From IMG/VR virus record IMGVR_UViG_3300028025_004808, positions 1-64,000 of that record: a stretch of DNA of 64,000 bases; one strand, written 5' to 3'. Below are positions 1-64,000 of the stretch, in pieces. The stretch comes from a virus. The notes beneath the pieces were generated by a model. It ran no database searches. It saw only the letters and a list, made by a program, of their open reading frames with translations, and was not told the origin of the DNA. A program made the translations under genes and the position numbers. The first letter of the stretch is position 1. The number at the start of each line of letters is the position of its first letter.

Positions 1-84
1 GGGGGGTAGGGGGGGGTAGGCATGCCTATCGGTTTGTGTCCAGCCTCCTGAGCCCCGAAACTTTTTCGCAGGCGTCGCAGGCGT
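1..84. repeat. G-rich tandem repeats at window edge
   Basis: Two perfect head-to-tail copies of the decamer GGGGGGTAGG fill positions 1-20, and two copies of CGCAGGCGT lie in tandem at 67-84, followed by another run of six G. No gene was found in positions 1-148. The left few hundred bases look richer in G+C than the rest of the window. The array may continue to the left of the window; whether it is a genome end, an origin element or a G-quadruplex-forming spacer cannot be told from here. Confidence 0.5.
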
Positions 85-148
85 GGGGGGAGCAGGCTGA
101 CAATATATGACTTTCCCCACTCTCTGGAAAGATTTATCCAATACTCCC

Positions 149-628
149 CTACAGAGAGGTCAGATGGTTCTTGTGCAACAGCCTCGTGCGAGTCGGGTCG
201 TAGTGCGCAGGTTCTGCGAGGTCCCAAGCGCTGTCGTAGTCAAGCCAGCCCCATACATCTACTTGTCGGAACTCAGGAGGCTCAGGGCGTGCTACGAAGA
301 GGACTAAGCCTTTGCCGAGTTGATGCTGGCGTACGGCTGCTGTTTCCCCTTTGCGGACGCGCCTCACCTCTATGTTGCTCCCTACATCTGGAACATCCCT
401 GTATCTGGCGTGTTCCGACTTATGCCATACATGGCCGGACCAGTAACGATTTGTTGCTTTTGCGACCGCCAATTCGCAAATCGCTGAAGCGACCTGTGCG
501 GTTCGGTCGTCTTCCATCAGTTCTTTTTTGTAGTGCGGAGCGTCGTTTTTATCCCAGTTAGCGGCGAATCTCGCTATCCCGACATTGCAGGCGTGTACAT
601 ATTCCCAGGGTTCTAACGTAATAAGCAT
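149..628 (-). CDS. Hypothetical phage protein (159 aa)
   Basis: I do not recognise a definite family. The start is the ATG at 626-628 and the protein is soluble, with many W, H and R residues. A central stretch around residues 75-90 reads RDVPDVGSNIEVRRVR, an acidic-then-E-x-R arrangement that could fit a PD-(D/E)XK-like or other small phosphodiesterase fold, but this is only a resemblance. It is the only leftward gene in the first 3 kb and diverges from the metallophosphoesterase gene at 705, with a 76-base spacer. It lies in the G+C-richer left edge, so its composition differs from its neighbours. Confidence 0.6.
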   Translation of the reverse strand: MLITLEPWEYVHACNVGIARFAANWDKNDAPHYKKELMEDDRTAQVASAICELAVAKATNRYWSGHVWHKSEHARYRDVPDVGSNIEVRRVRKGETAAVRQHQLGKGLVLFVARPEPPEFRQVDVWGWLDYDSAWDLAEPAHYDPTRTRLLHKNHLTSL

Positions 629-675
629 GAGGGCAGGATACCGCCATAAATATAAATACGCGCTTTGTGTTGCAG

Positions 676-689
676 TTAGATTTATCTAA
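676..689. promoter_or_regulatory. Palindrome TTAGAT-TT-ATCTAA upstream of phosphoesterase
   Basis: A perfect 6-base inverted repeat with a 2-base centre lies in the 76-base spacer between the leftward gene ending upstream and the rightward gene that starts at 705. Its location 16 bases before the start codon fits an operator or a site over the promoter of the rightward gene. No clear -35/-10 pair was found next to it. Confidence 0.35.
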
Positions 690-704
690 TGCTAGGGTTT
701 TGTC

Positions 705-1208
705 ATGCAAGTTAGGACTTTTTTAGTAGCAGACACCCACTGGGGACATCAGCGCATATGCGAGTTTTCCGAGAAACACGGCGACAAGTTGCGCCCTTGG
801 GATAGTGCCGCCGAGATGGACGAAGCGATGATTCAGTTGTGGAACGAAACTGTTCGCCCTAACGACAAAGTCATTCATCTCGGAGATGTTGCCATGCGGA
901 AAGAACATGTAAAAACAATGTCAAAACTACATGGTAAGAAACTGCTGGTTAAGGGCAATCACGACAATTTTGATTTGGCTACCTACACACCGCATTTTTA
1001 CGACATCGCAGGCGCTTTGTCTATTGACCGTTTTATGCTGACGCATATTCCTATTGCTTCACACCAGAAGTACCGCTACAGGGGGAATATCCACGGTCAC
1101 CTACATTCCGAGTCTTTGCCCGACCCTTGGTACCAGTGCGTAAGCGTTGAGCAGACAGGTTTCAAACCAGTTTTGTTTGAAGAAGTAAAAGCACGCTACG
1201 ATAATTAG
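705..1208 (+). CDS. Calcineurin-like metallophosphoesterase
   Basis: A 167-residue protein with the full motif order of the calcineurin-like phosphoesterase superfamily: D-T-H-W-G-H near residues 10-15, G-D-V-A near 61-64, G-N-H-D near 85-88, an H near 114 in LTHIP, and G-H-L-H near 130-133. These residues bind the two metal ions. Family members hydrolyse phosphomono- or diesters, and phage copies may act on nucleotides or nucleic acid ends; the substrate is not visible here. The length matches small single-domain members. The stop is followed one base later by the next start, so the two genes are co-transcribed. Confidence 0.88.
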   Translation: MQVRTFLVADTHWGHQRICEFSEKHGDKLRPWDSAAEMDEAMIQLWNETVRPNDKVIHLGDVAMRKEHVKTMSKLHGKKLLVKGNHDNFDLATYTPHFYDIAGALSIDRFMLTHIPIASHQKYRYRGNIHGHLHSESLPDPWYQCVSVEQTGFKPVLFEEVKARYDN

Positions 1209-1209
1209 C

Positions 1210-1860
1210 ATGCCCGAATTAAACGCAAACACGCCGCCTATTCATTGTTATGTGAGAGGCAACTTTTTAACAAATCAGAGACATAGTCATGACTTGAAGT
1301 TCCCTGTTGTTATCTTCGGTGTTGCATCCATTACAGATAGAGCGCCAGTGTTCCACTTCTTGATGGAAGACGGTGGAATTTGGTGGAGAGCACCTATTAA
1401 CGCTTTCTGCATGCGTGAAGACAGCCCTGTTGTGGACATTCATGACTTAGTGATGTGGAACTGTTTCTCTCCGTACATCACTGTCACTACATTTGAGCAC
1501 ATGCGAGGCAGGTCAATGACCTATGTAGACCGCCACAAGGAAGATGTAAACGGAAAGTACATGTTCACCCTTGACTGGCACCACCCAGATAATAATATTG
1601 TTGATTCTAATTACTCAATAAATTCAGCCAATCACAAATGCGGTCATGTTATTGAGAGAGCGGACGGCAACTTTGCCATTCAGCCGAATAATCGTGTACA
1701 TCTCTGGGACCCTTCGCATACAACCAAGAAGGGCGTTCACTTGATTGACCGTGAGGTAAGTGACGATATTTGGGGGGTAGAAGATGGTTCCAAATGGCTT
1801 ACTTCTGATGATTATTCTTATAATTACGATGTTCAAAACGTAGAGGAAAATAATGGATAA
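1210..1860 (+). CDS. Hypothetical protein (216 aa)
   Basis: No family is recognised. The protein is mixed alpha/beta by eye, rich in H, W, D and N, with no signal peptide or membrane segment. It begins one base after the phosphoesterase stop and its 3' end overlaps the start of the next small gene by 8 bases, so it belongs to the same operon. The His/Asp clusters (for example DWHHPDNN near residue 120) could bind metal, but no known catalytic motif is complete. It could be an accessory early protein. Confidence 0.7.
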   Translation: MPELNANTPPIHCYVRGNFLTNQRHSHDLKFPVVIFGVASITDRAPVFHFLMEDGGIWWRAPINAFCMREDSPVVDIHDLVMWNCFSPYITVTTFEHMRGRSMTYVDRHKEDVNGKYMFTLDWHHPDNNIVDSNYSINSANHKCGHVIERADGNFAIQPNNRVHLWDPSHTTKKGVHLIDREVSDDIWGVEDGSKWLTSDDYSYNYDVQNVEENNG

Positions 1861-2029
1861 ACAGACATTTAAATTCTGGGTTAACCGTTCTGGTGAACTA
1901 GAAGAAGATAGAAACAAATGGAAAGCAATCGCTAAAAGACTTTCTATTCCAGTTCATGACCCGAATTGTGAATACGCAGTTAAGTGTAGTTATTGTGACG
2001 CTTTGAAAGCAGTTGAGGAAATCAGATGA
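1853..2029 (+). CDS. Small protein with Cys cluster (58 aa)
   Basis: This short gene begins with an ATG that overlaps the preceding gene by 8 bases and ends in TGA that overlaps the next ATG (ATGA at 2026-2029). Both junctions are typical of translational coupling. The product starts MDKQTFKFWVNRSG and carries C-x5-C-x2-C in its second half (CEYAVKCSYC), which could hold a zinc ion. The function is unknown. Support comes from the tight packing, the lack of any other gene in this gap and the in-frame length. Confidence 0.65.
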   Translation: MDKQTFKFWVNRSGELEEDRNKWKAIAKRLSIPVHDPNCEYAVKCSYCDALKAVEEIR

Positions 2030-2217
2030 ACGAGGAACATTCTCTTAAAAAAGAACCACAAGACGAAGTAAGCAGGCAATACTTGATTGCCAAGGTTATG
2101 GAACTTGAGAATCAAATTCGTGAACTGCAAATTCGCATTCATGAAAGCGCTCATAAGTTAGATTCTTCTTTTCAAGAGCGCGAGTATTGGCAAAAACTTG
2201 CTGCGAGGCAGCAATAG
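2026..2217 (+). CDS. Small coiled-coil protein (63 aa)
   Basis: The start codon overlaps the upstream stop in an ATGA junction. From about residue 20 to the end the sequence has heptad spacing of I and L (MELENQIRELQIRIHES), so a single coiled coil is likely. No catalytic motif is present. It is probably a small early protein that dimerises; its function is unknown. Confidence 0.65.
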   Translation: MNEEHSLKKEPQDEVSRQYLIAKVMELENQIRELQIRIHESAHKLDSSFQEREYWQKLAARQQ

Positions 2218-2330
2218 TGGGCTCTATTGGTTCAGTTACCGACTTTGAGTTTATTTTTAAACTTTGGATTTATGGAACTCTTGCAGCCCACTACATTATG
2301 AAAAAAACGCTTTATAGCGTTTCAGTTTGA
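2217..2330 (+). CDS. Possible tiny membrane protein (37 aa, GTG start)
   Basis: A GTG at 2217 overlaps the preceding TAG by one base (TAGTG) and has GAGG at 2205-2208 as a plausible ribosome binding site. The frame stays open to TGA at 2328-2330. The product has a hydrophobic stretch (FEFIFKLWIYGTLAAHYI) that could cross the membrane. There is no homology argument, and the hairpin at 2305-2322 lies inside it, so this is only a candidate. Confidence 0.3.
   Translation: MGSIGSVTDFEFIFKLWIYGTLAAHYIMKKTLYSVSV
2305..2322 (+). terminator. Hairpin AAACGCT-TTAT-AGCGTTT upstream of thyX
   Basis: A perfect 7-base stem with a 4-base loop lies between the early small genes and thyX. It is followed by CAGTTTGATTT, not a clean U tract, so termination may be partial or it may act as an RNA processing or stability element. 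Confidence 0.35.
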
Positions 2331-2349
2331 TTTATCCAAAGGAAAAATA

Positions 2350-3039
2350 ATGCATTACAAAGAATTGCTAGATAACGGTTTTGTTCGTCTGGACGCCCAC
2401 ATGGCTGACGACATGTCTGTAGTCAACGCAGCCAGGGTTAGTTTCGCTAAGAACGAAGATGACAAGACTGAACTAACAAATGCTGATACGGGTCTTATCA
2501 ACTTTTTGATGCGCGAGAAGCATGGAACGCCTTTTGAGCATAACTCGTTTAGATTTCATGTCAAATGTCCACTTTTTGTTGCCAGAGAATGGTTCCGACA
2601 CAGAATTGGTTCTTTTAATGAATTCTCTGCTCGCTACTCAGAAGTTCCAAATGAATTTTTTATGCCAGAACTGAGTGTTGTTAGAACACAAGAAGGCAAA
2701 CCAGGCGCTTATAAATTTGAACAAGCAAATATGGATGTTGCACTACGCACCAAGGCAACCATTTCATCTTCTTATGAACAAGCGTACGACGCTTACAAAT
2801 CAATGATTGATGACGGCGTAGCAAAAGAACTCGCCAGAACGGTTCTTCCAGTTGGAATGTACACACAGTTTTATTGGACCGTGAATGCTCGTGCAATTAT
2901 GAATTTCTGCTCACTTCGGAGTGCGGAAACTGCACAAATGGAAATCCGTGATTACTCTGTTGCTGTTGAAGAAATATTTAGCAGCGTTATGCCTGCAACC
3001 GCCAAGGCTTGGGTGGAAAATGACAGGGTTGCTCCCTAA
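2350..3039 (+). CDS. thyX: FAD-dependent thymidylate synthase ThyX
   Basis: A 229-residue protein with the ThyX signature RHRIGSFNEFSARYS at about residues 83-97, which matches the R-H-R-x(7)-R-x-S motif of the family. ThyX makes dTMP from dUMP using methylenetetrahydrofolate as carbon donor and FAD/NADPH as reductant, working as a homotetramer. The length is normal. The C-terminal segment near residues 190-200 (LRSAETAQMEIR) matches the conserved dUMP-binding end of the family. AGGA at 2339-2342 sets the ATG start. Together with the ribonucleotide reductase at 5700 it supplies deoxynucleotides for phage replication. Confidence 0.96.
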   Translation: MHYKELLDNGFVRLDAHMADDMSVVNAARVSFAKNEDDKTELTNADTGLINFLMREKHGTPFEHNSFRFHVKCPLFVAREWFRHRIGSFNEFSARYSEVPNEFFMPELSVVRTQEGKPGAYKFEQANMDVALRTKATISSSYEQAYDAYKSMIDDGVAKELARTVLPVGMYTQFYWTVNARAIMNFCSLRSAETAQMEIRDYSVAVEEIFSSVMPATAKAWVENDRVAP

Positions 3040-3077
3040 AATTACTAATTAGGGAAAAATAAAATAGAAGGGTAAAA

Positions 3078-3281
3078 ATGTCAAAATACGAGTTCGGTTC
3101 TACTGGAATCCAAATCAAGGGCAAAGACTCTTATCATGTTGTAAAGGTTCATGAAAAAGACGAATGGCTGTTGCTTCGTAAGCGAGATGATAAATACTTC
3201 CAGGCAGCAGCATTTTCTTCACCAGATGAAGCACGTTCTTTTGTCAATGCTTGTGATTTGACCCTAGGCAAACTAAAGTAG
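3078..3281 (+). CDS. Hypothetical protein (67 aa)
   Basis: A small basic/acidic protein with no known motif. The ATG is preceded by AGAAGGGTAAAA, a good ribosome binding site. It reads as one compact alpha/beta domain (VVKVHEKDEWLLLRKRDDKY). It lies between thyX and tRNA-Arg in the same direction. Function unknown. Confidence 0.65.
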   Translation: MSKYEFGSTGIQIKGKDSYHVVKVHEKDEWLLLRKRDDKYFQAAAFSSPDEARSFVNACDLTLGKLK

Positions 3282-3288
3282 CCACATT

Positions 3289-3361
<73 letters not shown>

Positions 3362-3364
3362 CAA

Positions 3365-3652
3365 TTAAGAAATCAATTCCATCCCGAGTGGTAGAACTTT
3401 CATGCTCCTCGCAACACCCTGAGAAACAATAATAAGTTCCTGTTCTTCCATCTTTGAAAGAACCTTATGGGCGGTAGACGTAGAAAAAACACCTATGGCT
3501 GGCATTATGTCTCTAATGCTTGGTGCGTATCCATTCTCTTGTGAAAATTTCACAATAAAACTAACTACTGCAGTCTTTCGCTCTGATTCAACTCGCAATT
3601 CCGCTTCGGACCGAGTTTCACCTGGAAGCCTGTTCAACTTCGTTTTTCTCAT
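3365..3652 (-). CDS. LexA-like winged-helix DNA-binding protein
   Basis: A 95-residue protein whose core from about residue 28 to 85 matches the LexA N-terminal DNA-binding domain (IVKFSQENGYAPSIRDI, then a recognition helix STSTAHKVLSKMEEQELI). LexA proper has a C-terminal autoprotease; here the protein ends after the winged helix, so no self-cleavage is possible. It probably represses phage promoters. It is the last gene of a leftward cluster of small DNA-binding proteins and overlaps the upstream gene by 35 bases. The ribosome site AGAAAGG lies about 9 bases before the ATG. Confidence 0.75.
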   Translation of the reverse strand: MRKTKLNRLPGETRSEAELRVESERKTAVVSFIVKFSQENGYAPSIRDIMPAIGVFSTSTAHKVLSKMEEQELIIVSQGVARSMKVLPLGMELIS

Positions 3653-3956
3653 CGTTAAATACCTTTCTCTTTAGTTTTTGCTTGTCAATTTTTCGTTGAT
3701 AACGAATTTGCTCAACAATCTCCATCATATAGACGGCGATGTGATACTCGGGTCCCCAAATAGATATAGGGTGCAAGCCGATTTTGCTGGCAACATGCTC
3801 AGCATCATGAAGGGTTAATCCGTTCCTACTCCATCCGTAGAGGCGTTTTTTACGCACTCTTACAAGATGTTCAAGTTCAGCCATACCCGTGTCTGGGTAC
3901 ATCTTTAAAATGGCGTCAAAAGACAAAAGAGGTATAGGCAGTTCTGCGTCGGTCAT
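3618..3956 (-). CDS. Helix-turn-helix protein (112 aa)
   Basis: Residues about 38-72 read as a helix-turn-helix (RLYGWSRNGLTLHDAEHVAS followed by KIGLHPISIWGPEY), similar to small HTH proteins seen in actinobacteriophages. The C-terminal third is highly charged and helical. A regulator of the neighbouring promoters is the natural role; the binding site is not known, but the palindrome at 4203-4217 is a candidate. It overlaps the upstream HicA-like gene by 4 bases and the LexA-like gene by 35. Confidence 0.6.
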   Translation of the reverse strand: MTDAELPIPLLSFDAILKMYPDTGMAELEHLVRVRKKRLYGWSRNGLTLHDAEHVASKIGLHPISIWGPEYHIAVYMMEIVEQIRYQRKIDKQKLKRKVFNDEKNEVEQASR

Positions 3957-4168
3957 ACTGACCTTAGTTCAACGCCGTACAGTTTTCTGAACTGGCTTTT
4001 GATTGCCTTAATTGACTTTGGTGTGCCGTGGGTCATATAAACACGCCCACCGATTGACTCTGGTGGGTACAGTTTGTATACGCCTCTTTTGGTTTGCTCA
4101 ACACGGAAACCGATTGACTCAACTTCTCTTATGATGGCATTCATTTCCTTGATACCGTGATTTTTCAC
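3953..4168 (-). CDS. HicA-like small RNA-binding-fold protein
   Basis: About 71 residues from the GTG at 4168, which lies 5 bases after AGGAGG; an earlier in-frame GTG at 4174 would abut that ribosome site, so the later start is preferred. The pattern NAIIREVESIGFRVEQTKRG followed by KLYPP and THGTPKSIKAI resembles the HicA/YcfA double-stranded-RNA-binding fold. HicA toxins are mRNA interferases with an active-site His in G-S-H; here the matching place reads KRGVYKLY, so the catalytic His is absent. No HicB partner is next to it. It is more likely a DNA/RNA-binding regulator than a toxin. Confidence 0.55.
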   Translation of the reverse strand: MKNHGIKEMNAIIREVESIGFRVEQTKRGVYKLYPPESIGGRVYMTHGTPKSIKAIKSQFRKLYGVELRSV

Positions 4169-4202
4169 CGCCACCTCCTGTGACGATTGAAATGTATCTA
4201 GG

Positions 4203-4217
4203 GTTTATGGGATAAAC
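4203..4217. promoter_or_regulatory. Palindrome GTTTAT-GGG-ATAAAC
   Basis: A perfect 6-base inverted repeat with a 3-base centre lies in the spacer before the HicA-like/HTH/LexA-like leftward operon. Its position just upstream of a cluster of DNA-binding proteins makes it a candidate autoregulatory operator. Confidence 0.4.
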
Positions 4218-4249
4218 AACCCCGGTACGAACAAATTTTCGTAGAAAAT

Positions 4250-4537
4250 CTACTTCTTGAGGAAAGTGAGGATTTTCTTGAACCAAGACTTCTTGGATAC
4301 TGAAGAAATTACTTCAGCAATCTCGGCTACCACTTCTGGGTCAACTGAGATTTCTGCGATGTCATCAATCTTGATTACATTCTCTTCAATCTTCACTTTG
4401 GCTGGGCGTCCTGGCTTCTTTGCAGCAGCCTGCTTTGCCGGAGCCTTCTTTGCAGCAGCCTTCTTTGCAGCAGGCTTTTTAGCCGCTGTCTTTTTTGCTG
4501 TTGTCTTCTTCTTGGCTTGGGCTTTTTTCTGTGTCAT
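4250..4537 (-). CDS. Lys/Ala-rich histone-H1-like protein
   Basis: The first half (residues 1-50) is a string of AKK, AAKK and APAK repeats ending in PGRPAKVK, an AT-hook-like G-R-P core. The second half is an acidic helix followed by a short basic C-terminal tail (SKKSWFKKILTFLKK). Such tails bind DNA without sequence preference, as in histone H1 and bacterial Lsr2/Hc1-type proteins. It could condense phage DNA or alter host nucleoid structure. It diverges from the gene at 4608; the 70-base spacer contains a near -10 (TACAAT on the minus strand) and TTGTAA/TTACAA half sites. Confidence 0.75.
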   Translation of the reverse strand: MTQKKAQAKKKTTAKKTAAKKPAAKKAAAKKAPAKQAAAKKPGRPAKVKIEENVIKIDDIAEISVDPEVVAEIAEVISSVSKKSWFKKILTFLKK

Positions 4538-4607
4538 GTCCTGTCCTGTTTTATTGTAAATTGTGGTGTACTTACAAACTATATCACTCTTCTAGTAGTG
4601 TTTCGGC

Positions 4608-5237
4608 ATGGACGGTTTTTACCCAGATGAATTTTCAAAAATAGCATTGGCGCTTACTTCTGCGCAGATGGCTAAAAAAATCTTTATTGAAGAATCAGGC
4701 ATCGGTGAAGACCTTGCCTTCAATTTCATAGGCTGGAAAGAAGGCCGCATAGTAACAATCTGTCAAATGAGCCAAAAGCATATGAAAGACCTTCCTGTAG
4801 AAAGGCTTCAAAGATGCGCGTCAATGCTTAGGATGATTCGTGGATTTTGGAATGTAGACAGCATCACAATGGTGGCAGAAGGATACTGCTCTCCAGATAT
4901 TGAAAAAACTCGCGGTTTAGACTTATCTAAGGCTTTTCTTGATGACACAACTGGAGTGAGCGAATGCGTCACCGTAACACACGCAGAAGGCGACGATGTG
5001 GGTGGTGCTGAATTAACGCTTGTTTCTACTTCGTATAAATACAGACTCAACAGAAGAGCCGTATTTGAGCCCATAACTGTTTATCCAAACGGAGCGGTTA
5101 ACGTGTTAAGAGATAAGAGTTTTCCGGCGCTTCTTTATAAAATTGTAAGCGAAGATTACGATTCTGAGTACCTAGACGAAGATGAGACTGCAGAAGCAAT
5201 CAATAATCTAGGTTTTCACATACAAGTTTTCTATTAG
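4608..5237 (+). CDS. Hypothetical protein (209 aa)
   Basis: No family is recognised. The protein is acidic towards the C-terminus (DSEYLDEDETAEAI), with no membrane segment. The middle (RMIRGFWNVDSITMVAEGY) looks like a compact alpha/beta domain. Its stop codon ends exactly where the minus-strand tRNA-Ile begins, so the two transcripts meet head-on. It stands alone between two leftward features, with a weak ribosome site. Confidence 0.7.
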   Translation: MDGFYPDEFSKIALALTSAQMAKKIFIEESGIGEDLAFNFIGWKEGRIVTICQMSQKHMKDLPVERLQRCASMLRMIRGFWNVDSITMVAEGYCSPDIEKTRGLDLSKAFLDDTTGVSECVTVTHAEGDDVGGAELTLVSTSYKYRLNRRAVFEPITVYPNGAVNVLRDKSFPALLYKIVSEDYDSEYLDEDETAEAINNLGFHIQVFY

Positions 5238-5311
5238 TCCCCGGTCAGGGAATTGAACCCTGCTGCGGGTGTTTATAAGACACCTTGCGTCAACCAGACG
5301 CATCACCGGGG
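5238..5311 (-). tRNA. tRNA-Ile (anticodon UAU), non-canonical core
   Basis: On the minus strand there is an acceptor CCCCGGT/ACCGGGG, D stem TGCG/CGCA with loop TCTGGTTGA, anticodon stem GGTGT/ACACC with loop CTTATAA (anticodon TAT), and T stem CAGGG/CCCTG with loop TTCAATT. It would read AUA directly, whereas most bacteria use a lysidine-modified CAU tRNA. Position 8 is G and position 14 is U instead of the near-universal U8 and A14, which normally pair in the tertiary core. AUA codons are common in the tail genes. Confidence 0.85.
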
Positions 5312-5327
5312 GTGGTAAAATTCCTTA

Positions 5328-5636
5328 ATGATTAGTGGTCTTCCAGAAAAAGAAACATTGCCTGGCAATATAACAATTCACCGCGCCACTCGTCAACCAT
5401 GTCTTGTTTGCGGACACCCTACAGGCGACTGTGTTGGAGAGTTGGAAGCGCCAAAAAAAATAGTTGGCTTAACTGGAGGCGTAATAGAGTCAATCAAAGA
5501 CAAGCAAACGATTCTCGTAGAAGAAAATATTTACGAAGATAGACAAATTACTCCCTTCACAAAAGCGAGAGTAATTATTCATCACAAAGGCTCTTATGTG
5601 ACCCTGGAGCAAGCAAAAAATTTGGGTATTGCTTAG
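5328..5636 (+). CDS. Hypothetical protein with CxxC (102 aa)
   Basis: Residues 24-34 contain CLVCGHPTGDC, a short knuckle that could bind zinc. The rest looks beta-rich (ITPFTKARVIIHHKGSYVTL) and ends with a helix. No enzyme motif is seen. It lies just upstream of the ribonucleotide reductase gene in the same direction but is separated by a 63-base spacer with a palindrome, so it may not share its transcript. Confidence 0.65.
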   Translation: MISGLPEKETLPGNITIHRATRQPCLVCGHPTGDCVGELEAPKKIVGLTGGVIESIKDKQTILVEENIYEDRQITPFTKARVIIHHKGSYVTLEQAKNLGIA

Positions 5637-5662
5637 ACTGGTTTCCATCGACTAAGCGCGGT

Positions 5663-5679
5663 ATGATAATTCCTATCAT
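5663..5679 (+). promoter_or_regulatory. Inverted repeat ATGATA-N5-TATCAT before the reductase gene
   Basis: A perfect 6-base inverted repeat with a 5-base centre ends about 20 bases before the GTG start of the reductase gene. The right half TATCAT could also serve as a -10 element. A related ATGAT-GT-ATCAT element lies before the next gene at 7766-7777. Confidence 0.4.
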
Positions 5680-5699
5680 TAAACGAATACGGGGTACAC

Positions 5700-7745
5700 G
5701 TGTCTACTTTTTTTTCATTCAGGCTTTCTGACGACTTCCTATCTGGGTATAGGGATAAGAAGCCACCTTTCGGCTACAGGGATGCAGGAGGAAACTCCGT
5801 TGGAGAAATTACTTTCCTTCGTACCTATTCACGTTTAAAGGAAGATGGAACAAAAGAAACATGGGTTGATGTTTGTGAGCGTGTAATCAACGGCATGTAT
5901 TCACTTCAGAAAGACCATTGCAAGACCAACCGCCTTCCTTGGAACGACGCAAAGGCACAGGCCAGTGCAAAAGAAGCGTTTGACCGTTTGTTCCAATTAA
6001 AGTGGACTCCACCAGGTCGTGGTTTGTGGGTTATGGGCACACCTCTTGTGAATGTTCACAAAAACTCTGCTGCATTGCAAAACTGTGCATTTGTTTCTAC
6101 TTCAGAAATGACAAAGAACAATCCAGCAAAGCCATTTGCCTTTCTTATGGAAGCATCAATGCTTGGCGTTGGCGTTGGATTTGACAACAAGGGTGCAGAG
6201 AAAGACTTCACTATCTATGAGCCAACAAAGCCCGTAGTTACTGAGGTTATTGACGACAGCCGTGAAGGCTGGGTTGCTTCACTTATTTCTATTATTAACT
6301 CATACTTAAAAGCAGACCAGAGTCCTGTTGAGTTTGACTACTCACTCATCCGCCCTGCTGGAACACCAATCAAAACATTCGGTGGTACTGCTGCTGGACA
6401 TGCTTCTCTTGAGCGTTTGCACAAACACATTCGCTCAATGTTTAAGGGTCGTAACGGCGAAAAGTTGACACGTGTAGACATTGCTGATATTGGAAACATG
6501 ATTGGTGTTTGCGTTGTTTCTGGAAATGTTCGTCGTTCTGCTGAACTTCTCATCGGCAGTCTTGAAGATGAGCAATTCTTAAACCTGAAGAACTCTGCAG
6601 TATTCCCTGAGCGTAACTCTTATGACCCAGATGCTCCAGGTTGGGGATGGATGTCAAATAACTCTGTAGAAACATCTGTTGGCAGAGACCTTTCTGGAAT
6701 TGTTGAAGGAATTGCATTAAATGGAGAGCCAGGAGTTATTTGGCTTGACATGTCTCGCAAGTACGGTCGTTTAATTGACCCACCAAACAACAAAGACTGG
6801 CGTGTTGCTGGATACAACCCATGCGCAGAGCAGTCTCTTGAGTCATACGAATGTTGCACTCTTGTTGAGACTTACTTGAACCGTCATGATTCTTTGGATG
6901 ATTATAAGCGCACTCTCAAGTTTGCTTATCTGTATGCAAAGACAGTAACGCTTCTCCCAACTCACTGGGAAGAAACAAACGCAATCATGCAGCGCAACCG
7001 CCGTATTGGAACATCAATGTCTGGTGTTGCCAACTTTGCTGACAATGTAGGAATGCCAGTTCTTCGTGAATGGATGGATACTGGTTATAATACAGTTAAG
7101 GCGTACGATGTTTCGTACTCTGAGTGGCTTGGAATTCGTGAGTCAATCAAGATGACTACCGTTAAGCCTTCTGGAACTGTTTCAATTCTTGCTGGCGAGT
7201 CTCCTGGAGTTCACTGGACACCAGGCGGAAAGTTCTTTAACCGTGCAATCCGCTTTGCTAACGATGACCCAATGCTTCCATTGTTTACGATGGCAAATTA
7301 TCGTGTTGAGCCAGCATCGGAATCTCCAGAAACAACTTCTGTTGTATTCTTCCCAATTGAATCAGATGCTGTTCGTTCTGAAAACGATGTAACTATCTTT
7401 GAAAAGATGTCACTAGCAGCCGCTGCTCAACGTTACTGGTCCGATAACTCGGTATCAGTTACAATTTCTTTTGATGCAGAAAAAGAAAAGGAACATGTGG
7501 GCACTGTACTCCATATGTATGACGGTCAACTTAAGACTGTTTCGTTCCTACCTCAAGGTAACTTCACTTATCCGCAGATGCCGTATACGCAGATAACGGA
7601 AGAAGAGTACACAGAAGCCACAAAGGACCTTTTCCCCATTGATTTCTCTGGTGTTTACGCAGGCATGGCCGCTGATGCAATCGGCGAGTCTTATTGCACA
7701 ACTGACTCCTGCGAAATTAAATTAATTAAGGACAATCAGGGATAA
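5700..7745 (+). CDS. nrdJ: Adenosylcobalamin-dependent (class II) ribonucleotide reductase
   Basis: A 681-residue enzyme of the monomeric RTPR type, which reduces ribonucleoside triphosphates using a radical generated from vitamin B12 coenzyme. C375 in NPCAEQ is the expected thiyl-radical cysteine and E377 the acid/base residue. C129 (QNCAF) and C386 form the expected active-site pair, and C666/C671 in CTTDSC form the C-terminal shuttle pair. PSGTVSILAGESPGVH is the substrate phosphate loop. The start is GTG with GGGG about 6 bases upstream. Arginine is written mostly CGT/CGC here, unlike the AGA-rich neighbours, which suggests a different history or selection for high expression. Confidence 0.95.
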   Translation: MSTFFSFRLSDDFLSGYRDKKPPFGYRDAGGNSVGEITFLRTYSRLKEDGTKETWVDVCERVINGMYSLQKDHCKTNRLPWNDAKAQASAKEAFDRLFQLKWTPPGRGLWVMGTPLVNVHKNSAALQNCAFVSTSEMTKNNPAKPFAFLMEASMLGVGVGFDNKGAEKDFTIYEPTKPVVTEVIDDSREGWVASLISIINSYLKADQSPVEFDYSLIRPAGTPIKTFGGTAAGHASLERLHKHIRSMFKGRNGEKLTRVDIADIGNMIGVCVVSGNVRRSAELLIGSLEDEQFLNLKNSAVFPERNSYDPDAPGWGWMSNNSVETSVGRDLSGIVEGIALNGEPGVIWLDMSRKYGRLIDPPNNKDWRVAGYNPCAEQSLESYECCTLVETYLNRHDSLDDYKRTLKFAYLYAKTVTLLPTHWEETNAIMQRNRRIGTSMSGVANFADNVGMPVLREWMDTGYNTVKAYDVSYSEWLGIRESIKMTTVKPSGTVSILAGESPGVHWTPGGKFFNRAIRFANDDPMLPLFTMANYRVEPASESPETTSVVFFPIESDAVRSENDVTIFEKMSLAAAAQRYWSDNSVSVTISFDAEKEKEHVGTVLHMYDGQLKTVSFLPQGNFTYPQMPYTQITEEEYTEATKDLFPIDFSGVYAGMAADAIGESYCTTDSCEIKLIKDNQG

Positions 7746-7752
7746 TTACGCA

Positions 7753-7777
7753 CATGGGGGTACCCATGATGTATCAT
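7753..7777 (+). promoter_or_regulatory. Paired palindromes before the beta-rich protein gene
   Basis: CATGGG-GGTA-CCCATG (7753-7768) is a perfect 6-base inverted repeat and is overlapped by ATGAT-GT-ATCAT (7766-7777). TATCAT at 7772-7777 may be a -10. This is the only promoter-sized space between the reductase stop and the next gene, which appears to be its own transcription unit. Confidence 0.4.
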
Positions 7778-7825
7778 TTACAAAGAGCGCCGCGAGGCAC
7801 AATCACTTCCCCATAGGAGACAAAA

Positions 7826-8212
7826 ATGTCAGCAATCATTGCACCACAAACCATTACCCTCACCATTCCAGGAACGCTTAGCACCAGCAGCATCGTTTCG
7901 GCAGCGATGCCTTTCAAGGGTGTCATTGTTGACGCTTATGTCGCTGTTACCACTGCTCCAGTCGGTTCTGCTTTGACCGCAGACCTCAAGGTTGGTAGTG
8001 ATGTAGCAGCAGCGTTTTCAATTGCAGCCGCTGGAACATCGGACCAGGGAACCCTTACCGCGGCAAATGTTGACTTTGCTAAGGGCGACATTGTGAGCCT
8101 TGATGTATCGGCAGTTGGCTCAAGCACCGCAGGCGCAAACATGACCGTCACATTTGTTGTTGCTGAAGTTTCAGAAGCAACCCACATCACGGCTGTGGGC
8201 GTAAACGACTAA
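7826..8212 (+). CDS. Probable small virion decoration or fibre protein
   Basis: A 128-residue protein rich in A, T, V, S and G, with no charged clusters and an all-beta look (ALTADLKVGSDVAAAFSIAA, later GANMTVTFVVAEVS). This composition is typical of small capsid decoration or head-fibre proteins. It has the ribosome site AGGAGACAAAA, the same as that of the major capsid gene. It sits alone between its own upstream palindromes and a strong terminator, so it is likely made in quantity. No catalytic motif is visible; assignment is by composition and context only. Confidence 0.6.
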   Translation: MSAIIAPQTITLTIPGTLSTSSIVSAAMPFKGVIVDAYVAVTTAPVGSALTADLKVGSDVAAAFSIAAAGTSDQGTLTAANVDFAKGDIVSLDVSAVGSSTAGANMTVTFVVAEVSEATHITAVGVND

Positions 8213-8234
8213 TACTTACCTCCTAAGTAATTAC

Positions 8235-8271
8235 AAAACCCCCGCTCCGTACAAATAGGAGCGGGGGTTTT
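8235..8271. terminator. Bidirectional rho-independent terminator
   Basis: AAAACCCCCGCTCC pairs with GGAGCGGGGGTTTT around a 9-base loop. The A run on one side and T run on the other make it work in both directions, closing the rightward gene at 7826 and the leftward head operon that ends at 8309. Confidence 0.93.
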
Positions 8272-8308
8272 GCTATCCCAAGGTAGCGGGAAATCTAGCC
8301 TTTTTTGA

Positions 8309-8662
8309 TTAAAGAGCGTATGGTTTTACATTGACTACATTGTCTGGGATTGCAGCAAATCTGCACTTTCCGTTTGGTTCAACTGGGTTGGCAACAATCT
8401 TGCACGAAGAACCGCCCTCGTAAAGAATGCAGTTTGAGCATTTAACTCCGATATTTGCTACATCGTTCTGCCAAGCATCTTCATACCCAGACCAAATACC
8501 AGTGTAGTCTTTGTTAAATTTCCCATATTTGTTGGCTATCGCCACAAGGGCTGTGGCAAGTTCTCTTTCTTCATCAGTCACGAAAGGTTCTTTTTTTGGC
8601 TCGTTTTCAACCCTTATTGGAGCACCGCCAATAATTAGTTTTATTATTTCTTCACCGTTCAT
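8309..8662 (-). CDS. Small Cys-motif protein (117 aa)
   Basis: The C-terminal half carries C-x2-C (GVKCSNCILYEGGSSC) then further cysteines in SSCKIV and NGKCRFA, giving a C-x2-C-x8-C-x12-C pattern. A very similar arrangement (CxNC...C-x-V...P...C) recurs in phage head-gene neighbourhoods and recalls small Fe-S or zinc knuckles such as HiPIP-like domains. The N-terminal part is helical. It is the last gene of the leftward head transcription unit, just before the terminator. Function unknown. Confidence 0.65.
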   Translation of the reverse strand: MNGEEIIKLIIGGAPIRVENEPKKEPFVTDEERELATALVAIANKYGKFNKDYTGIWSGYEDAWQNDVANIGVKCSNCILYEGGSSCKIVANPVEPNGKCRFAAIPDNVVNVKPYAL

Positions 8663-8664
8663 AA

Positions 8665-9456
8665 TTATTTTTTCTTCTTCTTGGAGTTCTCGTACCTATC
8701 AAGCATTCTTCTGCCCTTAGCGGCGAGTCTTGCGGCATCTGATGCGTCCTGAGGCACTGGTTCGCCCCATGCTGCGGCTGATAGGGCAAGACGGGTAGGA
8801 CGACCCTTTTCGTCTTTCATGGGCCCAGAAGGGTTTGTGAAGAATCTGGTAAGGAATGAGCCTTTACGACGCAACTTCTCGGGAGTGTTGGCTGCACCCA
8901 TGACTCCAGGTTTAAGGTTTGCGCCTTCTGTTCTTTTAAAGAACTTGCGACCTGCGGCTGTAAGTCCACCTTTAGGGTCTTTTAGTCGTGCGCTTTTGGT
9001 TTCAACAGGAACACAGTTAGGGACCATTTTCCCTCTTTTCCCCATTTTCGTTCCAACCTGTTTGTAGCCCTGCCAGCATGGGCCACCTTTTTCAAGAAGC
9101 CATTCTTGTCTTGCGTGAAATCTTGTTACCTGTTCGTTGATTGACTTTTTCTGGAGCGGTTCTCCACTATAAGAAACAGCCAGCCATTTAACTTGGGCTA
9201 TTTGTCCTGCTGGTGTTGAATCTTCAAAATGTCTTCTAATCCAAGATTCTCTTAGTTCAAGAATTTCAACTTCTTCAGGCGTTTCTGCAACCCCACCATT
9301 TTCATAAATGGACATCAGAACTTCATTGACATAGTCGCCTTTTGAGCCTCCACCTATAGACCAGAGTTCTGGATAATTGCTCTTTAATTGCTTTGCATAT
9401 TCAGGGTCAAAAACCTGCCACTGACTGTCTGAAAAGGAGATTATTGTCTCATCCAT
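8665..9456 (-). CDS. DUF6321-like basic phage protein
   Basis: A protein of about 263 residues with an acidic N-terminal half and a basic C-terminal half. Residues about 125-145 (CWQGYKQVGTKMGKRGKMVP) and the block beginning DPKGGLTAAGRKFFKRTEGA resemble the DUF6321-type motif found in large DNA phages, which ends with conserved R/K and a K-G-R-P-T-R-L-A segment. The likely start is the ATG at 9454-9456, which overlaps the upstream stop in ATGGATGA and has GGGGA before it; an ATG 7 codons earlier is the alternative. The poly-Lys end suggests nucleic acid binding. Confidence 0.7.
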   Translation of the reverse strand: MDETIISFSDSQWQVFDPEYAKQLKSNYPELWSIGGGSKGDYVNEVLMSIYENGGVAETPEEVEILELRESWIRRHFEDSTPAGQIAQVKWLAVSYSGEPLQKKSINEQVTRFHARQEWLLEKGGPCWQGYKQVGTKMGKRGKMVPNCVPVETKSARLKDPKGGLTAAGRKFFKRTEGANLKPGVMGAANTPEKLRRKGSFLTRFFTNPSGPMKDEKGRPTRLALSAAAWGEPVPQDASDAARLAAKGRRMLDRYENSKKKKK

Positions 9457-9700
9457 TTGATTTCCCCATAAGAGCATTCATTTCGTTCTTCATTCTCATA
9501 CCTTCTGGCGTATTAGGGTCAAGGTCTGGTCTGTCTTCGCCAAAAACTGCTTTGTAGGCTTCACGCAAAGGAGCATCTCCACCAAGTGTTGATGCAAGGA
9601 CTTGAAAGTCTGTTATTTTTTGGGCAAAAGCATCAATGGCTTTTTTTGACTTATTAATTGCTTCTTCTTCAGGACTGCCTGGCTCTGCATCGTGAAGCAT
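9449..9700 (-). CDS. Hypothetical protein (83 aa)
   Basis: A small, mainly helical, charged protein with no known motif. The start overlaps the previous stop by one base (TAATG) and its end overlaps the next gene by 8 bases, so it is embedded in a translationally coupled series of four small genes. Phages often place such genes after the capsid gene, but the function cannot be read from the sequence. Confidence 0.65.
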   Translation of the reverse strand: MLHDAEPGSPEEEAINKSKKAIDAFAQKITDFQVLASTLGGDAPLREAYKAVFGEDRPDLDPNTPEGMRMKNEMNALMGKSNG

Positions 9701-9894
9701 TAGATGTCACGCTCTCTCTGCTTCTCGGCTACGACCCAAGGATTCTGGGGGTTAGCACCAGGATTTGAATTTTTTGAACGCTCAAGAAACTCTTCAAACT
9801 CTTCATCATTGAATCCGTGTGGTTTTAATTGAGATTCATAAAATCTAAGAAATTCTTTCTTTGATTTCAATGTTTCGTCATTCGGGGTCGTCAT
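9700..9894 (-). CDS. Hypothetical protein (64 aa)
   Basis: A small acidic/basic helical protein (KSKKEFLRFYESQLKPHG) with no recognised domain. Its start overlaps the end of the upstream small gene by 17 bases and its stop overlaps the next start by one base. Part of the coupled small-gene string downstream of the oxygenase. Confidence 0.62.
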   Translation of the reverse strand: MTTPNDETLKSKKEFLRFYESQLKPHGFNDEEFEEFLERSKNSNPGANPQNPWVVAEKQRERDI

Positions 9895-10042
9895 ATTGGT
9901 CCTTGCCTGTTGTCTTCTTTTTGAGTGGCAATTTTATGCCATTATCTAGTGCCCAGTCTTCAAACTCTTCAGGAACACCGCGCGAGTTTTTAGCATACTT
10001 AGCATACTTCTCAAAATGGTCGTCATTTTCTCTTTTAGACAT
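9878..10042 (-). CDS. Small hypothetical protein (54 aa)
   Basis: This short gene starts at ATG 10040-10042 and ends at TGA 9878-9880, overlapping the next gene by 17 bases. The product begins MSKRENDDHFEKYAKYAKNS and contains RGVPEEFEDWALDNG; its FEDW segment faintly echoes the EEFEEFLE segment of the following gene. A TATACT on the minus strand about 40 bases upstream could be its -10. Function unknown. Confidence 0.6.
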   Translation of the reverse strand: MSKRENDDHFEKYAKYAKNSRGVPEEFEDWALDNGIKLPLKKKTTGKDQYDDPE

Positions 10043-10107
10043 CGCTATAGCCAATACCTGTTCATAGTACCAGTTTAGTATAAAAATATAAGACCTCTAA
10101 GAACTCC

Positions 10108-10656
10108 CTAAATTGCGTCTATTATTAAATGGACCCTATCTTGGCTGCTGTTGTTTGTAACACTGTGACTCTTTCCTACGTTGTCTACAATCCATATTTC
10201 GCCAGGCTTTAAGTTCTTGGATTCATTGTCAACAGTAAATATGCAATTTTCGTTAGTTATTATCGGAACATGTATTCTGTGAGTTTCACTGTGCATTTTC
10301 GCAGTTACCGGATTGCCGACATCCCTGTGCTTGGGGATACTGGTGTGTGCCCTAAGCCTTGTCAGCATTGCTTGTTGAATTTTTACCTTCCCAATTTTGT
10401 CTAGTGTGGCAAGAACAACTTCGTCTAGATAATTGCTAAATTTTTCATAATGTTTGTGCAGCACATCTGAGTTTAGTTTTTGATTTACGTCGTAAACCAA
10501 AGGAATAGTGTCAGTGTTCCCTCCGGCAGCACCGCCAATCTTTTTGCGTTCTAGATATTCAAGCCAGTCTTCTGGAGTCAATGACAGTACTTCACTAAGA
10601 AGGTTGTCAAATGATTGCATGTCTCCAATAAATTGAAACGATTCATTTTCTTTCAT
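10108..10656 (-). CDS. 2OG-Fe(II) oxygenase, aspartyl/asparaginyl beta-hydroxylase type
   Basis: About 182 residues from the ATG at 10654-10656; the longer frame begins with TTG inside the terminator stem tail and is unlikely. The core has H-x-D in SIPKHRDVGNP, a distal H in KSHSVTNNS and an R in QDRVHLIID, which match the Fe(II) and 2-oxoglutarate ligands of the aspartyl/asparaginyl beta-hydroxylase group. HRIHVPIITNE and LKPGEIWIVDN are strands of the jelly roll. It would hydroxylate a protein side chain, or possibly a small molecule. It lies directly after the major capsid gene and its terminator, so read-through expression is likely. A capsid protein as substrate is possible but unproven. 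Confidence 0.8.
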   Translation of the reverse strand: MKENESFQFIGDMQSFDNLLSEVLSLTPEDWLEYLERKKIGGAAGGNTDTIPLVYDVNQKLNSDVLHKHYEKFSNYLDEVVLATLDKIGKVKIQQAMLTRLRAHTSIPKHRDVGNPVTAKMHSETHRIHVPIITNENCIFTVDNESKNLKPGEIWIVDNVGKSHSVTNNSSQDRVHLIIDAI

Positions 10657-10675
10657 AACTTTTCCCATATATAGC

Positions 10676-10715
10676 AAAAACCCCGCCCGTACCGTTTAAA
10701 GGCACAGGCGGGGTT
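10676..10715 (-). terminator. Rho-independent terminator after the major capsid gene
   Basis: On the minus strand AACCCCGCC pairs with GGCGGGGTT around a 19-base loop and is followed by TTTTT. It lies 13 bases after the capsid stop and would cap the abundant capsid mRNA, with some read-through into the oxygenase gene. Confidence 0.9.
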
Positions 10716-10727
10716 CCGCTATGTTAG

Positions 10728-12089
10728 TTATTCTCCGGTAGGAGCGTTGTCAAAGTCAACCTTGACGAAAGACTCTGGACGCTTCACAGCAAGTGCCAGG
10801 CGCTGCTCTGCGAGCACCACGATGGCGTTGCGGACGAAGAAGTCAGAGTGCTGTTCCGAGATACGGATTGAAGCCTGCTCACGGTCGTACAACTGAGCGC
10901 CTGTACCGAATGCGCCGACAAGTGCGGTGCCTTCTGGAATTGCAGGAGTCTCAACGACTGGCAAACGCCAAACCTTTGGCTCGCCACCCATTGCGACAGA
11001 AACTGCCACGAGGTACTGGCCATTGCCATCCTTGGTCAACTCAATGTCTTCCCAATCGTTCGGGTGAAGAACGACACCAGATGGTTCGTAGTAAGCGAGG
11101 AAGGACAAGGTTGCGGCACGACGAATCGCATCTGCCTTGGTGTCCGACATTCCTGGTGTTGCTGAGTAAGCACCATCAGACCATGCGTATTCCTGGATAC
11201 CAGCGGTATTGAGAACACCAGTAAGGTTTTCGCCACTGCCGTCGCCATTGAGGATTTGTGCATCTTCTTGAAGACGGAGACCGTACATCAATTCGTTGTC
11301 GATGATTGAACGCAACTGTGGCTCGTCTGCAAGCACGTTACGGTGTGCTGCTTCCCAGTGAGCAATGGTGCGTACTGGAGCCTGGTGGCCTTCAAAAACC
11401 ATCGATGACTGTGGCTTAGCAGCGAAACCGGTGTTTCCGCTGTTGCGCTCAGCAACTGTACCTGCGTTGTTTGTTCCGCCTCCTGTTGCGGTGAAACCGA
11501 GCATACGGAAGTATTCAATAACTGCAGCAGTTGTGGTGCGGCTTGGGAACAAGTCACGAACGCGCTTTACACGCTGTGGCGACATGACCATTGGGTCACG
11601 CTGGATTGAACCGAACTGAGCATCTGCACCACGGCCCAATGTGCCTGATGGAAGTGCTGAGTAAACGTCCTTAACGCCGTATGCGCCATGAGTTGTGAGT
11701 GATGCTCCGAGTTGGAATGGAGAAGGCATGTTTGCGCCATTCTTTCCACCCTGAAGTGTCTTGAACTCTGGTGAGTTGAGGAACAAGTCACCGATTGAGT
11801 AAGAAGAACCGAGGCTCTTTACACTGTAACCTGCGGCAGCAGCGGTTGCGATTGACTCAACCGAAGCCTGTGAACCCCACTGGTCTACTGTGTTCATTGC
11901 CTCAAGACCCTCAATGAGGCCCTTAAGTTCTTTGATATCGGTCATGTTCTTGTCGAACGCACTCTTTTGCTGAGAAGAAACAACAACGGTTCCGTCCTCA
12001 ATCTTGAATGAGTCTGCAATTGCCTTGTTGTCGGCCATCTTGGCGCGAAGTGCTGATTGCAATTCTGAAAGTCTTGCTTGGTCTGACAT
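10728..12089 (-). CDS. Major capsid protein (HK97 fold)
   Basis: A 453-residue protein with the layout of HK97-type capsid proteins. It has an N-terminal helical delta-like region of about 70-100 residues (RAKMADNKAIADSFK, then ELKGLIEGLEAM) that the prohead protease normally removes. Next come a G/A-rich linker, the N-arm and E-loop region, and the P and A domains with PSGVVLHPNDWEDIEL and the end segment VRNAIVVLAEQRLALAVKRP. AGGAGACAAA gives a strong ribosome site. It follows a leader with the ACTTGCACT-N20-TAATAT element and precedes a strong terminator, as expected for the most abundant protein. Codon use leans to CGT/CGC for Arg, unlike the giant genes upstream. Confidence 0.95.
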   Translation of the reverse strand: MSDQARLSELQSALRAKMADNKAIADSFKIEDGTVVVSSQQKSAFDKNMTDIKELKGLIEGLEAMNTVDQWGSQASVESIATAAAAGYSVKSLGSSYSIGDLFLNSPEFKTLQGGKNGANMPSPFQLGASLTTHGAYGVKDVYSALPSGTLGRGADAQFGSIQRDPMVMSPQRVKRVRDLFPSRTTTAAVIEYFRMLGFTATGGGTNNAGTVAERNSGNTGFAAKPQSSMVFEGHQAPVRTIAHWEAAHRNVLADEPQLRSIIDNELMYGLRLQEDAQILNGDGSGENLTGVLNTAGIQEYAWSDGAYSATPGMSDTKADAIRRAATLSFLAYYEPSGVVLHPNDWEDIELTKDGNGQYLVAVSVAMGGEPKVWRLPVVETPAIPEGTALVGAFGTGAQLYDREQASIRISEQHSDFFVRNAIVVLAEQRLALAVKRPESFVKVDFDNAPTGE

Positions 12090-12166
12090 TTTGTCTCCTG
12101 ATTAGAATTGGATTGTTTTTTGGATATTCAAACGGCCCAGGTAAGCACCAAGCCCTGTATTAGAAA

Positions 12167-12201
12167 ATATTAACCCCTCTTGACTACCTGGTAGTGCAAG
12201 T
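12167..12201 (-). promoter_or_regulatory. Candidate late promoter ACTTGCACT-N20-TAATAT
   Basis: On the minus strand ACTTGCACT (12201-12193) is followed after exactly 20 bases by TAATAT (12172-12167), about 78 bases before the capsid ATG. The same pair with the same spacing precedes the prohead-protease gene. A 13-base palindrome ACTACC-T-GGTAGT (12183-12195) overlaps its upstream box. The spacing does not fit a standard -35/-10 pair, so a phage-specific factor may be involved. Confidence 0.6.
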
Positions 12202-12208
12202 ATTGCAA

Positions 12209-12457
12209 TTATTCCGAAGGTTTCTGCAATTTGGAAATTGACGGACCAAAAAGTTTTTCAATCTTTTTATCCAACTTGTTGTCAACTAAACCGTATAAAT
12301 CTTCAATTAAATCATTAATAGTTGGCTTAATTTCTTCTAAATCTTCGGCTTTTTCATCTTCGCCCGTAGCCCTTAAAACAGCAATAAAGCGTTCAAGTTC
12401 GTCAATCTTTATTTTTTTTATTTCGGAAGGCGTTGCTTTTGAATTTAAAGATGTCAT
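12209..12457 (-). CDS. Small charged helical protein (82 aa)
   Basis: An acidic, helical protein (KIKIDELERFIAVLRATGED, then DLIEDLYGLVDNKLDKK) of unknown function. It overlaps the stop of the 1283-residue protein by 4 bases and is the last gene before the capsid promoter region. Its size, charge and position just before the capsid gene would suit a scaffold-assisting role, but there is no direct evidence. Confidence 0.6.
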   Translation of the reverse strand: MTSLNSKATPSEIKKIKIDELERFIAVLRATGEDEKAEDLEEIKPTINDLIEDLYGLVDNKLDKKIEKLFGPSISKLQKPSE

Positions 12458-15400
12458 CTGTTCCTCAAAACTTTAATTTCTATTCCAGGATAAGCAACTC
12501 TAATAATATTTAACCACTGAGACCTACTCATTGACGGGAATAAGTCTTCAAGCAAATCAATGGTTGACTCGTCTATCTCTGCAATGTTGTTATTAGGTGC
12601 TGCTCTTTCTGCTGGAGTTGATGTAATCATTCTTCCAACTTCTGCTATGAGTTCATGAACACCATATCTGGCATACTCAGAATATTTTTGTGCAATTTTA
12701 TCAAGGATTCCACCTCTATCCCTGAGTATTTCTGAAATCATATCATCTCCGAACAAGAGTTCGTCTATTAGGGGCTCTAGATTTTTTATAAACTCTTCTC
12801 TATTTTCTTGCAATTGTTTAGTTATCTCATCTATTGCTGTTTTTCTTACTTTTGCATCGCTCAAGCCAGGATTATTTTTTTTGACTAGTTGCTGTACGGC
12901 GCTCAAAACTTTTTCTTCTAAATATTTAGGCATATCTTTGTCTTCAAAAATTTTTCTGACAACTGACTCTGGGTCTTGCACTAAGTCTGTCAAGCCTTGA
13001 AGGTAAGTATCAACTCTTGTTTCAAATGTTTTTTGGTCAGAGCCCATCAATAGCGCATCTAAATAGTGGAACCATTCGTGTCTTAATGTTTGGTTAACGG
13101 TATCAAATTTTTTGTTTTCAAAAGTTGAGCCTATTGCTTCGTGACTACCGCTCTTTACATGGTCTTTACTTACTACAATTAGAGCGCCAAACGGAGTGTG
13201 ATAAGCAGAAACGCCTTCCATTGGATTGCCATCCGTCATGCCATTTCCGTTAATGAACATTGGAAGCCCAAACTCTTCAACAAGTTGTCTAAATGCTTCG
13301 TTATTTGTTAGTTCGTCTTCTAAAACTTTTCTTAAGTTCTTTTGTTCTCGTGGGTCATATTTGGCATTTTTTAATAAAGTTTTTAAATAAACTTCCGAGT
13401 TTTCTCTATCAGAAATTATTGAATACTTCAAAGCAGGTATTGTTTCAAAAAGTCTTAAAATAAAATCATCATCTGTTTCTGATTGCGATTTAATCGGAAC
13501 AAAATTATTTACTACTTTTCTAATACCTTCCGGTGTATCAAGTTGACCTTTTAGTGAAAAATTAGGTATTTCAAGCGGTCTTCTTGGACCTTCTTTTCTA
13601 CCAATACCCTCTGTCGGTAAGTATCTCATTCCACTAGATACTTTTGCAAGTTTTTTTATTACATAATTAAGTGAGTTTTTAGGAGAACCGTCTTGTCTTT
13701 TATTAAGTCTGTCACTTAGTTTTGCGATGAAAGCAACTACGCGGGCTTCTATCTTTTTGTCAATGTCTTCTATTTCGGATATAGATGTTTTAGCGCCTGT
13801 TCCTGGAGTTTTGCCAAACGGGCTAGACGAACCAATGGCACCTGGATTAGCAGGTGGAAGCGCCCCAGGAATTCCAGGAGGCGGAACTGCTGCTCCAGGG
13901 ATTCCAGGTGGAGGAACTGGTCCTGGAGTTACAGGCTGAGGTTGTATTGGTGATGGCTTGTTTTGCGGTTTATTTTGTGGTGGCGTATATCTTCCACCTT
14001 TTTTAGGCTTTGAACTAGAAGCAAGACCCATGAACTCGTCTGATTCTTTTAATGCTTCACGTTCTCCATCGGAAAGAGTATTTCCTTCTCTTGGCTTAGG
14101 AGATAGTTTGTTTCCATTCATAAACTCATCAAGTTTTGTTTGGTCCAAGATGTCAAGTTTTCCATCTTTAAAAGATGCAATCAGTCTTGGTGGCTTGCCT
14201 TGTTCTACATTGTTGTCCCATATATAGAACTCATCTACTTCGCCATTTGATACAGCATCAGAAACCATTCGCGGAATAGAGCGAGCAAAGTGCCCTGTCT
14301 GGTCTGGAATCTTTCTTCCATCTCTTTGTTGGCGTTCTTTGATTCTCTTTGATGCTTCTTCTGCGGGAACATGCACCCAGTGGGCAACAACCCTGTCTCC
14401 GTTTTGTCTAGCCTGAGCAATTATTGCTCGCTGTCTTGTTGAGCCAGCGCCAGTAGCAACAAGGTCCATGCCTTCTTTGCGTGCGTCATCCATTGTTCTT
14501 TGAGCAGACCGAAGCGATTCGTCATGAACCATTGGAGCACCAGCACCATCGTTGTATCCAGTTAATCCAAGTTTAATAAAATCTGGGTCAACATGGGCTG
14601 CTTCGTTTCTGCTGGGGACAATTCCCTGAACAACAAGATGTTCGTCAAGAACTGTTGATTTGCCACCACCAGTAGTTCCGCCTACTAGATAAGTAGTTCT
14701 CTGTTTTTTGTTTTTGTTTGAAGGCTTTACCAATCCTCTGATGATTTCACCCATCTTGCGCCCACCAAGGTTTCTAAATGGGTTTGTCTCAGATGCGTCT
14801 GGGTTCTCAAGACCTTCAATTTTGATTGGCTCTGCTTTTATCGGTTTTGAAACAGAAGCAAACCCGCGCGCACTTCTAGAAGAGGCACCAAAGTTTTCTA
14901 TTGGAGTACCAGTAAGTTTTTCGCGTTGCTTTGGCGTTGTTGCGTCAAACCATTTTCCTACAGACGAAACAGAAAGAGTAGAGATGGGTTTTTCAACATC
15001 TTGAGGCTTTGGAACACCGGGAACATTTGGTCTTTCAAAAGCGCTTCCGTCTTGAAGCAAGCCATCTCCGTCACCGTCTTCTGCTCTAGGGTCAAATCTT
15101 TGAGTGATTGTTCTTGCAGAAAATCTTGATACGCCAGATATTTTTGGACCAATCGCTTTACCGATTATTTCCTCTACAAGACTCTTTTTTCTTTTCTTTA
15201 ATTCATTTGAAAGAATAGTTCTAACTACTTTTTGAGTTCTTTTTTCTTGATTGTTTCTGCCAAGTGCAGTCATACCAGTCAGGTTGTTGTAATCAGTAAG
15301 ATTTGTACATGGCATCCATACAGTTTTTCCTGATTTAGAAACTCTTCTACTGATTCCGATACATCCAAGTTGTTGTGCTCTTCTTCTTGCAGATTCAATA

Positions 15401-16305
15401 TCGATAAATACGTCAGTGTCGTTGTCTCTAGGCGAATATGCAGCCTGAGCGCTCTTTGCAGACATTCTGCTGGGTGAGGTGCGACCTTGTGGTAAATATT
15501 GTGCAGCCTGTTCTTTGGACAGGTTCATTGCATAAGCATCAGCATCCTTTGGATTAGAAAACTTTCCTAGATGCTCTCCAGTCCTTTTATAGTGCTTCCA
15601 CGCTTCTCTGTCGCTAACAATCTTTCCAGTACCATCTTGGTTTCTGATAACAGTAGGAATCAAAACTGTTAATTTGCCTTCAGTCATGCTGATTGAACGA
15701 ACAGTACTGATTGAACCGTCTTTGTTTTTAACTACAGGTCGATTGTTTAGGTTTATGTTGCCTTTTACTACTTGCCCTTTAGGCGGTTTTTTATTAGTGT
15801 TTTTTGCTGGCACTCGTGTGTCATCAGGTCCGCCAGGGGTGGATGCAAAATAACCATCTCCGTCTCCATCTCTTTGCTTGCCTGAAGAACTTCCCGCCTG
15901 CTCTGAGCCTATAGTTTGTCCTAAACTCTTTGTAGAAACTCCTGAAGATGTTGAGGCACCATAAGTAATCGGCGGTATTGAACCACCATTTACCAGGTTT
16001 ACTGAATTCCTTGGGGACACAAGACCGCCATTGGGAAGTGAATCAACTCCAAAAACTCTTCTTTCGCGAAGTTTTTCCCAGCCGTCTCTTCTTTTTCTTC
16101 CCTTTTTCTTTCTTCTACCAGAGCGCTCTTTCATGTCGTCCAGCGTCATGCGAGATTTAACAGACTCAGGTTGAGTAATTGTTAAGTATTGCTTAATTGA
16201 CGAACACGGAATCCATTCGCCATGAGAGTTTTGGTGCGCGCCAAAGCATCCAATTTGCGCCGCTTGCTTAATTGCAAGCAGTTTGGATACAAACCCGTTT
16301 TCCAC
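12454..16305 (-). CDS. Giant modular protein: zeta-toxin-like kinase plus HExxH metalloprotease-like domain
   Basis: 1283 residues. Near the N-terminus C20/C34 and again C315/C333 form paired-Cys modules (GCFGAH..EWIPC and GCIGIS..VWMPC). A short DGDGDGYFAS lies near 147-154, and an EF-hand-like DGDGDGLLQDG starts at 410. FAS or LAS linkers occur at F153, F482 and L761. Residues about 540-720 resemble zeta toxin kinases: Walker A GGTTGGGKST with K549, then HVDPDFIK and HDES. Zeta toxins phosphorylate UDP-N-acetylglucosamine. A Pro-rich stretch with repeated PPPGIPGA follows (about 785-830). The C-terminal part has H1076-E-W-F-H1080 and a downstream E near 1218-1222, typical of gluzincin metalloproteases. 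It lies between head genes, so a virion-internal cargo protein is inferred. Confidence 0.8.
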   Translation of the reverse strand: MENGFVSKLLAIKQAAQIGCFGAHQNSHGEWIPCSSIKQYLTITQPESVKSRMTLDDMKERSGRRKKKGRKRRDGWEKLRERRVFGVDSLPNGGLVSPRNSVNLVNGGSIPPITYGASTSSGVSTKSLGQTIGSEQAGSSSGKQRDGDGDGYFASTPGGPDDTRVPAKNTNKKPPKGQVVKGNINLNNRPVVKNKDGSISTVRSISMTEGKLTVLIPTVIRNQDGTGKIVSDREAWKHYKRTGEHLGKFSNPKDADAYAMNLSKEQAAQYLPQGRTSPSRMSAKSAQAAYSPRDNDTDVFIDIESARRRAQQLGCIGISRRVSKSGKTVWMPCTNLTDYNNLTGMTALGRNNQEKRTQKVVRTILSNELKKRKKSLVEEIIGKAIGPKISGVSRFSARTITQRFDPRAEDGDGDGLLQDGSAFERPNVPGVPKPQDVEKPISTLSVSSVGKWFDATTPKQREKLTGTPIENFGASSRSARGFASVSKPIKAEPIKIEGLENPDASETNPFRNLGGRKMGEIIRGLVKPSNKNKKQRTTYLVGGTTGGGKSTVLDEHLVVQGIVPSRNEAAHVDPDFIKLGLTGYNDGAGAPMVHDESLRSAQRTMDDARKEGMDLVATGAGSTRQRAIIAQARQNGDRVVAHWVHVPAEEASKRIKERQQRDGRKIPDQTGHFARSIPRMVSDAVSNGEVDEFYIWDNNVEQGKPPRLIASFKDGKLDILDQTKLDEFMNGNKLSPKPREGNTLSDGEREALKESDEFMGLASSSKPKKGGRYTPPQNKPQNKPSPIQPQPVTPGPVPPPGIPGAAVPPPGIPGALPPANPGAIGSSSPFGKTPGTGAKTSISEIEDIDKKIEARVVAFIAKLSDRLNKRQDGSPKNSLNYVIKKLAKVSSGMRYLPTEGIGRKEGPRRPLEIPNFSLKGQLDTPEGIRKVVNNFVPIKSQSETDDDFILRLFETIPALKYSIISDRENSEVYLKTLLKNAKYDPREQKNLRKVLEDELTNNEAFRQLVEEFGLPMFINGNGMTDGNPMEGVSAYHTPFGALIVVSKDHVKSGSHEAIGSTFENKKFDTVNQTLRHEWFHYLDALLMGSDQKTFETRVDTYLQGLTDLVQDPESVVRKIFEDKDMPKYLEEKVLSAVQQLVKKNNPGLSDAKVRKTAIDEITKQLQENREEFIKNLEPLIDELLFGDDMISEILRDRGGILDKIAQKYSEYARYGVHELIAEVGRMITSTPAERAAPNNNIAEIDESTIDLLEDLFPSMSRSQWLNIIRVAYPGIEIKVLRNR

Positions 16306-16310
16306 CGTAG

Positions 16311-16646
16311 TTAGAAAATTCCAGTTGGAAGGTCGCCGTCATCCATAGGGTCAGCATTTTCACGACCCTCTAATTTAAGAACTGCTTTTTGGGCTTCTTC
16401 TGGATTGTCGGCATATCTCTTCTGATACAAACGAGCCTCATCAAGGTCATCTGTCCACTTAGCGTCTACCGTAGAAAACATGCGGTCGTAAGCATTTTCT
16501 TCTTTTGCATTTGCAAGAGCGAGTATTCTCTCTGTCTCTTTTTGAACATCTTTTTTAAATTCTTCTCTCTTTTTAAGAGAAGTAGTAAATGGTGGCCAAT
16601 CAAGAATAAGTGAATACTCTTTGTGTTTTAGCATGAACTCTTCCAC
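16311..16646 (-). CDS. Hypothetical helical protein (111 aa)
   Basis: A charged, helical protein (FKKDVQKETERILALANAKE) ending in an acidic tail DPMDDGDLPTG. No motif is recognised. The start is taken as GTG at 16646, with GAAGGCGAG upstream; an ATG four codons later, preceded by GGAAGAG, is equally possible. It is sandwiched between two giant modular genes with only 2-5 base spacers, so it belongs to the same transcript and may be a partner or chaperone of one of them. Confidence 0.62.
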   Translation of the reverse strand: MEEFMLKHKEYSLILDWPPFTTSLKKREEFKKDVQKETERILALANAKEENAYDRMFSTVDAKWTDDLDEARLYQKRYADNPEEAQKAVLKLEGRENADPMDDGDLPTGIF

Positions 16647-16648
16647 TA

Positions 16649-19600
16649 TTAACTCGCCTTCTGGGTTGCGTAGATTTCTTTCATTCTATCCGCAGTCATT
16701 GCTTCGTCAACAATGGCCAGTGCGCCTCTGTTGAACCATACTATTGGTGAGTTGCCTTCATGGTCTACGCCGTCATATCCATAAATCATGGCTGCATAGT
16801 GTTCGTCTTTTGACGTAATTGACTCCATGTACTTGATTGCAGCCCATAATTCCTGCCTCATGGCTGGAGGTGCTGTTTCCATGTATTTAAAGAAGTTTGA
16901 AGCCAACTGTCCTGCTTCCGTAGACCAAAGTGGGTCTCCATCGGCAAGCGCTTTAGAAATTGCAGCCTTTAGTTCTTTGACCAAATCCTGGGGGTCAATG
17001 TCTTCTGCACTCTGAGTGCCTCCACCGATTCCACGAAGTGCTTTGTGTATTTCACCCCACATTTTTCCGTGCTCTGCTCGGAGTTTTCCTGCTTCTGAAA
17101 TTGTCAAAACTCTTGAATCTGGGGAAATAAGAGCAAGCGTTCCCTGGTTGTAGGCAAGATATCCATCCCATCCAGTTCCTGGTCTAGACCAGTATTCTCC
17201 AGGACCATAAACAGCACCACCTTCACCAGTGATGAATCTTTCTGTGTCTTCAATGTAATCTTTAATCCATCCGATTGCACCTGACTCATTGTCTGCTGGT
17301 GGTGGAGGGGTTCCGTGACCACGCTGAATTACCTTCCAGCCTTGACCAGCAAGGTATTCGGCGTCCGCTTCAGTAATCGGTGTAGCAAGAGCGTTGTACC
17401 CCTGAACAGTCCATACGTTTCCTAGTTCCTTACCAGCGTTCTGACCCTTTTGTTCTTGAAGTAGTTCAAGTGCTCTTGGGTCGTCTTTCCCTCTGAAAAG
17501 GACTGCAAGTTTTTGAATGCCCTTTTCGTCAACTGTTGGAACTCCGCCTTTTCCTGTTCCGAAAACTGTTGGGTTAGCGGTTCTGGTCTGGTCAATACTC
17601 TTATTGACATCAGCCTCGCTTGGTCCGCCCTTAAGCCTACGCTTGATTCTTCTTCCAGTTCTTGCAAGTGCTCGTCTGGCTCTTTCTCTTGCACCAGGTG
17701 CGCCTGGTCTTTCTTCACCAAGACGACGAACGGTACCTCTTTTTTGTCTGCGAAGTTCTCTCTTGCGACGAGCCGCTTCAGCATTATCAAAAATTCTGTC
17801 AGAGAAATCCTTAAGTTTGCTGCTCTTTTTTGCGCCAATCAATGAACGCTTTTTTCCTGCCTGTGCTTCTTCAAAACCTGTGAAGTAAGAAGATTCAGCA
17901 TTAAGGTCAAGTTGCGGTTTTGTTTTAGGGTCATCAAAAGGACTTACGAATGGAGATTCTTCGCCCTTCTTTGGCTTTGATGAAATACCAGCAGAATGTG
18001 TTTTTCCAATTGCTGCTCTTCTTGATGTAGTGGTGAGATGTTCAACAAGACTCCAGTCGTCTCTTTCGGACATCGCATCAAAAACCATCAAATCTTCTGC
18101 TGCGGAAGTAAACTCTAATTTTTCTTTTTGAAGTTTCTTTAATTGATTTTGCGCTGATTTAATTTGTTTGTCATCATCACCTGGCGTAAGGGAAGATATT
18201 TGTTTTTCAAGAGTACTAATTTCACCATCAATTTGTCTTGTTATGCTGTCAACGAGTCTTCTGTATGAAGTAAGTGCTTCACCAGAAATTCTTGAATCTT
18301 TTGTTAATGGCTTCCCGTCAGCATCAGTCTTTGTAACGCCTCTGCCTTTTTGACCGACAAATGTTCCCCACCATGTTCCAGTACCAGTGTCGTCAGGAAT
18401 TGCTTTAACCCATTCCTGAATTTGCTCATAACGCTTCTTGAGGTTTTCTTTAACAATTTCTTTTTGCTTGTCATCAAGGGTCTCGTGAAACTGACCGTCA
18501 GTGTCTTTCATCTTGTCAACACCAGGGCGGCGTCTAACAACCGCCTTGCCAGAGCGTGATGCAAAGCCTTCAACCTGACGCTGAGTTCTGGCTTCAGAAA
18601 CTCTTTTTGAAACACCACGAGCCTGTGCTGCTGGTTTTGCAGCATCAGCAGCCTGTTCAGGCTTTACTCTTCTTTGACCACCAGGTTTGCGTGCTGCTGG
18701 CTTATTGTCTCCTGAGCCGCCTGCACGACGGGCAGCCCTACTTCCAGAAGAGCCTGAGTTTGCTCTATTGAGGTCTCTCCAGGCTCTAGTTGCTGCGCCT
18801 GTATCAACAGAGCCACCAGATGCACGGTCGTTTACGCCAGGTATTGCTGGTCGCTGGAATGGTGTTCCTTCTTGAACAATGCCGTCGCCGTCGCCGTCCC
18901 AAGCCTTAGGGTCAAAGGACGCTGCTGCTGTACGACCTGCTCTTCTGGCAATTCTTGAACCTGAACCAATGCTTTCGCCTAGTCCTTTTTCGGAGATTCC
19001 GTTTTCAAGGCTCTTTGTTTCCAGTTCAGAAGCACTACCCATTTTTGTGCGCTCAATACCATTTGAGATAATGGCTGATTTAAGACGCATTCCAATTCTT
19101 CTTTCAGAAGAACGACCAACCGCCGTATCAACACGCTGTCTTAAAGATTTGTTTTGCTCGCTATCAGGTGCTGCGTTATACATCCACTTATCGAAGTTGA
19201 AAGCGTAATTGTTTGCTCTTGCTTCGTGAAGGAAACTTCCTTCTTTAATACTGCTGCGAACATGGAGGCATTTGTAGGAAACTGCTGCAGCATATTGATA
19301 AGCGGTAAAGTGACCAATAGGTGTGTCAACAACTGCTGGAACTCTTGATTCGGACTTAACTCTTACTGAACCAGCATGTCTGTATGCTTTTGATTTTACA
19401 AAATTAGATGCAGAACTCTCTCCGTAACCAAATGTTGTAATAAGAGATTTGATATCTGTGTCTGAAACGGTTTTAAATGGTCCTTGAATTATTCCTGCTG
19501 GAATTTGTGACTCTTCAAGAGTCTTTGACTCAACAGAGTTTGCCCACTGTGCCCACTCTTTGCCTTGTCCGTCATAGCCGTAGTACTTGACGCCATATTC

Positions 19601-19666
19601 GTCTTGTACGGCAATAGCAAACTTCTCATTGCGTAGTGCGTCAAATAGAGTAGAAATTTGCTTCAT
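16649..19666 (-). CDS. Giant modular protein with ADP-ribosyltransferase-like segment
   Basis: 1005 residues. A unique N-terminal domain of about 200 residues is followed by the shared block KGLGESIG, then FDPKAWDGDGDGIVQEGTPF with W256, an EF-hand-like loop almost identical to that in the protease polyprotein. A basic low-complexity stretch (about 280-360) leads to EGFASRSG (F368) and later GISSKPKKG. Residues about 400-560 are coiled coil. The C-terminal part has VIQRGHGTPP (R782) and AVYGPGEYWSRPG (E824), which resemble the first Arg and the G-x-G-x-Y strand of R-S-E ADP-ribosyltransferases; a clear E-x-E is not obvious, so activity is uncertain. It overlaps the upstream gene by 4 bases. 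Virion cargo is inferred. Confidence 0.75.
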   Translation of the reverse strand: MKQISTLFDALRNEKFAIAVQDEYGVKYYGYDGQGKEWAQWANSVESKTLEESQIPAGIIQGPFKTVSDTDIKSLITTFGYGESSASNFVKSKAYRHAGSVRVKSESRVPAVVDTPIGHFTAYQYAAAVSYKCLHVRSSIKEGSFLHEARANNYAFNFDKWMYNAAPDSEQNKSLRQRVDTAVGRSSERRIGMRLKSAIISNGIERTKMGSASELETKSLENGISEKGLGESIGSGSRIARRAGRTAAASFDPKAWDGDGDGIVQEGTPFQRPAIPGVNDRASGGSVDTGAATRAWRDLNRANSGSSGSRAARRAGGSGDNKPAARKPGGQRRVKPEQAADAAKPAAQARGVSKRVSEARTQRQVEGFASRSGKAVVRRRPGVDKMKDTDGQFHETLDDKQKEIVKENLKKRYEQIQEWVKAIPDDTGTGTWWGTFVGQKGRGVTKTDADGKPLTKDSRISGEALTSYRRLVDSITRQIDGEISTLEKQISSLTPGDDDKQIKSAQNQLKKLQKEKLEFTSAAEDLMVFDAMSERDDWSLVEHLTTTSRRAAIGKTHSAGISSKPKKGEESPFVSPFDDPKTKPQLDLNAESSYFTGFEEAQAGKKRSLIGAKKSSKLKDFSDRIFDNAEAARRKRELRRQKRGTVRRLGEERPGAPGARERARRALARTGRRIKRRLKGGPSEADVNKSIDQTRTANPTVFGTGKGGVPTVDEKGIQKLAVLFRGKDDPRALELLQEQKGQNAGKELGNVWTVQGYNALATPITEADAEYLAGQGWKVIQRGHGTPPPPADNESGAIGWIKDYIEDTERFITGEGGAVYGPGEYWSRPGTGWDGYLAYNQGTLALISPDSRVLTISEAGKLRAEHGKMWGEIHKALRGIGGGTQSAEDIDPQDLVKELKAAISKALADGDPLWSTEAGQLASNFFKYMETAPPAMRQELWAAIKYMESITSKDEHYAAMIYGYDGVDHEGNSPIVWFNRGALAIVDEAMTADRMKEIYATQKAS

Positions 19667-21666
19667 TTTTTTTCTCCGAAGATTTCAAGGAGTATGTTCT
19701 TACTGTTCTCATAATTGTTAATTCGTGTTTCAATAATTGTTGCAACAATGTCAAGATGGGCTTTTTCAGCGCCAGACAAGCGGCCGTCACTGTAAAGACG
19801 TGATTTTAATTGTGTGAAATTAAACTTCCTTGCTCTCAATAATAAAGCGTCAATTTCGCGCCTGAATGCAAGTTGTTGCTGTTTCTGCAGTTTTTGGAAA
19901 TATTGACCGTATTTGTCATTTCCAGGAGAACTAAGGAAATCCTTGATTGTCATCTTTGTTCTCTCTGTAATTTTAATCTTGTCAAGGTCTGTAAGAGCAG
20001 AAGTAAAGTTGTTTGTCAGGACAGGGCGAACATTTTCGCCGTTGGATACTGGGACAATTGAGCCTGGGTCTCGCATTCTCTGGTCTGTAATCCAGTCAGA
20101 AACAAGTATTTTGGCAACGTCTTCAGGCTCATAGTCGGAAAAAGTCTTTCTTCTATCAACCTGATACCCACGAATAATGTTGCCTGGGTCTTCTATTAGG
20201 TAGTCCCTCTTTGAGCCTGTACCAGAGAAGAATACGTCTGGTGACTCAAGGCCAATAAATTGCTGGAAATCAGAAGCGACTCTTTGACCTATGTGCTCAT
20301 TGTCTGCAGAAGATTTGTGCATGATGTATCTAGCGCCATTTGGACCAGTTACAACACTCCGCTTGGCATCAAGTTTCTGCAACTTGAATACATTGCTCTT
20401 TGAGATTGCTTGACCAAGAATTGATGGGTCAATCTCATTAAGACTCTTTCCAGCAGAAATTGCGCTTACTGCTTGGTCAAGGTCTGTTATCTGCTTGCCA
20501 ACTTGTGACTCGCTGTCGTTTTCGCGGAGAGATTCGGCAAGTGGCTTTGCCTTCTTGCCCTTTCCAAACACCTCGTCTGCCCATCTTGGTAGTGAGCGAC
20601 CGTTCTTAGAAACAACTTCATTTGGATTTTTAATATTGACGAAGTTTTCTGAATAACCGATTCCATCGCCAGTTTGATTAACGACTTCTTTAAGACGAGC
20701 AGTTGGGTCATTTTGAACATCTATTTTTGCGGCAGAGTTAACTGTTCTACCTAGTTTTCTTCTTTCACCAACAGTGAGTGGTCTCTTTTTTTCAAGATTA
20801 ATACTTGAGCCACCAGGAAGAACGTATGTCAATTTAGTTACTCCAGTATTGGACAAGAGACCTAATTCCTGTCCACCAATCTCGTCAACGCTTTGAACGG
20901 AAAGAAGATATGTAGCACCTTCCATGTCTCTGTTGTCTGGAATTGCGCGCAAAACTTGCGCTGAAACTACTGGCTCAAGAACAAATCCGTCTTTTCTGAC
21001 CATTCTTACGGCTGGTTTATCTGCTCTACCAATTTCAGATACAAGATTTTTTGCTGCCGCAGTCGCTGCTGGTCTGTTTTCGTTGCCAACCCTAGGAATC
21101 TGAGGTCTTCTAGAGTCAACAATGCTCTCGGGCATTGGCTCACCAGTGATGGCTCTTGAAGATGTCCTGCCAGGAGTAGCAACCCCTCTTGCGACTCTTC
21201 TAATTGCGCCGATTGCAAGACCTAAAGCCGAAGGAATATCAAAAAGTTTGGCTCCACATGTAGAGAACCTATTATCAGTAAATCTTCCGCCGTACTGGTA
21301 ACCCTCAGGGCATCTTGATGTGCTGTCTCCACCTGGGCGTCTGCCAGGAATATTTGGCTTTCCTGGAGTAATACCTCTCCATCCAGCGGAGCGTATAGGG
21401 CTTCTTACGGCACCCATGTTTCCAGGAATTGCTACAGAAGCGCCTGCTCCCAATGCTTGACCTATTGTGCTGTGCGTTCCAATAAGACCAACTTTTATTC
21501 CATACTGTCTAGTTACCCCAGAGCGCTTTGACAGCGCTTTAAAATCAACGATGTTTTGGTCACCATTAAGACGTTTTTTGATAATAGAAACCACTTGTCG
21601 CGCACTTTTTGTGCCGACAAAAGAAATTCTTACCTTTACGTATTTTTCTTCTGGGATACTAAGCAT
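19663..21666 (-). CDS. Modular head-region protein with degenerate kinase-like C-terminal part
   Basis: 667 residues. Residues C119-C137 form the paired-Cys module RCPEGYQYGGRFT..C, with the same 17-residue gap as in the 1875-residue protein. Upstream is STIGQALGAG, a weak form of the K-G-L-G-x-S-I-G segment. The region after about residue 430 (ARYIMHKSSADNEHIGQRVA, LESPDVFFSG, then VSDWITDQRMRDPGSI and VLTNNFTSALTD) follows the order of a HipA-like kinase fold, with N in place of the D-x-G aspartate, so it may be an inactive relative of the kinase-like domain in the protease polyprotein. It is coupled to genes on both sides by 1-4 base overlaps. Function unknown. Confidence 0.65.
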   Translation of the reverse strand: MLSIPEEKYVKVRISFVGTKSARQVVSIIKKRLNGDQNIVDFKALSKRSGVTRQYGIKVGLIGTHSTIGQALGAGASVAIPGNMGAVRSPIRSAGWRGITPGKPNIPGRRPGGDSTSRCPEGYQYGGRFTDNRFSTCGAKLFDIPSALGLAIGAIRRVARGVATPGRTSSRAITGEPMPESIVDSRRPQIPRVGNENRPAATAAAKNLVSEIGRADKPAVRMVRKDGFVLEPVVSAQVLRAIPDNRDMEGATYLLSVQSVDEIGGQELGLLSNTGVTKLTYVLPGGSSINLEKKRPLTVGERRKLGRTVNSAAKIDVQNDPTARLKEVVNQTGDGIGYSENFVNIKNPNEVVSKNGRSLPRWADEVFGKGKKAKPLAESLRENDSESQVGKQITDLDQAVSAISAGKSLNEIDPSILGQAISKSNVFKLQKLDAKRSVVTGPNGARYIMHKSSADNEHIGQRVASDFQQFIGLESPDVFFSGTGSKRDYLIEDPGNIIRGYQVDRRKTFSDYEPEDVAKILVSDWITDQRMRDPGSIVPVSNGENVRPVLTNNFTSALTDLDKIKITERTKMTIKDFLSSPGNDKYGQYFQKLQKQQQLAFRREIDALLLRARKFNFTQLKSRLYSDGRLSGAEKAHLDIVATIIETRINNYENSKNILLEIFGEKK

Positions 21667-22286
21667 TAATCTTTTTCTGTTCCGTCGTAATCGACTTCCA
21701 TTGTTCCATCTTCTGATTCGCCTTCTTGCGCCCAGTTTTTGGTATCTGAAAGTATTTTGTAAAAATCTTGTTCATCGGATGCAAAAGTTTTTGCTACCAA
21801 TGATGCGTATTTTTCATCATCTTCAGTGACTACATCATCATAAGCATCATCGTTCATTGATGCGGACTTGCCGTCTGGTTTTGCTATGTTCGCCATTCTT
21901 TTATCAAAATCTGCATCGGAAAACAATGAACCGTTAATTACATTTTTGATTTTTCTGCGACAGTTCTTCATTCCTGGGTGATGGCACCCTTCGTTTGGCC
22001 ATAGACCAGTCGTCTCATGGTGCAGCCATGCACAGATGTTGTTCAATGGATACAGTTCTGGGTGGTCAGCAAGAATGACTTTACATCTTCTGAAGCCACC
22101 AGGCTTTTTCATGATTGGGCGCCAGTAACGAAGGAGGCGCTCAAGGTTTCCTCTTCTTGGCCCACGACCCTTAAGTACGTCGCCAGTAAATTTTTCCTGA
22201 GGAATTCCTATTATGGCGTCTTGCGGCGCTTTTTGTTCAAAGACAAAACCCTTGATTGTTCCCTTATATTCACCCCATGTGGTCAT
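21666..22286 (-). CDS. Conserved phage head-region protein (206 aa)
   Basis: The central part (KGRGPRRGNLERLLRYWRP, then GGFRRCKVILADHPELYPL, CAWLHHETTGLWPNEGCHH and KNCRRK) resembles a motif I associate with head-gene clusters of actinobacteriophages. Its His and Cys residues (C, HH, C-HH, C) may bind zinc. The C-terminal third is acidic and contains KTFASDEQD (F168), another F-A-S sequence. It overlaps its neighbours by 1 and 4 bases. Its role may be in capsid maturation, but no activity is established from sequence. Confidence 0.65.
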   Translation of the reverse strand: MTTWGEYKGTIKGFVFEQKAPQDAIIGIPQEKFTGDVLKGRGPRRGNLERLLRYWRPIMKKPGGFRRCKVILADHPELYPLNNICAWLHHETTGLWPNEGCHHPGMKNCRRKIKNVINGSLFSDADFDKRMANIAKPDGKSASMNDDAYDDVVTEDDEKYASLVAKTFASDEQDFYKILSDTKNWAQEGESEDGTMEVDYDGTEKD

Positions 22287-22723
22287 TTTGTCTCCATTTG
22301 GATTGGAAGGGTTTTCATTGTTTTTGCCCTAACTATTGATGTGTTTTGAGTTTCTAAAAGCGATTTAAATTCAGAAATTCTGTAGTTGATGGATTTAGCC
22401 TTCATCTTTGATTTTAGAACATCAGAGACAATTTGAACACCAGATAACATATGCTCTGATATTTTCTGAGTTTTATTTACAAAAACCCTGTTCCATCTAT
22501 CTTCATCAGGTCCTTCTGGGTCTTCATTGTCCCACAGAAATTTATGAAAATTAGTTGATTTAATTGGCTTTAAAGTATTTGACTTAGATGCCGTTTTCCA
22601 AAAGTTTACAACCTTTGAAGTTTCTCCATCAGACACAACGCCATCTGATTCTTTGTTTTTTGCGTCAATAATATAATAAAACTTTTTTTCTGAGTCTATT
22701 GTCCCAACAAATACGGCTTTCAT
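22283..22723 (-). CDS. Hypothetical protein (146 aa)
   Basis: A basic protein with a beta-rich start (KAVFVGTIDSEKKFYYIID) and a helical C-terminal half (ISEHMLSGVQIVSDVLKSKM). No family is recognised. It overlaps the 1875-residue gene upstream and the 206-residue gene downstream by 4 bases each, so it is translated as part of the same coupled series. Confidence 0.62.
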   Translation of the reverse strand: MKAVFVGTIDSEKKFYYIIDAKNKESDGVVSDGETSKVVNFWKTASKSNTLKPIKSTNFHKFLWDNEDPEGPDEDRWNRVFVNKTQKISEHMLSGVQIVSDVLKSKMKAKSINYRISEFKSLLETQNTSIVRAKTMKTLPIQMETK

Positions 22724-25700
22724 GATGCAACCTTTTCTGGCGTTTTGCTTGCTTTCTCTGGTGCAACTTTTTCTATTATCCCACGTACTTCCATCTTTGC
22801 AAGCATTCTAAGAGCATCAATACCTGTTTTGGGATTTGGAGGAAGTGTCACCCATGTTCCTTCAGCCATTATGTCTATTCCATTTTTGTTGGTAAAGATA
22901 ACTTCTGGTATGCCGAAAGAAATTAATCTATCTCTTAACTCTATTGCTGATTCAACTTGCAATAAATAGGTCAGATATTTAGGGTTATATCCTCCACCCA
23001 ATAGGCCGCCCTTTTCAAAAAAGTCTTTGATTTCTGAATCTGTTTTCCCGCGTTTTTTTAATTCAGAAGAGATTCTGTTTTTTCCAGCAAATGGATGAGA
23101 CTGAGATATTGGTTTCTTTTCTATCTCAAATATTGAAACCGGAATTTTAATATGCTCAATGTCGTTAAGGCTTATTTCTCCAACGAGGAATGCTTCAAAG
23201 TTTTCTTCGGTGTTCTTTTTTAAAACCTGAGAATAGTTTTTTTCAATCTTTGCTTGAAGTGCTGAAATTATTGAATCTTTTGCTTTTTCAATTCCGTTCA
23301 TTGCGTCGCTAAAAATTGTCATAACAATTCTCTTTTGACTATCGTCAGTAAGCATTGAATATATTCCATTGGTTTCATATCCGTCAGAGCGGCCGTACCC
23401 AATACGGTTTGCATTTTCTGACCTGATGACAACCTCTATGCCTCTTCCATAATCGGAAAACTCTTCTGAACCAATTTTTGTACCAGAAGCATAAAGAGAC
23501 TGTTCTACGGAATTTGTATAAAATTCATGGATTATTTCTACTGGTGTAAGCATAAATTCTGCAGAAGAATTTTCTCCACCAATTATTTTGTCTCTATTTA
23601 ATTTCATTGTTGACAACATCCTGCTATCAACATCAACATTTGCAATTCTTCCAGAAGTCAGAAAATCCTGTAAAGAAGCCTTTGACATAGAAATTCTTGT
23701 TCTTCTGTCAATTCCTCCAAATACTGAACCTGCTATCCCAATTAATGCAGAATATATTCCTTGCACACTATTTGTAATTATGTAGTTATTTAGTTTTGTG
23801 TTGGATATAAACAGTTTTTTTTCTGCTTCTTCTTTTATTTCTTTAATTGCATCAGTCATCGCTTTTGTGAACAAATCGTAATATCTGTTAACTTCAACTT
23901 TTTCACCATTGACATAAACATAATTTTCGTTAAATAATGCATATCCCATTTCTTTAGCATCTTCAATTATTGTTTCCGCTTTTTCTAGCGTTATTTTTGA
24001 AATACCAGAATCTGCAGAATTTCTAGATGAAATTGTTTCATCACGTTTTGCTTTTTTATATTTGCTTGCAGTTGTAGATAAAAGTTTTTTCACACCCTCA
24101 TCGGTCGTCTTTTGCATAAACTTGACAAGGTTTTCTTCTGCTTTCTTCATGTATTCAATTGCAGAAGTTTGTTCAGTAACTTCTGCTTCAACTACTCCAT
24201 TTTTGTCAACATTAGTAATCTTCATTTTTCCTGGCGGAATCATAACTTCGCCAGACTTATCTACTTTTGCTTTTGAGCCAGCAGGGATAACTACCCTAAC
24301 TTTGCTCTTTCTTTGATTTGCTTTAGCGTCGTTTTTGGGAACATTGTTTGCCCCAATGCCAGTTCCAAGTTCTTTAATTTCAATATCAAAGAATCCAGAC
24401 TTTTCATTCATTTCGGCAATTCTTTGTCTTATTTCAGCAATTCTTTTAGCAGATGCTCTCTTTAATTCCGATGACCTCTCTTGAAGAACTCCAGCCATAC
24501 GCAAGGCGTTTTGTTTTGTTTCTTCGTCTGTGACTGCAACGCCGACTGTCTTCATTGCGTCAATGATTTCTTGAGGAAGTCCTTCTTTTGCAATGCGGTC
24601 AATACCGTATTGAGAAATTTTTCCAGCAACAGATTGTGTAATCCAGCCTTTTGCAACCATCATTTTTATTGCTGCTTCTGCAGCATCTCTGCTACCGCGT
24701 CTAGCAATTGGAATTATTGCTGCTGCAGGACCACCAATAGAGAAAGCAAGCGCCGCTTCTGCAGCCATATCAACGAGGTCTTCGTTCTCTGGGTCAAGAC
24801 CTATTCTCTTCATTGTTTTTCTTGCTGCTTTAGAATTAAGCAATCTTCCAGCAATTCCTGCTGCTTTTCTAGAACGCGCTTCTGATGTGCTGGCGAATCC
24901 AATATTGTCTGGACTATCCATAACACGAAGTGTTTCAATCGTGTTGGTTTCAAAAAGTGAACCAATATCTTTAGAGTCAAGAATCATTTCTGTTTCAACA
25001 ATTAAGTCATCACTGATTGTTGTTTTGTCAAGAATTCTTAAAACTGGAACAACGGTTTCTGTATCATCCAAGTTTGAAGAAGATGGAGGAGTTAATCCAT
25101 ATCTTTCATAAACTTGATTAAGAACAGTTCTGTCTCTAAGAGCAGCAGGTGACATACCTACAGTTGTGGGAAGTGGGGTATCTGTAAAAGCAGATGAAAC
25201 TAAAGCAATTTCATCAGCAGAAAGTTTTGCATTTTGAGATGATGCAATGTTAGACACAGATGCCATTCCGCCTCGGTATACGAATTCTGGTGGTGTCCAC
25301 CTAATTGGCGGTGGAGGGAGTGGACCATTTTCTTGAATATGTTGATTTATGTCCCACAAGTCATTTAGTTGAGGAATAACTGCTCTTTCAAGTTTATTTA
25401 CAACAAATTTCCATTTTTCAACGGCTCTCTCCATCATTTCTAAATAAGCACGGCATGGTCCAATATCGTCATAATTTCCAACGTCTGCAGCAGCAACATC
25501 TGGAGGACATCCTGCTTCAAATTCTGCAATAGCGTTTGCAAGATTTGCATCTGCTTCAAAAAGTTTTTGTCTTAGTTTTTGAATTGATTCAACAAGTTTG
25601 CTGTTTTCTTCTTCACTTAAAACTTCGCCTCTTCTTAGTTTTTGAGCCAATTCTTCAATTTGCTCAATTGTTAGTGGAAGTTCATCTAGTGCATCATTTA

Positions 25701-28347
25701 AGAATTTTTTCTTTTCTCTGTCGCTCGGGTTCTGGTTTCCAGTTCTAAGCCTTATGTTTCTTATTGAGCGCCATGTAGATTTTATTCCACCTTTACGCTT
25801 TGAAGAACGGTCTCTTGGGTCTTCTGGCGTGCCATCAATAAGGTCGTCAATATCTTCGCCCGTAGCATCACCATCACGCAATTTGCGAGGAATTTTTCCA
25901 TTTCTTCTTCTGCTGAAAGGGTCGTGGATTCTTCCTCCTCCGCCTCCTCCGCCTCCTCCGCCTTCAGAACCACCATCGCCAGTAGATGGTGCTTCTGGCA
26001 TGTCTATTGATATGTCGTCAGTAGACCACCACATGTCTCCCCACGCTGGGCGAGATGGGGTTGGAGCATCCGTAGGAGTGTCTGGGATAGTTCCATCTGG
26101 AGTAGTTGTGCCACCAGGAAGCGGAGGAATTCCATCAAGAGTTATTGTCGCAGGACCAAATACAGTATCTATCGCTTTATCTAAGTCTGGGTCATCTCCA
26201 ATTAAGCCAACTTTTCTATTGGCTGCAAGTTCTGCCATCGTTTCAAGCAACGCAAGACTTCTTGCAGCGTTTGCCTTCCTAGCAAGTTCTGGGTCACCAG
26301 AAGCGCTTGCTGCTATTGCTACCAGTGCGTCCTGTTGTTTGTCTCCAGAATACGCTCCTGCGACTCCATCAAGTCTTGCAGTAATCAGGTCTTCAATATC
26401 TGCACCTAATGCCTCTCTTAGCATTTGAGGGTCAGCGTTAGTTAAAAACTCTTGTGCCAGTAGAAATAAATCATTGCTACTCATTGTTGACAAATCAGTG
26501 GCTGGATATCTTCCTGGTTCAAGAGCATGCATTTGAGCCATGTAATTTGCTATAGCAATGACTTGGTCAAAGTGATAAATCTCATGTGCTGCTGCTTGAG
26601 CACCAAAGTCTCTCCATCCACGACCTTGCATCGCTGCTAAGTCAACACCATAAGTAAAAGCCCAATGTCTTCCAGTTTCATCCGCAGCCATTGCTGCTGC
26701 AATCGCAGCCCATTGTTCTTCCGTAGAGCCGCCAGTCGCTTGATACAGGTCCATATGACCTGCTGGTGGCCCACCGCGGTGACCTGCTATTGCAGGACCA
26801 GAACCAACGTAAAGAAAGTTGGGACCAGCCATTCCGTTTAAAGTTTCAAAATTATAACCATCAAGAACTCCGCCAGTACCAGAATTAGCGTCAAAATCAA
26901 CAGTTATTCTTATGTCTTTAAGTGATTGAGGCCTATCAATCGCATCTAAAGCAATCTGCTCAAAAGCACCTATTCTGAGGTCTCTTTCTCGTCTTGCCGC
27001 AGCATCTATTGCCATCGTAAAAGGAGTTCCACCAGAAGCAATTTCATCAAGATATTTTTGTTCTAATTGAGCAGGAGTCAATGCGCCGTAATACTGCTCA
27101 ATTACTTGTGCATGCTGTTCAAAGAATTTTTTTCTTACCCATACTTTATGTGTGTCTTCGTTTCCACCAACATAAAAAACATGGCCATCAGCAGCAAGAC
27201 CAAACTCTGGAATTTGACCCATTGCTTCAAGAAGTTTAATTAAGTCTTTTTCTTCATCTCCAGTAAAAGAAACACCACGAGCCGCCATAACTGCAAGAAC
27301 TCTTGGGTCTGCTTTAAGGTCTTCTACTCTGCCTGTTTTTTCGGCAGCAATTCTTGCCATTCTTTCTGTTTTGTTCTCAGTCAAACGCATTATGGCTCTG
27401 AGCGCTGGGGCTATGGCTCCTCTGTAGGAGGGGTCTTTATATTTTTCTCCAACAAGATGACCAGGACCGCCAAGAACTCTTTCTGCCATTGATGCGAGAC
27501 CTCGCAAACCAGACTGCCTGTAAACATCACGTATTTCTGCTGCAGAAATTCCAACCCTAAGAAGATTTTCTGTCATGCTGACACCGCCGCCATCAGACAT
27601 GATTGTTGCAATTGATGTAGCGATTGCTGCTAGGTCAACTGCTGTAACAGCAAAACATCCTTCACCCCGCTCGTTGGTAAATCTGTTTGCTGCTGGTGTA
27701 CCAGGAGGGCATCTAAATTTTCCTAAAGCATCAATAACTAGGCCTGTTGCTCTAGCCGTAAAATGTATAAGTTTTTGTCCAGGATTAGCCTCGGCAATTG
27801 TTCTTCCTAAACCTTTTTCCTCCATGCCTTGATTCATGTACGGAGAAAACGGGTCATACGGGTCATAGCCCGTTGACATAATTGGCTTACCAGTTCTTGG
27901 GTCAACTCGGTGTCTTGTTACAGATACTTTTACATTGCCGGAAACTTTAGGAGTATTTGTTTCTCCGTACTTAACCCATCCAAAGTTTGGAACTGGTTCT
28001 GGCGACATTAAAGCCGCTTTTCTTTCAGGTTCTGTAACGTGAAGTTTTAGATAAGAATCAGGAGTTTTTTTAGCAGTTGGGTCAAGGACTATTCCTGCAT
28101 AGTTTTCTAATTTAGATGCTCTTTCGCTTTCTAAGCCTCTTTTTTTACCGTCTGAGTCTCCAGAGTTTGGCGACACTAAAGGCATCGCTGCTTTAATTGA
28201 GACGTCGGCAATAAGTCTCTCAGTGCTGGAAGTTACCCTTACTCCTGCTTTGAATAAAAGAGCGGCAATGTCTGGGTCAAAGCGTTTCTGTTTTTTTTCT
28301 ATGCCAGGAGCGTAGTGGCGAATTTTTTTATAGTTCACCCCCGTCAT
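22720..28347 (-). CDS. Giant modular protein (1875 aa) with HExxH domain
   Basis: The N-terminal region contains EKGLGRTIAE near 178 and the paired-Cys module FRCPPGTPAANRFT..C (C213/C231). A metallopeptidase-like domain follows, with H588-E-I-Y-H592 in QAAAHEIYHFDQ and a later E in LLAQEFLTNAD. Pro/Thr- and Gly-rich linkers (about 760-815, including ten Gly in a row) separate it from a coiled-coil region (about 860-960). MASVSNIAS (M1028) and GFASTSEARS (F1151) resemble the linker motif. A small helical domain with an A/G-rich hydrophobic stretch follows near 1180-1215, then a long Lys/Glu/Asn-rich C-terminal part of unknown fold. The gene is 5.6 kb long with a 16-base gap to the upstream gene. 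A virion-internal, injected protein is the best guess. Confidence 0.75.
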   Translation of the reverse strand: MTGVNYKKIRHYAPGIEKKQKRFDPDIAALLFKAGVRVTSSTERLIADVSIKAAMPLVSPNSGDSDGKKRGLESERASKLENYAGIVLDPTAKKTPDSYLKLHVTEPERKAALMSPEPVPNFGWVKYGETNTPKVSGNVKVSVTRHRVDPRTGKPIMSTGYDPYDPFSPYMNQGMEEKGLGRTIAEANPGQKLIHFTARATGLVIDALGKFRCPPGTPAANRFTNERGEGCFAVTAVDLAAIATSIATIMSDGGGVSMTENLLRVGISAAEIRDVYRQSGLRGLASMAERVLGGPGHLVGEKYKDPSYRGAIAPALRAIMRLTENKTERMARIAAEKTGRVEDLKADPRVLAVMAARGVSFTGDEEKDLIKLLEAMGQIPEFGLAADGHVFYVGGNEDTHKVWVRKKFFEQHAQVIEQYYGALTPAQLEQKYLDEIASGGTPFTMAIDAAARRERDLRIGAFEQIALDAIDRPQSLKDIRITVDFDANSGTGGVLDGYNFETLNGMAGPNFLYVGSGPAIAGHRGGPPAGHMDLYQATGGSTEEQWAAIAAAMAADETGRHWAFTYGVDLAAMQGRGWRDFGAQAAAHEIYHFDQVIAIANYMAQMHALEPGRYPATDLSTMSSNDLFLLAQEFLTNADPQMLREALGADIEDLITARLDGVAGAYSGDKQQDALVAIAASASGDPELARKANAARSLALLETMAELAANRKVGLIGDDPDLDKAIDTVFGPATITLDGIPPLPGGTTTPDGTIPDTPTDAPTPSRPAWGDMWWSTDDISIDMPEAPSTGDGGSEGGGGGGGGGGRIHDPFSRRRNGKIPRKLRDGDATGEDIDDLIDGTPEDPRDRSSKRKGGIKSTWRSIRNIRLRTGNQNPSDREKKKFLNDALDELPLTIEQIEELAQKLRRGEVLSEEENSKLVESIQKLRQKLFEADANLANAIAEFEAGCPPDVAAADVGNYDDIGPCRAYLEMMERAVEKWKFVVNKLERAVIPQLNDLWDINQHIQENGPLPPPPIRWTPPEFVYRGGMASVSNIASSQNAKLSADEIALVSSAFTDTPLPTTVGMSPAALRDRTVLNQVYERYGLTPPSSSNLDDTETVVPVLRILDKTTISDDLIVETEMILDSKDIGSLFETNTIETLRVMDSPDNIGFASTSEARSRKAAGIAGRLLNSKAARKTMKRIGLDPENEDLVDMAAEAALAFSIGGPAAAIIPIARRGSRDAAEAAIKMMVAKGWITQSVAGKISQYGIDRIAKEGLPQEIIDAMKTVGVAVTDEETKQNALRMAGVLQERSSELKRASAKRIAEIRQRIAEMNEKSGFFDIEIKELGTGIGANNVPKNDAKANQRKSKVRVVIPAGSKAKVDKSGEVMIPPGKMKITNVDKNGVVEAEVTEQTSAIEYMKKAEENLVKFMQKTTDEGVKKLLSTTASKYKKAKRDETISSRNSADSGISKITLEKAETIIEDAKEMGYALFNENYVYVNGEKVEVNRYYDLFTKAMTDAIKEIKEEAEKKLFISNTKLNNYIITNSVQGIYSALIGIAGSVFGGIDRRTRISMSKASLQDFLTSGRIANVDVDSRMLSTMKLNRDKIIGGENSSAEFMLTPVEIIHEFYTNSVEQSLYASGTKIGSEEFSDYGRGIEVVIRSENANRIGYGRSDGYETNGIYSMLTDDSQKRIVMTIFSDAMNGIEKAKDSIISALQAKIEKNYSQVLKKNTEENFEAFLVGEISLNDIEHIKIPVSIFEIEKKPISQSHPFAGKNRISSELKKRGKTDSEIKDFFEKGGLLGGGYNPKYLTYLLQVESAIELRDRLISFGIPEVIFTNKNGIDIMAEGTWVTLPPNPKTGIDALRMLAKMEVRGIIEKVAPEKASKTPEKVAS

Positions 28348-28363
28348 ACGGGCCTACGCTTTC

Positions 28364-29764
28364 TTAGATACTCGGGTCGGTGTTTCTAAACTCCTCCTCA
28401 AGGAGTTCAAATTCAATGAGCGAAGATTTGATGTCATCTGGAAGGTCTGCTGATTTTTCTGAACCGCTTACCCAGTTGCTTGGAATAAGTTTTTCTTCAC
28501 CAAGAGCCTTTGCACGCTTCATGATGTGACGCTTTGCTGCTTCCTTGTCGCTTGCACGACCATATGCTGAAATAGCATTCTTGAGGTCAGATGCATTAGC
28601 AATTGGGAAAGAGCCGTCTGGAAGAGCGGTCCCCTCTTTAGCCATTTGGTTTCTAACATCTTCGGTGAAAGCACGCTTGAGTGCAATTTCTGCTGCTTCT
28701 GCTTCAATTGCTTCTGCTTCTTCTGGTTCGTACTTGTCGTATCCAAGAACTTCACCGTCAAGAGAAACGAAAACGTCGTATGACTTTCCATCAAGTCCTT
28801 CAATTTCAACTGCGTAAGCGTCAAAGCCTTCAAAAATGTCTGGCTCAACTGCTACAACATCGCCCTGAATTGACTTGACAGCAATCTCTGCAGCCTCATG
28901 AAGGTCAATAACCATGATTGAGTCAAGAGCAGACTTTTGCTCAAAAGCGCTGTCGTCCAACTTGTGGAAGCCGAGAACTTCTGCGGTTGTTCCGTCAACA
29001 AAAACTTCTACTGAGCGACCATCTTTAGTGTGTACATCAACAACAAACATGTCTGCATCTGAAGAATAACCAGAATCAAGAACTGTTCCATTGAACATCT
29101 TTTCGGCAATTCCCTCAACAGAAAGAAGACCAGGCATTCCCTTTTCGGCAACACAACCACCAGGGCAGTCGTCACAAACGGAAGAACCGCCTGGGTAAAC
29201 TTTTCTTTCAATTGCGCACATGTATGCGTTTCTGCCAAGTTCTGCAGACTTTGCACCCATTGTTGCAAGACGACGCTTGCGTGCTGACTCAAGGTCGTCA
29301 CTCATGCCGTACATCTTCATTTCTTCGTCATCGGCTTCTTCATCGCCCATGTCTTCTTCGTCGTCTTCTTCTTCGTCATCTTCGCCTGGCATTCCCATAC
29401 CAACTGCTTTTCTTGACTTCTTCATCGGCATTTCTGCGTCTTCGTCTTCTTCTTCGTCCATAGGCATGCCCATACCCATGCCCTTTTTGCCCTGACCCAT
29501 GACAGATACTTCGTCGTCTTCTTCATCATCAGTGATGAGGTCTTGGTTCATGTTTCTTCCTGGAATTGGCTTCTTGGAACCCATTTCATATCCCTTTTCG
29601 TCGTATTCTTCGACTGGAACCATCTTCATTTCAATGGGCATTGCACCGCACTTGCCACATACTTTTGCGCCAGGCGTGTACCCGCACTCAGTAGCATTTG
29701 CGCCCTTTGCACACTTCAGGACATTGCCGTCTGCATCAACGCTGACTTCAACTTTTTCTGCCAT
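28364..29764 (-). CDS. Acidic scaffold-like protein with PepSY-like repeats and DUF6582-like end
   Basis: 466 residues. Two Cys clusters are present: CGKCGA near 36-41 and VCDDCPGGC near 200. Between them lies a very acidic, Met/Gly-rich low-complexity region (about 75-155). Two tandem beta-alpha units (VVDVHTKDGRSVEVFVDG and YAVEIEGLDGKSYDVFVS) look like PepSY or similar inhibitor-type repeats. The end (GTALPDGSFPIANASDLKNA, then RASDKEAAKRHIMKRAKALG and IPSNW) resembles the DUF6582-type segment I associate with phage prohead protease and capsid genes. It has its own candidate promoter and follows the protease polyprotein; a scaffold or protease-modulating role is likely. Confidence 0.72.
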   Translation of the reverse strand: MAEKVEVSVDADGNVLKCAKGANATECGYTPGAKVCGKCGAMPIEMKMVPVEEYDEKGYEMGSKKPIPGRNMNQDLITDDEEDDEVSVMGQGKKGMGMGMPMDEEEDEDAEMPMKKSRKAVGMGMPGEDDEEEDDEEDMGDEEADDEEMKMYGMSDDLESARKRRLATMGAKSAELGRNAYMCAIERKVYPGGSSVCDDCPGGCVAEKGMPGLLSVEGIAEKMFNGTVLDSGYSSDADMFVVDVHTKDGRSVEVFVDGTTAEVLGFHKLDDSAFEQKSALDSIMVIDLHEAAEIAVKSIQGDVVAVEPDIFEGFDAYAVEIEGLDGKSYDVFVSLDGEVLGYDKYEPEEAEAIEAEAAEIALKRAFTEDVRNQMAKEGTALPDGSFPIANASDLKNAISAYGRASDKEAAKRHIMKRAKALGEEKLIPSNWVSGSEKSADLPDDIKSSLIEFELLEEEFRNTDPSI

Positions 29765-29827
29765 TATTTACTCCTGTTGTTGTAAGTACGGACGCAGTGT
29801 CAATACCAAAATTAATTAGTGTCTCTA

Positions 29828-29856
29828 AGTATAACTTAGCACGCTAGTTCCGTCAG
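29828..29856 (-). promoter_or_regulatory. Candidate promoter for the acidic scaffold-like gene
   Basis: On the minus strand CTGACG (29856-29851) and TATACT (29833-29828) are 17 bases apart, about 64 bases before the ATG at 29764. The -10 lies inside a perfect palindrome CTAAGT-ATA-ACTTAG (29825-29839), which could be an operator. The elements are close to the sigma-70 consensus but not perfect. Confidence 0.4.
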
Positions 29857-29868
29857 TTATGACCACTA

Positions 29869-32800
29869 TTATGCTTCGGGAACTATATTTATGGTTCTAC
29901 TTTGTCCGCGTGAATTTGTTGCTGTTCGTGTTGTGTCTGTTATTGCGTTTGTCTTTTTATCAATAAATGTTGACTTGGCTGCACCAGCAACCATCTCAAT
30001 AAGTTTTGAATACCAAGCGATTCTTTTTTCTCCGCCGTCAGCAAGTTGAGTGTCAAGAGCAAACATAAGACCATCAAGAATCTGGTCTGCCTCTTCAGCG
30101 GTAAAGTAAATACTTCCCACATTTGTTCTTCTGCTTCCAGTTTTTCCTGCTTCGTCTCTGGAAATTAATTCAGACAGTTTTCTGAGACCAGCAATTGCTC
30201 TCTTATCCCCGTCTTTGGTTGCTCTTTTTATTTCTTTGTCTAGAGATGATTGAACATCTTTAAAGAATGTCGCCTCATCTGTAATCATTGTCTTTCCGCC
30301 AGCAGAGGTTGAAGCAAAACCTCTTGTCCCAGGCTTGCCAGTACCGTTAAGTTTTTTAAGGTCTTTTTGGATGTCTTGTGCAAGGTTTATGTTAAATTTT
30401 TTGCTTGTTCCACCAGTTGCCGAAGCAAAATTAATTTGACTGCTTGACGGTTTTTTGCCTCCGATAATCCACTCATCTTCAGAATAGGCAGTTCTTGTTC
30501 CCAAAAGGGTTTTAAGAATCTTTCTTGCTGCTGCCAAGTTGGCTCTTTCGTCTGGAGTTAACTGTTCGTCTTCAAATGCGCTGACATAGTCATCTAAAAC
30601 TTCAATTGTTCTATCAAGGCTCCTGATGGTGAAGTCATATCCATTTTCTTGCAAAGATGTCGTAACTTCATCCCACAAGTCTCTGTGCTCGTTTATTTCA
30701 GAATCGCTTGAATCAATTCTTGATGACGAGGCGTCAATTGCCTCAAGAAACTTATCAAGTCTTGATTCTCTTTCTGTTTTTGCATCCTGAGCGTTTGAAG
30801 ACTTTTTAATCTTGGGGGCTTTTGGTTCTGAAGATGTTTCGCGTTTTGGTTTAGCCGCTGCACCTTCTGTTGGTTCTCTAGGAACGCCCATTCTTTCAAT
30901 TGTTCTTTGTTCTTCTCTTCTTGCAGCGAGTTCTGCTCTTCTCGCAGCAGGAGACATTTCTGCAAGTTCTTCTTTGTCCATTTGGTCGCCAAGGTCGGCA
31001 AGAAGTTTTCTATAAGCAACGCGAGACATTTCGCTTCCGCTATCTGGGTTGCCTTGAGTCAAAGCCCATTGAAATTTTTCGTCTGTTGTAAGTTCATCCC
31101 AATTATCTGGCTTTATTTCATCAAATGTTTTGCCAGCAAATTGAGTTTCTGCACCAACTTCAGTACCTGCTCTATTTTTTTCTCCTTCTCGTCTTGCTCT
31201 TCCTGGAGCAAGATTTCCACCTGGAACCATTTCGCCAACTCCACGGGCTCTTCTTGCTCCGCCTCCACGCTCGTCATCACCAGGACCATCAATATTTGAT
31301 GCAAATCCAACCCTTGAAGCGCTTACTGAACGAGCGGGTTTCTTTGTTAGTGAAGCAAATGGTTTTGCTTTAGCACCAGAAGCATCGCTTCGTGATGTAT
31401 CAGACGGGTTGTCAACCAACTTTCCTGTTGACCAGTGGTCGACAATCCAGTCTCTTCTAGCAATAAGAATTTGAGCAAGCCTGTCTCCATCTTCTTTGTC
31501 GCTAATTTGCTGGGAAACCAATTTCTTGATGTCGTCATCTGTTACTTGAGAAAGTTCTTTTACTTGTCTCGCAACCTCTGAAGGTTCAATGTCTTTGTAG
31601 TAAGCCTTGGAGACAGCGGTCTGAACAGGCTGTCCAGAACGTGTTACGCCATTTATTAAGTTTTCAACTTCGTCAACTTTAGGACCAAACGGTGGGTTTG
31701 TCTTTAAACCACTGTATCTCTGCGCTCTAAATATCAAGCCACCACCAGAGTCGGCCATTACTGCCTCTCCGTTAGGACCCTGGACAATGTTTGACATATT
31801 GCCAGTGCCGTCCCAGTTTGCAAGCCATGCATTAGCAATAAGGCTTCTTTGAACTGATGCTTTAAACTTTGAGTCTTTAGACATCTGAGAATGACTTACT
31901 TCTCTTATTCTGTCATCCCATTCACTGACTCTTTGAAGTTTTCCGTTATGAACACCACGGTTGTAGTCAATGGTCGGAACACCAAGAAGTTGATACAGTT
32001 TGCTTGTCAAAATTTCTGTTTCTCCGCGGAATTCTTCGCCAGACCTAGAATGCTTTACATAGTAAACCTTTCCAGTTTTTGGGTCCATATATCTTCCTGC
32101 TTCGTTAAGACCTCCTGCACCACCGACTTTTTTCCAGCCAGTAGTTGTGTGGACGTAGGGAAGTGGTCCTGCTCCAAAAGTTAATGCGTCTCTAAATCCT
32201 GCAGTTGGCTGACTTGTGTTTGATGCAAAGCGGCGTGGTCCTCCACTTCCTGGTCCCATGTTTGAATACATGGTGCGAAGCGCTTTCCATCTAGAAGCCG
32301 ACATTTGTCCGCTGTTGCTATCATGCTCTCGGATAATTTCTTGAGCAACACGAAGACCTTTTTGCTGACGAGCCCACGCAACGTATTGTCTTTGCTGTAG
32401 TTCGGTCATATCTGTTGGTGCGCCATTATTGGCACGTTTCCCAGAAGAGGCAAACCCCTTTGATTTCTTGGGATTGGCTATTTCGTTGATGTCGTATTTT
32501 CCATCAAGAGATTCTGCTGCTTGATGCAATACACCGTAAATATCAGAAGAAACAACACCGTTGTCAAAAGAATCTTCAATTGCAGCAGCAATATCATCAA
32601 ACTGCTGTGGTGTTACTTCGAATTTTCCACCTTTTGACTCTTCAAGAATCTTCTTCATTGCGAGCAAAGGCTGACGGTTTTTTGTATTGTCAAGAAGCAT
32701 TCCAACTTCTTCATTAAGAACACCAATTGTGTCATCATCAAGGGTGATTGAGAGGTTCTTTTGAGGAGTAACTGTTCCGTCTTTGGTAATTTTCTTTCTT

Positions 32801-35676
32801 GGCGTTTTTCCAGATGAAGCAAGTCCTGGATTTACACGAGCAAGACCTTCACTCTCTTCAAGAATTCTGCGAGCATCTTCTCTTGAAACAACACCAGTAA
32901 TTTCTCCACTTTCAAGACCTTCTGCTATTCCTTCATTAATTACGGTGTTTAGTTCGTCTAATTCATCCTGACTAATATCGCCTTGCTCAACGTTGCGTCC
33001 GCCGTTAGGTACGCCTGTTAGTTGTTCAATTTCTTCGTCTGACAAACCAAATTCTCTTAATTTTTCAAATACAGCATTATCGCGTTCTGCTCTCATATTG
33101 CGTGCTTCGGTAGCATCAACATTTCCCCGTTCATCTCTTTGTATGCCCGTAGGTCTTACAATTCGATTATTGCCACTGCCGCTATTAGAAGCAAAAACAC
33201 GAATGTTTTCTTTTTCAATTTTGCCTCTATCTGCTCTGTATTTAGAATCTCTACGAGTCATATTTAGGTAGTCAATTAAATCGCCACCAGTGATTTTTTC
33301 ATCACCAAATTCTTTAGCAAGAGAGACGATTAAGGGGTTTGCACCGTCTTTTGACGCGCCTTCGCGCAATGCATCAGCAAGTTCATTTACTAATTCTTCA
33401 GGCTCAATTGACGGGTCGTTTTCTATAATTCCATCAATTGCTTTTTCTAATTCGTAATTAAAATCTTCAAGAGACATTTTCCCATCAATAATTTTTTCAG
33501 AATCGCTACGTAATAGGTTTACGCCATCCTGTAAACGCAATGTTTCTTCAAGGTCTTCTGGTTCTCCGCCTTCTCTTAGCGATGTCATCAAAAGTTGTCT
33601 GTCTAATCTTGCTGATTCTTTTGCTTCTTCTATTGTTCTGTAAGAATCAGGTTCACGTCTTTTCTCCCAAAAAGACTTAGAACGAGAAGTTAATTGTTTA
33701 AAAACGTCATCAAGGTCATTGCTTGCGTTATCTACAATTTCTTTAATTTCTTCTATTTCACTGTCGGTTCCTGTTTTTTTAACAGAGTCAACATGCAGGT
33801 CAAGCATTTTCTGAATGGAAAATGCCATGTCATCCATAAAATCTTCAATTTTTTCTTGTGAAGAAAATTGTTCAATAATTTTTTCGTCAGAAAGCATTTC
33901 CGCTAATCGTTTTCTTGCATTAGATACAGACTTACCAACACTGTCTTTAAGTTTTTCATCAGTAAGGTTTGTTAATACTTCTTTTGCCCCATCAATAATT
34001 TTTGAAGAGTCTCCCTTGCGCCCTACGGCAGACGCTGCAGCGTCTTCCATGCGTTTAACTAAAGATTTTGGCAATTCGTTTTTTGAAACAACTTCTCCGC
34101 TTACGGATTGTGCTGCTGGGACAACGCCTGATTGACTGGCAAATCCCTCTGTTGCTCTTCTTTTGTTTACTTTTCCTCTGGTTGAAAAGTCATTAACACC
34201 AGGAATTGCAGGGCGTTGGAAGGGCGTTCCTTCCTGAACGATTCCGTCATTATCTCCGTCCCATGCGTTCGGGTCGAAGTTTGCGGAAGCAGCCCTACCG
34301 GCTGCCCTTACTTTTCCCGGGCTACCACCGATACTTCTACCGATTCCCTTCTGGGCGTTATCTATAGCCTCAACCAGGTCTTTTGTTATGCCTGACGTAA
34401 TTAGGATTCCATCTTCTGTAACTACGGATTCAACCCTGTGGTAATCAAAAATTGGGTCAAGCAATGATTTGGTGTTAAACGCTTCTTCTAGTTTAACGGG
34501 AATCAGATAACTCTTTGTTTCAAGGTCTTCTTTTTCTGCAGAAGAAATTACATCTTGAAGGTTTTCAAGAATTGCTTTTAATTTTGAAAGATTTTTCTTG
34601 TTGATTGTCTTGCCAACTTTTTCATCAATCTCTTCAGCAATTAAATCTTCTAATTGCTCAATCTGAGATGCAAGGTCTGATTTTTCGTCAGATTTCGGCA
34701 TAATTTCTCCATAGCCCTGCTGATATCCAGGCTTTACCTGCATTGGCATTGATGGCATCTGTGATGGAACGACAATGCGTGAACCGCTATTTCCGCTATT
34801 AGTTACCTCTGGCTTACCAAACATAAATGTTGAGTAATTGTCTGGAGTGTGATAACCGATTCTATAAACGGTTGGCGCTCCATTGGGAGAGAACTTCATG
34901 AATACAGCAGTACTCTCAGTTGCTTCAATCAATTTAATTTTTGAGTTAGTTCTTTCAGAAATTTCTCTTTCAAGGCGCTGACGCTGTTCTCCACCAAGTG
35001 GGCGAGCCAGGCCTTCAGCAAAAATTGGCTTTTCTGATTCGTAATCGTCGTCATCGTCTTCCCGAATTACAATCATGTTTGGTTTTTGCGGCATTTGTCC
35101 CATCATATGATGAGGACCCATCATGCCCCAGCCTTTTTCTGATTCAGCCAAAGTGATGGCATCGTCAGACTTGACGGATATTGTTCCCGTCAATTGATTG
35201 GCTCCATGAAGAACTGGAGAGACTTCGTAAAGTTCTACTTCTTTAAGAACATTGGCTTGCATGTTTGGGTCAAAGATTGCATCAAGAGTCTTATATCCAA
35301 TTGACCATTCTTGTTCTTGCCCAAAGAAAGCAACATTTGCAAACGCTTCGCGACCCTTTTCGGAGTTCAGGTTGAACTGAACTCTTGCGTAAAGACCACC
35401 AATGCCAGCCTTAAGCATCTTGGACGGAAGCCTTCTATCGCCTGGAGCAACTTCGTAAATCTCTAGAACTTTACCGATTGGGTCGTTCCAGTTGTGTCCC
35501 CAAACCACTCTTGGCTTGCGTCTTTGAAGGCTTTTTGCAAAAGCGCCAGATATAAGAACATCACCCACGGAGTCTTTATTCCCAATGCCAGCAACGAAGC
35601 ACTCAACAATTCCCTGTGCTTCATCAATATTAAACTGTCCAGGCATGGCCTTGAACTCAATGTTGGTGCTTGCCAT
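29869..35676 (-). CDS. Prohead protease fused to a giant polyprotein with HipA-like kinase domain
   Basis: 1935 residues; HK97-type prohead proteases are usually 200-300. Residues 1-170 are a complete S78-type protease: H61 in WGHNWNDPIG, S125 in EWSIGY, and the acidic segment ELYEVSPVLHGAN near 148-160. After KGIGRSIGG comes the EF-hand-like FDPNAWDGDNDGIVQEG (W472). Nine F/L-A-S linkers follow (F512, F828, L952, F1075, F1150, F1440, F1458, F1750, F1787), mostly between predicted helical blocks. Residues about 1180-1400 resemble a HipA/atypical kinase: K1208 in YYVKHS, GETEILTSKLYQLLGV, D1289 and N1296 in NWDGTGNMSN, D1309 in ADSGG. The linkers may be processing sites for the attached protease. 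AGGGAGAAG provides the ribosome site. Confidence 0.85.
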   Translation of the reverse strand: MASTNIEFKAMPGQFNIDEAQGIVECFVAGIGNKDSVGDVLISGAFAKSLQRRKPRVVWGHNWNDPIGKVLEIYEVAPGDRRLPSKMLKAGIGGLYARVQFNLNSEKGREAFANVAFFGQEQEWSIGYKTLDAIFDPNMQANVLKEVELYEVSPVLHGANQLTGTISVKSDDAITLAESEKGWGMMGPHHMMGQMPQKPNMIVIREDDDDDYESEKPIFAEGLARPLGGEQRQRLEREISERTNSKIKLIEATESTAVFMKFSPNGAPTVYRIGYHTPDNYSTFMFGKPEVTNSGNSGSRIVVPSQMPSMPMQVKPGYQQGYGEIMPKSDEKSDLASQIEQLEDLIAEEIDEKVGKTINKKNLSKLKAILENLQDVISSAEKEDLETKSYLIPVKLEEAFNTKSLLDPIFDYHRVESVVTEDGILITSGITKDLVEAIDNAQKGIGRSIGGSPGKVRAAGRAASANFDPNAWDGDNDGIVQEGTPFQRPAIPGVNDFSTRGKVNKRRATEGFASQSGVVPAAQSVSGEVVSKNELPKSLVKRMEDAAASAVGRKGDSSKIIDGAKEVLTNLTDEKLKDSVGKSVSNARKRLAEMLSDEKIIEQFSSQEKIEDFMDDMAFSIQKMLDLHVDSVKKTGTDSEIEEIKEIVDNASNDLDDVFKQLTSRSKSFWEKRREPDSYRTIEEAKESARLDRQLLMTSLREGGEPEDLEETLRLQDGVNLLRSDSEKIIDGKMSLEDFNYELEKAIDGIIENDPSIEPEELVNELADALREGASKDGANPLIVSLAKEFGDEKITGGDLIDYLNMTRRDSKYRADRGKIEKENIRVFASNSGSGNNRIVRPTGIQRDERGNVDATEARNMRAERDNAVFEKLREFGLSDEEIEQLTGVPNGGRNVEQGDISQDELDELNTVINEGIAEGLESGEITGVVSREDARRILEESEGLARVNPGLASSGKTPRKKITKDGTVTPQKNLSITLDDDTIGVLNEEVGMLLDNTKNRQPLLAMKKILEESKGGKFEVTPQQFDDIAAAIEDSFDNGVVSSDIYGVLHQAAESLDGKYDINEIANPKKSKGFASSGKRANNGAPTDMTELQQRQYVAWARQQKGLRVAQEIIREHDSNSGQMSASRWKALRTMYSNMGPGSGGPRRFASNTSQPTAGFRDALTFGAGPLPYVHTTTGWKKVGGAGGLNEAGRYMDPKTGKVYYVKHSRSGEEFRGETEILTSKLYQLLGVPTIDYNRGVHNGKLQRVSEWDDRIREVSHSQMSKDSKFKASVQRSLIANAWLANWDGTGNMSNIVQGPNGEAVMADSGGGLIFRAQRYSGLKTNPPFGPKVDEVENLINGVTRSGQPVQTAVSKAYYKDIEPSEVARQVKELSQVTDDDIKKLVSQQISDKEDGDRLAQILIARRDWIVDHWSTGKLVDNPSDTSRSDASGAKAKPFASLTKKPARSVSASRVGFASNIDGPGDDERGGGARRARGVGEMVPGGNLAPGRARREGEKNRAGTEVGAETQFAGKTFDEIKPDNWDELTTDEKFQWALTQGNPDSGSEMSRVAYRKLLADLGDQMDKEELAEMSPAARRAELAARREEQRTIERMGVPREPTEGAAAKPKRETSSEPKAPKIKKSSNAQDAKTERESRLDKFLEAIDASSSRIDSSDSEINEHRDLWDEVTTSLQENGYDFTIRSLDRTIEVLDDYVSAFEDEQLTPDERANLAAARKILKTLLGTRTAYSEDEWIIGGKKPSSSQINFASATGGTSKKFNINLAQDIQKDLKKLNGTGKPGTRGFASTSAGGKTMITDEATFFKDVQSSLDKEIKRATKDGDKRAIAGLRKLSELISRDEAGKTGSRRTNVGSIYFTAEEADQILDGLMFALDTQLADGGEKRIAWYSKLIEMVAGAAKSTFIDKKTNAITDTTRTATNSRGQSRTINIVPEA

Positions 35677-35703
35677 GTCTTCTCCCTAAGGCTTAGTAAA
35701 AAG

Positions 35704-35738
35704 ATAATAAACCACTAAGTGGTGCTGCCAGTGCAAGT
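35704..35738 (-). promoter_or_regulatory. Candidate late promoter ACTTGCACT-N20-TATTAT
   Basis: On the minus strand ACTTGCACT (35738-35730) is followed after exactly 20 bases by TATTAT (35709-35704), about 28 bases before the protease-polyprotein ATG. The capsid gene has the same pair with the same spacing. A 13-base palindrome ACCACT-A-AGTGGT (35711-35723) lies in the spacer. Confidence 0.6.
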
Positions 35739-35771
35739 TTTGTTTTAGTTTATTTATATTGAATATATAAA

Positions 35772-37805
35772 CTACATCCTGGAGCCCATTGACCAGGCAA
35801 TTCTCGCTTCAGTTTCTGCAATTTCGTTTCTCTTCTTCGCTATCAAGTTGGTAAATATCCCTACAAGTGAAGTTCTAAGAGCAGTAGACCTGTCGTCACC
35901 ATCAGAGATATTAAGCGTTCCGAGGATTGCGTTAGTTATTTGTTCTGATGTTTCGTCATTTATAGATTTAATTCTTGCTATCTGAGAATTTACTTGCGTA
36001 ACAACATCTGCGCTTGTTATCGGAGTTTTGATTAGTGATTTTTCAGCAAATATTGTTTGCGAATCAGCAATGATGGCGTTCAGCACTGGCTTGATGTCTT
36101 CTTCAATCTGTTTAGACCATATGTCTGATTGGAAGATGCTTTCAGTGTCAAGGAATCCAGTAATGAGTTGCTTTCTGGCTTTTACACCTGCTGCTTTTTC
36201 AAGAACGACTCTCTGCTGTCTTTCAAAAATTCGCTCAAGACTTCTGTCAAGAATTTCTGTCCACCTAGTGAGCGTTATCTCTTCTTTGTCATCTGCAGAT
36301 TTTGTCTGAATTCCGCCCTTTGGAGCAGATGCCTGCTGTGGTGCCATTTCTGCTGGCGCAGCCTCTGCTGGTGCCATTCCTGCGCCTTCTGCCATTCCTT
36401 GACCCTGTGCAGCAAGTTCCATTGCCCCTTGCATTGTCGTTGGGTCTGGTGGAGCACCTTCTGCACCTGGCATGGCTCCTGGTGGCATCCCAGGCATTCC
36501 AGGCGCTCCTGGTGGCATTCCAGCACTTCCTGGAGGTCCTGCGACACCAGCCTGAGGAGGCTGTTCCATCTTCTTCTTGGTGTTTGCGATTGGTGTCAAG
36601 TTTGGGTTGAGAAGAAGTGAGTCAGCCAAATCGCTTTCAACTTCTTTTCTTCCGATTTTTTCTCGGTATTCATTGAGACTGATTAGTCCTTGTGTGAACT
36701 CTTCTTTGGTGTATCTATTTCTTTCCTGCTCATACAAAATCAAAACAGGAACATTGGATACATCAAAATCAACGTAATACTCATCATCAAGTTCATCTAA
36801 CGCTCTAGCGATTGGCTCCAAGTGTGGAAGCATTGTCTCGTTCCAGAAGACTCTGATTTCTTCTCCAGCGTTGGAGAAAGTACGACCAGAAGCATTGCCG
36901 ATTACTGACTCTGGAACACCAAAAGAAGCAAGGATTTCTTCTTTTGTGATTTGACGCATCTGAATGTAAGCAGCGTCTCTAGGGTTCGCCGATGTATCAA
37001 CAAAATCTGCTCCATCATCTGAGGAGATAACAGTTGTTGCACCAACGCGAGAAAGGTTTCCTCTAAATCTGTTTCTTAACTCTTCTTTGTCGTCATCATC
37101 TACTTCGCCACGAAGAACAAGAAGACCGCCAGGTCTGCCGTCATTAATCAGGTAGTTGCGGTTATAGACCTTTGCCAAGTTCTCAATTTCAATTGCGATA
37201 CCAGCAGCCTCAAGTGGAGTCATAGACAAGTACGGGTCAAGCGGATGAGGTTTTCTAATCCAGATGACATCCTTTGGTCTCATATTGATGACAGCGCCAT
37301 TTGGCATTCTTACTTCATATCCAGCAACAAAGTTCTTTGGGTCTGGAATTGGTGCTGTTGATTGTGGCGGAAGAAGGTTGAGGGCAATGACGCCGCCGTC
37401 TTTTCCATATATTTTTTCAATGAAAACGCCTCGTGTACTCATCAACAACTGAGAAGAAAGTCTGTATCGGAAGATAAATGAGTTTTCTCCGATATTTGAC
37501 TTGGTATTAAGGATTTTAAGAATGTCCGAGTTTTTAGCCTTAGAGCCCTTAAGTATCTCGCCTTGCGGTGAGTTATCTTTTTTAAGGATTATTGGCAGTC
37601 TTGCTTGGTTGCCAGCGATTGCGTCAATACATCTAGCCACCCATGTGACCTTCTGCATTCCCTCTTTGTAAACACGCTCAATATCCCATGAGTCCGTATA
37701 GGGGCGACCCACGAAACCGGGAGAGTGAGAAATGGGCGCACCAGGTCCAACAGCCTTTTGCGACTGATTGTTAAGCGATTTGTTGTTGTAATTGTTCCAA
37801 GCCAT
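35772..37805 (-). CDS. Portal protein (HK97-like)
   Basis: 677 residues. The first 400 match HK97-type portals: VTWVARCIDAIAGNQARLPI, LLPPQSTAPIPDP, KDVIWIRKPHPLDPYLSMTP, PGGLLVLRGE, ASFGVPESVIGNAS and FWNETMLPHLEPIARALDE. The portal forms the dodecameric ring through which DNA enters and leaves the head. The C-terminal 250 residues are an extension with a Pro/Gly/Met/Ala-rich stretch (about 430-520) and a helical tail; this is longer than usual and may reach into the head. The gene is leftward and sits 2 bases after the membrane-protein gene; the terminase gene diverges from this pair. Confidence 0.93.
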   Translation of the reverse strand: MAWNNYNNKSLNNQSQKAVGPGAPISHSPGFVGRPYTDSWDIERVYKEGMQKVTWVARCIDAIAGNQARLPIILKKDNSPQGEILKGSKAKNSDILKILNTKSNIGENSFIFRYRLSSQLLMSTRGVFIEKIYGKDGGVIALNLLPPQSTAPIPDPKNFVAGYEVRMPNGAVINMRPKDVIWIRKPHPLDPYLSMTPLEAAGIAIEIENLAKVYNRNYLINDGRPGGLLVLRGEVDDDDKEELRNRFRGNLSRVGATTVISSDDGADFVDTSANPRDAAYIQMRQITKEEILASFGVPESVIGNASGRTFSNAGEEIRVFWNETMLPHLEPIARALDELDDEYYVDFDVSNVPVLILYEQERNRYTKEEFTQGLISLNEYREKIGRKEVESDLADSLLLNPNLTPIANTKKKMEQPPQAGVAGPPGSAGMPPGAPGMPGMPPGAMPGAEGAPPDPTTMQGAMELAAQGQGMAEGAGMAPAEAAPAEMAPQQASAPKGGIQTKSADDKEEITLTRWTEILDRSLERIFERQQRVVLEKAAGVKARKQLITGFLDTESIFQSDIWSKQIEEDIKPVLNAIIADSQTIFAEKSLIKTPITSADVVTQVNSQIARIKSINDETSEQITNAILGTLNISDGDDRSTALRTSLVGIFTNLIAKKRNEIAETEARIAWSMGSRM

Positions 37806-37807
37806 CT

Positions 37808-38053
37808 TTACTCAATACCTAATAGGAACCCTAGTATCCCGCATGTAACACCCGCCACTATAAAACCAAAGGCGAGCGAAATTACACCCGCTCCCACACT
37901 TGTGAATATAATAAATCCTACCATTAGCGTGTAGGATATAAATGACCTTGTTAACACTCTTCGCATTTTTGCAAAAAAAGTAATAATACTGTTTACTAGT
38001 TTGGAGATTGCGGTGGTGATGAAATTGCTCATACGACTAACACCGTAGCGCAT
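37808..38053 (-). CDS. Small membrane protein (81 aa), possible holin
   Basis: A basic N-terminal half (KMRRVLTRSF) is followed by two close hydrophobic segments (YTLMVGFIIFTSVGAGVISL and FGFIVAGVTCGILGFLLG). Two-segment small proteins of this kind include holins, but there is no endolysin gene next to it and its place before the portal is unusual. The ATG at 38053 has AAAGG 6 bases upstream; both lie within a hairpin (38050-38068) that may limit translation. An ATG 7 codons later is a weaker alternative. Confidence 0.65.
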   Translation of the reverse strand: MRYGVSRMSNFITTAISKLVNSIITFFAKMRRVLTRSFISYTLMVGFIIFTSVGAGVISLAFGFIVAGVTCGILGFLLGIE

Positions 38054-38068
38054 AAAAAACCTTTATGC
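38050..38068. promoter_or_regulatory. Hairpin GCATAAA-N5-TTTATGC in the portal/terminase divergent region
   Basis: A perfect 7-base stem with a 5-base loop. In the leftward transcript it would hold the start codon in the 3' arm, with the ribosome site partly in the 5' arm and loop. It is flanked by two direct TAACACC repeats (38038-38044 and 38071-38077), so it may instead be an operator controlling both directions. Confidence 0.45.
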
Positions 38069-38091
38069 CGTAACACCATCGTGAGAAAAAA

Positions 38092-39396
38092 ATGACCGAC
38101 TGGGCAAAAGTTTTAGAATACCTAGAACCTAAGAAGCCTCCGTTTTGCCCTGAAGAGCCATCTTTGACGCAAAAAGTATTTCTTAGAACAAATTCAATTG
38201 AAGCCTTATTCGGCGGGGCTGCTGGTGGGGGAAAGTCTTCTGCGCTATTGATGTCTGCCCTTCAGTATGTAGATGTACCAAACTATTCAGCAATTTTGTT
38301 CAGACGCACATATGCCGACTTGGCGCTTCCTGGTGCTTTGATGGACAGATTCAAGTCATGGATGGACGAAATGGACGGCATTCACTGGAACGCAAACAGT
38401 TATGTCGCTACTTTTCCTTCTGGCGCAAGAATCTCGTTCGGGTATCTAAACAACACCAACGACTACCTCAGATACAAGGGTTCCGAATTCCAGTTCATCG
38501 GAATGGACGAAGTTACAGAAATCCGTGAATCCGACTATCGCTACATGTTCTCCCGTTTGCGCCGACCTGCTTCTGGTCCGCTATCTCAAGTCCCTCTTCG
38601 TATGCGTTCGGCCTCTAACCCAGCCCCCAACTGGGTTAGACAAAGATTTATTGTTGAAGGTCTTGAGAAGGGACGCATCTTTGTTCCCTCAAAGTTGACG
38701 GATAACCCTGGAATTGACGCAGATTCCTACCGTCAAGCCTTGCAAGCCCTTGACCCAATTGAGCGTCGTCGTCTTGAAGAGGGTGACTGGTGGAGCACAA
38801 CGCTTGGGACCATGTTTGATAGGGAATCCATAGTTATTATTGATACAGAAGATGTCCCAGTTGTCTCATCTGCGGCAAGAGCAGTGAGGTTTTGGGACTT
38901 GGCTGCAACAGAACCTTCTCCGTCAAACCCTAACCCTGACTGGACCGTAGGTACATTGATGCTGTTTGATGCTGGAATTGCCTACATCCTTGATGTCAGA
39001 AAAGCCAGAGTGAAGAACGAAAAGGTAGAGCAGTTTATAGCCCAAACAGCCTATGAAGATGGTCATGGAGTCACCATCAGGATGGAGCAAGAACCAGGCT
39101 CGTCTGGCAAGGCTCTCATAGACCAGTACGCCAGATATGTGGTTCCAGGGTATGATTTTGAAGGAATTCGCTCAACTGGTGACAAAGTGACCAGAGCAAG
39201 ACCATTTGCTGCCGCTGCAGCGAATGGAAACGTAAGAATCGTAAGAGGACCGTGGCTTACAGAATGGCTAGACGAACTTTCTTCATTTCCCGAAGCATGC
39301 GACCACGATGACCAAGTTGACTCGGCTGTCGGTGCTTTCACATATTTGACTGGTCTAGGGTTGCCACAAAGAAAAATTGTCAGTATCATCGTCTAG
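38092..39396 (+). CDS. Terminase large subunit
   Basis: 434 residues with both catalytic halves. The ATPase has Walker A GGAAGGGKS (K48 region), the adenine-motif-like ILFRRTYADL and Walker B FQFIGMDE. The nuclease has D in RFWDLAAT, E in RMEQEPGSSG and the terminal DHDDQVDSAV. The enzyme pumps DNA into the prohead and cuts it. No small-subunit gene was recognised in the window. It heads the rightward block, diverging from the portal/membrane-protein genes with 38 bases between starts. This split of terminase from the portal and capsid operon is uncommon. Confidence 0.95.
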   Translation: MTDWAKVLEYLEPKKPPFCPEEPSLTQKVFLRTNSIEALFGGAAGGGKSSALLMSALQYVDVPNYSAILFRRTYADLALPGALMDRFKSWMDEMDGIHWNANSYVATFPSGARISFGYLNNTNDYLRYKGSEFQFIGMDEVTEIRESDYRYMFSRLRRPASGPLSQVPLRMRSASNPAPNWVRQRFIVEGLEKGRIFVPSKLTDNPGIDADSYRQALQALDPIERRRLEEGDWWSTTLGTMFDRESIVIIDTEDVPVVSSAARAVRFWDLAATEPSPSNPNPDWTVGTLMLFDAGIAYILDVRKARVKNEKVEQFIAQTAYEDGHGVTIRMEQEPGSSGKALIDQYARYVVPGYDFEGIRSTGDKVTRARPFAAAAANGNVRIVRGPWLTEWLDELSSFPEACDHDDQVDSAVGAFTYLTGLGLPQRKIVSIIV

Positions 39397-39419
39397 GTAT
39401 TAACTATTGGAGGTTATAG

Positions 39420-39923
39420 GTGCTAAACCCAGCAGACGTTTCTGCGTTACTAATTAAACTGGACGATTATCTAAATAGCGAAGAAGTCCAATCTCTACCA
39501 CTAGACGAAGCCCTCTCTCAACTCGTTGCTCTCAACGATGTCAAAAAGGAACTGGCAGGCATCTACGACTCATATGCGGCAAAAATGACGCACAGAATGC
39601 AGTCGGAAAATTCCACAATCATCACTCTTCGTTCAGGTGAAGAAATCAAATGCATGACTGGAGCCCCACGAAAGAAGTGGGATAACGAAAACTTAATGTC
39701 CACTGTTTACGACAGAATCCATCAGTCGTCCGTTGATATGGATACTGGAGAAGTCAGGTTGTCAGACAAGGAAATTGTCATTAAACTTCTTGACTACCTG
39801 AGCCCTTCTTATTGGCGGGTTAAGGCTTTAAACGACATAGGAATTAACGCTGATATGTATTGCGAAACTGGCGAACCAAAAACCAATGTCGCGATTTATG
39901 GTTCTAAAAAAGGAGATAAGTAA
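39420..39923 (+). CDS. Hypothetical protein upstream of the Rad52-like gene (167 aa)
   Basis: The GTG start at 39420 has a strong GGAGG at 39409-39413. The N-terminal half is helical (EEVQSLPLDEALSQLVALND). The C-terminal half has GEEIKCMTGAPRKKWDNENL and YWRVKALNDIGINADMY, which I recall from conserved proteins next to recombination genes in actinobacteriophages, without a known function. It overlaps the next start by one base. A role in DNA recombination is inferred from context only. Confidence 0.68.
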   Translation: MLNPADVSALLIKLDDYLNSEEVQSLPLDEALSQLVALNDVKKELAGIYDSYAAKMTHRMQSENSTIITLRSGEEIKCMTGAPRKKWDNENLMSTVYDRIHQSSVDMDTGEVRLSDKEIVIKLLDYLSPSYWRVKALNDIGINADMYCETGEPKTNVAIYGSKKGDK

Positions 39924-40660
39924 TGGCAACTAAAAAGATTGTGACCGAAGAGGTCAGCGAAGAAACGGCAACTACAACAGTAACCGACTACCTCGTTGAG
40001 CGTAAGAAAACTCAGGACAAGCGCATTGCTCAAATGCAGTCTGAGTTCAATGAGCCATTCCCCAAGGAAGTTGAACGCCAACTCAAAAAGGGTGGAGCAT
40101 CGCTCACTTATATCCCTGTCAGTGAAGTAATCAGCCGACTGAATAAAGTTCTCGGTTTTGACGGATGGTCATACGAAATCGTCAAGTGCGAGCGTGACTC
40201 CCTTGACCCTGACTTTATTATTGCCCATGTGAGAATGACTGTTTACCCCCCTGGTGGCGACAACTTTACAATTGTTTCTAAAGATGGTTTTGGTGGTCAA
40301 AAAATCAAGCGCACCAAAAACGGCGACATTGTTGACCTTGGCGATGAGTTCAAGGGTGCCGTATCCGATGCTCTCAAAAAGGCTGCTCAGGCACTTGGTG
40401 TCGGTCTCTACCTTGCTCGCAGTGAAGAGGCAATGGAGATTGAAGCAGAGGCATCTATTGACCCTGTGATTGAAGAACTGTGGGAGCAATTCGTCAGTCT
40501 CTCCAAGGGTCTTACATCAGAGATGAAAACAAAACTTAATGAGTTTTGGCTTGGATACGCAGGCGATAGGCCAAAGCCGACGAAGACAACTGCGCAGAAA
40601 GCAGACCTTGAATCACTAATTGAGCAGTGCATTATGTACAGCCTCAATGATGGTCAATAA
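39923..40660 (+). CDS. Rad52/22-type single-strand annealing protein
   Basis: 245 residues. The core (EVERQLKKGGASLTYIPVSE, LNKVLGFDGWSYEIV, a beta region HVRMTVYPPG, FGGQKIKRTKNGD and KGAVSDALKKAAQALGVGLYL) matches the Rad52/22 family. These proteins anneal complementary single strands and act in phage recombination and double-strand break repair. The C-terminal part is a variable acidic tail. The adjacent Cas4/RecB-like nuclease at 40661 is the expected exonuclease partner, forming a Red-like pair. Translation starts one base into the upstream stop region. Confidence 0.9.
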   Translation: MATKKIVTEEVSEETATTTVTDYLVERKKTQDKRIAQMQSEFNEPFPKEVERQLKKGGASLTYIPVSEVISRLNKVLGFDGWSYEIVKCERDSLDPDFIIAHVRMTVYPPGGDNFTIVSKDGFGGQKIKRTKNGDIVDLGDEFKGAVSDALKKAAQALGVGLYLARSEEAMEIEAEASIDPVIEELWEQFVSLSKGLTSEMKTKLNEFWLGYAGDRPKPTKTTAQKADLESLIEQCIMYSLNDGQ

Positions 40661-41419
40661 GTGTTTACCCCTCCACCGCACCTTTCTCCATCTTCTATCG
40701 GAACATTTAATCAATGTCCGTTGAAGTTCAAATACTCAAAAATAGACATGATAAAGGACGACCCTACTGAGGCAACTCTTTTAGGAAACTTTGTCCATGA
40801 CGTTCTTGAGGCTATGTACAAGTTGGACAGTAGCGATAGAACGCAGAATTCTGCAAAGCAGATTGCTACAGACCTGTGGGCTGATTCATGGTTTGAGAGA
40901 GTTGAACCCTGGGTCAGGGATGGCGAGCCAATGCGTTTATTCCGATGGAAAGCATGGTGGTGTATTGAGAATTTGTGGAAGATTGAAAATCCGCAAACTC
41001 TTTCACCAATTGGTCTTGAGCATGAACTCAACGGAAAAATTGCTGGCGTAGCGATTAAAGGATTTATAGACAGATTCTCAGAGGAAGGTTCAGGATATGT
41101 TATTTCGGACTACAAAACAGGAAAAACACCAAAAGCAAATTGGGTTCAGGATAAGTTCTTCCAACTCGTTGTTTATTCACATCTCCTTGACTCAACTGGA
41201 GTTGGAAAAGCAGAAAGCGTTGAACTCCTATATCTCAAAGACGGAGTATCCTTCAAGCAGGATGTCACCGAACAAATGCTTCTTGATGTCGAAAAACAAG
41301 TATCAGAAGTAAAAGAAAAGATTGACATTAGTTGTCAAAATGAAGATTTCAAAGCGAACAAATCAATCCTTTGTGATTGGTGTTCTTACAGAAAGGTATG
41401 CCCTGCATGGCGGTCATGA
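40661..41419 (+). CDS. Cas4/RecB-like PD-(D/E)XK nuclease with Fe-S cysteines
   Basis: 252 residues. It has the RecB-type pattern SPSSIGTFNQCPLKF at the N-terminus, GNFVHDVLEAMY, then GFIDRF..VISDYKTGK (motif II/III: D and D-x-K) and a Q helix (FFQLVVYSHLL). C19 with C238, C241 and C247 (CDWCSYRKVC) are the four cysteines that hold the 4Fe-4S cluster in Cas4/AddB-like exonucleases. It probably resects DNA ends for the Rad52-like protein. The GTG start directly follows the upstream TAA. Confidence 0.9.
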   Translation: MFTPPPHLSPSSIGTFNQCPLKFKYSKIDMIKDDPTEATLLGNFVHDVLEAMYKLDSSDRTQNSAKQIATDLWADSWFERVEPWVRDGEPMRLFRWKAWWCIENLWKIENPQTLSPIGLEHELNGKIAGVAIKGFIDRFSEEGSGYVISDYKTGKTPKANWVQDKFFQLVVYSHLLDSTGVGKAESVELLYLKDGVSFKQDVTEQMLLDVEKQVSEVKEKIDISCQNEDFKANKSILCDWCSYRKVCPAWRS

Positions 41420-41925
41420 TTAGTGATGATGCTTTCGCCCGAATGGTTTCGGAGGATGTTAAAAACAAAATTTCATCTCCAGAAAAAGGTGTTCTTATGC
41501 AACCTGAAAACTGGCACAGATGGAAAGAATCACTCCTTCTATTGGTTGACAACCTAGACAGACAAATTGATTCTCTTGCTTCAGACGCAGACGCAGACGC
41601 AGAGCGCTACTTGTCAATGGGCAGGAGCGGAGAACGACTTGCCTCTGCTGCTGCTCGCGACTATCAGTTCAGAATTAAAAAAATTGACAGATTTAAGTTT
41701 CATGTAAATCGTCGTCTTGATGAAGTCATGGTGATGATTGAAACAGGCGAAGTCAAGAAAGAAGACGGCTGGGAAAAGGCTGCATTTTTTGAAAACGCAA
41801 TCTTTAGGCACAGGGCTCTTTTGCGAGAATTTGAACTTGAAGAAACATCGATTGACAGGGCTCTTTGGGCTGCGCTTGAAGGCAAATGGGAATTTGATTC
41901 AATTGATTCAATTGACGAGGACTAA
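41416..41925 (+). CDS. Hypothetical helical protein (169 aa)
   Basis: The start chosen is the ATG at 41416, which overlaps the nuclease stop (ATGA) and has GGCGG 5 bases before; the longer frame starting at 41377 lies wholly inside the nuclease gene. The protein is helical and charged, with a short DADADAE run coded by a GACGCA repeat, and basic positions (RIKKIDRFKFHVNRRLDEVM). No family is recognised. It is part of the recombination cassette. Confidence 0.62.
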   Translation: MISDDAFARMVSEDVKNKISSPEKGVLMQPENWHRWKESLLLLVDNLDRQIDSLASDADADAERYLSMGRSGERLASAAARDYQFRIKKIDRFKFHVNRRLDEVMVMIETGEVKKEDGWEKAAFFENAIFRHRALLREFELEETSIDRALWAALEGKWEFDSIDSIDED

Positions 41926-42066
41926 ATGCAGATAAATATAGACGAGGTAATGAATTCGCTTTCTGAGCAGATTGCGGCTCTCATTAAAGACAATGCAATG
42001 CTCCGCGTTCTTGTGTCTCAACTTGAATCTGAACTAGACTCACTGCGTGCGTCACAGGTCAAATAA
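41926..42066 (+). CDS. Small coiled-coil protein (46 aa)
   Basis: A short gene starting directly after the upstream TAA. It encodes MQINIDEVMNSLSEQIAALI then a heptad helix LRVLVSQLESELDSLRASQ. It overlaps the HNH gene by 20 bases in another frame. No known function. Support comes from packing and a clean coiled-coil pattern. Confidence 0.5.
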   Translation: MQINIDEVMNSLSEQIAALIKDNAMLRVLVSQLESELDSLRASQVK

Positions 42067-42349
42067 AAAACAGGCTGAATACAAAATCAGAATTCCCCTT
42101 GTAAAGAGGCTTCTGGAAGAAAGACCGCTTTGCGAAGCGTGTCCTGTGTTTGCAAAACATGACGAGTTGGTTACATATGTTAGAAACCGCTCAGTTGATA
42201 TTCATGAGATAATTAGGCGCTCGCAAGGTGGCTCAATCCTTGACGAAGAAAACTTGATGGCTGTATGTCGTCCTTGCCATACCCGTATTGGTAATTATCC
42301 TCAACTTTCATTTGACCTAGGCTTAGCCAAAAGGGGATGGGAGAGATGA
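42047..42349 (+). CDS. HNH endonuclease
   Basis: 100 residues with CEAC near 28-31, then DIHEIIRRSQGGSILDEENL and MAVCRPCHTRIG, giving the beta-beta-alpha metal fold: H in D-I-H, N in E-E-N-L, H in C-H-T-R and two C-x2-C pairs for zinc. Phage HNH proteins nick or cut DNA, and many act in packaging or in homing. It lies among recombination genes and overlaps the coiled-coil gene and the RuvC-like gene. GTG start at 42047. Confidence 0.85.
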   Translation: MRHRSNKKQAEYKIRIPLVKRLLEERPLCEACPVFAKHDELVTYVRNRSVDIHEIIRRSQGGSILDEENLMAVCRPCHTRIGNYPQLSFDLGLAKRGWER

Positions 42350-42876
42350 GGCTAATGGGTCTTGACCTGTCGCTTACATCAACTGGCGTTTCCATAGAAG
42401 GCGTAACTAGCGTTATTCAATCTAAGGCAAAAGGTGCTGAGCGTCTTTCTGAGGTAACTAAAAGCATATTGCACGAGTGTCTAGAAAAAGAAATTTCCTG
42501 CGTTGTAATTGAAGGTTACTCTTTTGCTTCTAGGAGCGGTCAGGCTTTCAGTATTGGGGAACTGGGCGGATGTGTTCGCATGACATTGTTTGAATGCAAT
42601 ATCCCTATTATTGAAGTGCCGCCTACATGCCGTGCAAAGTTTGCAACTGGACGAGGCAACGCATCAAAAGGGGAAGTCATATCTGCTATCTCAGCAAAAA
42701 CTGGAATTATATTTAGTGGCGCTTCCGGCAACGATGAATGCGATGCATGGGTGCTTGAGCATATGGCTTTAACTTATTTGGGCAAATCTCAATATAAGTG
42801 GACAAAAGAGCAGTTATCTGCTCTTGACAAAATAGACTGGTTAGAAATCAAAGGAGCAAATAGTGGCGAGAAATAA
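42346..42876 (+). CDS. RuvC-like Holliday junction resolvase
   Basis: About 176 residues from the ATG at 42346, which overlaps the HNH stop (ATGA). The RNase H-like core is visible: D7 in GLDLSLTSTG, E in VVIEGYSFASRSG, and the paired acidic residues in GNDECDAWVLEHM. RuvC-type enzymes cut branched DNA at symmetric sites. It fits with the Rad52-like protein and the nuclease as a late recombination or pre-packaging debranching step. The FASRSG here is part of the family motif and is not related to the linkers in the head proteins. Confidence 0.88.
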   Translation: MRLMGLDLSLTSTGVSIEGVTSVIQSKAKGAERLSEVTKSILHECLEKEISCVVIEGYSFASRSGQAFSIGELGGCVRMTLFECNIPIIEVPPTCRAKFATGRGNASKGEVISAISAKTGIIFSGASGNDECDAWVLEHMALTYLGKSQYKWTKEQLSALDKIDWLEIKGANSGEK

Positions 42877-43210
42877 CCCGATTAGTCAGGTTGAAATTGA
42901 GAGCGAATTAATGAGGCTCATGGAATTTCTTGAAAGCGAAACAGAGGCTTTTGAGACACTTGCTACTGACATGGCTAAAAAAGAAGCCCTCTATAAATCC
43001 AATTGGGCAAAAGAATATCTTTCTGCAAAAGGCTCAATCAAAGAACGTGAAGCATGGGCTGATTACAAACTTGCCGATGAGAACTTTGACTTCAAGATTG
43101 CTGAAGCGCTTCTCAAATCAAAGCGGGAAAAACTGCTATCTTTGCGTACATCAATAGACGCTCTTAGAACTCTTAACGCCAATGTGCGTGTACAGGTTGG
43201 TCATCACTAA
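42863..43210 (+). CDS. Conserved helical phage protein (115 aa)
   Basis: An all-helical, charged protein (SNWAKEYLSAKGSIKEREAW, then LKSKREKLLSLRTSIDALRT) without a known fold. The GTG start overlaps the resolvase gene by 14 bases. Helical proteins of this look are common in recombination operons of actinobacteriophages; the function is not known. The next ATG is one base before its end. Confidence 0.65.
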   Translation: MARNNPISQVEIESELMRLMEFLESETEAFETLATDMAKKEALYKSNWAKEYLSAKGSIKEREAWADYKLADENFDFKIAEALLKSKREKLLSLRTSIDALRTLNANVRVQVGHH

Positions 43211-43983
43211 TGAAAATATCAAAAGACTTACTGCCACTTGCTCTCTCTGTTGAGGACCTTAAGCCTCTTCAGAAGAACCCTAGAAAAGGCAATGTTGAAG
43301 CAATTATGTCTTCATACAAAGAATTTGGTCAGATGAAGCCCATTGTTGTTAGACCAGAGGGCGATGGAACATATGTGGTTATTGCTGGAAATCACCAACT
43401 GCAGGCTGCAAAGAATTTAGGTTGGGAAAAGATTGCAGCAGTTCAAATGAATGTTGACGAAGCCCAAGCCGTTGCTTTTGCTCTTGCAGACAACCGAACG
43501 ATGGAACTTGGCCACACAGACAACTCTGTTCTCAATGAAATGGTTGTTGACATGTGGGATGATTTCCCAGAACTTTTTGAAGGTCTTGGTTGGGACGAAT
43601 TTGAAATAGCAGCGATTGAAGAAAGCCAGTTTGCATCAGAAGAAGTTTCGCCAATCGCTGATGGCTACTTTACGCCTGTGATGGTTAACAACCCTCCACA
43701 AGCACCTGTGAACATCATTGTTGAAGAAGATGCAGATGGAGACAGAAAGATAGTTGCTGGCAAGGATGTAGACCACAACCAGGTTGCTATCTCGGGTAGC
43801 ACCCTTGTTTCTCCAGGTTCTGCTCCACAAGCCGTTGTTCAATACACGATTGTTTTTGACAACCCAGACCAACAGCGCCGTTGGTACGACTTTGTTCGCT
43901 ACCTGAGGAATGACCCAGGTATTTCTGGAACAACAACTGCCGAGAAGTTGATTGACTTTATTGATATGCATACAGAGGTTTAA
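43210..43983 (+). CDS. ParB/Srx-fold domain protein (257 aa)
   Basis: Residues about 10-100 form a ParB-like nuclease/NTPase domain: LSVEDLKPLQKNPRKGN, GQMKPIVVRPEG and VIAGNHQLQAAKNLG, with G-x-H-x-x-x-A in the usual place of the G-E-R-R motif. The C-terminal part has a DELD-like region and a conserved end RWYDFVRYLRND. In phages such proteins often precede DNA-modification or PAPS-reductase-like genes. It may bind DNA or hydrolyse CTP/ATP; the C-terminal domain is not recognised. Confidence 0.82.
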   Translation: MKISKDLLPLALSVEDLKPLQKNPRKGNVEAIMSSYKEFGQMKPIVVRPEGDGTYVVIAGNHQLQAAKNLGWEKIAAVQMNVDEAQAVAFALADNRTMELGHTDNSVLNEMVVDMWDDFPELFEGLGWDEFEIAAIEESQFASEEVSPIADGYFTPVMVNNPPQAPVNIIVEEDADGDRKIVAGKDVDHNQVAISGSTLVSPGSAPQAVVQYTIVFDNPDQQRRWYDFVRYLRNDPGISGTTTAEKLIDFIDMHTEV

Positions 43984-44166
43984 GTGAAAATTCATCACCC
44001 AGACAATGCCTACGATTTACAAAAAATTCTCGTACAACTAGTTCGCAGTAAGAAGAAAGCGCGTACTGAATCTGTCGTACTTAGCAATGTTTTGATGCAT
44101 GATATTGTCAGCAGATTAATTGAACTTGAGAATAAAGTTGAATCCCTAGAGGCAAACAATGACTAA
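43984..44166 (+). CDS. Small coiled-coil protein (60 aa)
   Basis: The GTG at 43984 directly follows the ParB-like stop. It has a basic middle (LVRSKKKARTESVVL) and a C-terminal heptad helix (RLIELENKVESLEAN). The end overlaps the next gene by 8 bases (ATGACTAA). Function unknown; it could bridge the two flanking proteins. Confidence 0.58.
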   Translation: MKIHHPDNAYDLQKILVQLVRSKKKARTESVVLSNVLMHDIVSRLIELENKVESLEANND

Positions 44167-45304
44167 GCAGAGAATGTTTCTTAACATCAGTTGCGTTGAT
44201 GCTGCTAGACAGAGGATAAGACATGTCTACGATACTTTTGATACTGTTTGTGTTCAGTTTTCTGGAGGAAAGGACAGCACAGCGGTTCTTTACTTGGCTA
44301 AAGAAATTCATGAAGAACGAGGACTCGGACCAGTAAAAGTAATCTTCCGAGACGAAGAACTTGTCAGTCCTGCTATCTACGAGTATGTAAATAAAGTTAG
44401 GCAGTACGACTGGGTTGACATGGAATGGTATTGCCTTCCAGTTCCTCAAGAAGTATGGGTTCTTGGCATTAGACAAAATATTCTGACATGGGATTCCCAG
44501 CGTGCCGATAAAGGTGAACTCGTCAGAGAAATGCCGCCTTGGTCAATCAATGCATCTCACTTTGGACTTCCTATGGGTGAGCCTCTTCCTGAGATTATTG
44601 ACTACTACACAATGCAGGGCAAAACAGGCAGTGTCGCTTTTGTTACTGGCGTACGGGCAAATGAGTCGATGGTTCGCTACAGGTCTCTGGTGCAAAAAGT
44701 TCACGAGAACTACATCGCTACACCCTTCCGAATGAAGCGCTCAATACCTATGAAATTTGCAAAAGTCATTTACGACTGGCAGATAGATGACGTAATGAAG
44801 TTTATTGCTGAAGAGCACGGTGCAGAATATTGCGAGTATTACGACCTTGCGGCAATGACTGGCTCCAATACGCGAGTCGGTGTTCCTCTCCACGGTGTCG
44901 CTATTAGGCGCATAGGAGACCTTGTAGCCACCGAGCCGGACTTCTACGACAGATTGTGGGAGATATGGCCTGACATCGACGCTCAGAGGCGCTGGTGGAC
45001 AGAATTTGATATGGAGAAGTACATAGAGAGTTACGCCATAGACGGATTTGAGGGTGCCAAGAGATGTGTTGAGGACAACACCTCCGATGAGCACGATAGG
45101 AGACGAGGCTTTGCCTATATTGCCGACTTTAGACGCAAGCACCTCCGTGACCCGTATTCGTATCCAATGAACTGGCTTATCAGGAATCTTTTGCTTGGCG
45201 AGATATCAATTGCCTCTGCAGCGCCAGTTGGTCCAAAAACTAAAGCAGATACGCTGAGACAAAAAGCAGCACAACAGGAGTTAGACAACAATGAACAATA
45301 TTGA
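44159..45304 (+). CDS. PAPS reductase/IbrA-like PP-loop protein
   Basis: 381 residues. VQFSGGKDST near 33-41 is the PP-loop of the PAPS reductase and ATP-pyrophosphatase family, followed by VIFRDEELVSPAIYEYV and FVTGVRANESMVRYRSL, which match the DndC/IbrA branch more than sulfate-assimilating CysH. The final Cys of CysH is not seen. These proteins activate a substrate with AMP, for example in DNA phosphorothioation or tRNA thiolation; the substrate here is unknown. The next gene is a ParB-like protein, as in the IbrA/IbrB pair, with a 14-base overlap. Confidence 0.82.
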   Translation: MTKQRMFLNISCVDAARQRIRHVYDTFDTVCVQFSGGKDSTAVLYLAKEIHEERGLGPVKVIFRDEELVSPAIYEYVNKVRQYDWVDMEWYCLPVPQEVWVLGIRQNILTWDSQRADKGELVREMPPWSINASHFGLPMGEPLPEIIDYYTMQGKTGSVAFVTGVRANESMVRYRSLVQKVHENYIATPFRMKRSIPMKFAKVIYDWQIDDVMKFIAEEHGAEYCEYYDLAAMTGSNTRVGVPLHGVAIRRIGDLVATEPDFYDRLWEIWPDIDAQRRWWTEFDMEKYIESYAIDGFEGAKRCVEDNTSDEHDRRRGFAYIADFRRKHLRDPYSYPMNWLIRNLLLGEISIASAAPVGPKTKADTLRQKAAQQELDNNEQY

Positions 45305-45842
45305 GATGGTTAAATTCAGTGACTTAGTCATTGCTCCGTTTAAGGCAACTTACATTCTTAGGCCAGACCTTCTTGCTCTTTCGGCATCTCTTAGAGACCT
45401 CGGCTTCATTATTCCCGTAATTGTGCAAGAGTCAACAAATATTGTGATAGATGGAAATGAGCGTGTATTGATTGCGCAAAAACAAAAGTCAATATCAAAG
45501 ATTGTTGGCGAAGATTGCCCTGTAATCAAAATTAAATGCGACAATCTTGAAGCGCAGATGTTGCATCTTAGGCTGAATAGGTCTAGGGGTACTTTGTTGG
45601 CAAAACCAACATCTCAAATTGTTAGAAACCTTGTCAAGTCTCGCAAATATGAAAAGGCTGAACTTGGTGCTCTTCTGCAAATGAAGGGCGATGAACTTCA
45701 GTTGCTTCTTGACGGTTCACTTATTAAGCAGAGAAAAATCTCTGAGCACTCATATTCTCGGGCATGGGTTCCAGTTGAAGCGGATGCAAAAGTAACCGAA
45801 ATTCAAATGTCAATAGAAAAACCACCCAATGCAGACAGATAA
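45291..45842 (+). CDS. ParB-like/IbrB-like protein
   Basis: 183 residues. The first about 90 residues form a ParB-like domain (SLRDLGFIIPVIVQE, VIDGNERVLIAQ and the strand CPVIKIKCD), with G-N-E-R in the catalytic loop. A helical segment with HLRLNRSRGTLLAKPTSQIV follows. It overlaps the PAPS-reductase-like gene by 14 bases. The pairing is the same as IbrA (PP-loop) plus IbrB (ParB-like), which act together as a regulator or modification module in enterobacteria. The actual activity is not known. Confidence 0.78.
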   Translation: MNNIEMVKFSDLVIAPFKATYILRPDLLALSASLRDLGFIIPVIVQESTNIVIDGNERVLIAQKQKSISKIVGEDCPVIKIKCDNLEAQMLHLRLNRSRGTLLAKPTSQIVRNLVKSRKYEKAELGALLQMKGDELQLLLDGSLIKQRKISEHSYSRAWVPVEADAKVTEIQMSIEKPPNADR

Positions 45843-45848
45843 ATTTCC

Positions 45849-45854
45849 TATAAT
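45849..45854 (+). promoter_or_regulatory. Perfect -10 TATAAT before the Arg/Gly-rich gene
   Basis: TATAAT lies in the 43-base spacer between the recombination cassette and the neck/tail genes, 32 bases before the ATG at 45886. No matching -35 is visible at 16-18 bases, so only the hexamer and its location support it. It may start tail-gene transcription. Confidence 0.35.
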
Positions 45855-45885
45855 GTACAATTAGGCTACCTACAGAGGAGACTCT

Positions 45886-46122
45886 ATGAAAATTCGGAAT
45901 AGAACTGGCATCAAGCCCCAAGTAACCGCTTATCCTCAAAAAAGAAGAGGCGGAAGAGGCGGTCGTGCTTCACGCGGCGGAAGACTCCGTAGAGCAGCAC
46001 GCGCTGCTGCTGCAGGAGCAAACGCAGCCCTTGGTCGTGGTGGCGCAAGAGAAGAAACAGTCGGCGATGTTATTCGTGAGGCTGGACGCGCTATCAGAAA
46101 CCGCTTCGGACGAAGAAGATAA
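45886..46122 (+). CDS. Arg/Gly-rich small basic protein (78 aa)
   Basis: The protein has RGGRGGRASRGGRLRRAARA followed by an Ala-rich stretch and ends in RNRFGRRR; RGG-type tracts bind nucleic acid. It has a strong ribosome site (AGAGGAGA). It is the first gene after the recombination cassette and just before the head-tail adaptor, so it might coat packaged DNA or be a head-neck component. No homology is claimed. Confidence 0.65.
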   Translation: MKIRNRTGIKPQVTAYPQKRRGGRGGRASRGGRLRRAARAAAAGANAALGRGGAREETVGDVIREAGRAIRNRFGRRR

Positions 46123-46147
46123 TTCTTACCCATTACGGGGGTAATCA

Positions 46148-47035
46148 ATGCTTGTAACTACGCAAGACCTTGTCACGTATATGGACATCTCTTTGTCCCT
46201 AAGGCAGCAAGATGCTGCAGATATTGTGCTGTCTGGTCTTCAGTCAGAACTTGAGGCTTACTTGAATAGGCCTGTAGAAGTTACTGAATTTACTGAAGAG
46301 TACATAGTTCCAGCAGATTACTTAGCCTCTCCGATGTCATCTTTCTTTTATCAAAGAAACCTTGAGTCATCTTTTTATACTGCAAGTGGAAATTCAAATC
46401 AAACGGCTACCAATTATGCAATGCCTCCAGAAACTATTTATTTAAGAAATTCTCCAGTTTCAAAAGTTAAAAGCATAATGATAAACAACCAGTGGACAAC
46501 GCCAACATACTTAGGGGAAGCCGTTAGAAAAGAAGGCGTAATTACCAATGCCTCTTACTCGGCAGGAAAAATTACATACACATCAGTAGGACATAAATTA
46601 ACTGTTGGTCTTTATCTGACTGTTGAAAATATGGCTCCTAGTGGTTATAACGTTGTAAGAACCAAGATTGTTGAAGTTGGAGGAAACACTTTTACTGTTT
46701 TATCTTCACAAAACCCTGGTTCTGTTACTGATTCAAGCGGTACGTATCTTGGATATGGAACAAACTACGCTGTTCGTAGATATGGAATAGACATCTACAA
46801 TATGGTCGCTGGAGACATAGTTACCGTGAATTACGAGGCTGGTCTTGATGGAGATACAATCCCATTTTTAAAACTTTTGATACTTAGAGCGGCAACAAGA
46901 GAAATGCAAAATATGCACGACGATGTTGTTGGTATCAAGGATATTCAGACAAGAAATGTTGCTCCTCTTGAAACTGGTTTTACAGAAAGAGAACTTCAGT
47001 CTGTAAAACAATATAAAAGAATCAGAGTTGCTTAA
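46148..47035 (+). CDS. Head-tail adaptor (connector) protein
   Basis: 295 residues. The N-terminal LVTTQDLVTYMDISLSLRQQ and DIVLSGLQSELEAYLNRPVE, together with the C-terminal LKLLILRAATREMQNMHDD, match the helical gp6/Ad1-type adaptor that binds under the portal. The middle (about 100-215) is a beta-rich insert not seen in the short family members (SAGKITYTSVGHKLTVGLYL). It opens the neck/tail gene series, in the order adaptor, completion, terminator, sheath. The preceding GGGGG provides a ribosome site. Confidence 0.82.
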   Translation: MLVTTQDLVTYMDISLSLRQQDAADIVLSGLQSELEAYLNRPVEVTEFTEEYIVPADYLASPMSSFFYQRNLESSFYTASGNSNQTATNYAMPPETIYLRNSPVSKVKSIMINNQWTTPTYLGEAVRKEGVITNASYSAGKITYTSVGHKLTVGLYLTVENMAPSGYNVVRTKIVEVGGNTFTVLSSQNPGSVTDSSGTYLGYGTNYAVRRYGIDIYNMVAGDIVTVNYEAGLDGDTIPFLKLLILRAATREMQNMHDDVVGIKDIQTRNVAPLETGFTERELQSVKQYKRIRVA

Positions 47036-47481
47036 TGGCTTCTATAATTCGTGTACAAACTGATTACAACGGTCTTAAAGCAATAAGATACATAGAAAAA
47101 GTTGAACACGCGGCACAAAATTTAAAGCCTGTATTAAAAAAAGCAAAACGCGATTTAGAAGAAATATATGTAGACCATTTTCTTTCTAACGGCGGTGGGA
47201 CATGGGAACCTCTTGACCCTGAATATGGAACATGGAAAGCATCTAGGTTTCCCGGTTCGCCAACATTGATTCGTACTGGAGAGTTGTTCCAGGCGGTTTC
47301 AAAACTGGAGACTGACAAACTGGAGGACATGTCGGCATCGTTTTATGTTGACTCAGAAATTGCTGGTTTTCATCAGTTTGGAACATGGAGCATGCCTAAA
47401 AGAGAACTCATATTTGAGCCCCCTATGTTTGCCAAAAAACTTGCTGAAGAAATTGCTGACCACATTGAGGGAGAAATCTAA
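47035..47481 (+). CDS. Tail completion/neck protein (phage virion morphogenesis type)
   Basis: 148 residues. The pattern GGGTWEPLDPEYGTWKASRF, SPTLIRTGELFQAV and IAGFHQFGTWSMPKRE fits the gpG/gpS virion morphogenesis family (W-x-P-L, then L-x-x-T-G-x-L, then H-Q-x-G and P-x-R), which sits at the head-tail joint. The start overlaps the adaptor stop (TAATG) and its own end does the same with the next gene. Confidence 0.82.
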   Translation: MASIIRVQTDYNGLKAIRYIEKVEHAAQNLKPVLKKAKRDLEEIYVDHFLSNGGGTWEPLDPEYGTWKASRFPGSPTLIRTGELFQAVSKLETDKLEDMSASFYVDSEIAGFHQFGTWSMPKRELIFEPPMFAKKLAEEIADHIEGEI

Positions 47482-48068
47482 TGGAAGTCATGTATGGGGC
47501 TCATTTCCCTAAAACCTATGTAAATGAGTATCTAAAACAGGATATTCCAGAGAGAGTTATTGATTACAGAAACGCATGGAATCTTGACGATATTGAACTT
47601 CCATCTCCAGTTTCGTATTTCATCTATGAACCGATTGCTTTAGATTCATGGCCGACAATTATCACGGTTGTTATGTCAACAAACTCAATGACAAGAATTG
47701 GTTACGATTCAACAAATCCTCTTTACAGAATTTCTTATTCAATGAGAACCTATGTTTGGGTCAGAACTGAACAATCTGAGCCGACAACACTTATGCGAGA
47801 CAGGCTTACAACCGTTGTCCGTACCGCTTTGCTTGACTATCCATGCCTGACAGCAGTTGACCCAAAAAATTACTTTAAGGTTGAAATTGATGAGTCAACC
47901 ATGCAGGAACAGTTTTCTGATTTAACCCTCTTAAAGGGCGACAGAGTCTTAGCGGGCGCTTATTTGTCTTATACCCTTAACATAGACGAATCAATCGGTC
48001 GCAGGAACAAGGGCATATTTAGTGAAAAAGAAATTGAATACCAACAATTGTCTTTTTTGCCAGATTGA
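47481..48068 (+). CDS. Probable tail terminator protein
   Basis: 195 residues, coupled by TAATG to the completion protein. The alpha/beta pattern (SWPTIITVVMSTNSMTRIGY, SYSMRTYVWVRTEQ, LMRDRLTTVVRTALLDYPC) fits the tail terminator (gpU/gp-type) position and length, which caps the tube at the head end. The identity is by order and size rather than by a clear motif. Confidence 0.62.
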   Translation: MEVMYGAHFPKTYVNEYLKQDIPERVIDYRNAWNLDDIELPSPVSYFIYEPIALDSWPTIITVVMSTNSMTRIGYDSTNPLYRISYSMRTYVWVRTEQSEPTTLMRDRLTTVVRTALLDYPCLTAVDPKNYFKVEIDESTMQEQFSDLTLLKGDRVLAGAYLSYTLNIDESIGRRNKGIFSEKEIEYQQLSFLPD

Positions 48069-48105
48069 TTGTTGTACACTAACTAATTGAGCATCAGGAG
48101 TATTT

Positions 48106-48456
48106 ATGACGCATGAACACGGATTTCAAAAAATCAAGAACGACCTGTCGTTTGATTGCGACGGAAGTCATGTCGTGCTTGAAAATGTTTCTGGAAGAAC
48201 GCTTTTTGCTGGTGGTGTGAGTCTTTTCCCTGAAGATAAAGGTTTCTATTGTGGACAAGACAAAAAAATCGACAAATTTATTAAAGAGAATAAATTAAAA
48301 GTCGTTGAAGAGAATTCGGCAAAACCAAAGCCTCGGAAACCCAAAGAAGAAAAATCGGAAGAAACTTCTGTAACAGTTGCAGACGTTGATGCCGAAGCAT
48401 CTGTACAATTGGGTTCATCCGAAGATGACATTGCACCATCAACTGAGCAATCATAA
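48106..48456 (+). CDS. Hypothetical protein before the tail sheath (116 aa)
   Basis: A compact N-terminal beta domain (HVVLENVSGRTLFAGGVSLF) is followed by a basic, Pro-rich stretch (KPKPRKPKEEKSEE) and an acidic tail. A structural linker role is possible. The spacer before it contains TTGTACACTAAC and a good ribosome site (CAGGAG). No family is recognised. Confidence 0.6.
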   Translation: MTHEHGFQKIKNDLSFDCDGSHVVLENVSGRTLFAGGVSLFPEDKGFYCGQDKKIDKFIKENKLKVVEENSAKPKPRKPKEEKSEETSVTVADVDAEASVQLGSSEDDIAPSTEQS

Positions 48457-48474
48457 ACAACGGAGAGAGGTCAC

Positions 48475-49941
48475 ATGCCTGGAGTAGTTATAACCACAGC
48501 AGTACGCACTGGTCCAACAAGCGATACAGTTCGCGAGTCTTCGCAAGCCTTTTTTGTTGGCCTTGCAGAGAAGGGTACAGCAGACGAAGCAGTTCTCGTA
48601 TTGAGCCTTGCCGAGTTTGAAGAGAAGTTTGGCGGCTACGTCACATACGGATACCTTCACCCAACTGTTCAGGCTTTCTTTGAAGAGGGTGGCACACAGT
48701 GCTACATCGCAAGAGTTGTTGGTCCAGGCGCAGATATTGCAACCTTGAACCTCAACGAGGGTGGAGTTGGCGGTTCAAACTGCATCACTCTTACAGCAAA
48801 CGGTCCTGGCAACTGGTCAAACAACCTTAAAATTCAAGTACTTGCATCAGGTAACAAGAGAAACATTAAGTTTTTATACAATGACAACCAGGTTTATTCA
48901 ACAGGCCTCAAGTCAACAAACGCAGAACTCGTAAACGCAATTAACAACAGCCCTGTTGCAGGAAACTATGCAACTGCATCAAAGTTGACAGACGACTTGC
49001 CAGAAGTTATGTCTGCAACTGCACTTAGTGGTGGCGATGACGACAGAACACACAACTCGGTTGACGAGACATTCACTGCTTATGTTGCTGCTCTTGAGTT
49101 GTTTAACGATGCTTTTGGTCCTGGTGCGGTTTCTTGCCCAGAAACACACACAATCAACACTGACCTTATTGCTCATGCAAATGCCTACAACAGAGTTGCA
49201 ATCTTGCACACTGCTTCGGGCGATGATGCTGATGATGCAAAGGCAGAAGCAGACGACCTCACTGGTGAAACTGGTTCAGAGCATGCAGCCCTTTACTACC
49301 CTTGGGTTTTCACTCCAACCAACGTAACTGGCGTAACTAGACTTATTCCACCAGACGGATTCGTTGCTGGTGCAAGAGCGTCGGCGCACAACAGCGTTGG
49401 TCCACACCAGCCTGCTGCTGGTGCAATTGCTGCAGCAAGATTCATCAACGGAGTTGAAGTAGACATTAACAAGACAATCGGAGACGACCTTGACGAAAAT
49501 AACGTCAATGCTGTCCGCATTATTGCAAACGGTGTTCGCGTCTACGGAGCACGCTCACTCTCTACCGATACTGAGAACTTCAGATTCATCAGCGTTCAAG
49601 ACACAGTGAATACGGTTGTCCACAACGCAAACCGCTCAATGGAAGACTTGCTGTTCTCCCCAATTGATGGAAGAAATGCATTGTTCACGGAAATTGAAGG
49701 TCGCTTGAAGTCGATTTGTGAAATTCTTGCTAGAGAAGGTTCTTTGTACCCAGCGTATGATGGAAACGGCGCACTTATTGACGCTGGCTTTACAGTCAAG
49801 TGTGACTCTTCAATCAATACAACTGCACAACTTGCCGAAGGCAAAGTTACGGCTCAGATTGGCTTGAGAGTGGCACCAATTGGTGACAAGATTGAAGTAA
49901 CAATCATCAAATCAAATCTCACTGGTTCAGTGACGGTATAG
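48475..49941 (+). CDS. Contractile tail sheath protein
   Basis: 488 residues with the tail sheath signature: PGVVITTAVRTGPTSDTVRE, then TQCYIARVVG, RASAHNSVGPHQPAAGAIAA, INKTIGDDLDENNVNAVRII and GVRVYGARSLSTDTENFRFI, with the C-terminal sheath domain ending in KVTAQIGLRVAPIGDKIEV. The sheath contracts to drive the tube through the envelope, so the phage is a myovirus. A strong ribosome site (GGAGAGAGG) fits high expression. Confidence 0.96.
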   Translation: MPGVVITTAVRTGPTSDTVRESSQAFFVGLAEKGTADEAVLVLSLAEFEEKFGGYVTYGYLHPTVQAFFEEGGTQCYIARVVGPGADIATLNLNEGGVGGSNCITLTANGPGNWSNNLKIQVLASGNKRNIKFLYNDNQVYSTGLKSTNAELVNAINNSPVAGNYATASKLTDDLPEVMSATALSGGDDDRTHNSVDETFTAYVAALELFNDAFGPGAVSCPETHTINTDLIAHANAYNRVAILHTASGDDADDAKAEADDLTGETGSEHAALYYPWVFTPTNVTGVTRLIPPDGFVAGARASAHNSVGPHQPAAGAIAAARFINGVEVDINKTIGDDLDENNVNAVRIIANGVRVYGARSLSTDTENFRFISVQDTVNTVVHNANRSMEDLLFSPIDGRNALFTEIEGRLKSICEILAREGSLYPAYDGNGALIDAGFTVKCDSSINTTAQLAEGKVTAQIGLRVAPIGDKIEVTIIKSNLTGSVTV

Positions 49942-49954
49942 CAGGAGAATATAA

Positions 49955-50407
49955 ATGAAGTTATCACAGAGGCAAATAGTTGCATCAATCGTTCCAGTAA
50001 CGCAGACAGCACCTAAATGGGGCTCTTTTAAGTTTGCTCAAGTTTCTGGTGGAGAAATCACCGCTTCGGTAGAAAAAATCTACCTCGGTGGAAAACTTTT
50101 TCCAGAAGTTTTGTGTGCTCCTGCAGAAATTGGTGACATCACTTTGACTGCTCACTTTGATGACGACAATGTTGTTTCAGAGACAGAGGCTGGAATTGCC
50201 AAGAAACTTGAAACACTTAGAGGTCTTGTTGGCCAGGCTTACTACAACATTCAAGTCTCAACGCTTGACTGCGGAATTAACGTTGCAGGATTGTCAAGAA
50301 CATATACCAATGCTCTTCTCGTTGGACTTACCGAGCCTGACGGTGACTCCTCGTCTGGTGCTCCAGCGACATTCGCACTGACATTCTCAATCCAGAGCGT
50401 TTCCTGA
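49955..50407 (+). CDS. Tail tube protein
   Basis: 150 residues directly after the sheath gene, with a CAGGAG ribosome site. It is beta-rich with the tube-type pattern (GGKLFPEVLCAPAEIGDITL, then VSTLDCGINVAGLSRTYTN and ATFALTFSIQSVS). It forms the inner tube of the contractile tail through stacked hexamers. The size is normal for this family. Confidence 0.88.
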   Translation: MKLSQRQIVASIVPVTQTAPKWGSFKFAQVSGGEITASVEKIYLGGKLFPEVLCAPAEIGDITLTAHFDDDNVVSETEAGIAKKLETLRGLVGQAYYNIQVSTLDCGINVAGLSRTYTNALLVGLTEPDGDSSSGAPATFALTFSIQSVS

Positions 50408-50464
50408 TATAAAAAAACACAAGTAGTTGCGCCACGATAAGTTTCGTGTGCTAATGTCTCTGCT

Positions 50465-51004
50465 ATGACAGAAAACTCACTTTATACAGAGCCTGAAGAC
50501 CCAAAGAAGTCAGAAGCAAAGAAGACATTGCAGACCGCAAAGGCTCCTGAAGCAAAACTTCTTGACAAACTGAAGGACGCAATTCAGAAGAAAGTTGAGC
50601 GCCCAGTTGTGCGTCTTGATGTTCCTGAGCGCCCAGGTGTTTCTTTGAGAATCAGTCCAAACATTACACAGCATCAATTGAAGCAGTGGAGAAAGCAGTC
50701 TGGCGAAGACACGAAGCAGGGGCTTGATTCAATTAAGTTCTCTTGCCATGTGATTGGTCATACAACTGTTGGAGTTATCTTTGACGGAGAAGAAGTTTTT
50801 GACGAAAATGGTTATGAACTCAACTTCGCTGCAGATGAGATTCTTCAGATGACAGACACGACACGACCAATCCCAGAAGCAGTTCGTGCTTTCTTTGGAG
50901 TTGACCCACACCTTGAAGCGGCAGCACTTGCAATCCTTGATGCTGCTGGATACTCGGACACGGTTGACACGTCGGACCCTACGATGGAGTCTTCGACGAA
51001 CTAG
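50465..51004 (+). CDS. Tail assembly chaperone (G-like)
   Basis: 179 residues. The region KVERPVVRLDVPERPGVSLR, ISPNITQHQLKQWRKQSG and TTVGVIFDGEEVFDENGY fits the first tail assembly chaperone that helps the tape measure protein fold. The C-terminal part is acidic (DAAGYSDTVDTSDPTMESS). An open -1 frame overlaps its end (50968-51174), as in the G/GT arrangement of many tailed phages. The ATG at 50465 has a weak ribosome site. Confidence 0.78.
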   Translation: MTENSLYTEPEDPKKSEAKKTLQTAKAPEAKLLDKLKDAIQKKVERPVVRLDVPERPGVSLRISPNITQHQLKQWRKQSGEDTKQGLDSIKFSCHVIGHTTVGVIFDGEEVFDENGYELNFAADEILQMTDTTRPIPEAVRAFFGVDPHLEAAALAILDAAGYSDTVDTSDPTMESSTN

Positions 51005-51174
51005 TAAAAGAGTCCGTCATCGTGTCAGCGGCACGAATGGGCGAACTTTTTGGTACTGACCCTCTTAGGCTCCTAGACTGCACAGACGATGAATGGTTGA
51101 TACGTCTTGCCTGTGCTAAAGTTATAGCAAACGATAAAGAAGAACAAGATAGACGGTCCAAAAACGCCGGTTAG
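50968..51174 (+). CDS. Frameshifted extension of the tail assembly chaperone (T-like)
   Basis: The -1 frame is open from 50968 to TAG at 51172-51174. It reads FDELVKESVIVSAARMGELF, then DPLRLLDCTDDEWLIRLACA and VIANDKEEQDRR, which is the usual T-like end of a GT fusion (L-L-D, then W-L-I-R). The slip must lie between 50968 and 51004. No classic X-XXY-YYZ heptamer is seen there; GGACCCT at 50974-50980 is the nearest. Internal GTG (51022) or ATG (51037) starts are alternatives. Confidence 0.65.
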   Translation, partial: HVGPYDGVFDELVKESVIVSAARMGELFGTDPLRLLDCTDDEWLIRLACAKVIANDKEEQDRRSKNAG

Positions 51175-51206
51175 TCTCTAGTTCTTTTATTCCTATTGGG
51201 GTTACA

Positions 51207-54200
51207 ATGGCCGGTGTTCAGACAGAAATAAAAATTGATGTCGACTATACGGGTCATAGAGAAGCGCGTAAAGCGATAAGAGACTTTAGCAACCTTGATA
51301 GAGTTGTAAAAAAAAGCGCTGCGACATTTGCATCAGCCAGCGGAGGCGGTAGTGGGGGCAGCGCAGGTGGCGGTGTAACGAAGTACTGGGGAAGACTCCG
51401 TAAATCAGTAACCGAGTTTGACAAAGCCGTATCTATGGTTGCCAAAGTTGGCTTAAAAGGCTTGTCCCTAGCAATGAAGGGCTCAGTCATTGAGATGGGC
51501 CTAATGGCTGTTGCCATGCTAGGCGTGCATGCTGCCTTTGTTGTCGGTAATGCGGCTATGAAGGCTATGCGTGCCCTACAGGGTCCACTAGCCGCAGGAA
51601 TGGCGGCAATTGTTGCTGCAGCGTCAGCCGCTGCTGCGGCTATACGCGAAAATCAAGCAGCAATGTATGCCTACAAAACAACCAGTAAAAAAGAGTTTGG
51701 TTCAACATTAAACCAAACAAGACAAGTTATGCGTGCTCTTCACACGGACACATATCTTGCAACCGCTGGTGTTGAGACTTTAAATAAGGCATTTGCTGCT
51801 GTTTCCAAAAACTCAACATTTACAATGAAAAGCCAAAAGACATTAAAAGGTTTGATGGACTTTGCTTCTGCAGGGCAACCGCTAGACCAAGGTGTCCAAA
51901 AAGCAGGAGAGTTAATTGCGGCTCTTCAAAACGTAAAAACTACATGGTCTGAAACAAAGATTGCGGCAGAAGCACTATTCCCTGATAAACAGGCGATGGA
52001 AAAAGCAATGAAGAAGTTGAAGATTACAACTAAAAAAGGTCTTCAAAAAGCAATTGATACTGGCTCTCTTGCAAAAGAAGCAGGAGTAGAAGGACAGTTT
52101 GAACAAGTTTCTGGAACTTTAATAAACAAACTTAAGGGTTATTTCACCATCCTTAGAAACCAATTTGCAGACTTGGGTCAACCAATGCTTGAACCATTAA
52201 AACATGCAGCGGAAGAAGTGTTTAGAATTTTAAGAAGAGGATTTGTAAAAATTTCTTCTTCTACTAGGTCTTTTGGTATGGGAAACATGCTTCACGGATT
52301 GGTAACTCTTGTTCAAAAAGCGACAGATAAAATTGTTTCATTTATCAATAACAACACCCACACTGTTGAAGGAATGTTTACTAAATTAGGAAATTGGTGG
52401 GACAGATTTAGAGATGGATTTGACGTAATAACTGATAAATTGCGTCCGCTTATTAGTGGCGCAAAAGTCATTGAAGGTTTCTTTTATGAAATATTTCAAC
52501 ACGTTAAAAATATTTTTAATTCTAAGTTTGGCGATTTCAACGAATTTTTAACAAAAAACGAAGGCGCTATAAAAGAACTTGGCGGTGGAATTGGACTACT
52601 CCTTGAAAACATATCTGCAGCAATGGGTGAATTTACAAAATTGCAGCAAAAACTACTTCCATTTGTTAATGACCTAGTCAAAGGTCTTGCACAGATAGCC
52701 GGACAAATTACAACAGTAATGAAGGCGTTGAATAAAATGGGCAGCGGACCGCTTGGTGCTCTTGGGGTCATTCTCGCCATGCGTGGCGGAATGAGGGGTA
52801 TGCAGTCAATGTACGCCCAGGGTGGCTACAAGATGGTCATGGTTAACGGCAAACAACAAATGGTGCCAAGTGGTCCTGGCGGACCTGGCGGACCAGGTGG
52901 AGGACCAGGTGGAGGACCAACGGTTGTTCACGGACCTCCTACTGGTGGCCTTGGAACAACTCATGCAACTCCACCAACTATTCCGACTATTCCGATTCCG
53001 CCAATTCCAACTCCTACTGGAACTACTCCTCCTACAACTCCAAGAACACCAACAACTCCTACAACTCCTCCTGGAACTCCTGCTTTCCCAAGTTCATCAA
53101 GAACACCACTTCAAAGACCTGAATACGAAGTGTTTAAAAGAGCGCCAAAAGGGGGGACATATATTGGTGGCAAGTTTTATAAAGGTGGTTCGTTCCTTCC
53201 TACTTCACAAATCACAGCACCTGAGCGTTCTTACTATGGAATAGAAGACATTGCTCGTCCTGGAAGCATGTCTCCAATGGCAGATGTAGCCACAGATGTC
53301 GGCATGGTATCTATGCGTGCTGGTACGCCAGTAGCACCAGCGGCGGCTGCTGCAAGTGCATCTGCTGGTCTTGCTTCTGCATCTTCTCCAACTTTTTCTT
53401 CTGGAAGCGTTCCTCTTAACAGAGCAGGAAAACCAATGGCCCCTCCAGGAGGCATTGAGTACAACGGAAGATTCTATAGACAAGGTCAACAACTTCCCGA
53501 TGGGTTCGCTTCTTCTTCTGGTGGAAGTCCCACTGGTCCTACTCCTCCAAGCGGAGGAGGCGGTGGCGGAGGCGGCGGAGCAACCCCTCCTGGTGGCACA
53601 GGACCAACTCCTCCTACCCCTAGAAGAACAAGAAGATTTATTAACAACCTTCAAAGACCTGGAACAACTGGTGGAACTTTTATAAAAGGTCTTAAAAAAA
53701 TAATGGATGGACCTGACCAGATGTGGCTTCCAGGCGCTGGTGGTGGCGAAGGAGAGATGAGAGACGTTGCTGGAATGACTGATGAAGAGTTCAGACAAGC
53801 AAGGGTCTATAACAAAGCATTTGGTGAAGGTGCTTACAAAGATGGAAAACTTCCGTCATCTGGTGGAAGTGGAGAATTAACAAGAAGAGCAAAATTTAGA
53901 CAGCGCGCAATTAAAAACAGAACAAAAATGGACGGCTATAGAGGAAGACGAAACCGTGCGATGCTGGGAAGCAACACAGCAAAAATGGGAGCATCTTTTG
54001 TACTTGGCGCTGGTTCGCAATTTGCTTCAGAAGAAGCACAGGGCGCAATGGCTGCAGGCGCTGCAGTAGCGCAATCAAACCCACTTGCTGGTGTTGCTGT
54101 TGCTGGTCTAGGAACCGCTATGAACGCAAGAACCGTAAAAGGTGGTGGAGTAAGCGGAGCACTAGGAGGTGCCGCTGCTGGAGCAATGATTGGCTCTGCA

Positions 54201-56123
54201 ATTCCTGGAATAGGCACTGCCGTTGGAGCAGTAGTCGGAACACTTGTTGGCGGTATTGGCGGAATGGTCATGGGCTATCTAAACAGGGAAAAAATAAAAG
54301 CCCAAAAAGCAAAGGCTGTTGCTGAAAAACAAATTAATTCAATTATCAATACTTCTTTAAGTTCTACTCTTGGAGCCGTCCAATCTGAATCAAAAAATGG
54401 TGGTCGTGACGCACAGGGCAAAGAAATAGGACCATCATCATTAAGAACTGCTTTTGAAGACCCAATGAAAGTTATTAGAGCACAACAAGAACTTCTTAAA
54501 GTTGGCACTGGAAGTGGAGTTTATGACGCTAACGGAATAATGAAAAGCCCTGACGAAGTAGCGGAAATACTTTCAACCAAAGGTGGAGTCACTTTTAGCG
54601 ACGAAGATAAAAAAAATATAGCCGCTAAGCCAGAAGAATATCTTAATAAACTTCGTAAAGATGGTGCTGCAAACCTTGCGGCAATGGGTCCATTGCAGGA
54701 CAAGTTTAATGCGCGAATGGACGCTCTAAAAACAATGACTGGTAAGACAGACCAGGAAATAATGGATATGGCTGGAAGCCTTGGCATAAATCTTTATGAT
54801 GCAACTGTTGACTTTAAAGACGTAGTTGAGGGCCTTGGTGTAGCAATGGAAAAAACAAAAGAACAAATGAATGCTGTAACAGTTTCTGCAGTTGTTGATT
54901 CTTTTTCTATTTTTGATGATGCAATAAAAAAATGGGACACTCCACGAATTCTTGATGAAATGGCCAGAACTTTTAGAGACAAAGCAAACAGCGGAACACT
55001 TACATTTAAAGATAAAGCGGAATTTTTACAAGGTGTTGGAGAACAAAATACTACTTTGTTTGGAAGTGGCGGTATTGCACAGGCTCAGTTTGAAGAATCT
55101 TTCCAAGCAGGTGGTTCAGCATTTAAAAAGGGTGGCGCTCTTTATGGAATGGACCCAGAAACTTTTTCTGGTGACAAAGAGATTCAAGCATTGCTGGACC
55201 AACAAAGAACAAAAGCAAGAACTGACCTTGGTCAACAGTATGCAGACCAGTTGAACTCTCAACTAAAAGGCACTGGCAAGATGGTCGACGCTAACGCAGT
55301 AATTGACAAAGTCATGAATATGTCAACAGATGAACTTGCTGCACTTGACATAAAGGCTCAAGGAAAATTTGACACCAGTAAAGTTCGTGGAGCAAAAAGC
55401 AAAGAGTCGGCAGTTTTGGGTGTTGCTGGAATGAGCGACCTTGAACTTATTAGTACATCAAAAGGCAAAAAAGGTGGAAAGGGAGATACTTCCGCTCTTG
55501 ATACTGCTGCACTAGGAATTTCAGATGCAGCATCAGAACTTATAGGAAGTATGGACGAATTCTTTAAGAGAGATAAAGAAAATAAGCCAGACTGGTTCAC
55601 AAAAGAAGCATTTAAAGAACTTATTGATTCTGATGATACATCAACGCCAAGAGGCGCAGGTATTGGTGACACAACTTCTAGCAAACTTGCAATAACAATG
55701 GGCAGACATTCTGCTATGGATGCTTCGCTTACAGGAAAAAGAACAGTCACGTCTTCCTACAGAACAACAGGGCTTGGCTCTGTTAACTCAGACCATGTAA
55801 CTGGTCGCGCATACGATTTAGTCGGTCAAAACCTTGGTCAATATCAAACACTTGCTAAAGCAGGTGGAGGATTTGCAGAGTTCCACGGAACAAATGCTTC
55901 AAGACATCTTCATGTAGTACCTGGTCCAGGTGCAATTGGAGATACGCGCGTACCTGTTGCATCTTCAAATAAGCGGCCATCAATGGGTATGTCAAGTACT
56001 AGTGGAGACACAAACTACTCTTTCTATATTCAGGGTGGAAAGAATGCTTCTCCTCAAGAAATTGCAGACCAGGTAATGATGAAAATTAAAGACACTGAAC
56101 GCTCAAACAGAGAGAGGAGATAG
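51207..56123 (+). CDS. Tape measure protein with C-terminal M15-type peptidase domain
   Basis: 1638 residues. The N-terminal 400 residues are helical, with hydrophobic segments near 90-145 (MGLMAVAMLGVHAAFVVGNA). Pro/Thr/Gly-rich linkers follow (about 555-640), with more Gly/Ala stretches later and FAS sequences at F41 and F767. The C-terminal part is a VanY/M15-like metallopeptidase: SSYRTTG..S-D-H1530-VTGRAYD1537, then H1567-L-H1569. These residues bind zinc and cut peptide cross-links of the cell wall. The tape measure sets tail length and is injected ahead of DNA, so it can also open the wall. The ATG at 51207 follows the chaperone frames by 32 bases. Confidence 0.9.
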   Translation: MAGVQTEIKIDVDYTGHREARKAIRDFSNLDRVVKKSAATFASASGGGSGGSAGGGVTKYWGRLRKSVTEFDKAVSMVAKVGLKGLSLAMKGSVIEMGLMAVAMLGVHAAFVVGNAAMKAMRALQGPLAAGMAAIVAAASAAAAAIRENQAAMYAYKTTSKKEFGSTLNQTRQVMRALHTDTYLATAGVETLNKAFAAVSKNSTFTMKSQKTLKGLMDFASAGQPLDQGVQKAGELIAALQNVKTTWSETKIAAEALFPDKQAMEKAMKKLKITTKKGLQKAIDTGSLAKEAGVEGQFEQVSGTLINKLKGYFTILRNQFADLGQPMLEPLKHAAEEVFRILRRGFVKISSSTRSFGMGNMLHGLVTLVQKATDKIVSFINNNTHTVEGMFTKLGNWWDRFRDGFDVITDKLRPLISGAKVIEGFFYEIFQHVKNIFNSKFGDFNEFLTKNEGAIKELGGGIGLLLENISAAMGEFTKLQQKLLPFVNDLVKGLAQIAGQITTVMKALNKMGSGPLGALGVILAMRGGMRGMQSMYAQGGYKMVMVNGKQQMVPSGPGGPGGPGGGPGGGPTVVHGPPTGGLGTTHATPPTIPTIPIPPIPTPTGTTPPTTPRTPTTPTTPPGTPAFPSSSRTPLQRPEYEVFKRAPKGGTYIGGKFYKGGSFLPTSQITAPERSYYGIEDIARPGSMSPMADVATDVGMVSMRAGTPVAPAAAAASASAGLASASSPTFSSGSVPLNRAGKPMAPPGGIEYNGRFYRQGQQLPDGFASSSGGSPTGPTPPSGGGGGGGGGATPPGGTGPTPPTPRRTRRFINNLQRPGTTGGTFIKGLKKIMDGPDQMWLPGAGGGEGEMRDVAGMTDEEFRQARVYNKAFGEGAYKDGKLPSSGGSGELTRRAKFRQRAIKNRTKMDGYRGRRNRAMLGSNTAKMGASFVLGAGSQFASEEAQGAMAAGAAVAQSNPLAGVAVAGLGTAMNARTVKGGGVSGALGGAAAGAMIGSAIPGIGTAVGAVVGTLVGGIGGMVMGYLNREKIKAQKAKAVAEKQINSIINTSLSSTLGAVQSESKNGGRDAQGKEIGPSSLRTAFEDPMKVIRAQQELLKVGTGSGVYDANGIMKSPDEVAEILSTKGGVTFSDEDKKNIAAKPEEYLNKLRKDGAANLAAMGPLQDKFNARMDALKTMTGKTDQEIMDMAGSLGINLYDATVDFKDVVEGLGVAMEKTKEQMNAVTVSAVVDSFSIFDDAIKKWDTPRILDEMARTFRDKANSGTLTFKDKAEFLQGVGEQNTTLFGSGGIAQAQFEESFQAGGSAFKKGGALYGMDPETFSGDKEIQALLDQQRTKARTDLGQQYADQLNSQLKGTGKMVDANAVIDKVMNMSTDELAALDIKAQGKFDTSKVRGAKSKESAVLGVAGMSDLELISTSKGKKGGKGDTSALDTAALGISDAASELIGSMDEFFKRDKENKPDWFTKEAFKELIDSDDTSTPRGAGIGDTTSSKLAITMGRHSAMDASLTGKRTVTSSYRTTGLGSVNSDHVTGRAYDLVGQNLGQYQTLAKAGGGFAEFHGTNASRHLHVVPGPGAIGDTRVPVASSNKRPSMGMSSTSGDTNYSFYIQGGKNASPQEIADQVMMKIKDTERSNRERR

Positions 56124-56125
56124 TC

Positions 56126-57733
<1,608 letters not shown>

Positions 57734-57735
57734 AC

Positions 57736-59424
57736 ATGTTTACTTCTGATTCTTTACAAATAGGTGATTTAACTAAAAAACAAATGTCTGTTGTTGCTCA
57801 AAATATTTTGAGCGTGAGTGTTAGTTATTCAATGGACATGGCCGCTCAACTAACCATAAAAATAGTTGACCCAGGTCTTGAGATGGGTTCAAACAGTTAT
57901 TTTATAGTTGGTAGAGACGTTGTTTACGAAACAACTGCAATAAGGCCTGTTGAAACATTAACTATAGAACCAGATATATACCCTTTATTTTCAAGAATAC
58001 GACACGTTTATGAAATTAGTAGAGTGAGTGTTTCACAGGGGGATGCTGGTGCATCTCCGGTATATACCCTAGAAGCAATGCCAAAAGCAATTCAGCAAAT
58101 GAAAAGAGATAAAAAACCCGGAAACATAAGTGGCTCTGGATATGAATTTGTAAGACGCGCTGCAATCAAATATGGATTAAAATTTGTTGGAGAAAAAAGC
58201 ACAAAAGTTAAAGCAGGTTCAAAAAACTCAGGAACAGGACAACAAGATTCTGTGTGGGACAGAATAACAAATATTGCTGGCGAGTCGCAATACGTTGTTT
58301 TTGTTGTTGACGGAACGCTGTATTTTGGCACACAAAAATGGTTTTTATATAAATGGGGTACTTCTAGGTTGCAGGGAAAACCTGTACTTGATAAAAAAGG
58401 AAAACCTGTTTTGAACAAAGACAAAACAGTAAAACTTCAACCAAATAAACATTTTATTCCATTTGAATACCCTGGAACAGAAGATTCAAAAAAACGATTT
58501 GAAATTCTTTCTATGCCTCAATTGACAAAAGGCGAAAACGACCCAATGGAGACAGAGGGTTCTGCAACCGTTCATAGAGACAATGGTGTTGGCTTGCGGC
58601 CAGGTATGACTATACGAATAAACAATATTCCGCATATGCAAAAATACTATTTGATTACAAGTGTTAATTTTGAAGAACAGTTAACTGACCCTGTTTCTGT
58701 TCAGTTTAGAACACCTGAAAGACTTGAAGTAAATGGAAAGATAAAAATAAAACCTCTTCCTATTGGAAAAATAGTTAACAGCGAATATTTTTCTACTAAA
58801 AGCAATATTATGGGTACATCTTCAATAGGAATGCCTAACTACAACGACACGCAACCAACTCAAATTCCAGTTGGAACAACACCATTTCCTATCGGAGAAC
58901 AAACAAAAGCAAGATTACCTAACTCAAGAAGACTTGCTTCTCACCCAACATTAAAAGAAGAAATAAAATTAATAGTTCCAAAACCTCTTCTTAGTGCTGC
59001 TTCTTTAATAGACAGAAACAATTTTTTACAGGCTGGAAATATAGATATGTGGAATAGACCTTTGCTTCCTTCTACATATAAAACTGAAACATTAACCAAG
59101 TGTAGAACTTTGTCAATGTTTTATCACTCAACAACATTTATTTATGAAGAGCAAACATTTAATGCTTATGTTATTCTTGAGCGTTTATTTTGTGTTGATG
59201 GAACAGTTATAGAACTTAGCGAATCAGAAGCAATAGATAAATACGAATCTGAGTCAATTCATCATGGAATTTTTTATCAAACAGCAGGACTAGATAAAGT
59301 CAACGCTTACATGTATGTACTTATTCAAGCACAAATGTTGACAGTTTTAAAAAGATTTCCTTCGAATGGAAAAGAAGTTTGGTCTGGCGCTGCAGTAATT
59401 CCCGATAGGAATAGGTGTTTTTAA
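57736..59424 (+). CDS. Baseplate hub protein (gp27/gpD-like)
   Basis: 562 residues. The beginning (LSVSVSYSMDMAAQLTIKIV) and middle (GYEFVRRAAIKYGLKFVGEK, WDRITNIAGESQYVVFV, then a strand region GLRPGMTIRINNIPHMQKYY) follow the fold order of late control protein D / gp27-type hubs, which join the tube to the spike. The C-terminal 170 residues (from about 390) are an extra helical domain. The ATG lies 3 bases after the previous stop and the end overlaps the next start by one base. Confidence 0.8.
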   Translation: MFTSDSLQIGDLTKKQMSVVAQNILSVSVSYSMDMAAQLTIKIVDPGLEMGSNSYFIVGRDVVYETTAIRPVETLTIEPDIYPLFSRIRHVYEISRVSVSQGDAGASPVYTLEAMPKAIQQMKRDKKPGNISGSGYEFVRRAAIKYGLKFVGEKSTKVKAGSKNSGTGQQDSVWDRITNIAGESQYVVFVVDGTLYFGTQKWFLYKWGTSRLQGKPVLDKKGKPVLNKDKTVKLQPNKHFIPFEYPGTEDSKKRFEILSMPQLTKGENDPMETEGSATVHRDNGVGLRPGMTIRINNIPHMQKYYLITSVNFEEQLTDPVSVQFRTPERLEVNGKIKIKPLPIGKIVNSEYFSTKSNIMGTSSIGMPNYNDTQPTQIPVGTTPFPIGEQTKARLPNSRRLASHPTLKEEIKLIVPKPLLSAASLIDRNNFLQAGNIDMWNRPLLPSTYKTETLTKCRTLSMFYHSTTFIYEEQTFNAYVILERLFCVDGTVIELSESEAIDKYESESIHHGIFYQTAGLDKVNAYMYVLIQAQMLTVLKRFPSNGKEVWSGAAVIPDRNRCF

Positions 59425-59771
59425 TGATAGTAGGAGTCAATAGGACAAAAGCCTCGTCGCATCCAACAAGAGCAGATGGAATATATCTTGGAGTTGTTAA
59501 GCGTGTATTGCCAAATAACAAGGTTTACGTATACATACCAAAACTTTCAAATACCGTCGGTCCAATGCAGGTTGTCAACACTATTAGCGGATTTCAAATT
59601 TCTGAAGGCAATCGTGTGTTGTGTGCTAATGTCGGCGGTGGAACAGAAGAGATGTACGTAATCGGGCATCTTGCTCAACAGGCTTCTACTGATGTTTCAG
59701 CGGAAGTTGTTCAAGAAATTTCTAATGAATCAAGAGATATTAAAATTATTATGTTTATGGACATTGCATAA
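59424..59771 (+). CDS. Baseplate spike OB-fold protein (gpV/gp5-like)
   Basis: 115 residues from ATG 59424 (TAATG junction); a GTG three codons earlier is less likely. DGIYLGVVKRVLPNNKVYVY, then QVVNTISGFQISEGNRVLCA and GGTEEMYVIGHL match the small OB-fold of gpV/gp5-type spike proteins that sit at the tip of the tail. No lysozyme domain is fused. The short tail after the OB-fold is unlike a long beta-helix, so a separate tip may be encoded elsewhere. Confidence 0.8.
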   Translation: MIVGVNRTKASSHPTRADGIYLGVVKRVLPNNKVYVYIPKLSNTVGPMQVVNTISGFQISEGNRVLCANVGGGTEEMYVIGHLAQQASTDVSAEVVQEISNESRDIKIIMFMDIA

Positions 59772-59791
59772 ATGCTGTGGGATAATTGAAT

Positions 59792-60088
59792 ATGGACTGT
59801 CTTTCTTTTCCAATAAAATTTACTTCAGGTCGTATAAAGACATTGCCCGAAGGAAGTTATGAATACTATAGACAAATACTTACATTTAGTTTATTAACAG
59901 AAGTTGGAGAACACCCAATAACACCAGACTTTGGTGTACTGGACCCTACTTTCATATCCATAGAACCGATAGATTTTGTTATTAATGCAGCAAGATTTTT
60001 GCCCGAAGTTGAAATTGTTGGGATAAATCCTTCACTGAGAGAAGACGGCTCGCTTAACGTAGAATTTGATTTCCGAGTGAGGACATAA
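59792..60088 (+). CDS. Baseplate wedge protein, gp25-like
   Basis: 98 residues from the ATG at 59792 (an upstream TTG is less likely). The sequence SYEYYRQILTFSLLTEVGEH, then PITPDFGVLDP and FLPEVEIVGI matches the gp25/gpW family of lysozyme-like wedge proteins that start the sheath ring. The length is typical. The next gene starts one base after the stop. Confidence 0.88.
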   Translation: MDCLSFPIKFTSGRIKTLPEGSYEYYRQILTFSLLTEVGEHPITPDFGVLDPTFISIEPIDFVINAARFLPEVEIVGINPSLREDGSLNVEFDFRVRT

Positions 60089-60089
60089 A

Positions 60090-61298
60090 ATGCCAATAAA
60101 TTTTTCTCAATATGTATCGCTTACACCGTTTGACTCTTCACCAACGGCAATATATTTAGACGCAATAGATTACGCACGAGTTGCTTTACCAGAATTTCAA
60201 CCTCGTCAGGGAACTCCTGAAGATGCAATACTGCAGGCTGTTTCATATGTAAGCGGATTAAATATTGCCGCTATAAATAGAATTCCTGACAGATTGATGG
60301 CTGGTCTTGTTGGGATGATGGGCGTTATTTTAGATGATGGCTCAAAAACTATTGCAGATATTAAATTTACTTCTACAACAACAGATGGAGCAGTAGTTCC
60401 TCAAGGAACAGTGGTCAGATATGAATTTGAGTTTTTGGGCGAAAGAAGTGCTCTTTACTTTGAAACTACTGAAGAACTAATAATTGCAGCAGTTGATATT
60501 GAAGACCCGCTTCCATATGGCAGTGTTGAAGCACAATCTCTTGAAATTGGATTAACTATCCCTTTGGCAGTTGGAACTCTTTTAGAAATTGAAACACCAA
60601 CAACAGATATTCTTCAAGCAGAACTTGAATCAATAGTAACTTCTGGAACTAACCCTGAAACTGAAATTGAATATTTAACAAGGTCTGTTAACTATCTTGG
60701 TTCGCTTTCTTCTTCTTTTGCAAAAGCATCTCAAGTTGATTCATTTATAGCGTCTGGATATGGAAATATAGTTTCTCGTTCAAAAACTTACGACCTTACA
60801 GACCCAGATGGCGACCTTGAGTTAGATGACCCGGATGAAGTAGGTTATGTGACTATATTTGTTTATGGTATTGGCGATTTTGTTTCTCCAGAACTAAAAA
60901 CAGATTTGCTTATTGATATTCAAGAAAAAACCGTTGCTGGCCTGGAAATAGGGATTAACAATGTAAATCTTGTAGAACTTGACGTAACAGCATCTATTGC
61001 TTATTCGTCCGATTACGAATCAGCGGTAATAGCAAATAATGTTAAATCTGCTTTGTCTTCTTATTTTTCTCCTGAAAATTATAGATTTTCAGACGGTATT
61101 AAACTTTCTGAATTTTATGGAATAATTTCTGGCGTTCGTGGTGTTGTTTATATGACAGAACTATCCGTAGAACCCAAATCTGCTACTTACGGCTCAAATG
61201 ATGTTGCTGGAAATATTGACTACGTATTTAAGGGCTCGCTTCCTTCTATTTCTTTTGACGACATCGTCTTAACACTTAATTCGGTAGCGTTGCAATGA
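60090..61298 (+). CDS. Baseplate J-like protein
   Basis: 402 residues with the gpJ pattern: QPRQGTPEDAILQAVSYVSG, IADIKFTSTTTDGAVVPQGT, EIETPTTDILQAELESIVTS and TEIEYLTRSVNYLG. It continues through the conserved wedge region LTDPDGDLELDDPDEVGYVT and the C-terminal SDGIKLSEFYGIISGVRGVV. It builds the baseplate wedge with the gp25-like and gpI-like proteins. It overlaps the next gene by 4 bases. Confidence 0.92.
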   Translation: MPINFSQYVSLTPFDSSPTAIYLDAIDYARVALPEFQPRQGTPEDAILQAVSYVSGLNIAAINRIPDRLMAGLVGMMGVILDDGSKTIADIKFTSTTTDGAVVPQGTVVRYEFEFLGERSALYFETTEELIIAAVDIEDPLPYGSVEAQSLEIGLTIPLAVGTLLEIETPTTDILQAELESIVTSGTNPETEIEYLTRSVNYLGSLSSSFAKASQVDSFIASGYGNIVSRSKTYDLTDPDGDLELDDPDEVGYVTIFVYGIGDFVSPELKTDLLIDIQEKTVAGLEIGINNVNLVELDVTASIAYSSDYESAVIANNVKSALSSYFSPENYRFSDGIKLSEFYGIISGVRGVVYMTELSVEPKSATYGSNDVAGNIDYVFKGSLPSISFDDIVLTLNSVALQ

Positions 61299-62902
61299 AA
61301 ACAATTCAAAGACTTAATGATTATCAGTCTTTAAGGGCGTACAATTTTGTTTCTTTGGATTCTGTTAATATTCTTGATACAAATACAAATTCTGGATGGT
61401 ATATATCAAGTGGAAACGGTTCATTAATTGTTTCTGGTGAAAACTTTTTTTGTAGTTCTCATTACGTTTTAAAAATAAATCCAATTAACAAAGAGCCTAT
61501 AACTTTAAGACTTGATTTCGACACAGAAACAACTCCATTTGAAATTGAAGATATAGGTCAAAGATTTGTTTTTACTTCTGTATTAAATTGCAACTTAGGC
61601 AATCCTCAGGTGTCTGCATTGATTTGCAACTCTAACGATGGATGCGGTGAACCAAATATAAGAAACCTTGTTGGTGGCTCTTGGGATGCAGTAAGGTCAA
61701 ATGTGTTGACGGTTACAGGACTGGAAGACGGTGTTGACGCATACGGCATAACCGTAACTATTTCAAACCACAGCCCAAACTTTGACCCAAATTTTGACCA
61801 ATTGGCTAACCCAGGAGTTGTGCCTACACCTCTTTCAACAATATATCTTTCTACGCCAAACTTGGTGAATGACTCGGCTTGGGCAAATAATCCGGTTATT
61901 CAAAACATAAGACCTTATATACCTAATTTTTTTGAAAGTTATGACTCAAATGAACTAGACCCAACTTGGCCATTCTTTAGACTTGTTGATGTACTTACAG
62001 ATGGAATAGCAGACAGTATGTTTCAGTACTCCGAATGGTTTCAATATGAAAAATCTGAATTACCTGCCAACTTTAGTGCTGCCGACATAGGAACAAGAAG
62101 CAGGCTTACTGACTACAACAATGTTAGAGATGAAAATCTTGATTGGCTTGCTCAGTTTTCTGGTCGTCAAGTAACTAAGCAGTTATACGATGCAAACAAT
62201 ACGGAGATAATAACCGATACTGAAGCATACAGAATTGCTCAACTTTATCCAGCCATTTACGGACGCGGTTCTGGGACTCAAGGTTCATTAAGAGCCGCTG
62301 CACAGTTTGTTCTAACTGGCGAAAAAACAGTATCTGTTAGCCAAAGATATGACGCTGGAAGCGGAGCAAATCCTTGGAACATAAGAATTACAACTTTAGG
62401 TTCGGAAACGCCAGATGTTGACTACAGAGGAAAAGTGGTAGCAGCCTCTACTGCAAATGTAAATATTTCTAGCGGTCTTGAAAATGGCGACATTATTGAC
62501 GGAGTAACTCTTGTGACGGGCAATAAAGTTCTTTTAAAGAATCAATCAACACAGTCACAAAACGGCGTCTATACAGTCGTTGCTTCTGGAGCGGCATCTA
62601 GGTCTACAGACTTTGACACTGGATGGAATGGTACGACAGGAGAAATTAAACAAGGCGCAGTATGGTACGTCACTCAAGGCGACACAAACGGTGACAAGTC
62701 TTTTGAAGTTTCTACTACTGGAAATATCACTATTGGCTCTACAGCAATAAATTTTTCTAGTTTTGCTGGTTCACCTAATGTGTTAAGTGTTGTGGCAGAA
62801 GCAAAGCCAATGGGGTACAAGATTTATCATACGATTGTTGATGAATTTACATTGACTCTTGGTAGCGGCACATTCGGAGTTCTCGGTACTGCCACCTTGT
62901 AG
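61295..62902 (+). CDS. Baseplate gpI-like protein with an inserted fibre-type domain
   Basis: 535 residues. The central part (TWPFFRLVDVLTDGIADSMF, YNNVRDENLDWLAQFSG, IAQLYPAIYGRGSGTQGSLR) is the tail protein I type wedge domain that holds the fibres. A second domain (about 385-490; VVAASTANVNISSGLENGD, DGVTLVTGNKVLLKNQSTQ, NGVYTVVASGAASRSTDFDT) is a well-known tail-fibre beta domain and is inserted before the last helix/strand segment. The N-terminal 200 residues are beta-rich and not recognised. A 45-base spacer follows. Confidence 0.8.
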   Translation: MKTIQRLNDYQSLRAYNFVSLDSVNILDTNTNSGWYISSGNGSLIVSGENFFCSSHYVLKINPINKEPITLRLDFDTETTPFEIEDIGQRFVFTSVLNCNLGNPQVSALICNSNDGCGEPNIRNLVGGSWDAVRSNVLTVTGLEDGVDAYGITVTISNHSPNFDPNFDQLANPGVVPTPLSTIYLSTPNLVNDSAWANNPVIQNIRPYIPNFFESYDSNELDPTWPFFRLVDVLTDGIADSMFQYSEWFQYEKSELPANFSAADIGTRSRLTDYNNVRDENLDWLAQFSGRQVTKQLYDANNTEIITDTEAYRIAQLYPAIYGRGSGTQGSLRAAAQFVLTGEKTVSVSQRYDAGSGANPWNIRITTLGSETPDVDYRGKVVAASTANVNISSGLENGDIIDGVTLVTGNKVLLKNQSTQSQNGVYTVVASGAASRSTDFDTGWNGTTGEIKQGAVWYVTQGDTNGDKSFEVSTTGNITIGSTAINFSSFAGSPNVLSVVAEAKPMGYKIYHTIVDEFTLTLGSGTFGVLGTATL

Positions 62903-62947
62903 CCATTGTTATAAGGCACAATATATAAGAGGTTTTAAGGTGGTCAC

Positions 62948-63313
62948 ATGATTGCAGGAAATTACAACATACTCTGTGAGCAAGGTGTTACTTTTACGCG
63001 CGTCATAGCCATTGAGCAGCCAAGCGCAGAAGACCCAGAGGTCTTTGAGCCGTATCCGCTTACTGACCACACCGCAAGAATGCAAGTTCGTAGAACAGTA
63101 GAGTCAACTAGCCCTTTAATTACTCTGACTACAGAAAATGGTCGCATATCTCTTAATGAGCCTGATGGAGTTATAACTATAGTTATAAGCGCTGCAGATA
63201 CGTCTGCTTTAACCTCAAGCGGCGTGTACGACCTAGAAATAATTGATGACTCTGGCAATGTTTCTAGAGTTATTCAAGGAACATTTACGTTGTCGCTAGA
63301 GGTAACTAGATGA
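62948..63313 (+). CDS. Ig-like small tail protein (121 aa)
   Basis: A beta-sandwich pattern (TFTRVIAIEQPS, TARMQVRRTV, ISLNEPDGVITIVISAAD and SGVYDLEIIDDSGNVSRVIQ) resembles BppU/Ig-like domains common among baseplate and fibre proteins. It lies between the gpI-like gene and the fibre genes, with a 4-base overlap to the next gene. It may attach fibres to the baseplate. No enzyme motif. Confidence 0.72.
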   Translation: MIAGNYNILCEQGVTFTRVIAIEQPSAEDPEVFEPYPLTDHTARMQVRRTVESTSPLITLTTENGRISLNEPDGVITIVISAADTSALTSSGVYDLEIIDDSGNVSRVIQGTFTLSLEVTR

Positions 63314-63624
63314 GTAATTCAGTTCCAAACAACGTCAATGTTTATCAAGATACTCCTAATAGGGTAACTGTTGACCAAGACTCACCAAATATAGTTGTTG
63401 TTCGTTCAACTTCACCAAGTTCGTCAAGTTCAAGAAGGCATATCCACACTCAAGGTGTTGCGTCTGCTGAATGGGTAATCACCCATACCCTTGGTGGCTA
63501 CCCATCTGTGTCCATTGTTGATTCTGCAAAAACAGCAGTCTTTGGTGAAGTACAATATGACAGTACGACACAGGTGACAGTTTCTTTCACGGTGCCGTTC
63601 TCTGGATACGCATATCTAACTTAA
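63310..63624 (+). CDS. Small fibre-associated domain protein (104 aa)
   Basis: A Ser-rich middle (STSPSSSSSRR) precedes a domain SAEWVITHTLGGYPSVSIVD with QVTVSFTVPFSGYAYL, which is the short beta domain often found at the ends of phage fibre proteins. The N-terminal part holds two VTVDQDSPN-type repeats. It probably joins the baseplate or fibre complex. It overlaps the upstream gene by 4 bases. Confidence 0.7.
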   Translation: MSNSVPNNVNVYQDTPNRVTVDQDSPNIVVVRSTSPSSSSSRRHIHTQGVASAEWVITHTLGGYPSVSIVDSAKTAVFGEVQYDSTTQVTVSFTVPFSGYAYLT

Positions 63625-63636
63625 AGGCGAGGGCCA

Positions 63637-64000
63637 ATGGCAACTAAATTTCTCACAAATATTGACCTAAACCAGAATCAACTGGTTAACGCCACCTTTG
63701 AAGTTCTTGGCACAGCCCCAAGCACTGGTAACTTTGAAGGTCGGATGTACTACAACAGTACTACCGACAGCATTGAAATCTATGGCAATGGTGCATGGCG
63801 CAAGGTTGTAAACAGCATCTCTTCTGGTGGTGGCGTAGGGATTGCTGAAGCCCTTACTGTTTCAGAGTCCAATGGCGTTGTAACCCTCACTCTCAATGTT
63901 GCAGATACCGACTCTGCTGGTTTGCTTTCATCCGCATTCTGGAATGACCTTAATGGGGCAACATCAGATGCAACAGCATCTAAGTTGGTCAAGCGTGACG
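63637..64000 (+). CDS. Tail fibre protein, 5' part (runs off the window)
   Basis: The ATG at 63637 opens a frame with no stop up to 64000. The product begins MATKFLTNIDLNQNQLVNAT, followed by GTAPSTGNFEGRMYYNSTTD and IEIYGNGAWRKV, which is the standard N-terminal attachment domain of tail fibres with repeated hydrophilic/beta units after it. The receptor-binding C-terminal part lies outside the window. Confidence 0.85.
   Translation, partial: MATKFLTNIDLNQNQLVNATFEVLGTAPSTGNFEGRMYYNSTTDSIEIYGNGAWRKVVNSISSGGGVGIAEALTVSESNGVVTLTLNVADTDSAGLLSSAFWNDLNGATSDATASKLVKRD

What the first reader, a model, noticed from the sequence alone, without database searches (positions are those of the whole stretch)
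12454..16305. Zeta-toxin-like kinase and HExxH protease in one virion-region protein
GGTTGGGKST, HVDPDFIK and HDES in this order is the zeta-toxin family layout; HEWFH with a downstream Glu is the gluzincin layout. Zeta toxins block cell wall precursor synthesis. A phage-encoded, possibly injected zeta-like kinase without a neighbouring epsilon antitoxin is unusual.
Basis: partly seen in the sequence, partly recalled or inferred. Interest (0 to 1): 0.72.

Follow-up and report, generated by a model that had tools for sequence, protein, structure and literature searches.

The report
Phage head protein carrying enzyme payloads
The gene encodes a phage head-region protein to whose conserved front part a zeta-toxin-like kinase and a zinc protease have been added; about 50 related uncultured phages carry this gene with or without the added enzymes, and where enzymes are present a short acidic tag marks the joint.

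Summary
In detail: one 1283-aa ORF on the minus strand (12454-16305) holds a real zeta-superfamily kinase (Pfam Zeta_toxin 1.7e-11; model pLDDT 92.9, best fold 1gvn zeta, Z 16.7; K549 in the P-loop) and a zincin with invariant RHExxH...SxYA...ExxAE. Zeta-like kinases and zincins in phage 'polyvalent proteins' are already described (Iyer 2017). The Glu essential in zeta toxin is Thr here and not conserved in the clade, so a cell-wall target is unproven. More interesting is the architecture. The front of the protein (two DUF3721 repeats) also exists alone as a 197-272 aa gene directly before the major capsid gene. In 26 kinase-bearing versions the enzymes follow that complete core, and 25 carry an acidic tag (DxDxDGxx[QF][DE]G) 22-51 residues after it (one at 130). 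The same tag stands at core/payload joints of three other unrelated head-region genes, and its sequence matches within a genome rather than within a gene. A small acidic gene upstream accompanies the kinase in 23 of 25 loci and none of 24 kinase-free ones: a candidate partner or inhibitor, though phylogeny gives only two independent changes. Verdict: new variant of a known kind.

The parts
12454..16305 (-). ORF of the finding, 1283 aa, GTG start: core + inserted module + tag + kinase + zincin
16198..16293 (-). DUF3721 repeat 1 (residues 5-36, GCFGAHQ...WIPC), first half of the conserved core
   Evidence: Pfam PF12518 1.8e-11, two stretches; alignment A7
15451..15924 (-). About 158-residue insertion (about 128-285) between the two repeats, absent from the close relatives; holds a segment shared with podovirus ejection proteins (residues 172-287) and, before it, a second DGDGDG string (146-151)
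15307..15366 (-). DUF3721-like repeat 2 (residues 314-333, GCIGISRR...WMPC), end of the conserved core
15028..15096 (-). Junction tag FDPRAEDGDGDGLLQDGSAFERP (residues 404-426) between core and payload
14101..14790 (-). Zeta-superfamily P-loop kinase domain (residues 506-735); K549, D575, R658, R664
12586..13608 (-). Zincin metallopeptidase domain (modelled residues 900-1240); RHEWFH 1075-1080, SEYARYGVHELIAE 1209-1222
16311..16646 (-). g111: small acidic gene directly upstream, co-occurring with the kinase payload; candidate inhibitor, chaperone or loader
16649..19666 (-). g1005: second head-region gene with core + tag (tag DNA 18867-18898) + extension
29869..35676 (-). Prohead protease (Peptidase_S78) core fused to a 1935-aa chain; tag DNA 34229-34260
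8665..9477 (-). DUF6321 gene, here in short untagged form (270 aa); tagged and extended in some relatives
10728..12089 (-). Major capsid protein (HK97 fold), follows the finding; syntenic anchor
19663..21666 (-). g667, conserved syntenic head-region gene with little length variation

Best explanation
The ORF is a polyvalent-type head protein of an uncultured contractile-tailed phage, probably of Actinobacteria. Shown from sequence: it is a conserved pre-capsid core protein (two DUF3721 repeats) followed by an acidic junction tag, a zeta-superfamily kinase with an intact ATP site, and a zincin of the kind found beside zeta kinases in giant relatives. Inferred: the core is a minor head component that carries the C-terminal payload into the capsid; on infection the payload leaves with the DNA; the zincin cuts the chain or a host protein; the kinase phosphorylates a host small molecule (UDP-sugar, NAD or nucleotide) early in infection. 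The tag, shared in matching form by other head genes of the same genome, is most simply a common address for packaging or processing. The small acidic gene upstream may keep the kinase silent, or load it, in the producing cell.
For: Kinase: Pfam 1.7e-11; PDB profile hit 1gvn zeta toxin 1.7e-10, next 1e-4; model pLDDT 92.9, VIA Z 16.7 to 1gvn over 200 residues and 16.5 to PezT; purifying selection. Zincin: invariant RHExxH and SxYA...ExxAE in 10 sequences; VIA Z 8.4 to a zincin catalytic domain, other zincins below. Polyvalent character: leader-bearing homologue L059 has zincin, zeta kinase, pentapeptide repeats, ArdC-N and MPTase-PolyVal in one chain. Core/payload: minimal core 197-272 aa in 24 full-length loci (plus one 153-aa end fragment), kinase in 25 of 26 longer loci plus the window, fixed synteny before the capsid gene. 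Tag: 0 of 25 minimal, 25 of 27 expanded, 22-51 residues after the core end and one at 130; same rule in g1005, prohead protease and DUF6321 genes; no match of the reversed control pattern in 42 records; within-genome tag identity 0.70 versus 0.47 for the same gene across genomes, 0 of 2000 permutations. Delivery: inserted segment shared with podovirus proteins annotated as DNA transfer or internal virion proteins.
Against: No proteomics: packaging and ejection are inferred from gene position and a shared segment. Packaging a chain of up to 3293 aa in some relatives, and passing it through a contractile tail, would need unfolding or cleavage, which is not shown. The zincin fold match is borderline (Foldseek none under 0.001; VIA Z 8.4). 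Payload presence changed only twice on the capsid tree, so statistics over loci overstate independence.
Confidence: 0.6

Rival explanations
1. True zeta toxin action: the injected kinase phosphorylates UDP-N-acetylglucosamine and weakens the host wall to help DNA entry or later lysis, as proposed for zeta-like domains in polyvalent proteins.
For: Closest solved folds are zeta and PezT; this role is proposed in PMC5512222; some clade members keep EGTGYR in the substrate loop.
Against: The Glu essential in zeta (PMC6356619) is Thr618 here and Glu in only 7 of 27 homologues; the loop reads ATGAGSTR. AvrRxo1 (an NAD kinase, from my own knowledge) and polynucleotide kinases score nearly as high in fold.
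Confidence: 0.22
2. The payload acts in the producing cell during late infection (assembly, host shut-off, competitor exclusion), not after injection; the core merely ties it to the head operon.
For: The gene is in the late head module; no direct evidence of packaging; a dedicated small gene upstream would fit control in the producing cell.
Against: Payload always follows an intact core, and the same tag marks several head-region genes; the inserted segment is shared with ejected podovirus proteins.
Confidence: 0.22
3. Structural role only: P-loop and zincin domains serve head assembly or maturation (for example self-processing) with no host target.
For: The prohead protease gene of the same operon is a known maturation enzyme.
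Against: Many phages of the same lineage have the core without kinase or zincin and an otherwise syntenic head module, so these enzymes are not needed for assembly.
Confidence: 0.08
4. The small upstream gene g111 is the kinase's antitoxin-like inhibitor.
For: Directly upstream (the place of epsilon and PezA), acidic in all (pI 4.2-5.6), present in 23 of 25 informative kinase-bearing loci and 0 of 24 kinase-free ones.
Against: Only two independent changes on the tree (sign test p 0.5); L085 and L099 have the kinase without it; no similarity to epsilon by Pfam. It could be a chaperone or loader.
Confidence: 0.33

Closest known systems
Polyvalent proteins of phages and conjugative elements (Iyer et al. 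2017, PMC5512222)
   Same: Several unrelated enzyme domains in one chain, zincin as recurrent partner, zeta-like kinase as a listed domain, late-gene context; relatives here carry ArdC-N and MPTase-PolyVal.
   Different: The delivery part is a DUF3721-repeat core that also exists alone as a pre-capsid gene; a junction tag shared by several head-region genes. I found no description of either in that paper's passages that I read.
MuF polymorphic toxins of temperate phages (Jamet et al. 2017, PMC5576092)
   Same: Head-module protein with conserved N-terminus, short forms and toxin-bearing forms.
   Different: No MuF domain found; payload almost constant (zeta kinase); found in a lineage without cultured members.
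Zeta/PezT toxins (1gvn, 2p5t; PF06414)
   Same: Fold, P-loop, catalytic Asp and Arg positions.
   Different: Essential Glu of the substrate loop replaced by Thr; no epsilon homologue; fused into a head protein.
Gordonia myoviruses (Bendigovirus, e.g. phage Gray, MK279853)
   Same: Portal and terminase about 43% identical; enzyme genes (VIP2-like ADP-ribosyltransferase, RNA ligase) between portal and capsid genes.
   Different: Separate genes; no detectable DUF3721 core, g667 or tag in the phage collection (the low-complexity filter may hide the tag).

Membership tests
Zeta toxin (PF06414) superfamily kinase | Profile match above curated cut-off | tested here: met
   44.3 bits against 22.3, E 1.7e-11
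Zeta toxin (PF06414) superfamily kinase | Zeta/PezT fold | tested here: met
   Model pLDDT 92.9; VIA Z 16.7, rmsd 3.1, 200 residues to 1gvn; 16.5 to 2p5t
Zeta toxin (PF06414) superfamily kinase | Walker A Lys and catalytic Asp (K46, D67) | tested here: met
   K549 26/26, D575 26/26
Zeta toxin (PF06414) superfamily kinase | Lid arginines (R158, R171) | tested here: inconclusive
   Likely R658 (27/27) and R664 (18/27, present here); assignment by sequence alignment only
UNAG-phosphorylating zeta toxin | Essential substrate-loop Glu (E116) | tested here: not met
   Thr618 here; Q11/E7/T6/D2/M1 in clade; essentiality from PMC6356619
UNAG-phosphorylating zeta toxin | Cognate epsilon-type antitoxin | tested here: inconclusive
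   No PF08998 in the 70-kb record, which may be incomplete; unrelated g111 upstream
UNAG-phosphorylating zeta toxin | UNAG phosphorylation | not testable with these tools
   needs enzyme assay
Zincin metallopeptidase | HExxH plus distal Glu, conserved in homologues | tested here: met
   Invariant RHExxH and ExxAE in 10 sequences
Zincin metallopeptidase | Zincin fold | tested here: inconclusive
   pLDDT 78; VIA Z 8.4 to a zincin, Foldseek none under 0.001
MPTase-PolyVal (PF18818) | Profile match | tested here: not met
   No Pfam hit; profile comparison with PolyVal zincins of relatives gives 3%
Polyvalent proteins | Two or more unrelated enzyme domains in one phage late-gene product | tested here: met
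   kinase and zincin, between portal/protease and capsid genes
Polyvalent proteins | Packaged and delivered to the host | not testable with these tools
   no virion proteomics for this lineage
MuF polymorphic toxin | N-terminal MuF domain | tested here: not met
   Pfam scan shows DUF3721, no MuF

The most novel reading that the evidence does not exclude
A phage lineage uses one genome-specific acidic tag as a common address that joins or marks exchangeable payloads on at least four unrelated head-region genes (prohead protease, g1005, DUF3721 core, DUF6321), analogous to the junction motifs of polymorphic toxins. The tag directs packaging or release of the payload in the capsid, and a dedicated small protein (g111) holds the kinase payload inactive in the producing cell.
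Probability: 0.33. Interest if true: 0.82.

Novelty: new variant of a known kind. Interest (0 to 1): 0.6.

Why it matters
If true, head proteins of widespread uncultured phages are a modular delivery platform whose payload boundary can be read from sequence. The tag then gives a handle to find virion-packaged effectors of unknown fold, and the core-only/core-plus-payload pairs are natural controls for what the payload does in early infection.

Tried and rejected
Protein-only scan with the zincin found no more relatives, and the zincin alignment only the known three. PDB sequence search with the whole protein gave noise; with the ejection-type module, noise. Neighbour regions that look by eye like a HipA/PI-kinase-like fold (in the S78 chain) or an ADP-ribosyltransferase (end of g1005) got no Pfam support, so they are not claimed. 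The PADLOC scan was empty. The zincin as MPTase-PolyVal member: rejected. g111 as epsilon homologue: no support. A first full-length zincin alignment misplaced the distal helix and was replaced by trimmed rows. An early coordinate slip in building domain alignments was corrected. A strong claim of g111-kinase linkage was lowered after the tree showed only two changes. Cultured-phage searches for the core, g667 and tag: none.
Full report
WHAT WAS CLAIMED AND WHETHER IT IS THERE. The ORF lies exactly at 12454-16305, on the minus strand, 1283 aa from a GTG. Pfam puts Zeta_toxin at residues 528-670 (E 1.7e-11, above cut-off) and two DUF3721 repeats at the N-terminal side; the zincin has no Pfam match. 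The window lies in a 70,178-base virus record. The neighbours on the same strand are the portal (PF04860), an HK97-type prohead protease (PF04586) within a 1935-aa chain, and the major capsid protein directly after the finding. Baseplate genes are on the plus strand, so the phage is contractile-tailed. Its nearest cultured relatives by terminase and portal are Gordonia and Brevibacterium phages at about 43% identity; two kinase relatives lie in Acidimicrobiia/Actinomycetota MAGs. An actinobacterial host is therefore likely, not shown.

THE KINASE. A 27-sequence alignment of the domain gave a model with pLDDT 92.9. K549 sits at the start of the helix that follows the first strand, as in a P-loop. 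The best solved folds are zeta toxin 1gvn (VIA Z 16.7, 200 residues, rmsd 3.1) and PezT 2p5t (16.5); AvrRxo1 (14.8) and a bacterial polynucleotide kinase (14.3) follow. A profile search of PDB sequences ranks zeta toxin first at 1.7e-10, and the next hit is at 1e-4. K549 and D575 are present in all 26 rows that cover them, R658 in 27 of 27, R664 in 18 of 27. But the position of zeta's Glu116 is Thr618 here and Q/E/T/D/M in the clade. In zeta, D67, E116, R158 and R171 are essential for toxicity and ATPase activity, and K46A loses toxicity (PMC6356619). So the phosphotransfer machinery is kept and the substrate site is not; a cell-wall target should not be assumed. The kinase is under strong purifying selection (dN/dS 0.05-0.08, the capsid gene 0.05).

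THE ZINCIN. Close relatives keep HEWFH and HELIAE although the domain has diverged to about 40% identity. The zincin that stands beside the zeta kinase in the giant relatives L059, L065, L085, L098, L099, L117 and L130 aligns with it on RHExxH and SxYAxxxxxExxAE, all invariant. The distance from HExxH to the third ligand is about 138 residues here and about 90 in the giants, longer than in classical gluzincins (from general knowledge). The model is moderate (pLDDT 78); the best folds are zincins, led by an M34-type catalytic domain at Z 8.4, which is borderline. It is not a detectable MPTase-PolyVal.

THE FRONT OF THE PROTEIN IS A GENE OF ITS OWN. The N-terminal part (two GCxGAH...WxPC repeats) was used as a query and matched 103 viral loci, 80 of them kept. 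In a set of 51 loci plus the window the synteny is nearly constant: g1875-g146-g206-g667-g1005-(g111)-CORE-capsid. In 24 full-length loci the core gene is only 197-272 aa (a 25th, L125, is a 153-aa fragment at a contig end). In 26 further loci it is 403-3293 aa, and 25 of those, plus the window, carry a zeta-type kinase; the exception L128 is extended at the N-terminus instead. Near-copies are included in these counts. The expanded proteins contain the whole minimal protein: the profile of minimal forms is covered to position 228-233 of 234 in all but L128. Giant versions add zincins, pentapeptide repeats, ArdC-N and MPTase-PolyVal, which ties the family to polyvalent proteins.

THE JUNCTION TAG. 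Directly after the core comes an acidic motif, here FDPRAEDGDGDGLLQDGSAFERP. It is absent from all 25 minimal cores and present in 25 of 27 expanded ones, starting 22-51 residues after the end of the core, with one at 130. In g1005 it follows the core by 30-88 residues in 20 expanded proteins. In the prohead protease it stands at open-frame position 449-600 of expanded forms, while short protease forms have open frames of 474-508 aa. In L149 the protease is 460 aa and the tag begins the next gene instead. In the DUF6321 gene after the capsid gene it appears in six extended proteins. The close pair L077/L081 (98.9% DNA identity downstream) differs by presence of the tag plus extension. A DNA pattern for the tag matched 29 of 42 records, and its reversed control none; the window's own record has exactly three, in the three genes named. 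Tags of different genes within one genome are 70% identical, tags of the same gene across genomes 47%; 0 of 2000 permutations reach the observed value. Three tag types are visible. This pattern fits a common partner (binding or protease) or exchange within a genome; which of these is not shown. Resemblance to a calcium-binding loop is an impression only.

THE SMALL UPSTREAM GENE. g111 (16311-16646) has the motifs YPPF and DDLEEARLYxKRY and is acidic. It lies directly before the core gene in 23 of 25 informative kinase-bearing loci and in none of 24 kinase-free ones. This is the position of an antitoxin. On a capsid tree both traits change only twice, together, so the link is suggestive; L085 and L099 have the kinase without g111.

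DELIVERY. Residues about 128-285 are an insertion absent from the close relatives L002 and L003. Part of it is 45-53% identical to segments of podovirus proteins annotated as DNA transfer, internal virion or structural proteins. Among all loci held only the window and those phages have it. This, with the gene position, is the only evidence for ejection.

WHAT IS KNOWN. Iyer et al. 2017 list zeta-toxin-like kinases in polyvalent proteins and fused to MuF domains in phages, and propose weakening of the wall to help DNA entry; they name zincins as the hub domain. MuF polymorphic toxins show the same logic of a head protein with optional toxin. The present case is therefore a new variant of a known kind. 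What I did not find described is the DUF3721 core as carrier and the shared, genome-matched junction tag; the literature search covered open papers only.

SHOWN AND INFERRED. Shown: domains, fold of the kinase, conservation, core-only and core-plus-payload forms, tag position and its within-genome similarity. Inferred: packaging, ejection, catalytic activity, substrate, roles of tag and g111.

Noticed in passing
window 29869-35676 (-): Prohead protease fused into a 1935-aa chain; a stretch with K...ANWDGTGNMSNI...DSGGG looks like a HipA/PI-kinase-type active site, but no profile supports it.
   Followed up: partly
window 22720-28347 (-): 1875-aa protein with AAAHEIYHFDQ...LLETMAELAANR, a further zincin-like motif; no Pfam match.
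   Followed up: no
window 16649-19666 (-): C-terminal region of g1005 looks by eye like an ADP-ribosyltransferase; no Pfam support. Relatives' g1005 payloads carry pentapeptide repeats and KTSC domains.
   Followed up: partly
window 15853-15870 (-), residues 146-151: A second DGDGDG string precedes the inserted ejection-type module, with LGQTIG in front, similar to PGQTIG before the tag in the DUF6321 extension of L077: the insert may have arrived with its own tag.
   Followed up: no
L077 12854-14308 and L081 12854-13516: Closely related phages differ by presence of the tag plus extension on the DUF6321 gene: a recent gain or loss.
   Followed up: yes
L021-L023, L025 and relatives: A helix-turn-helix resembling sigma region 4 (LDERDRQVLEMRRNGATLQEIADELGV and similar) lies between tag and kinase.
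   Followed up: no
L085, L099: Kinase-bearing giant versions without g111 and with a 539-551 aa g1005; their tags are of mixed types, suggesting exchange.
   Followed up: partly
window 5700-7745 (+): Class II (B12-dependent) ribonucleotide reductase gene; an ORF of the same length (681 aa) stands in the same place after the head module in relatives L003 and L004.
   Followed up: no
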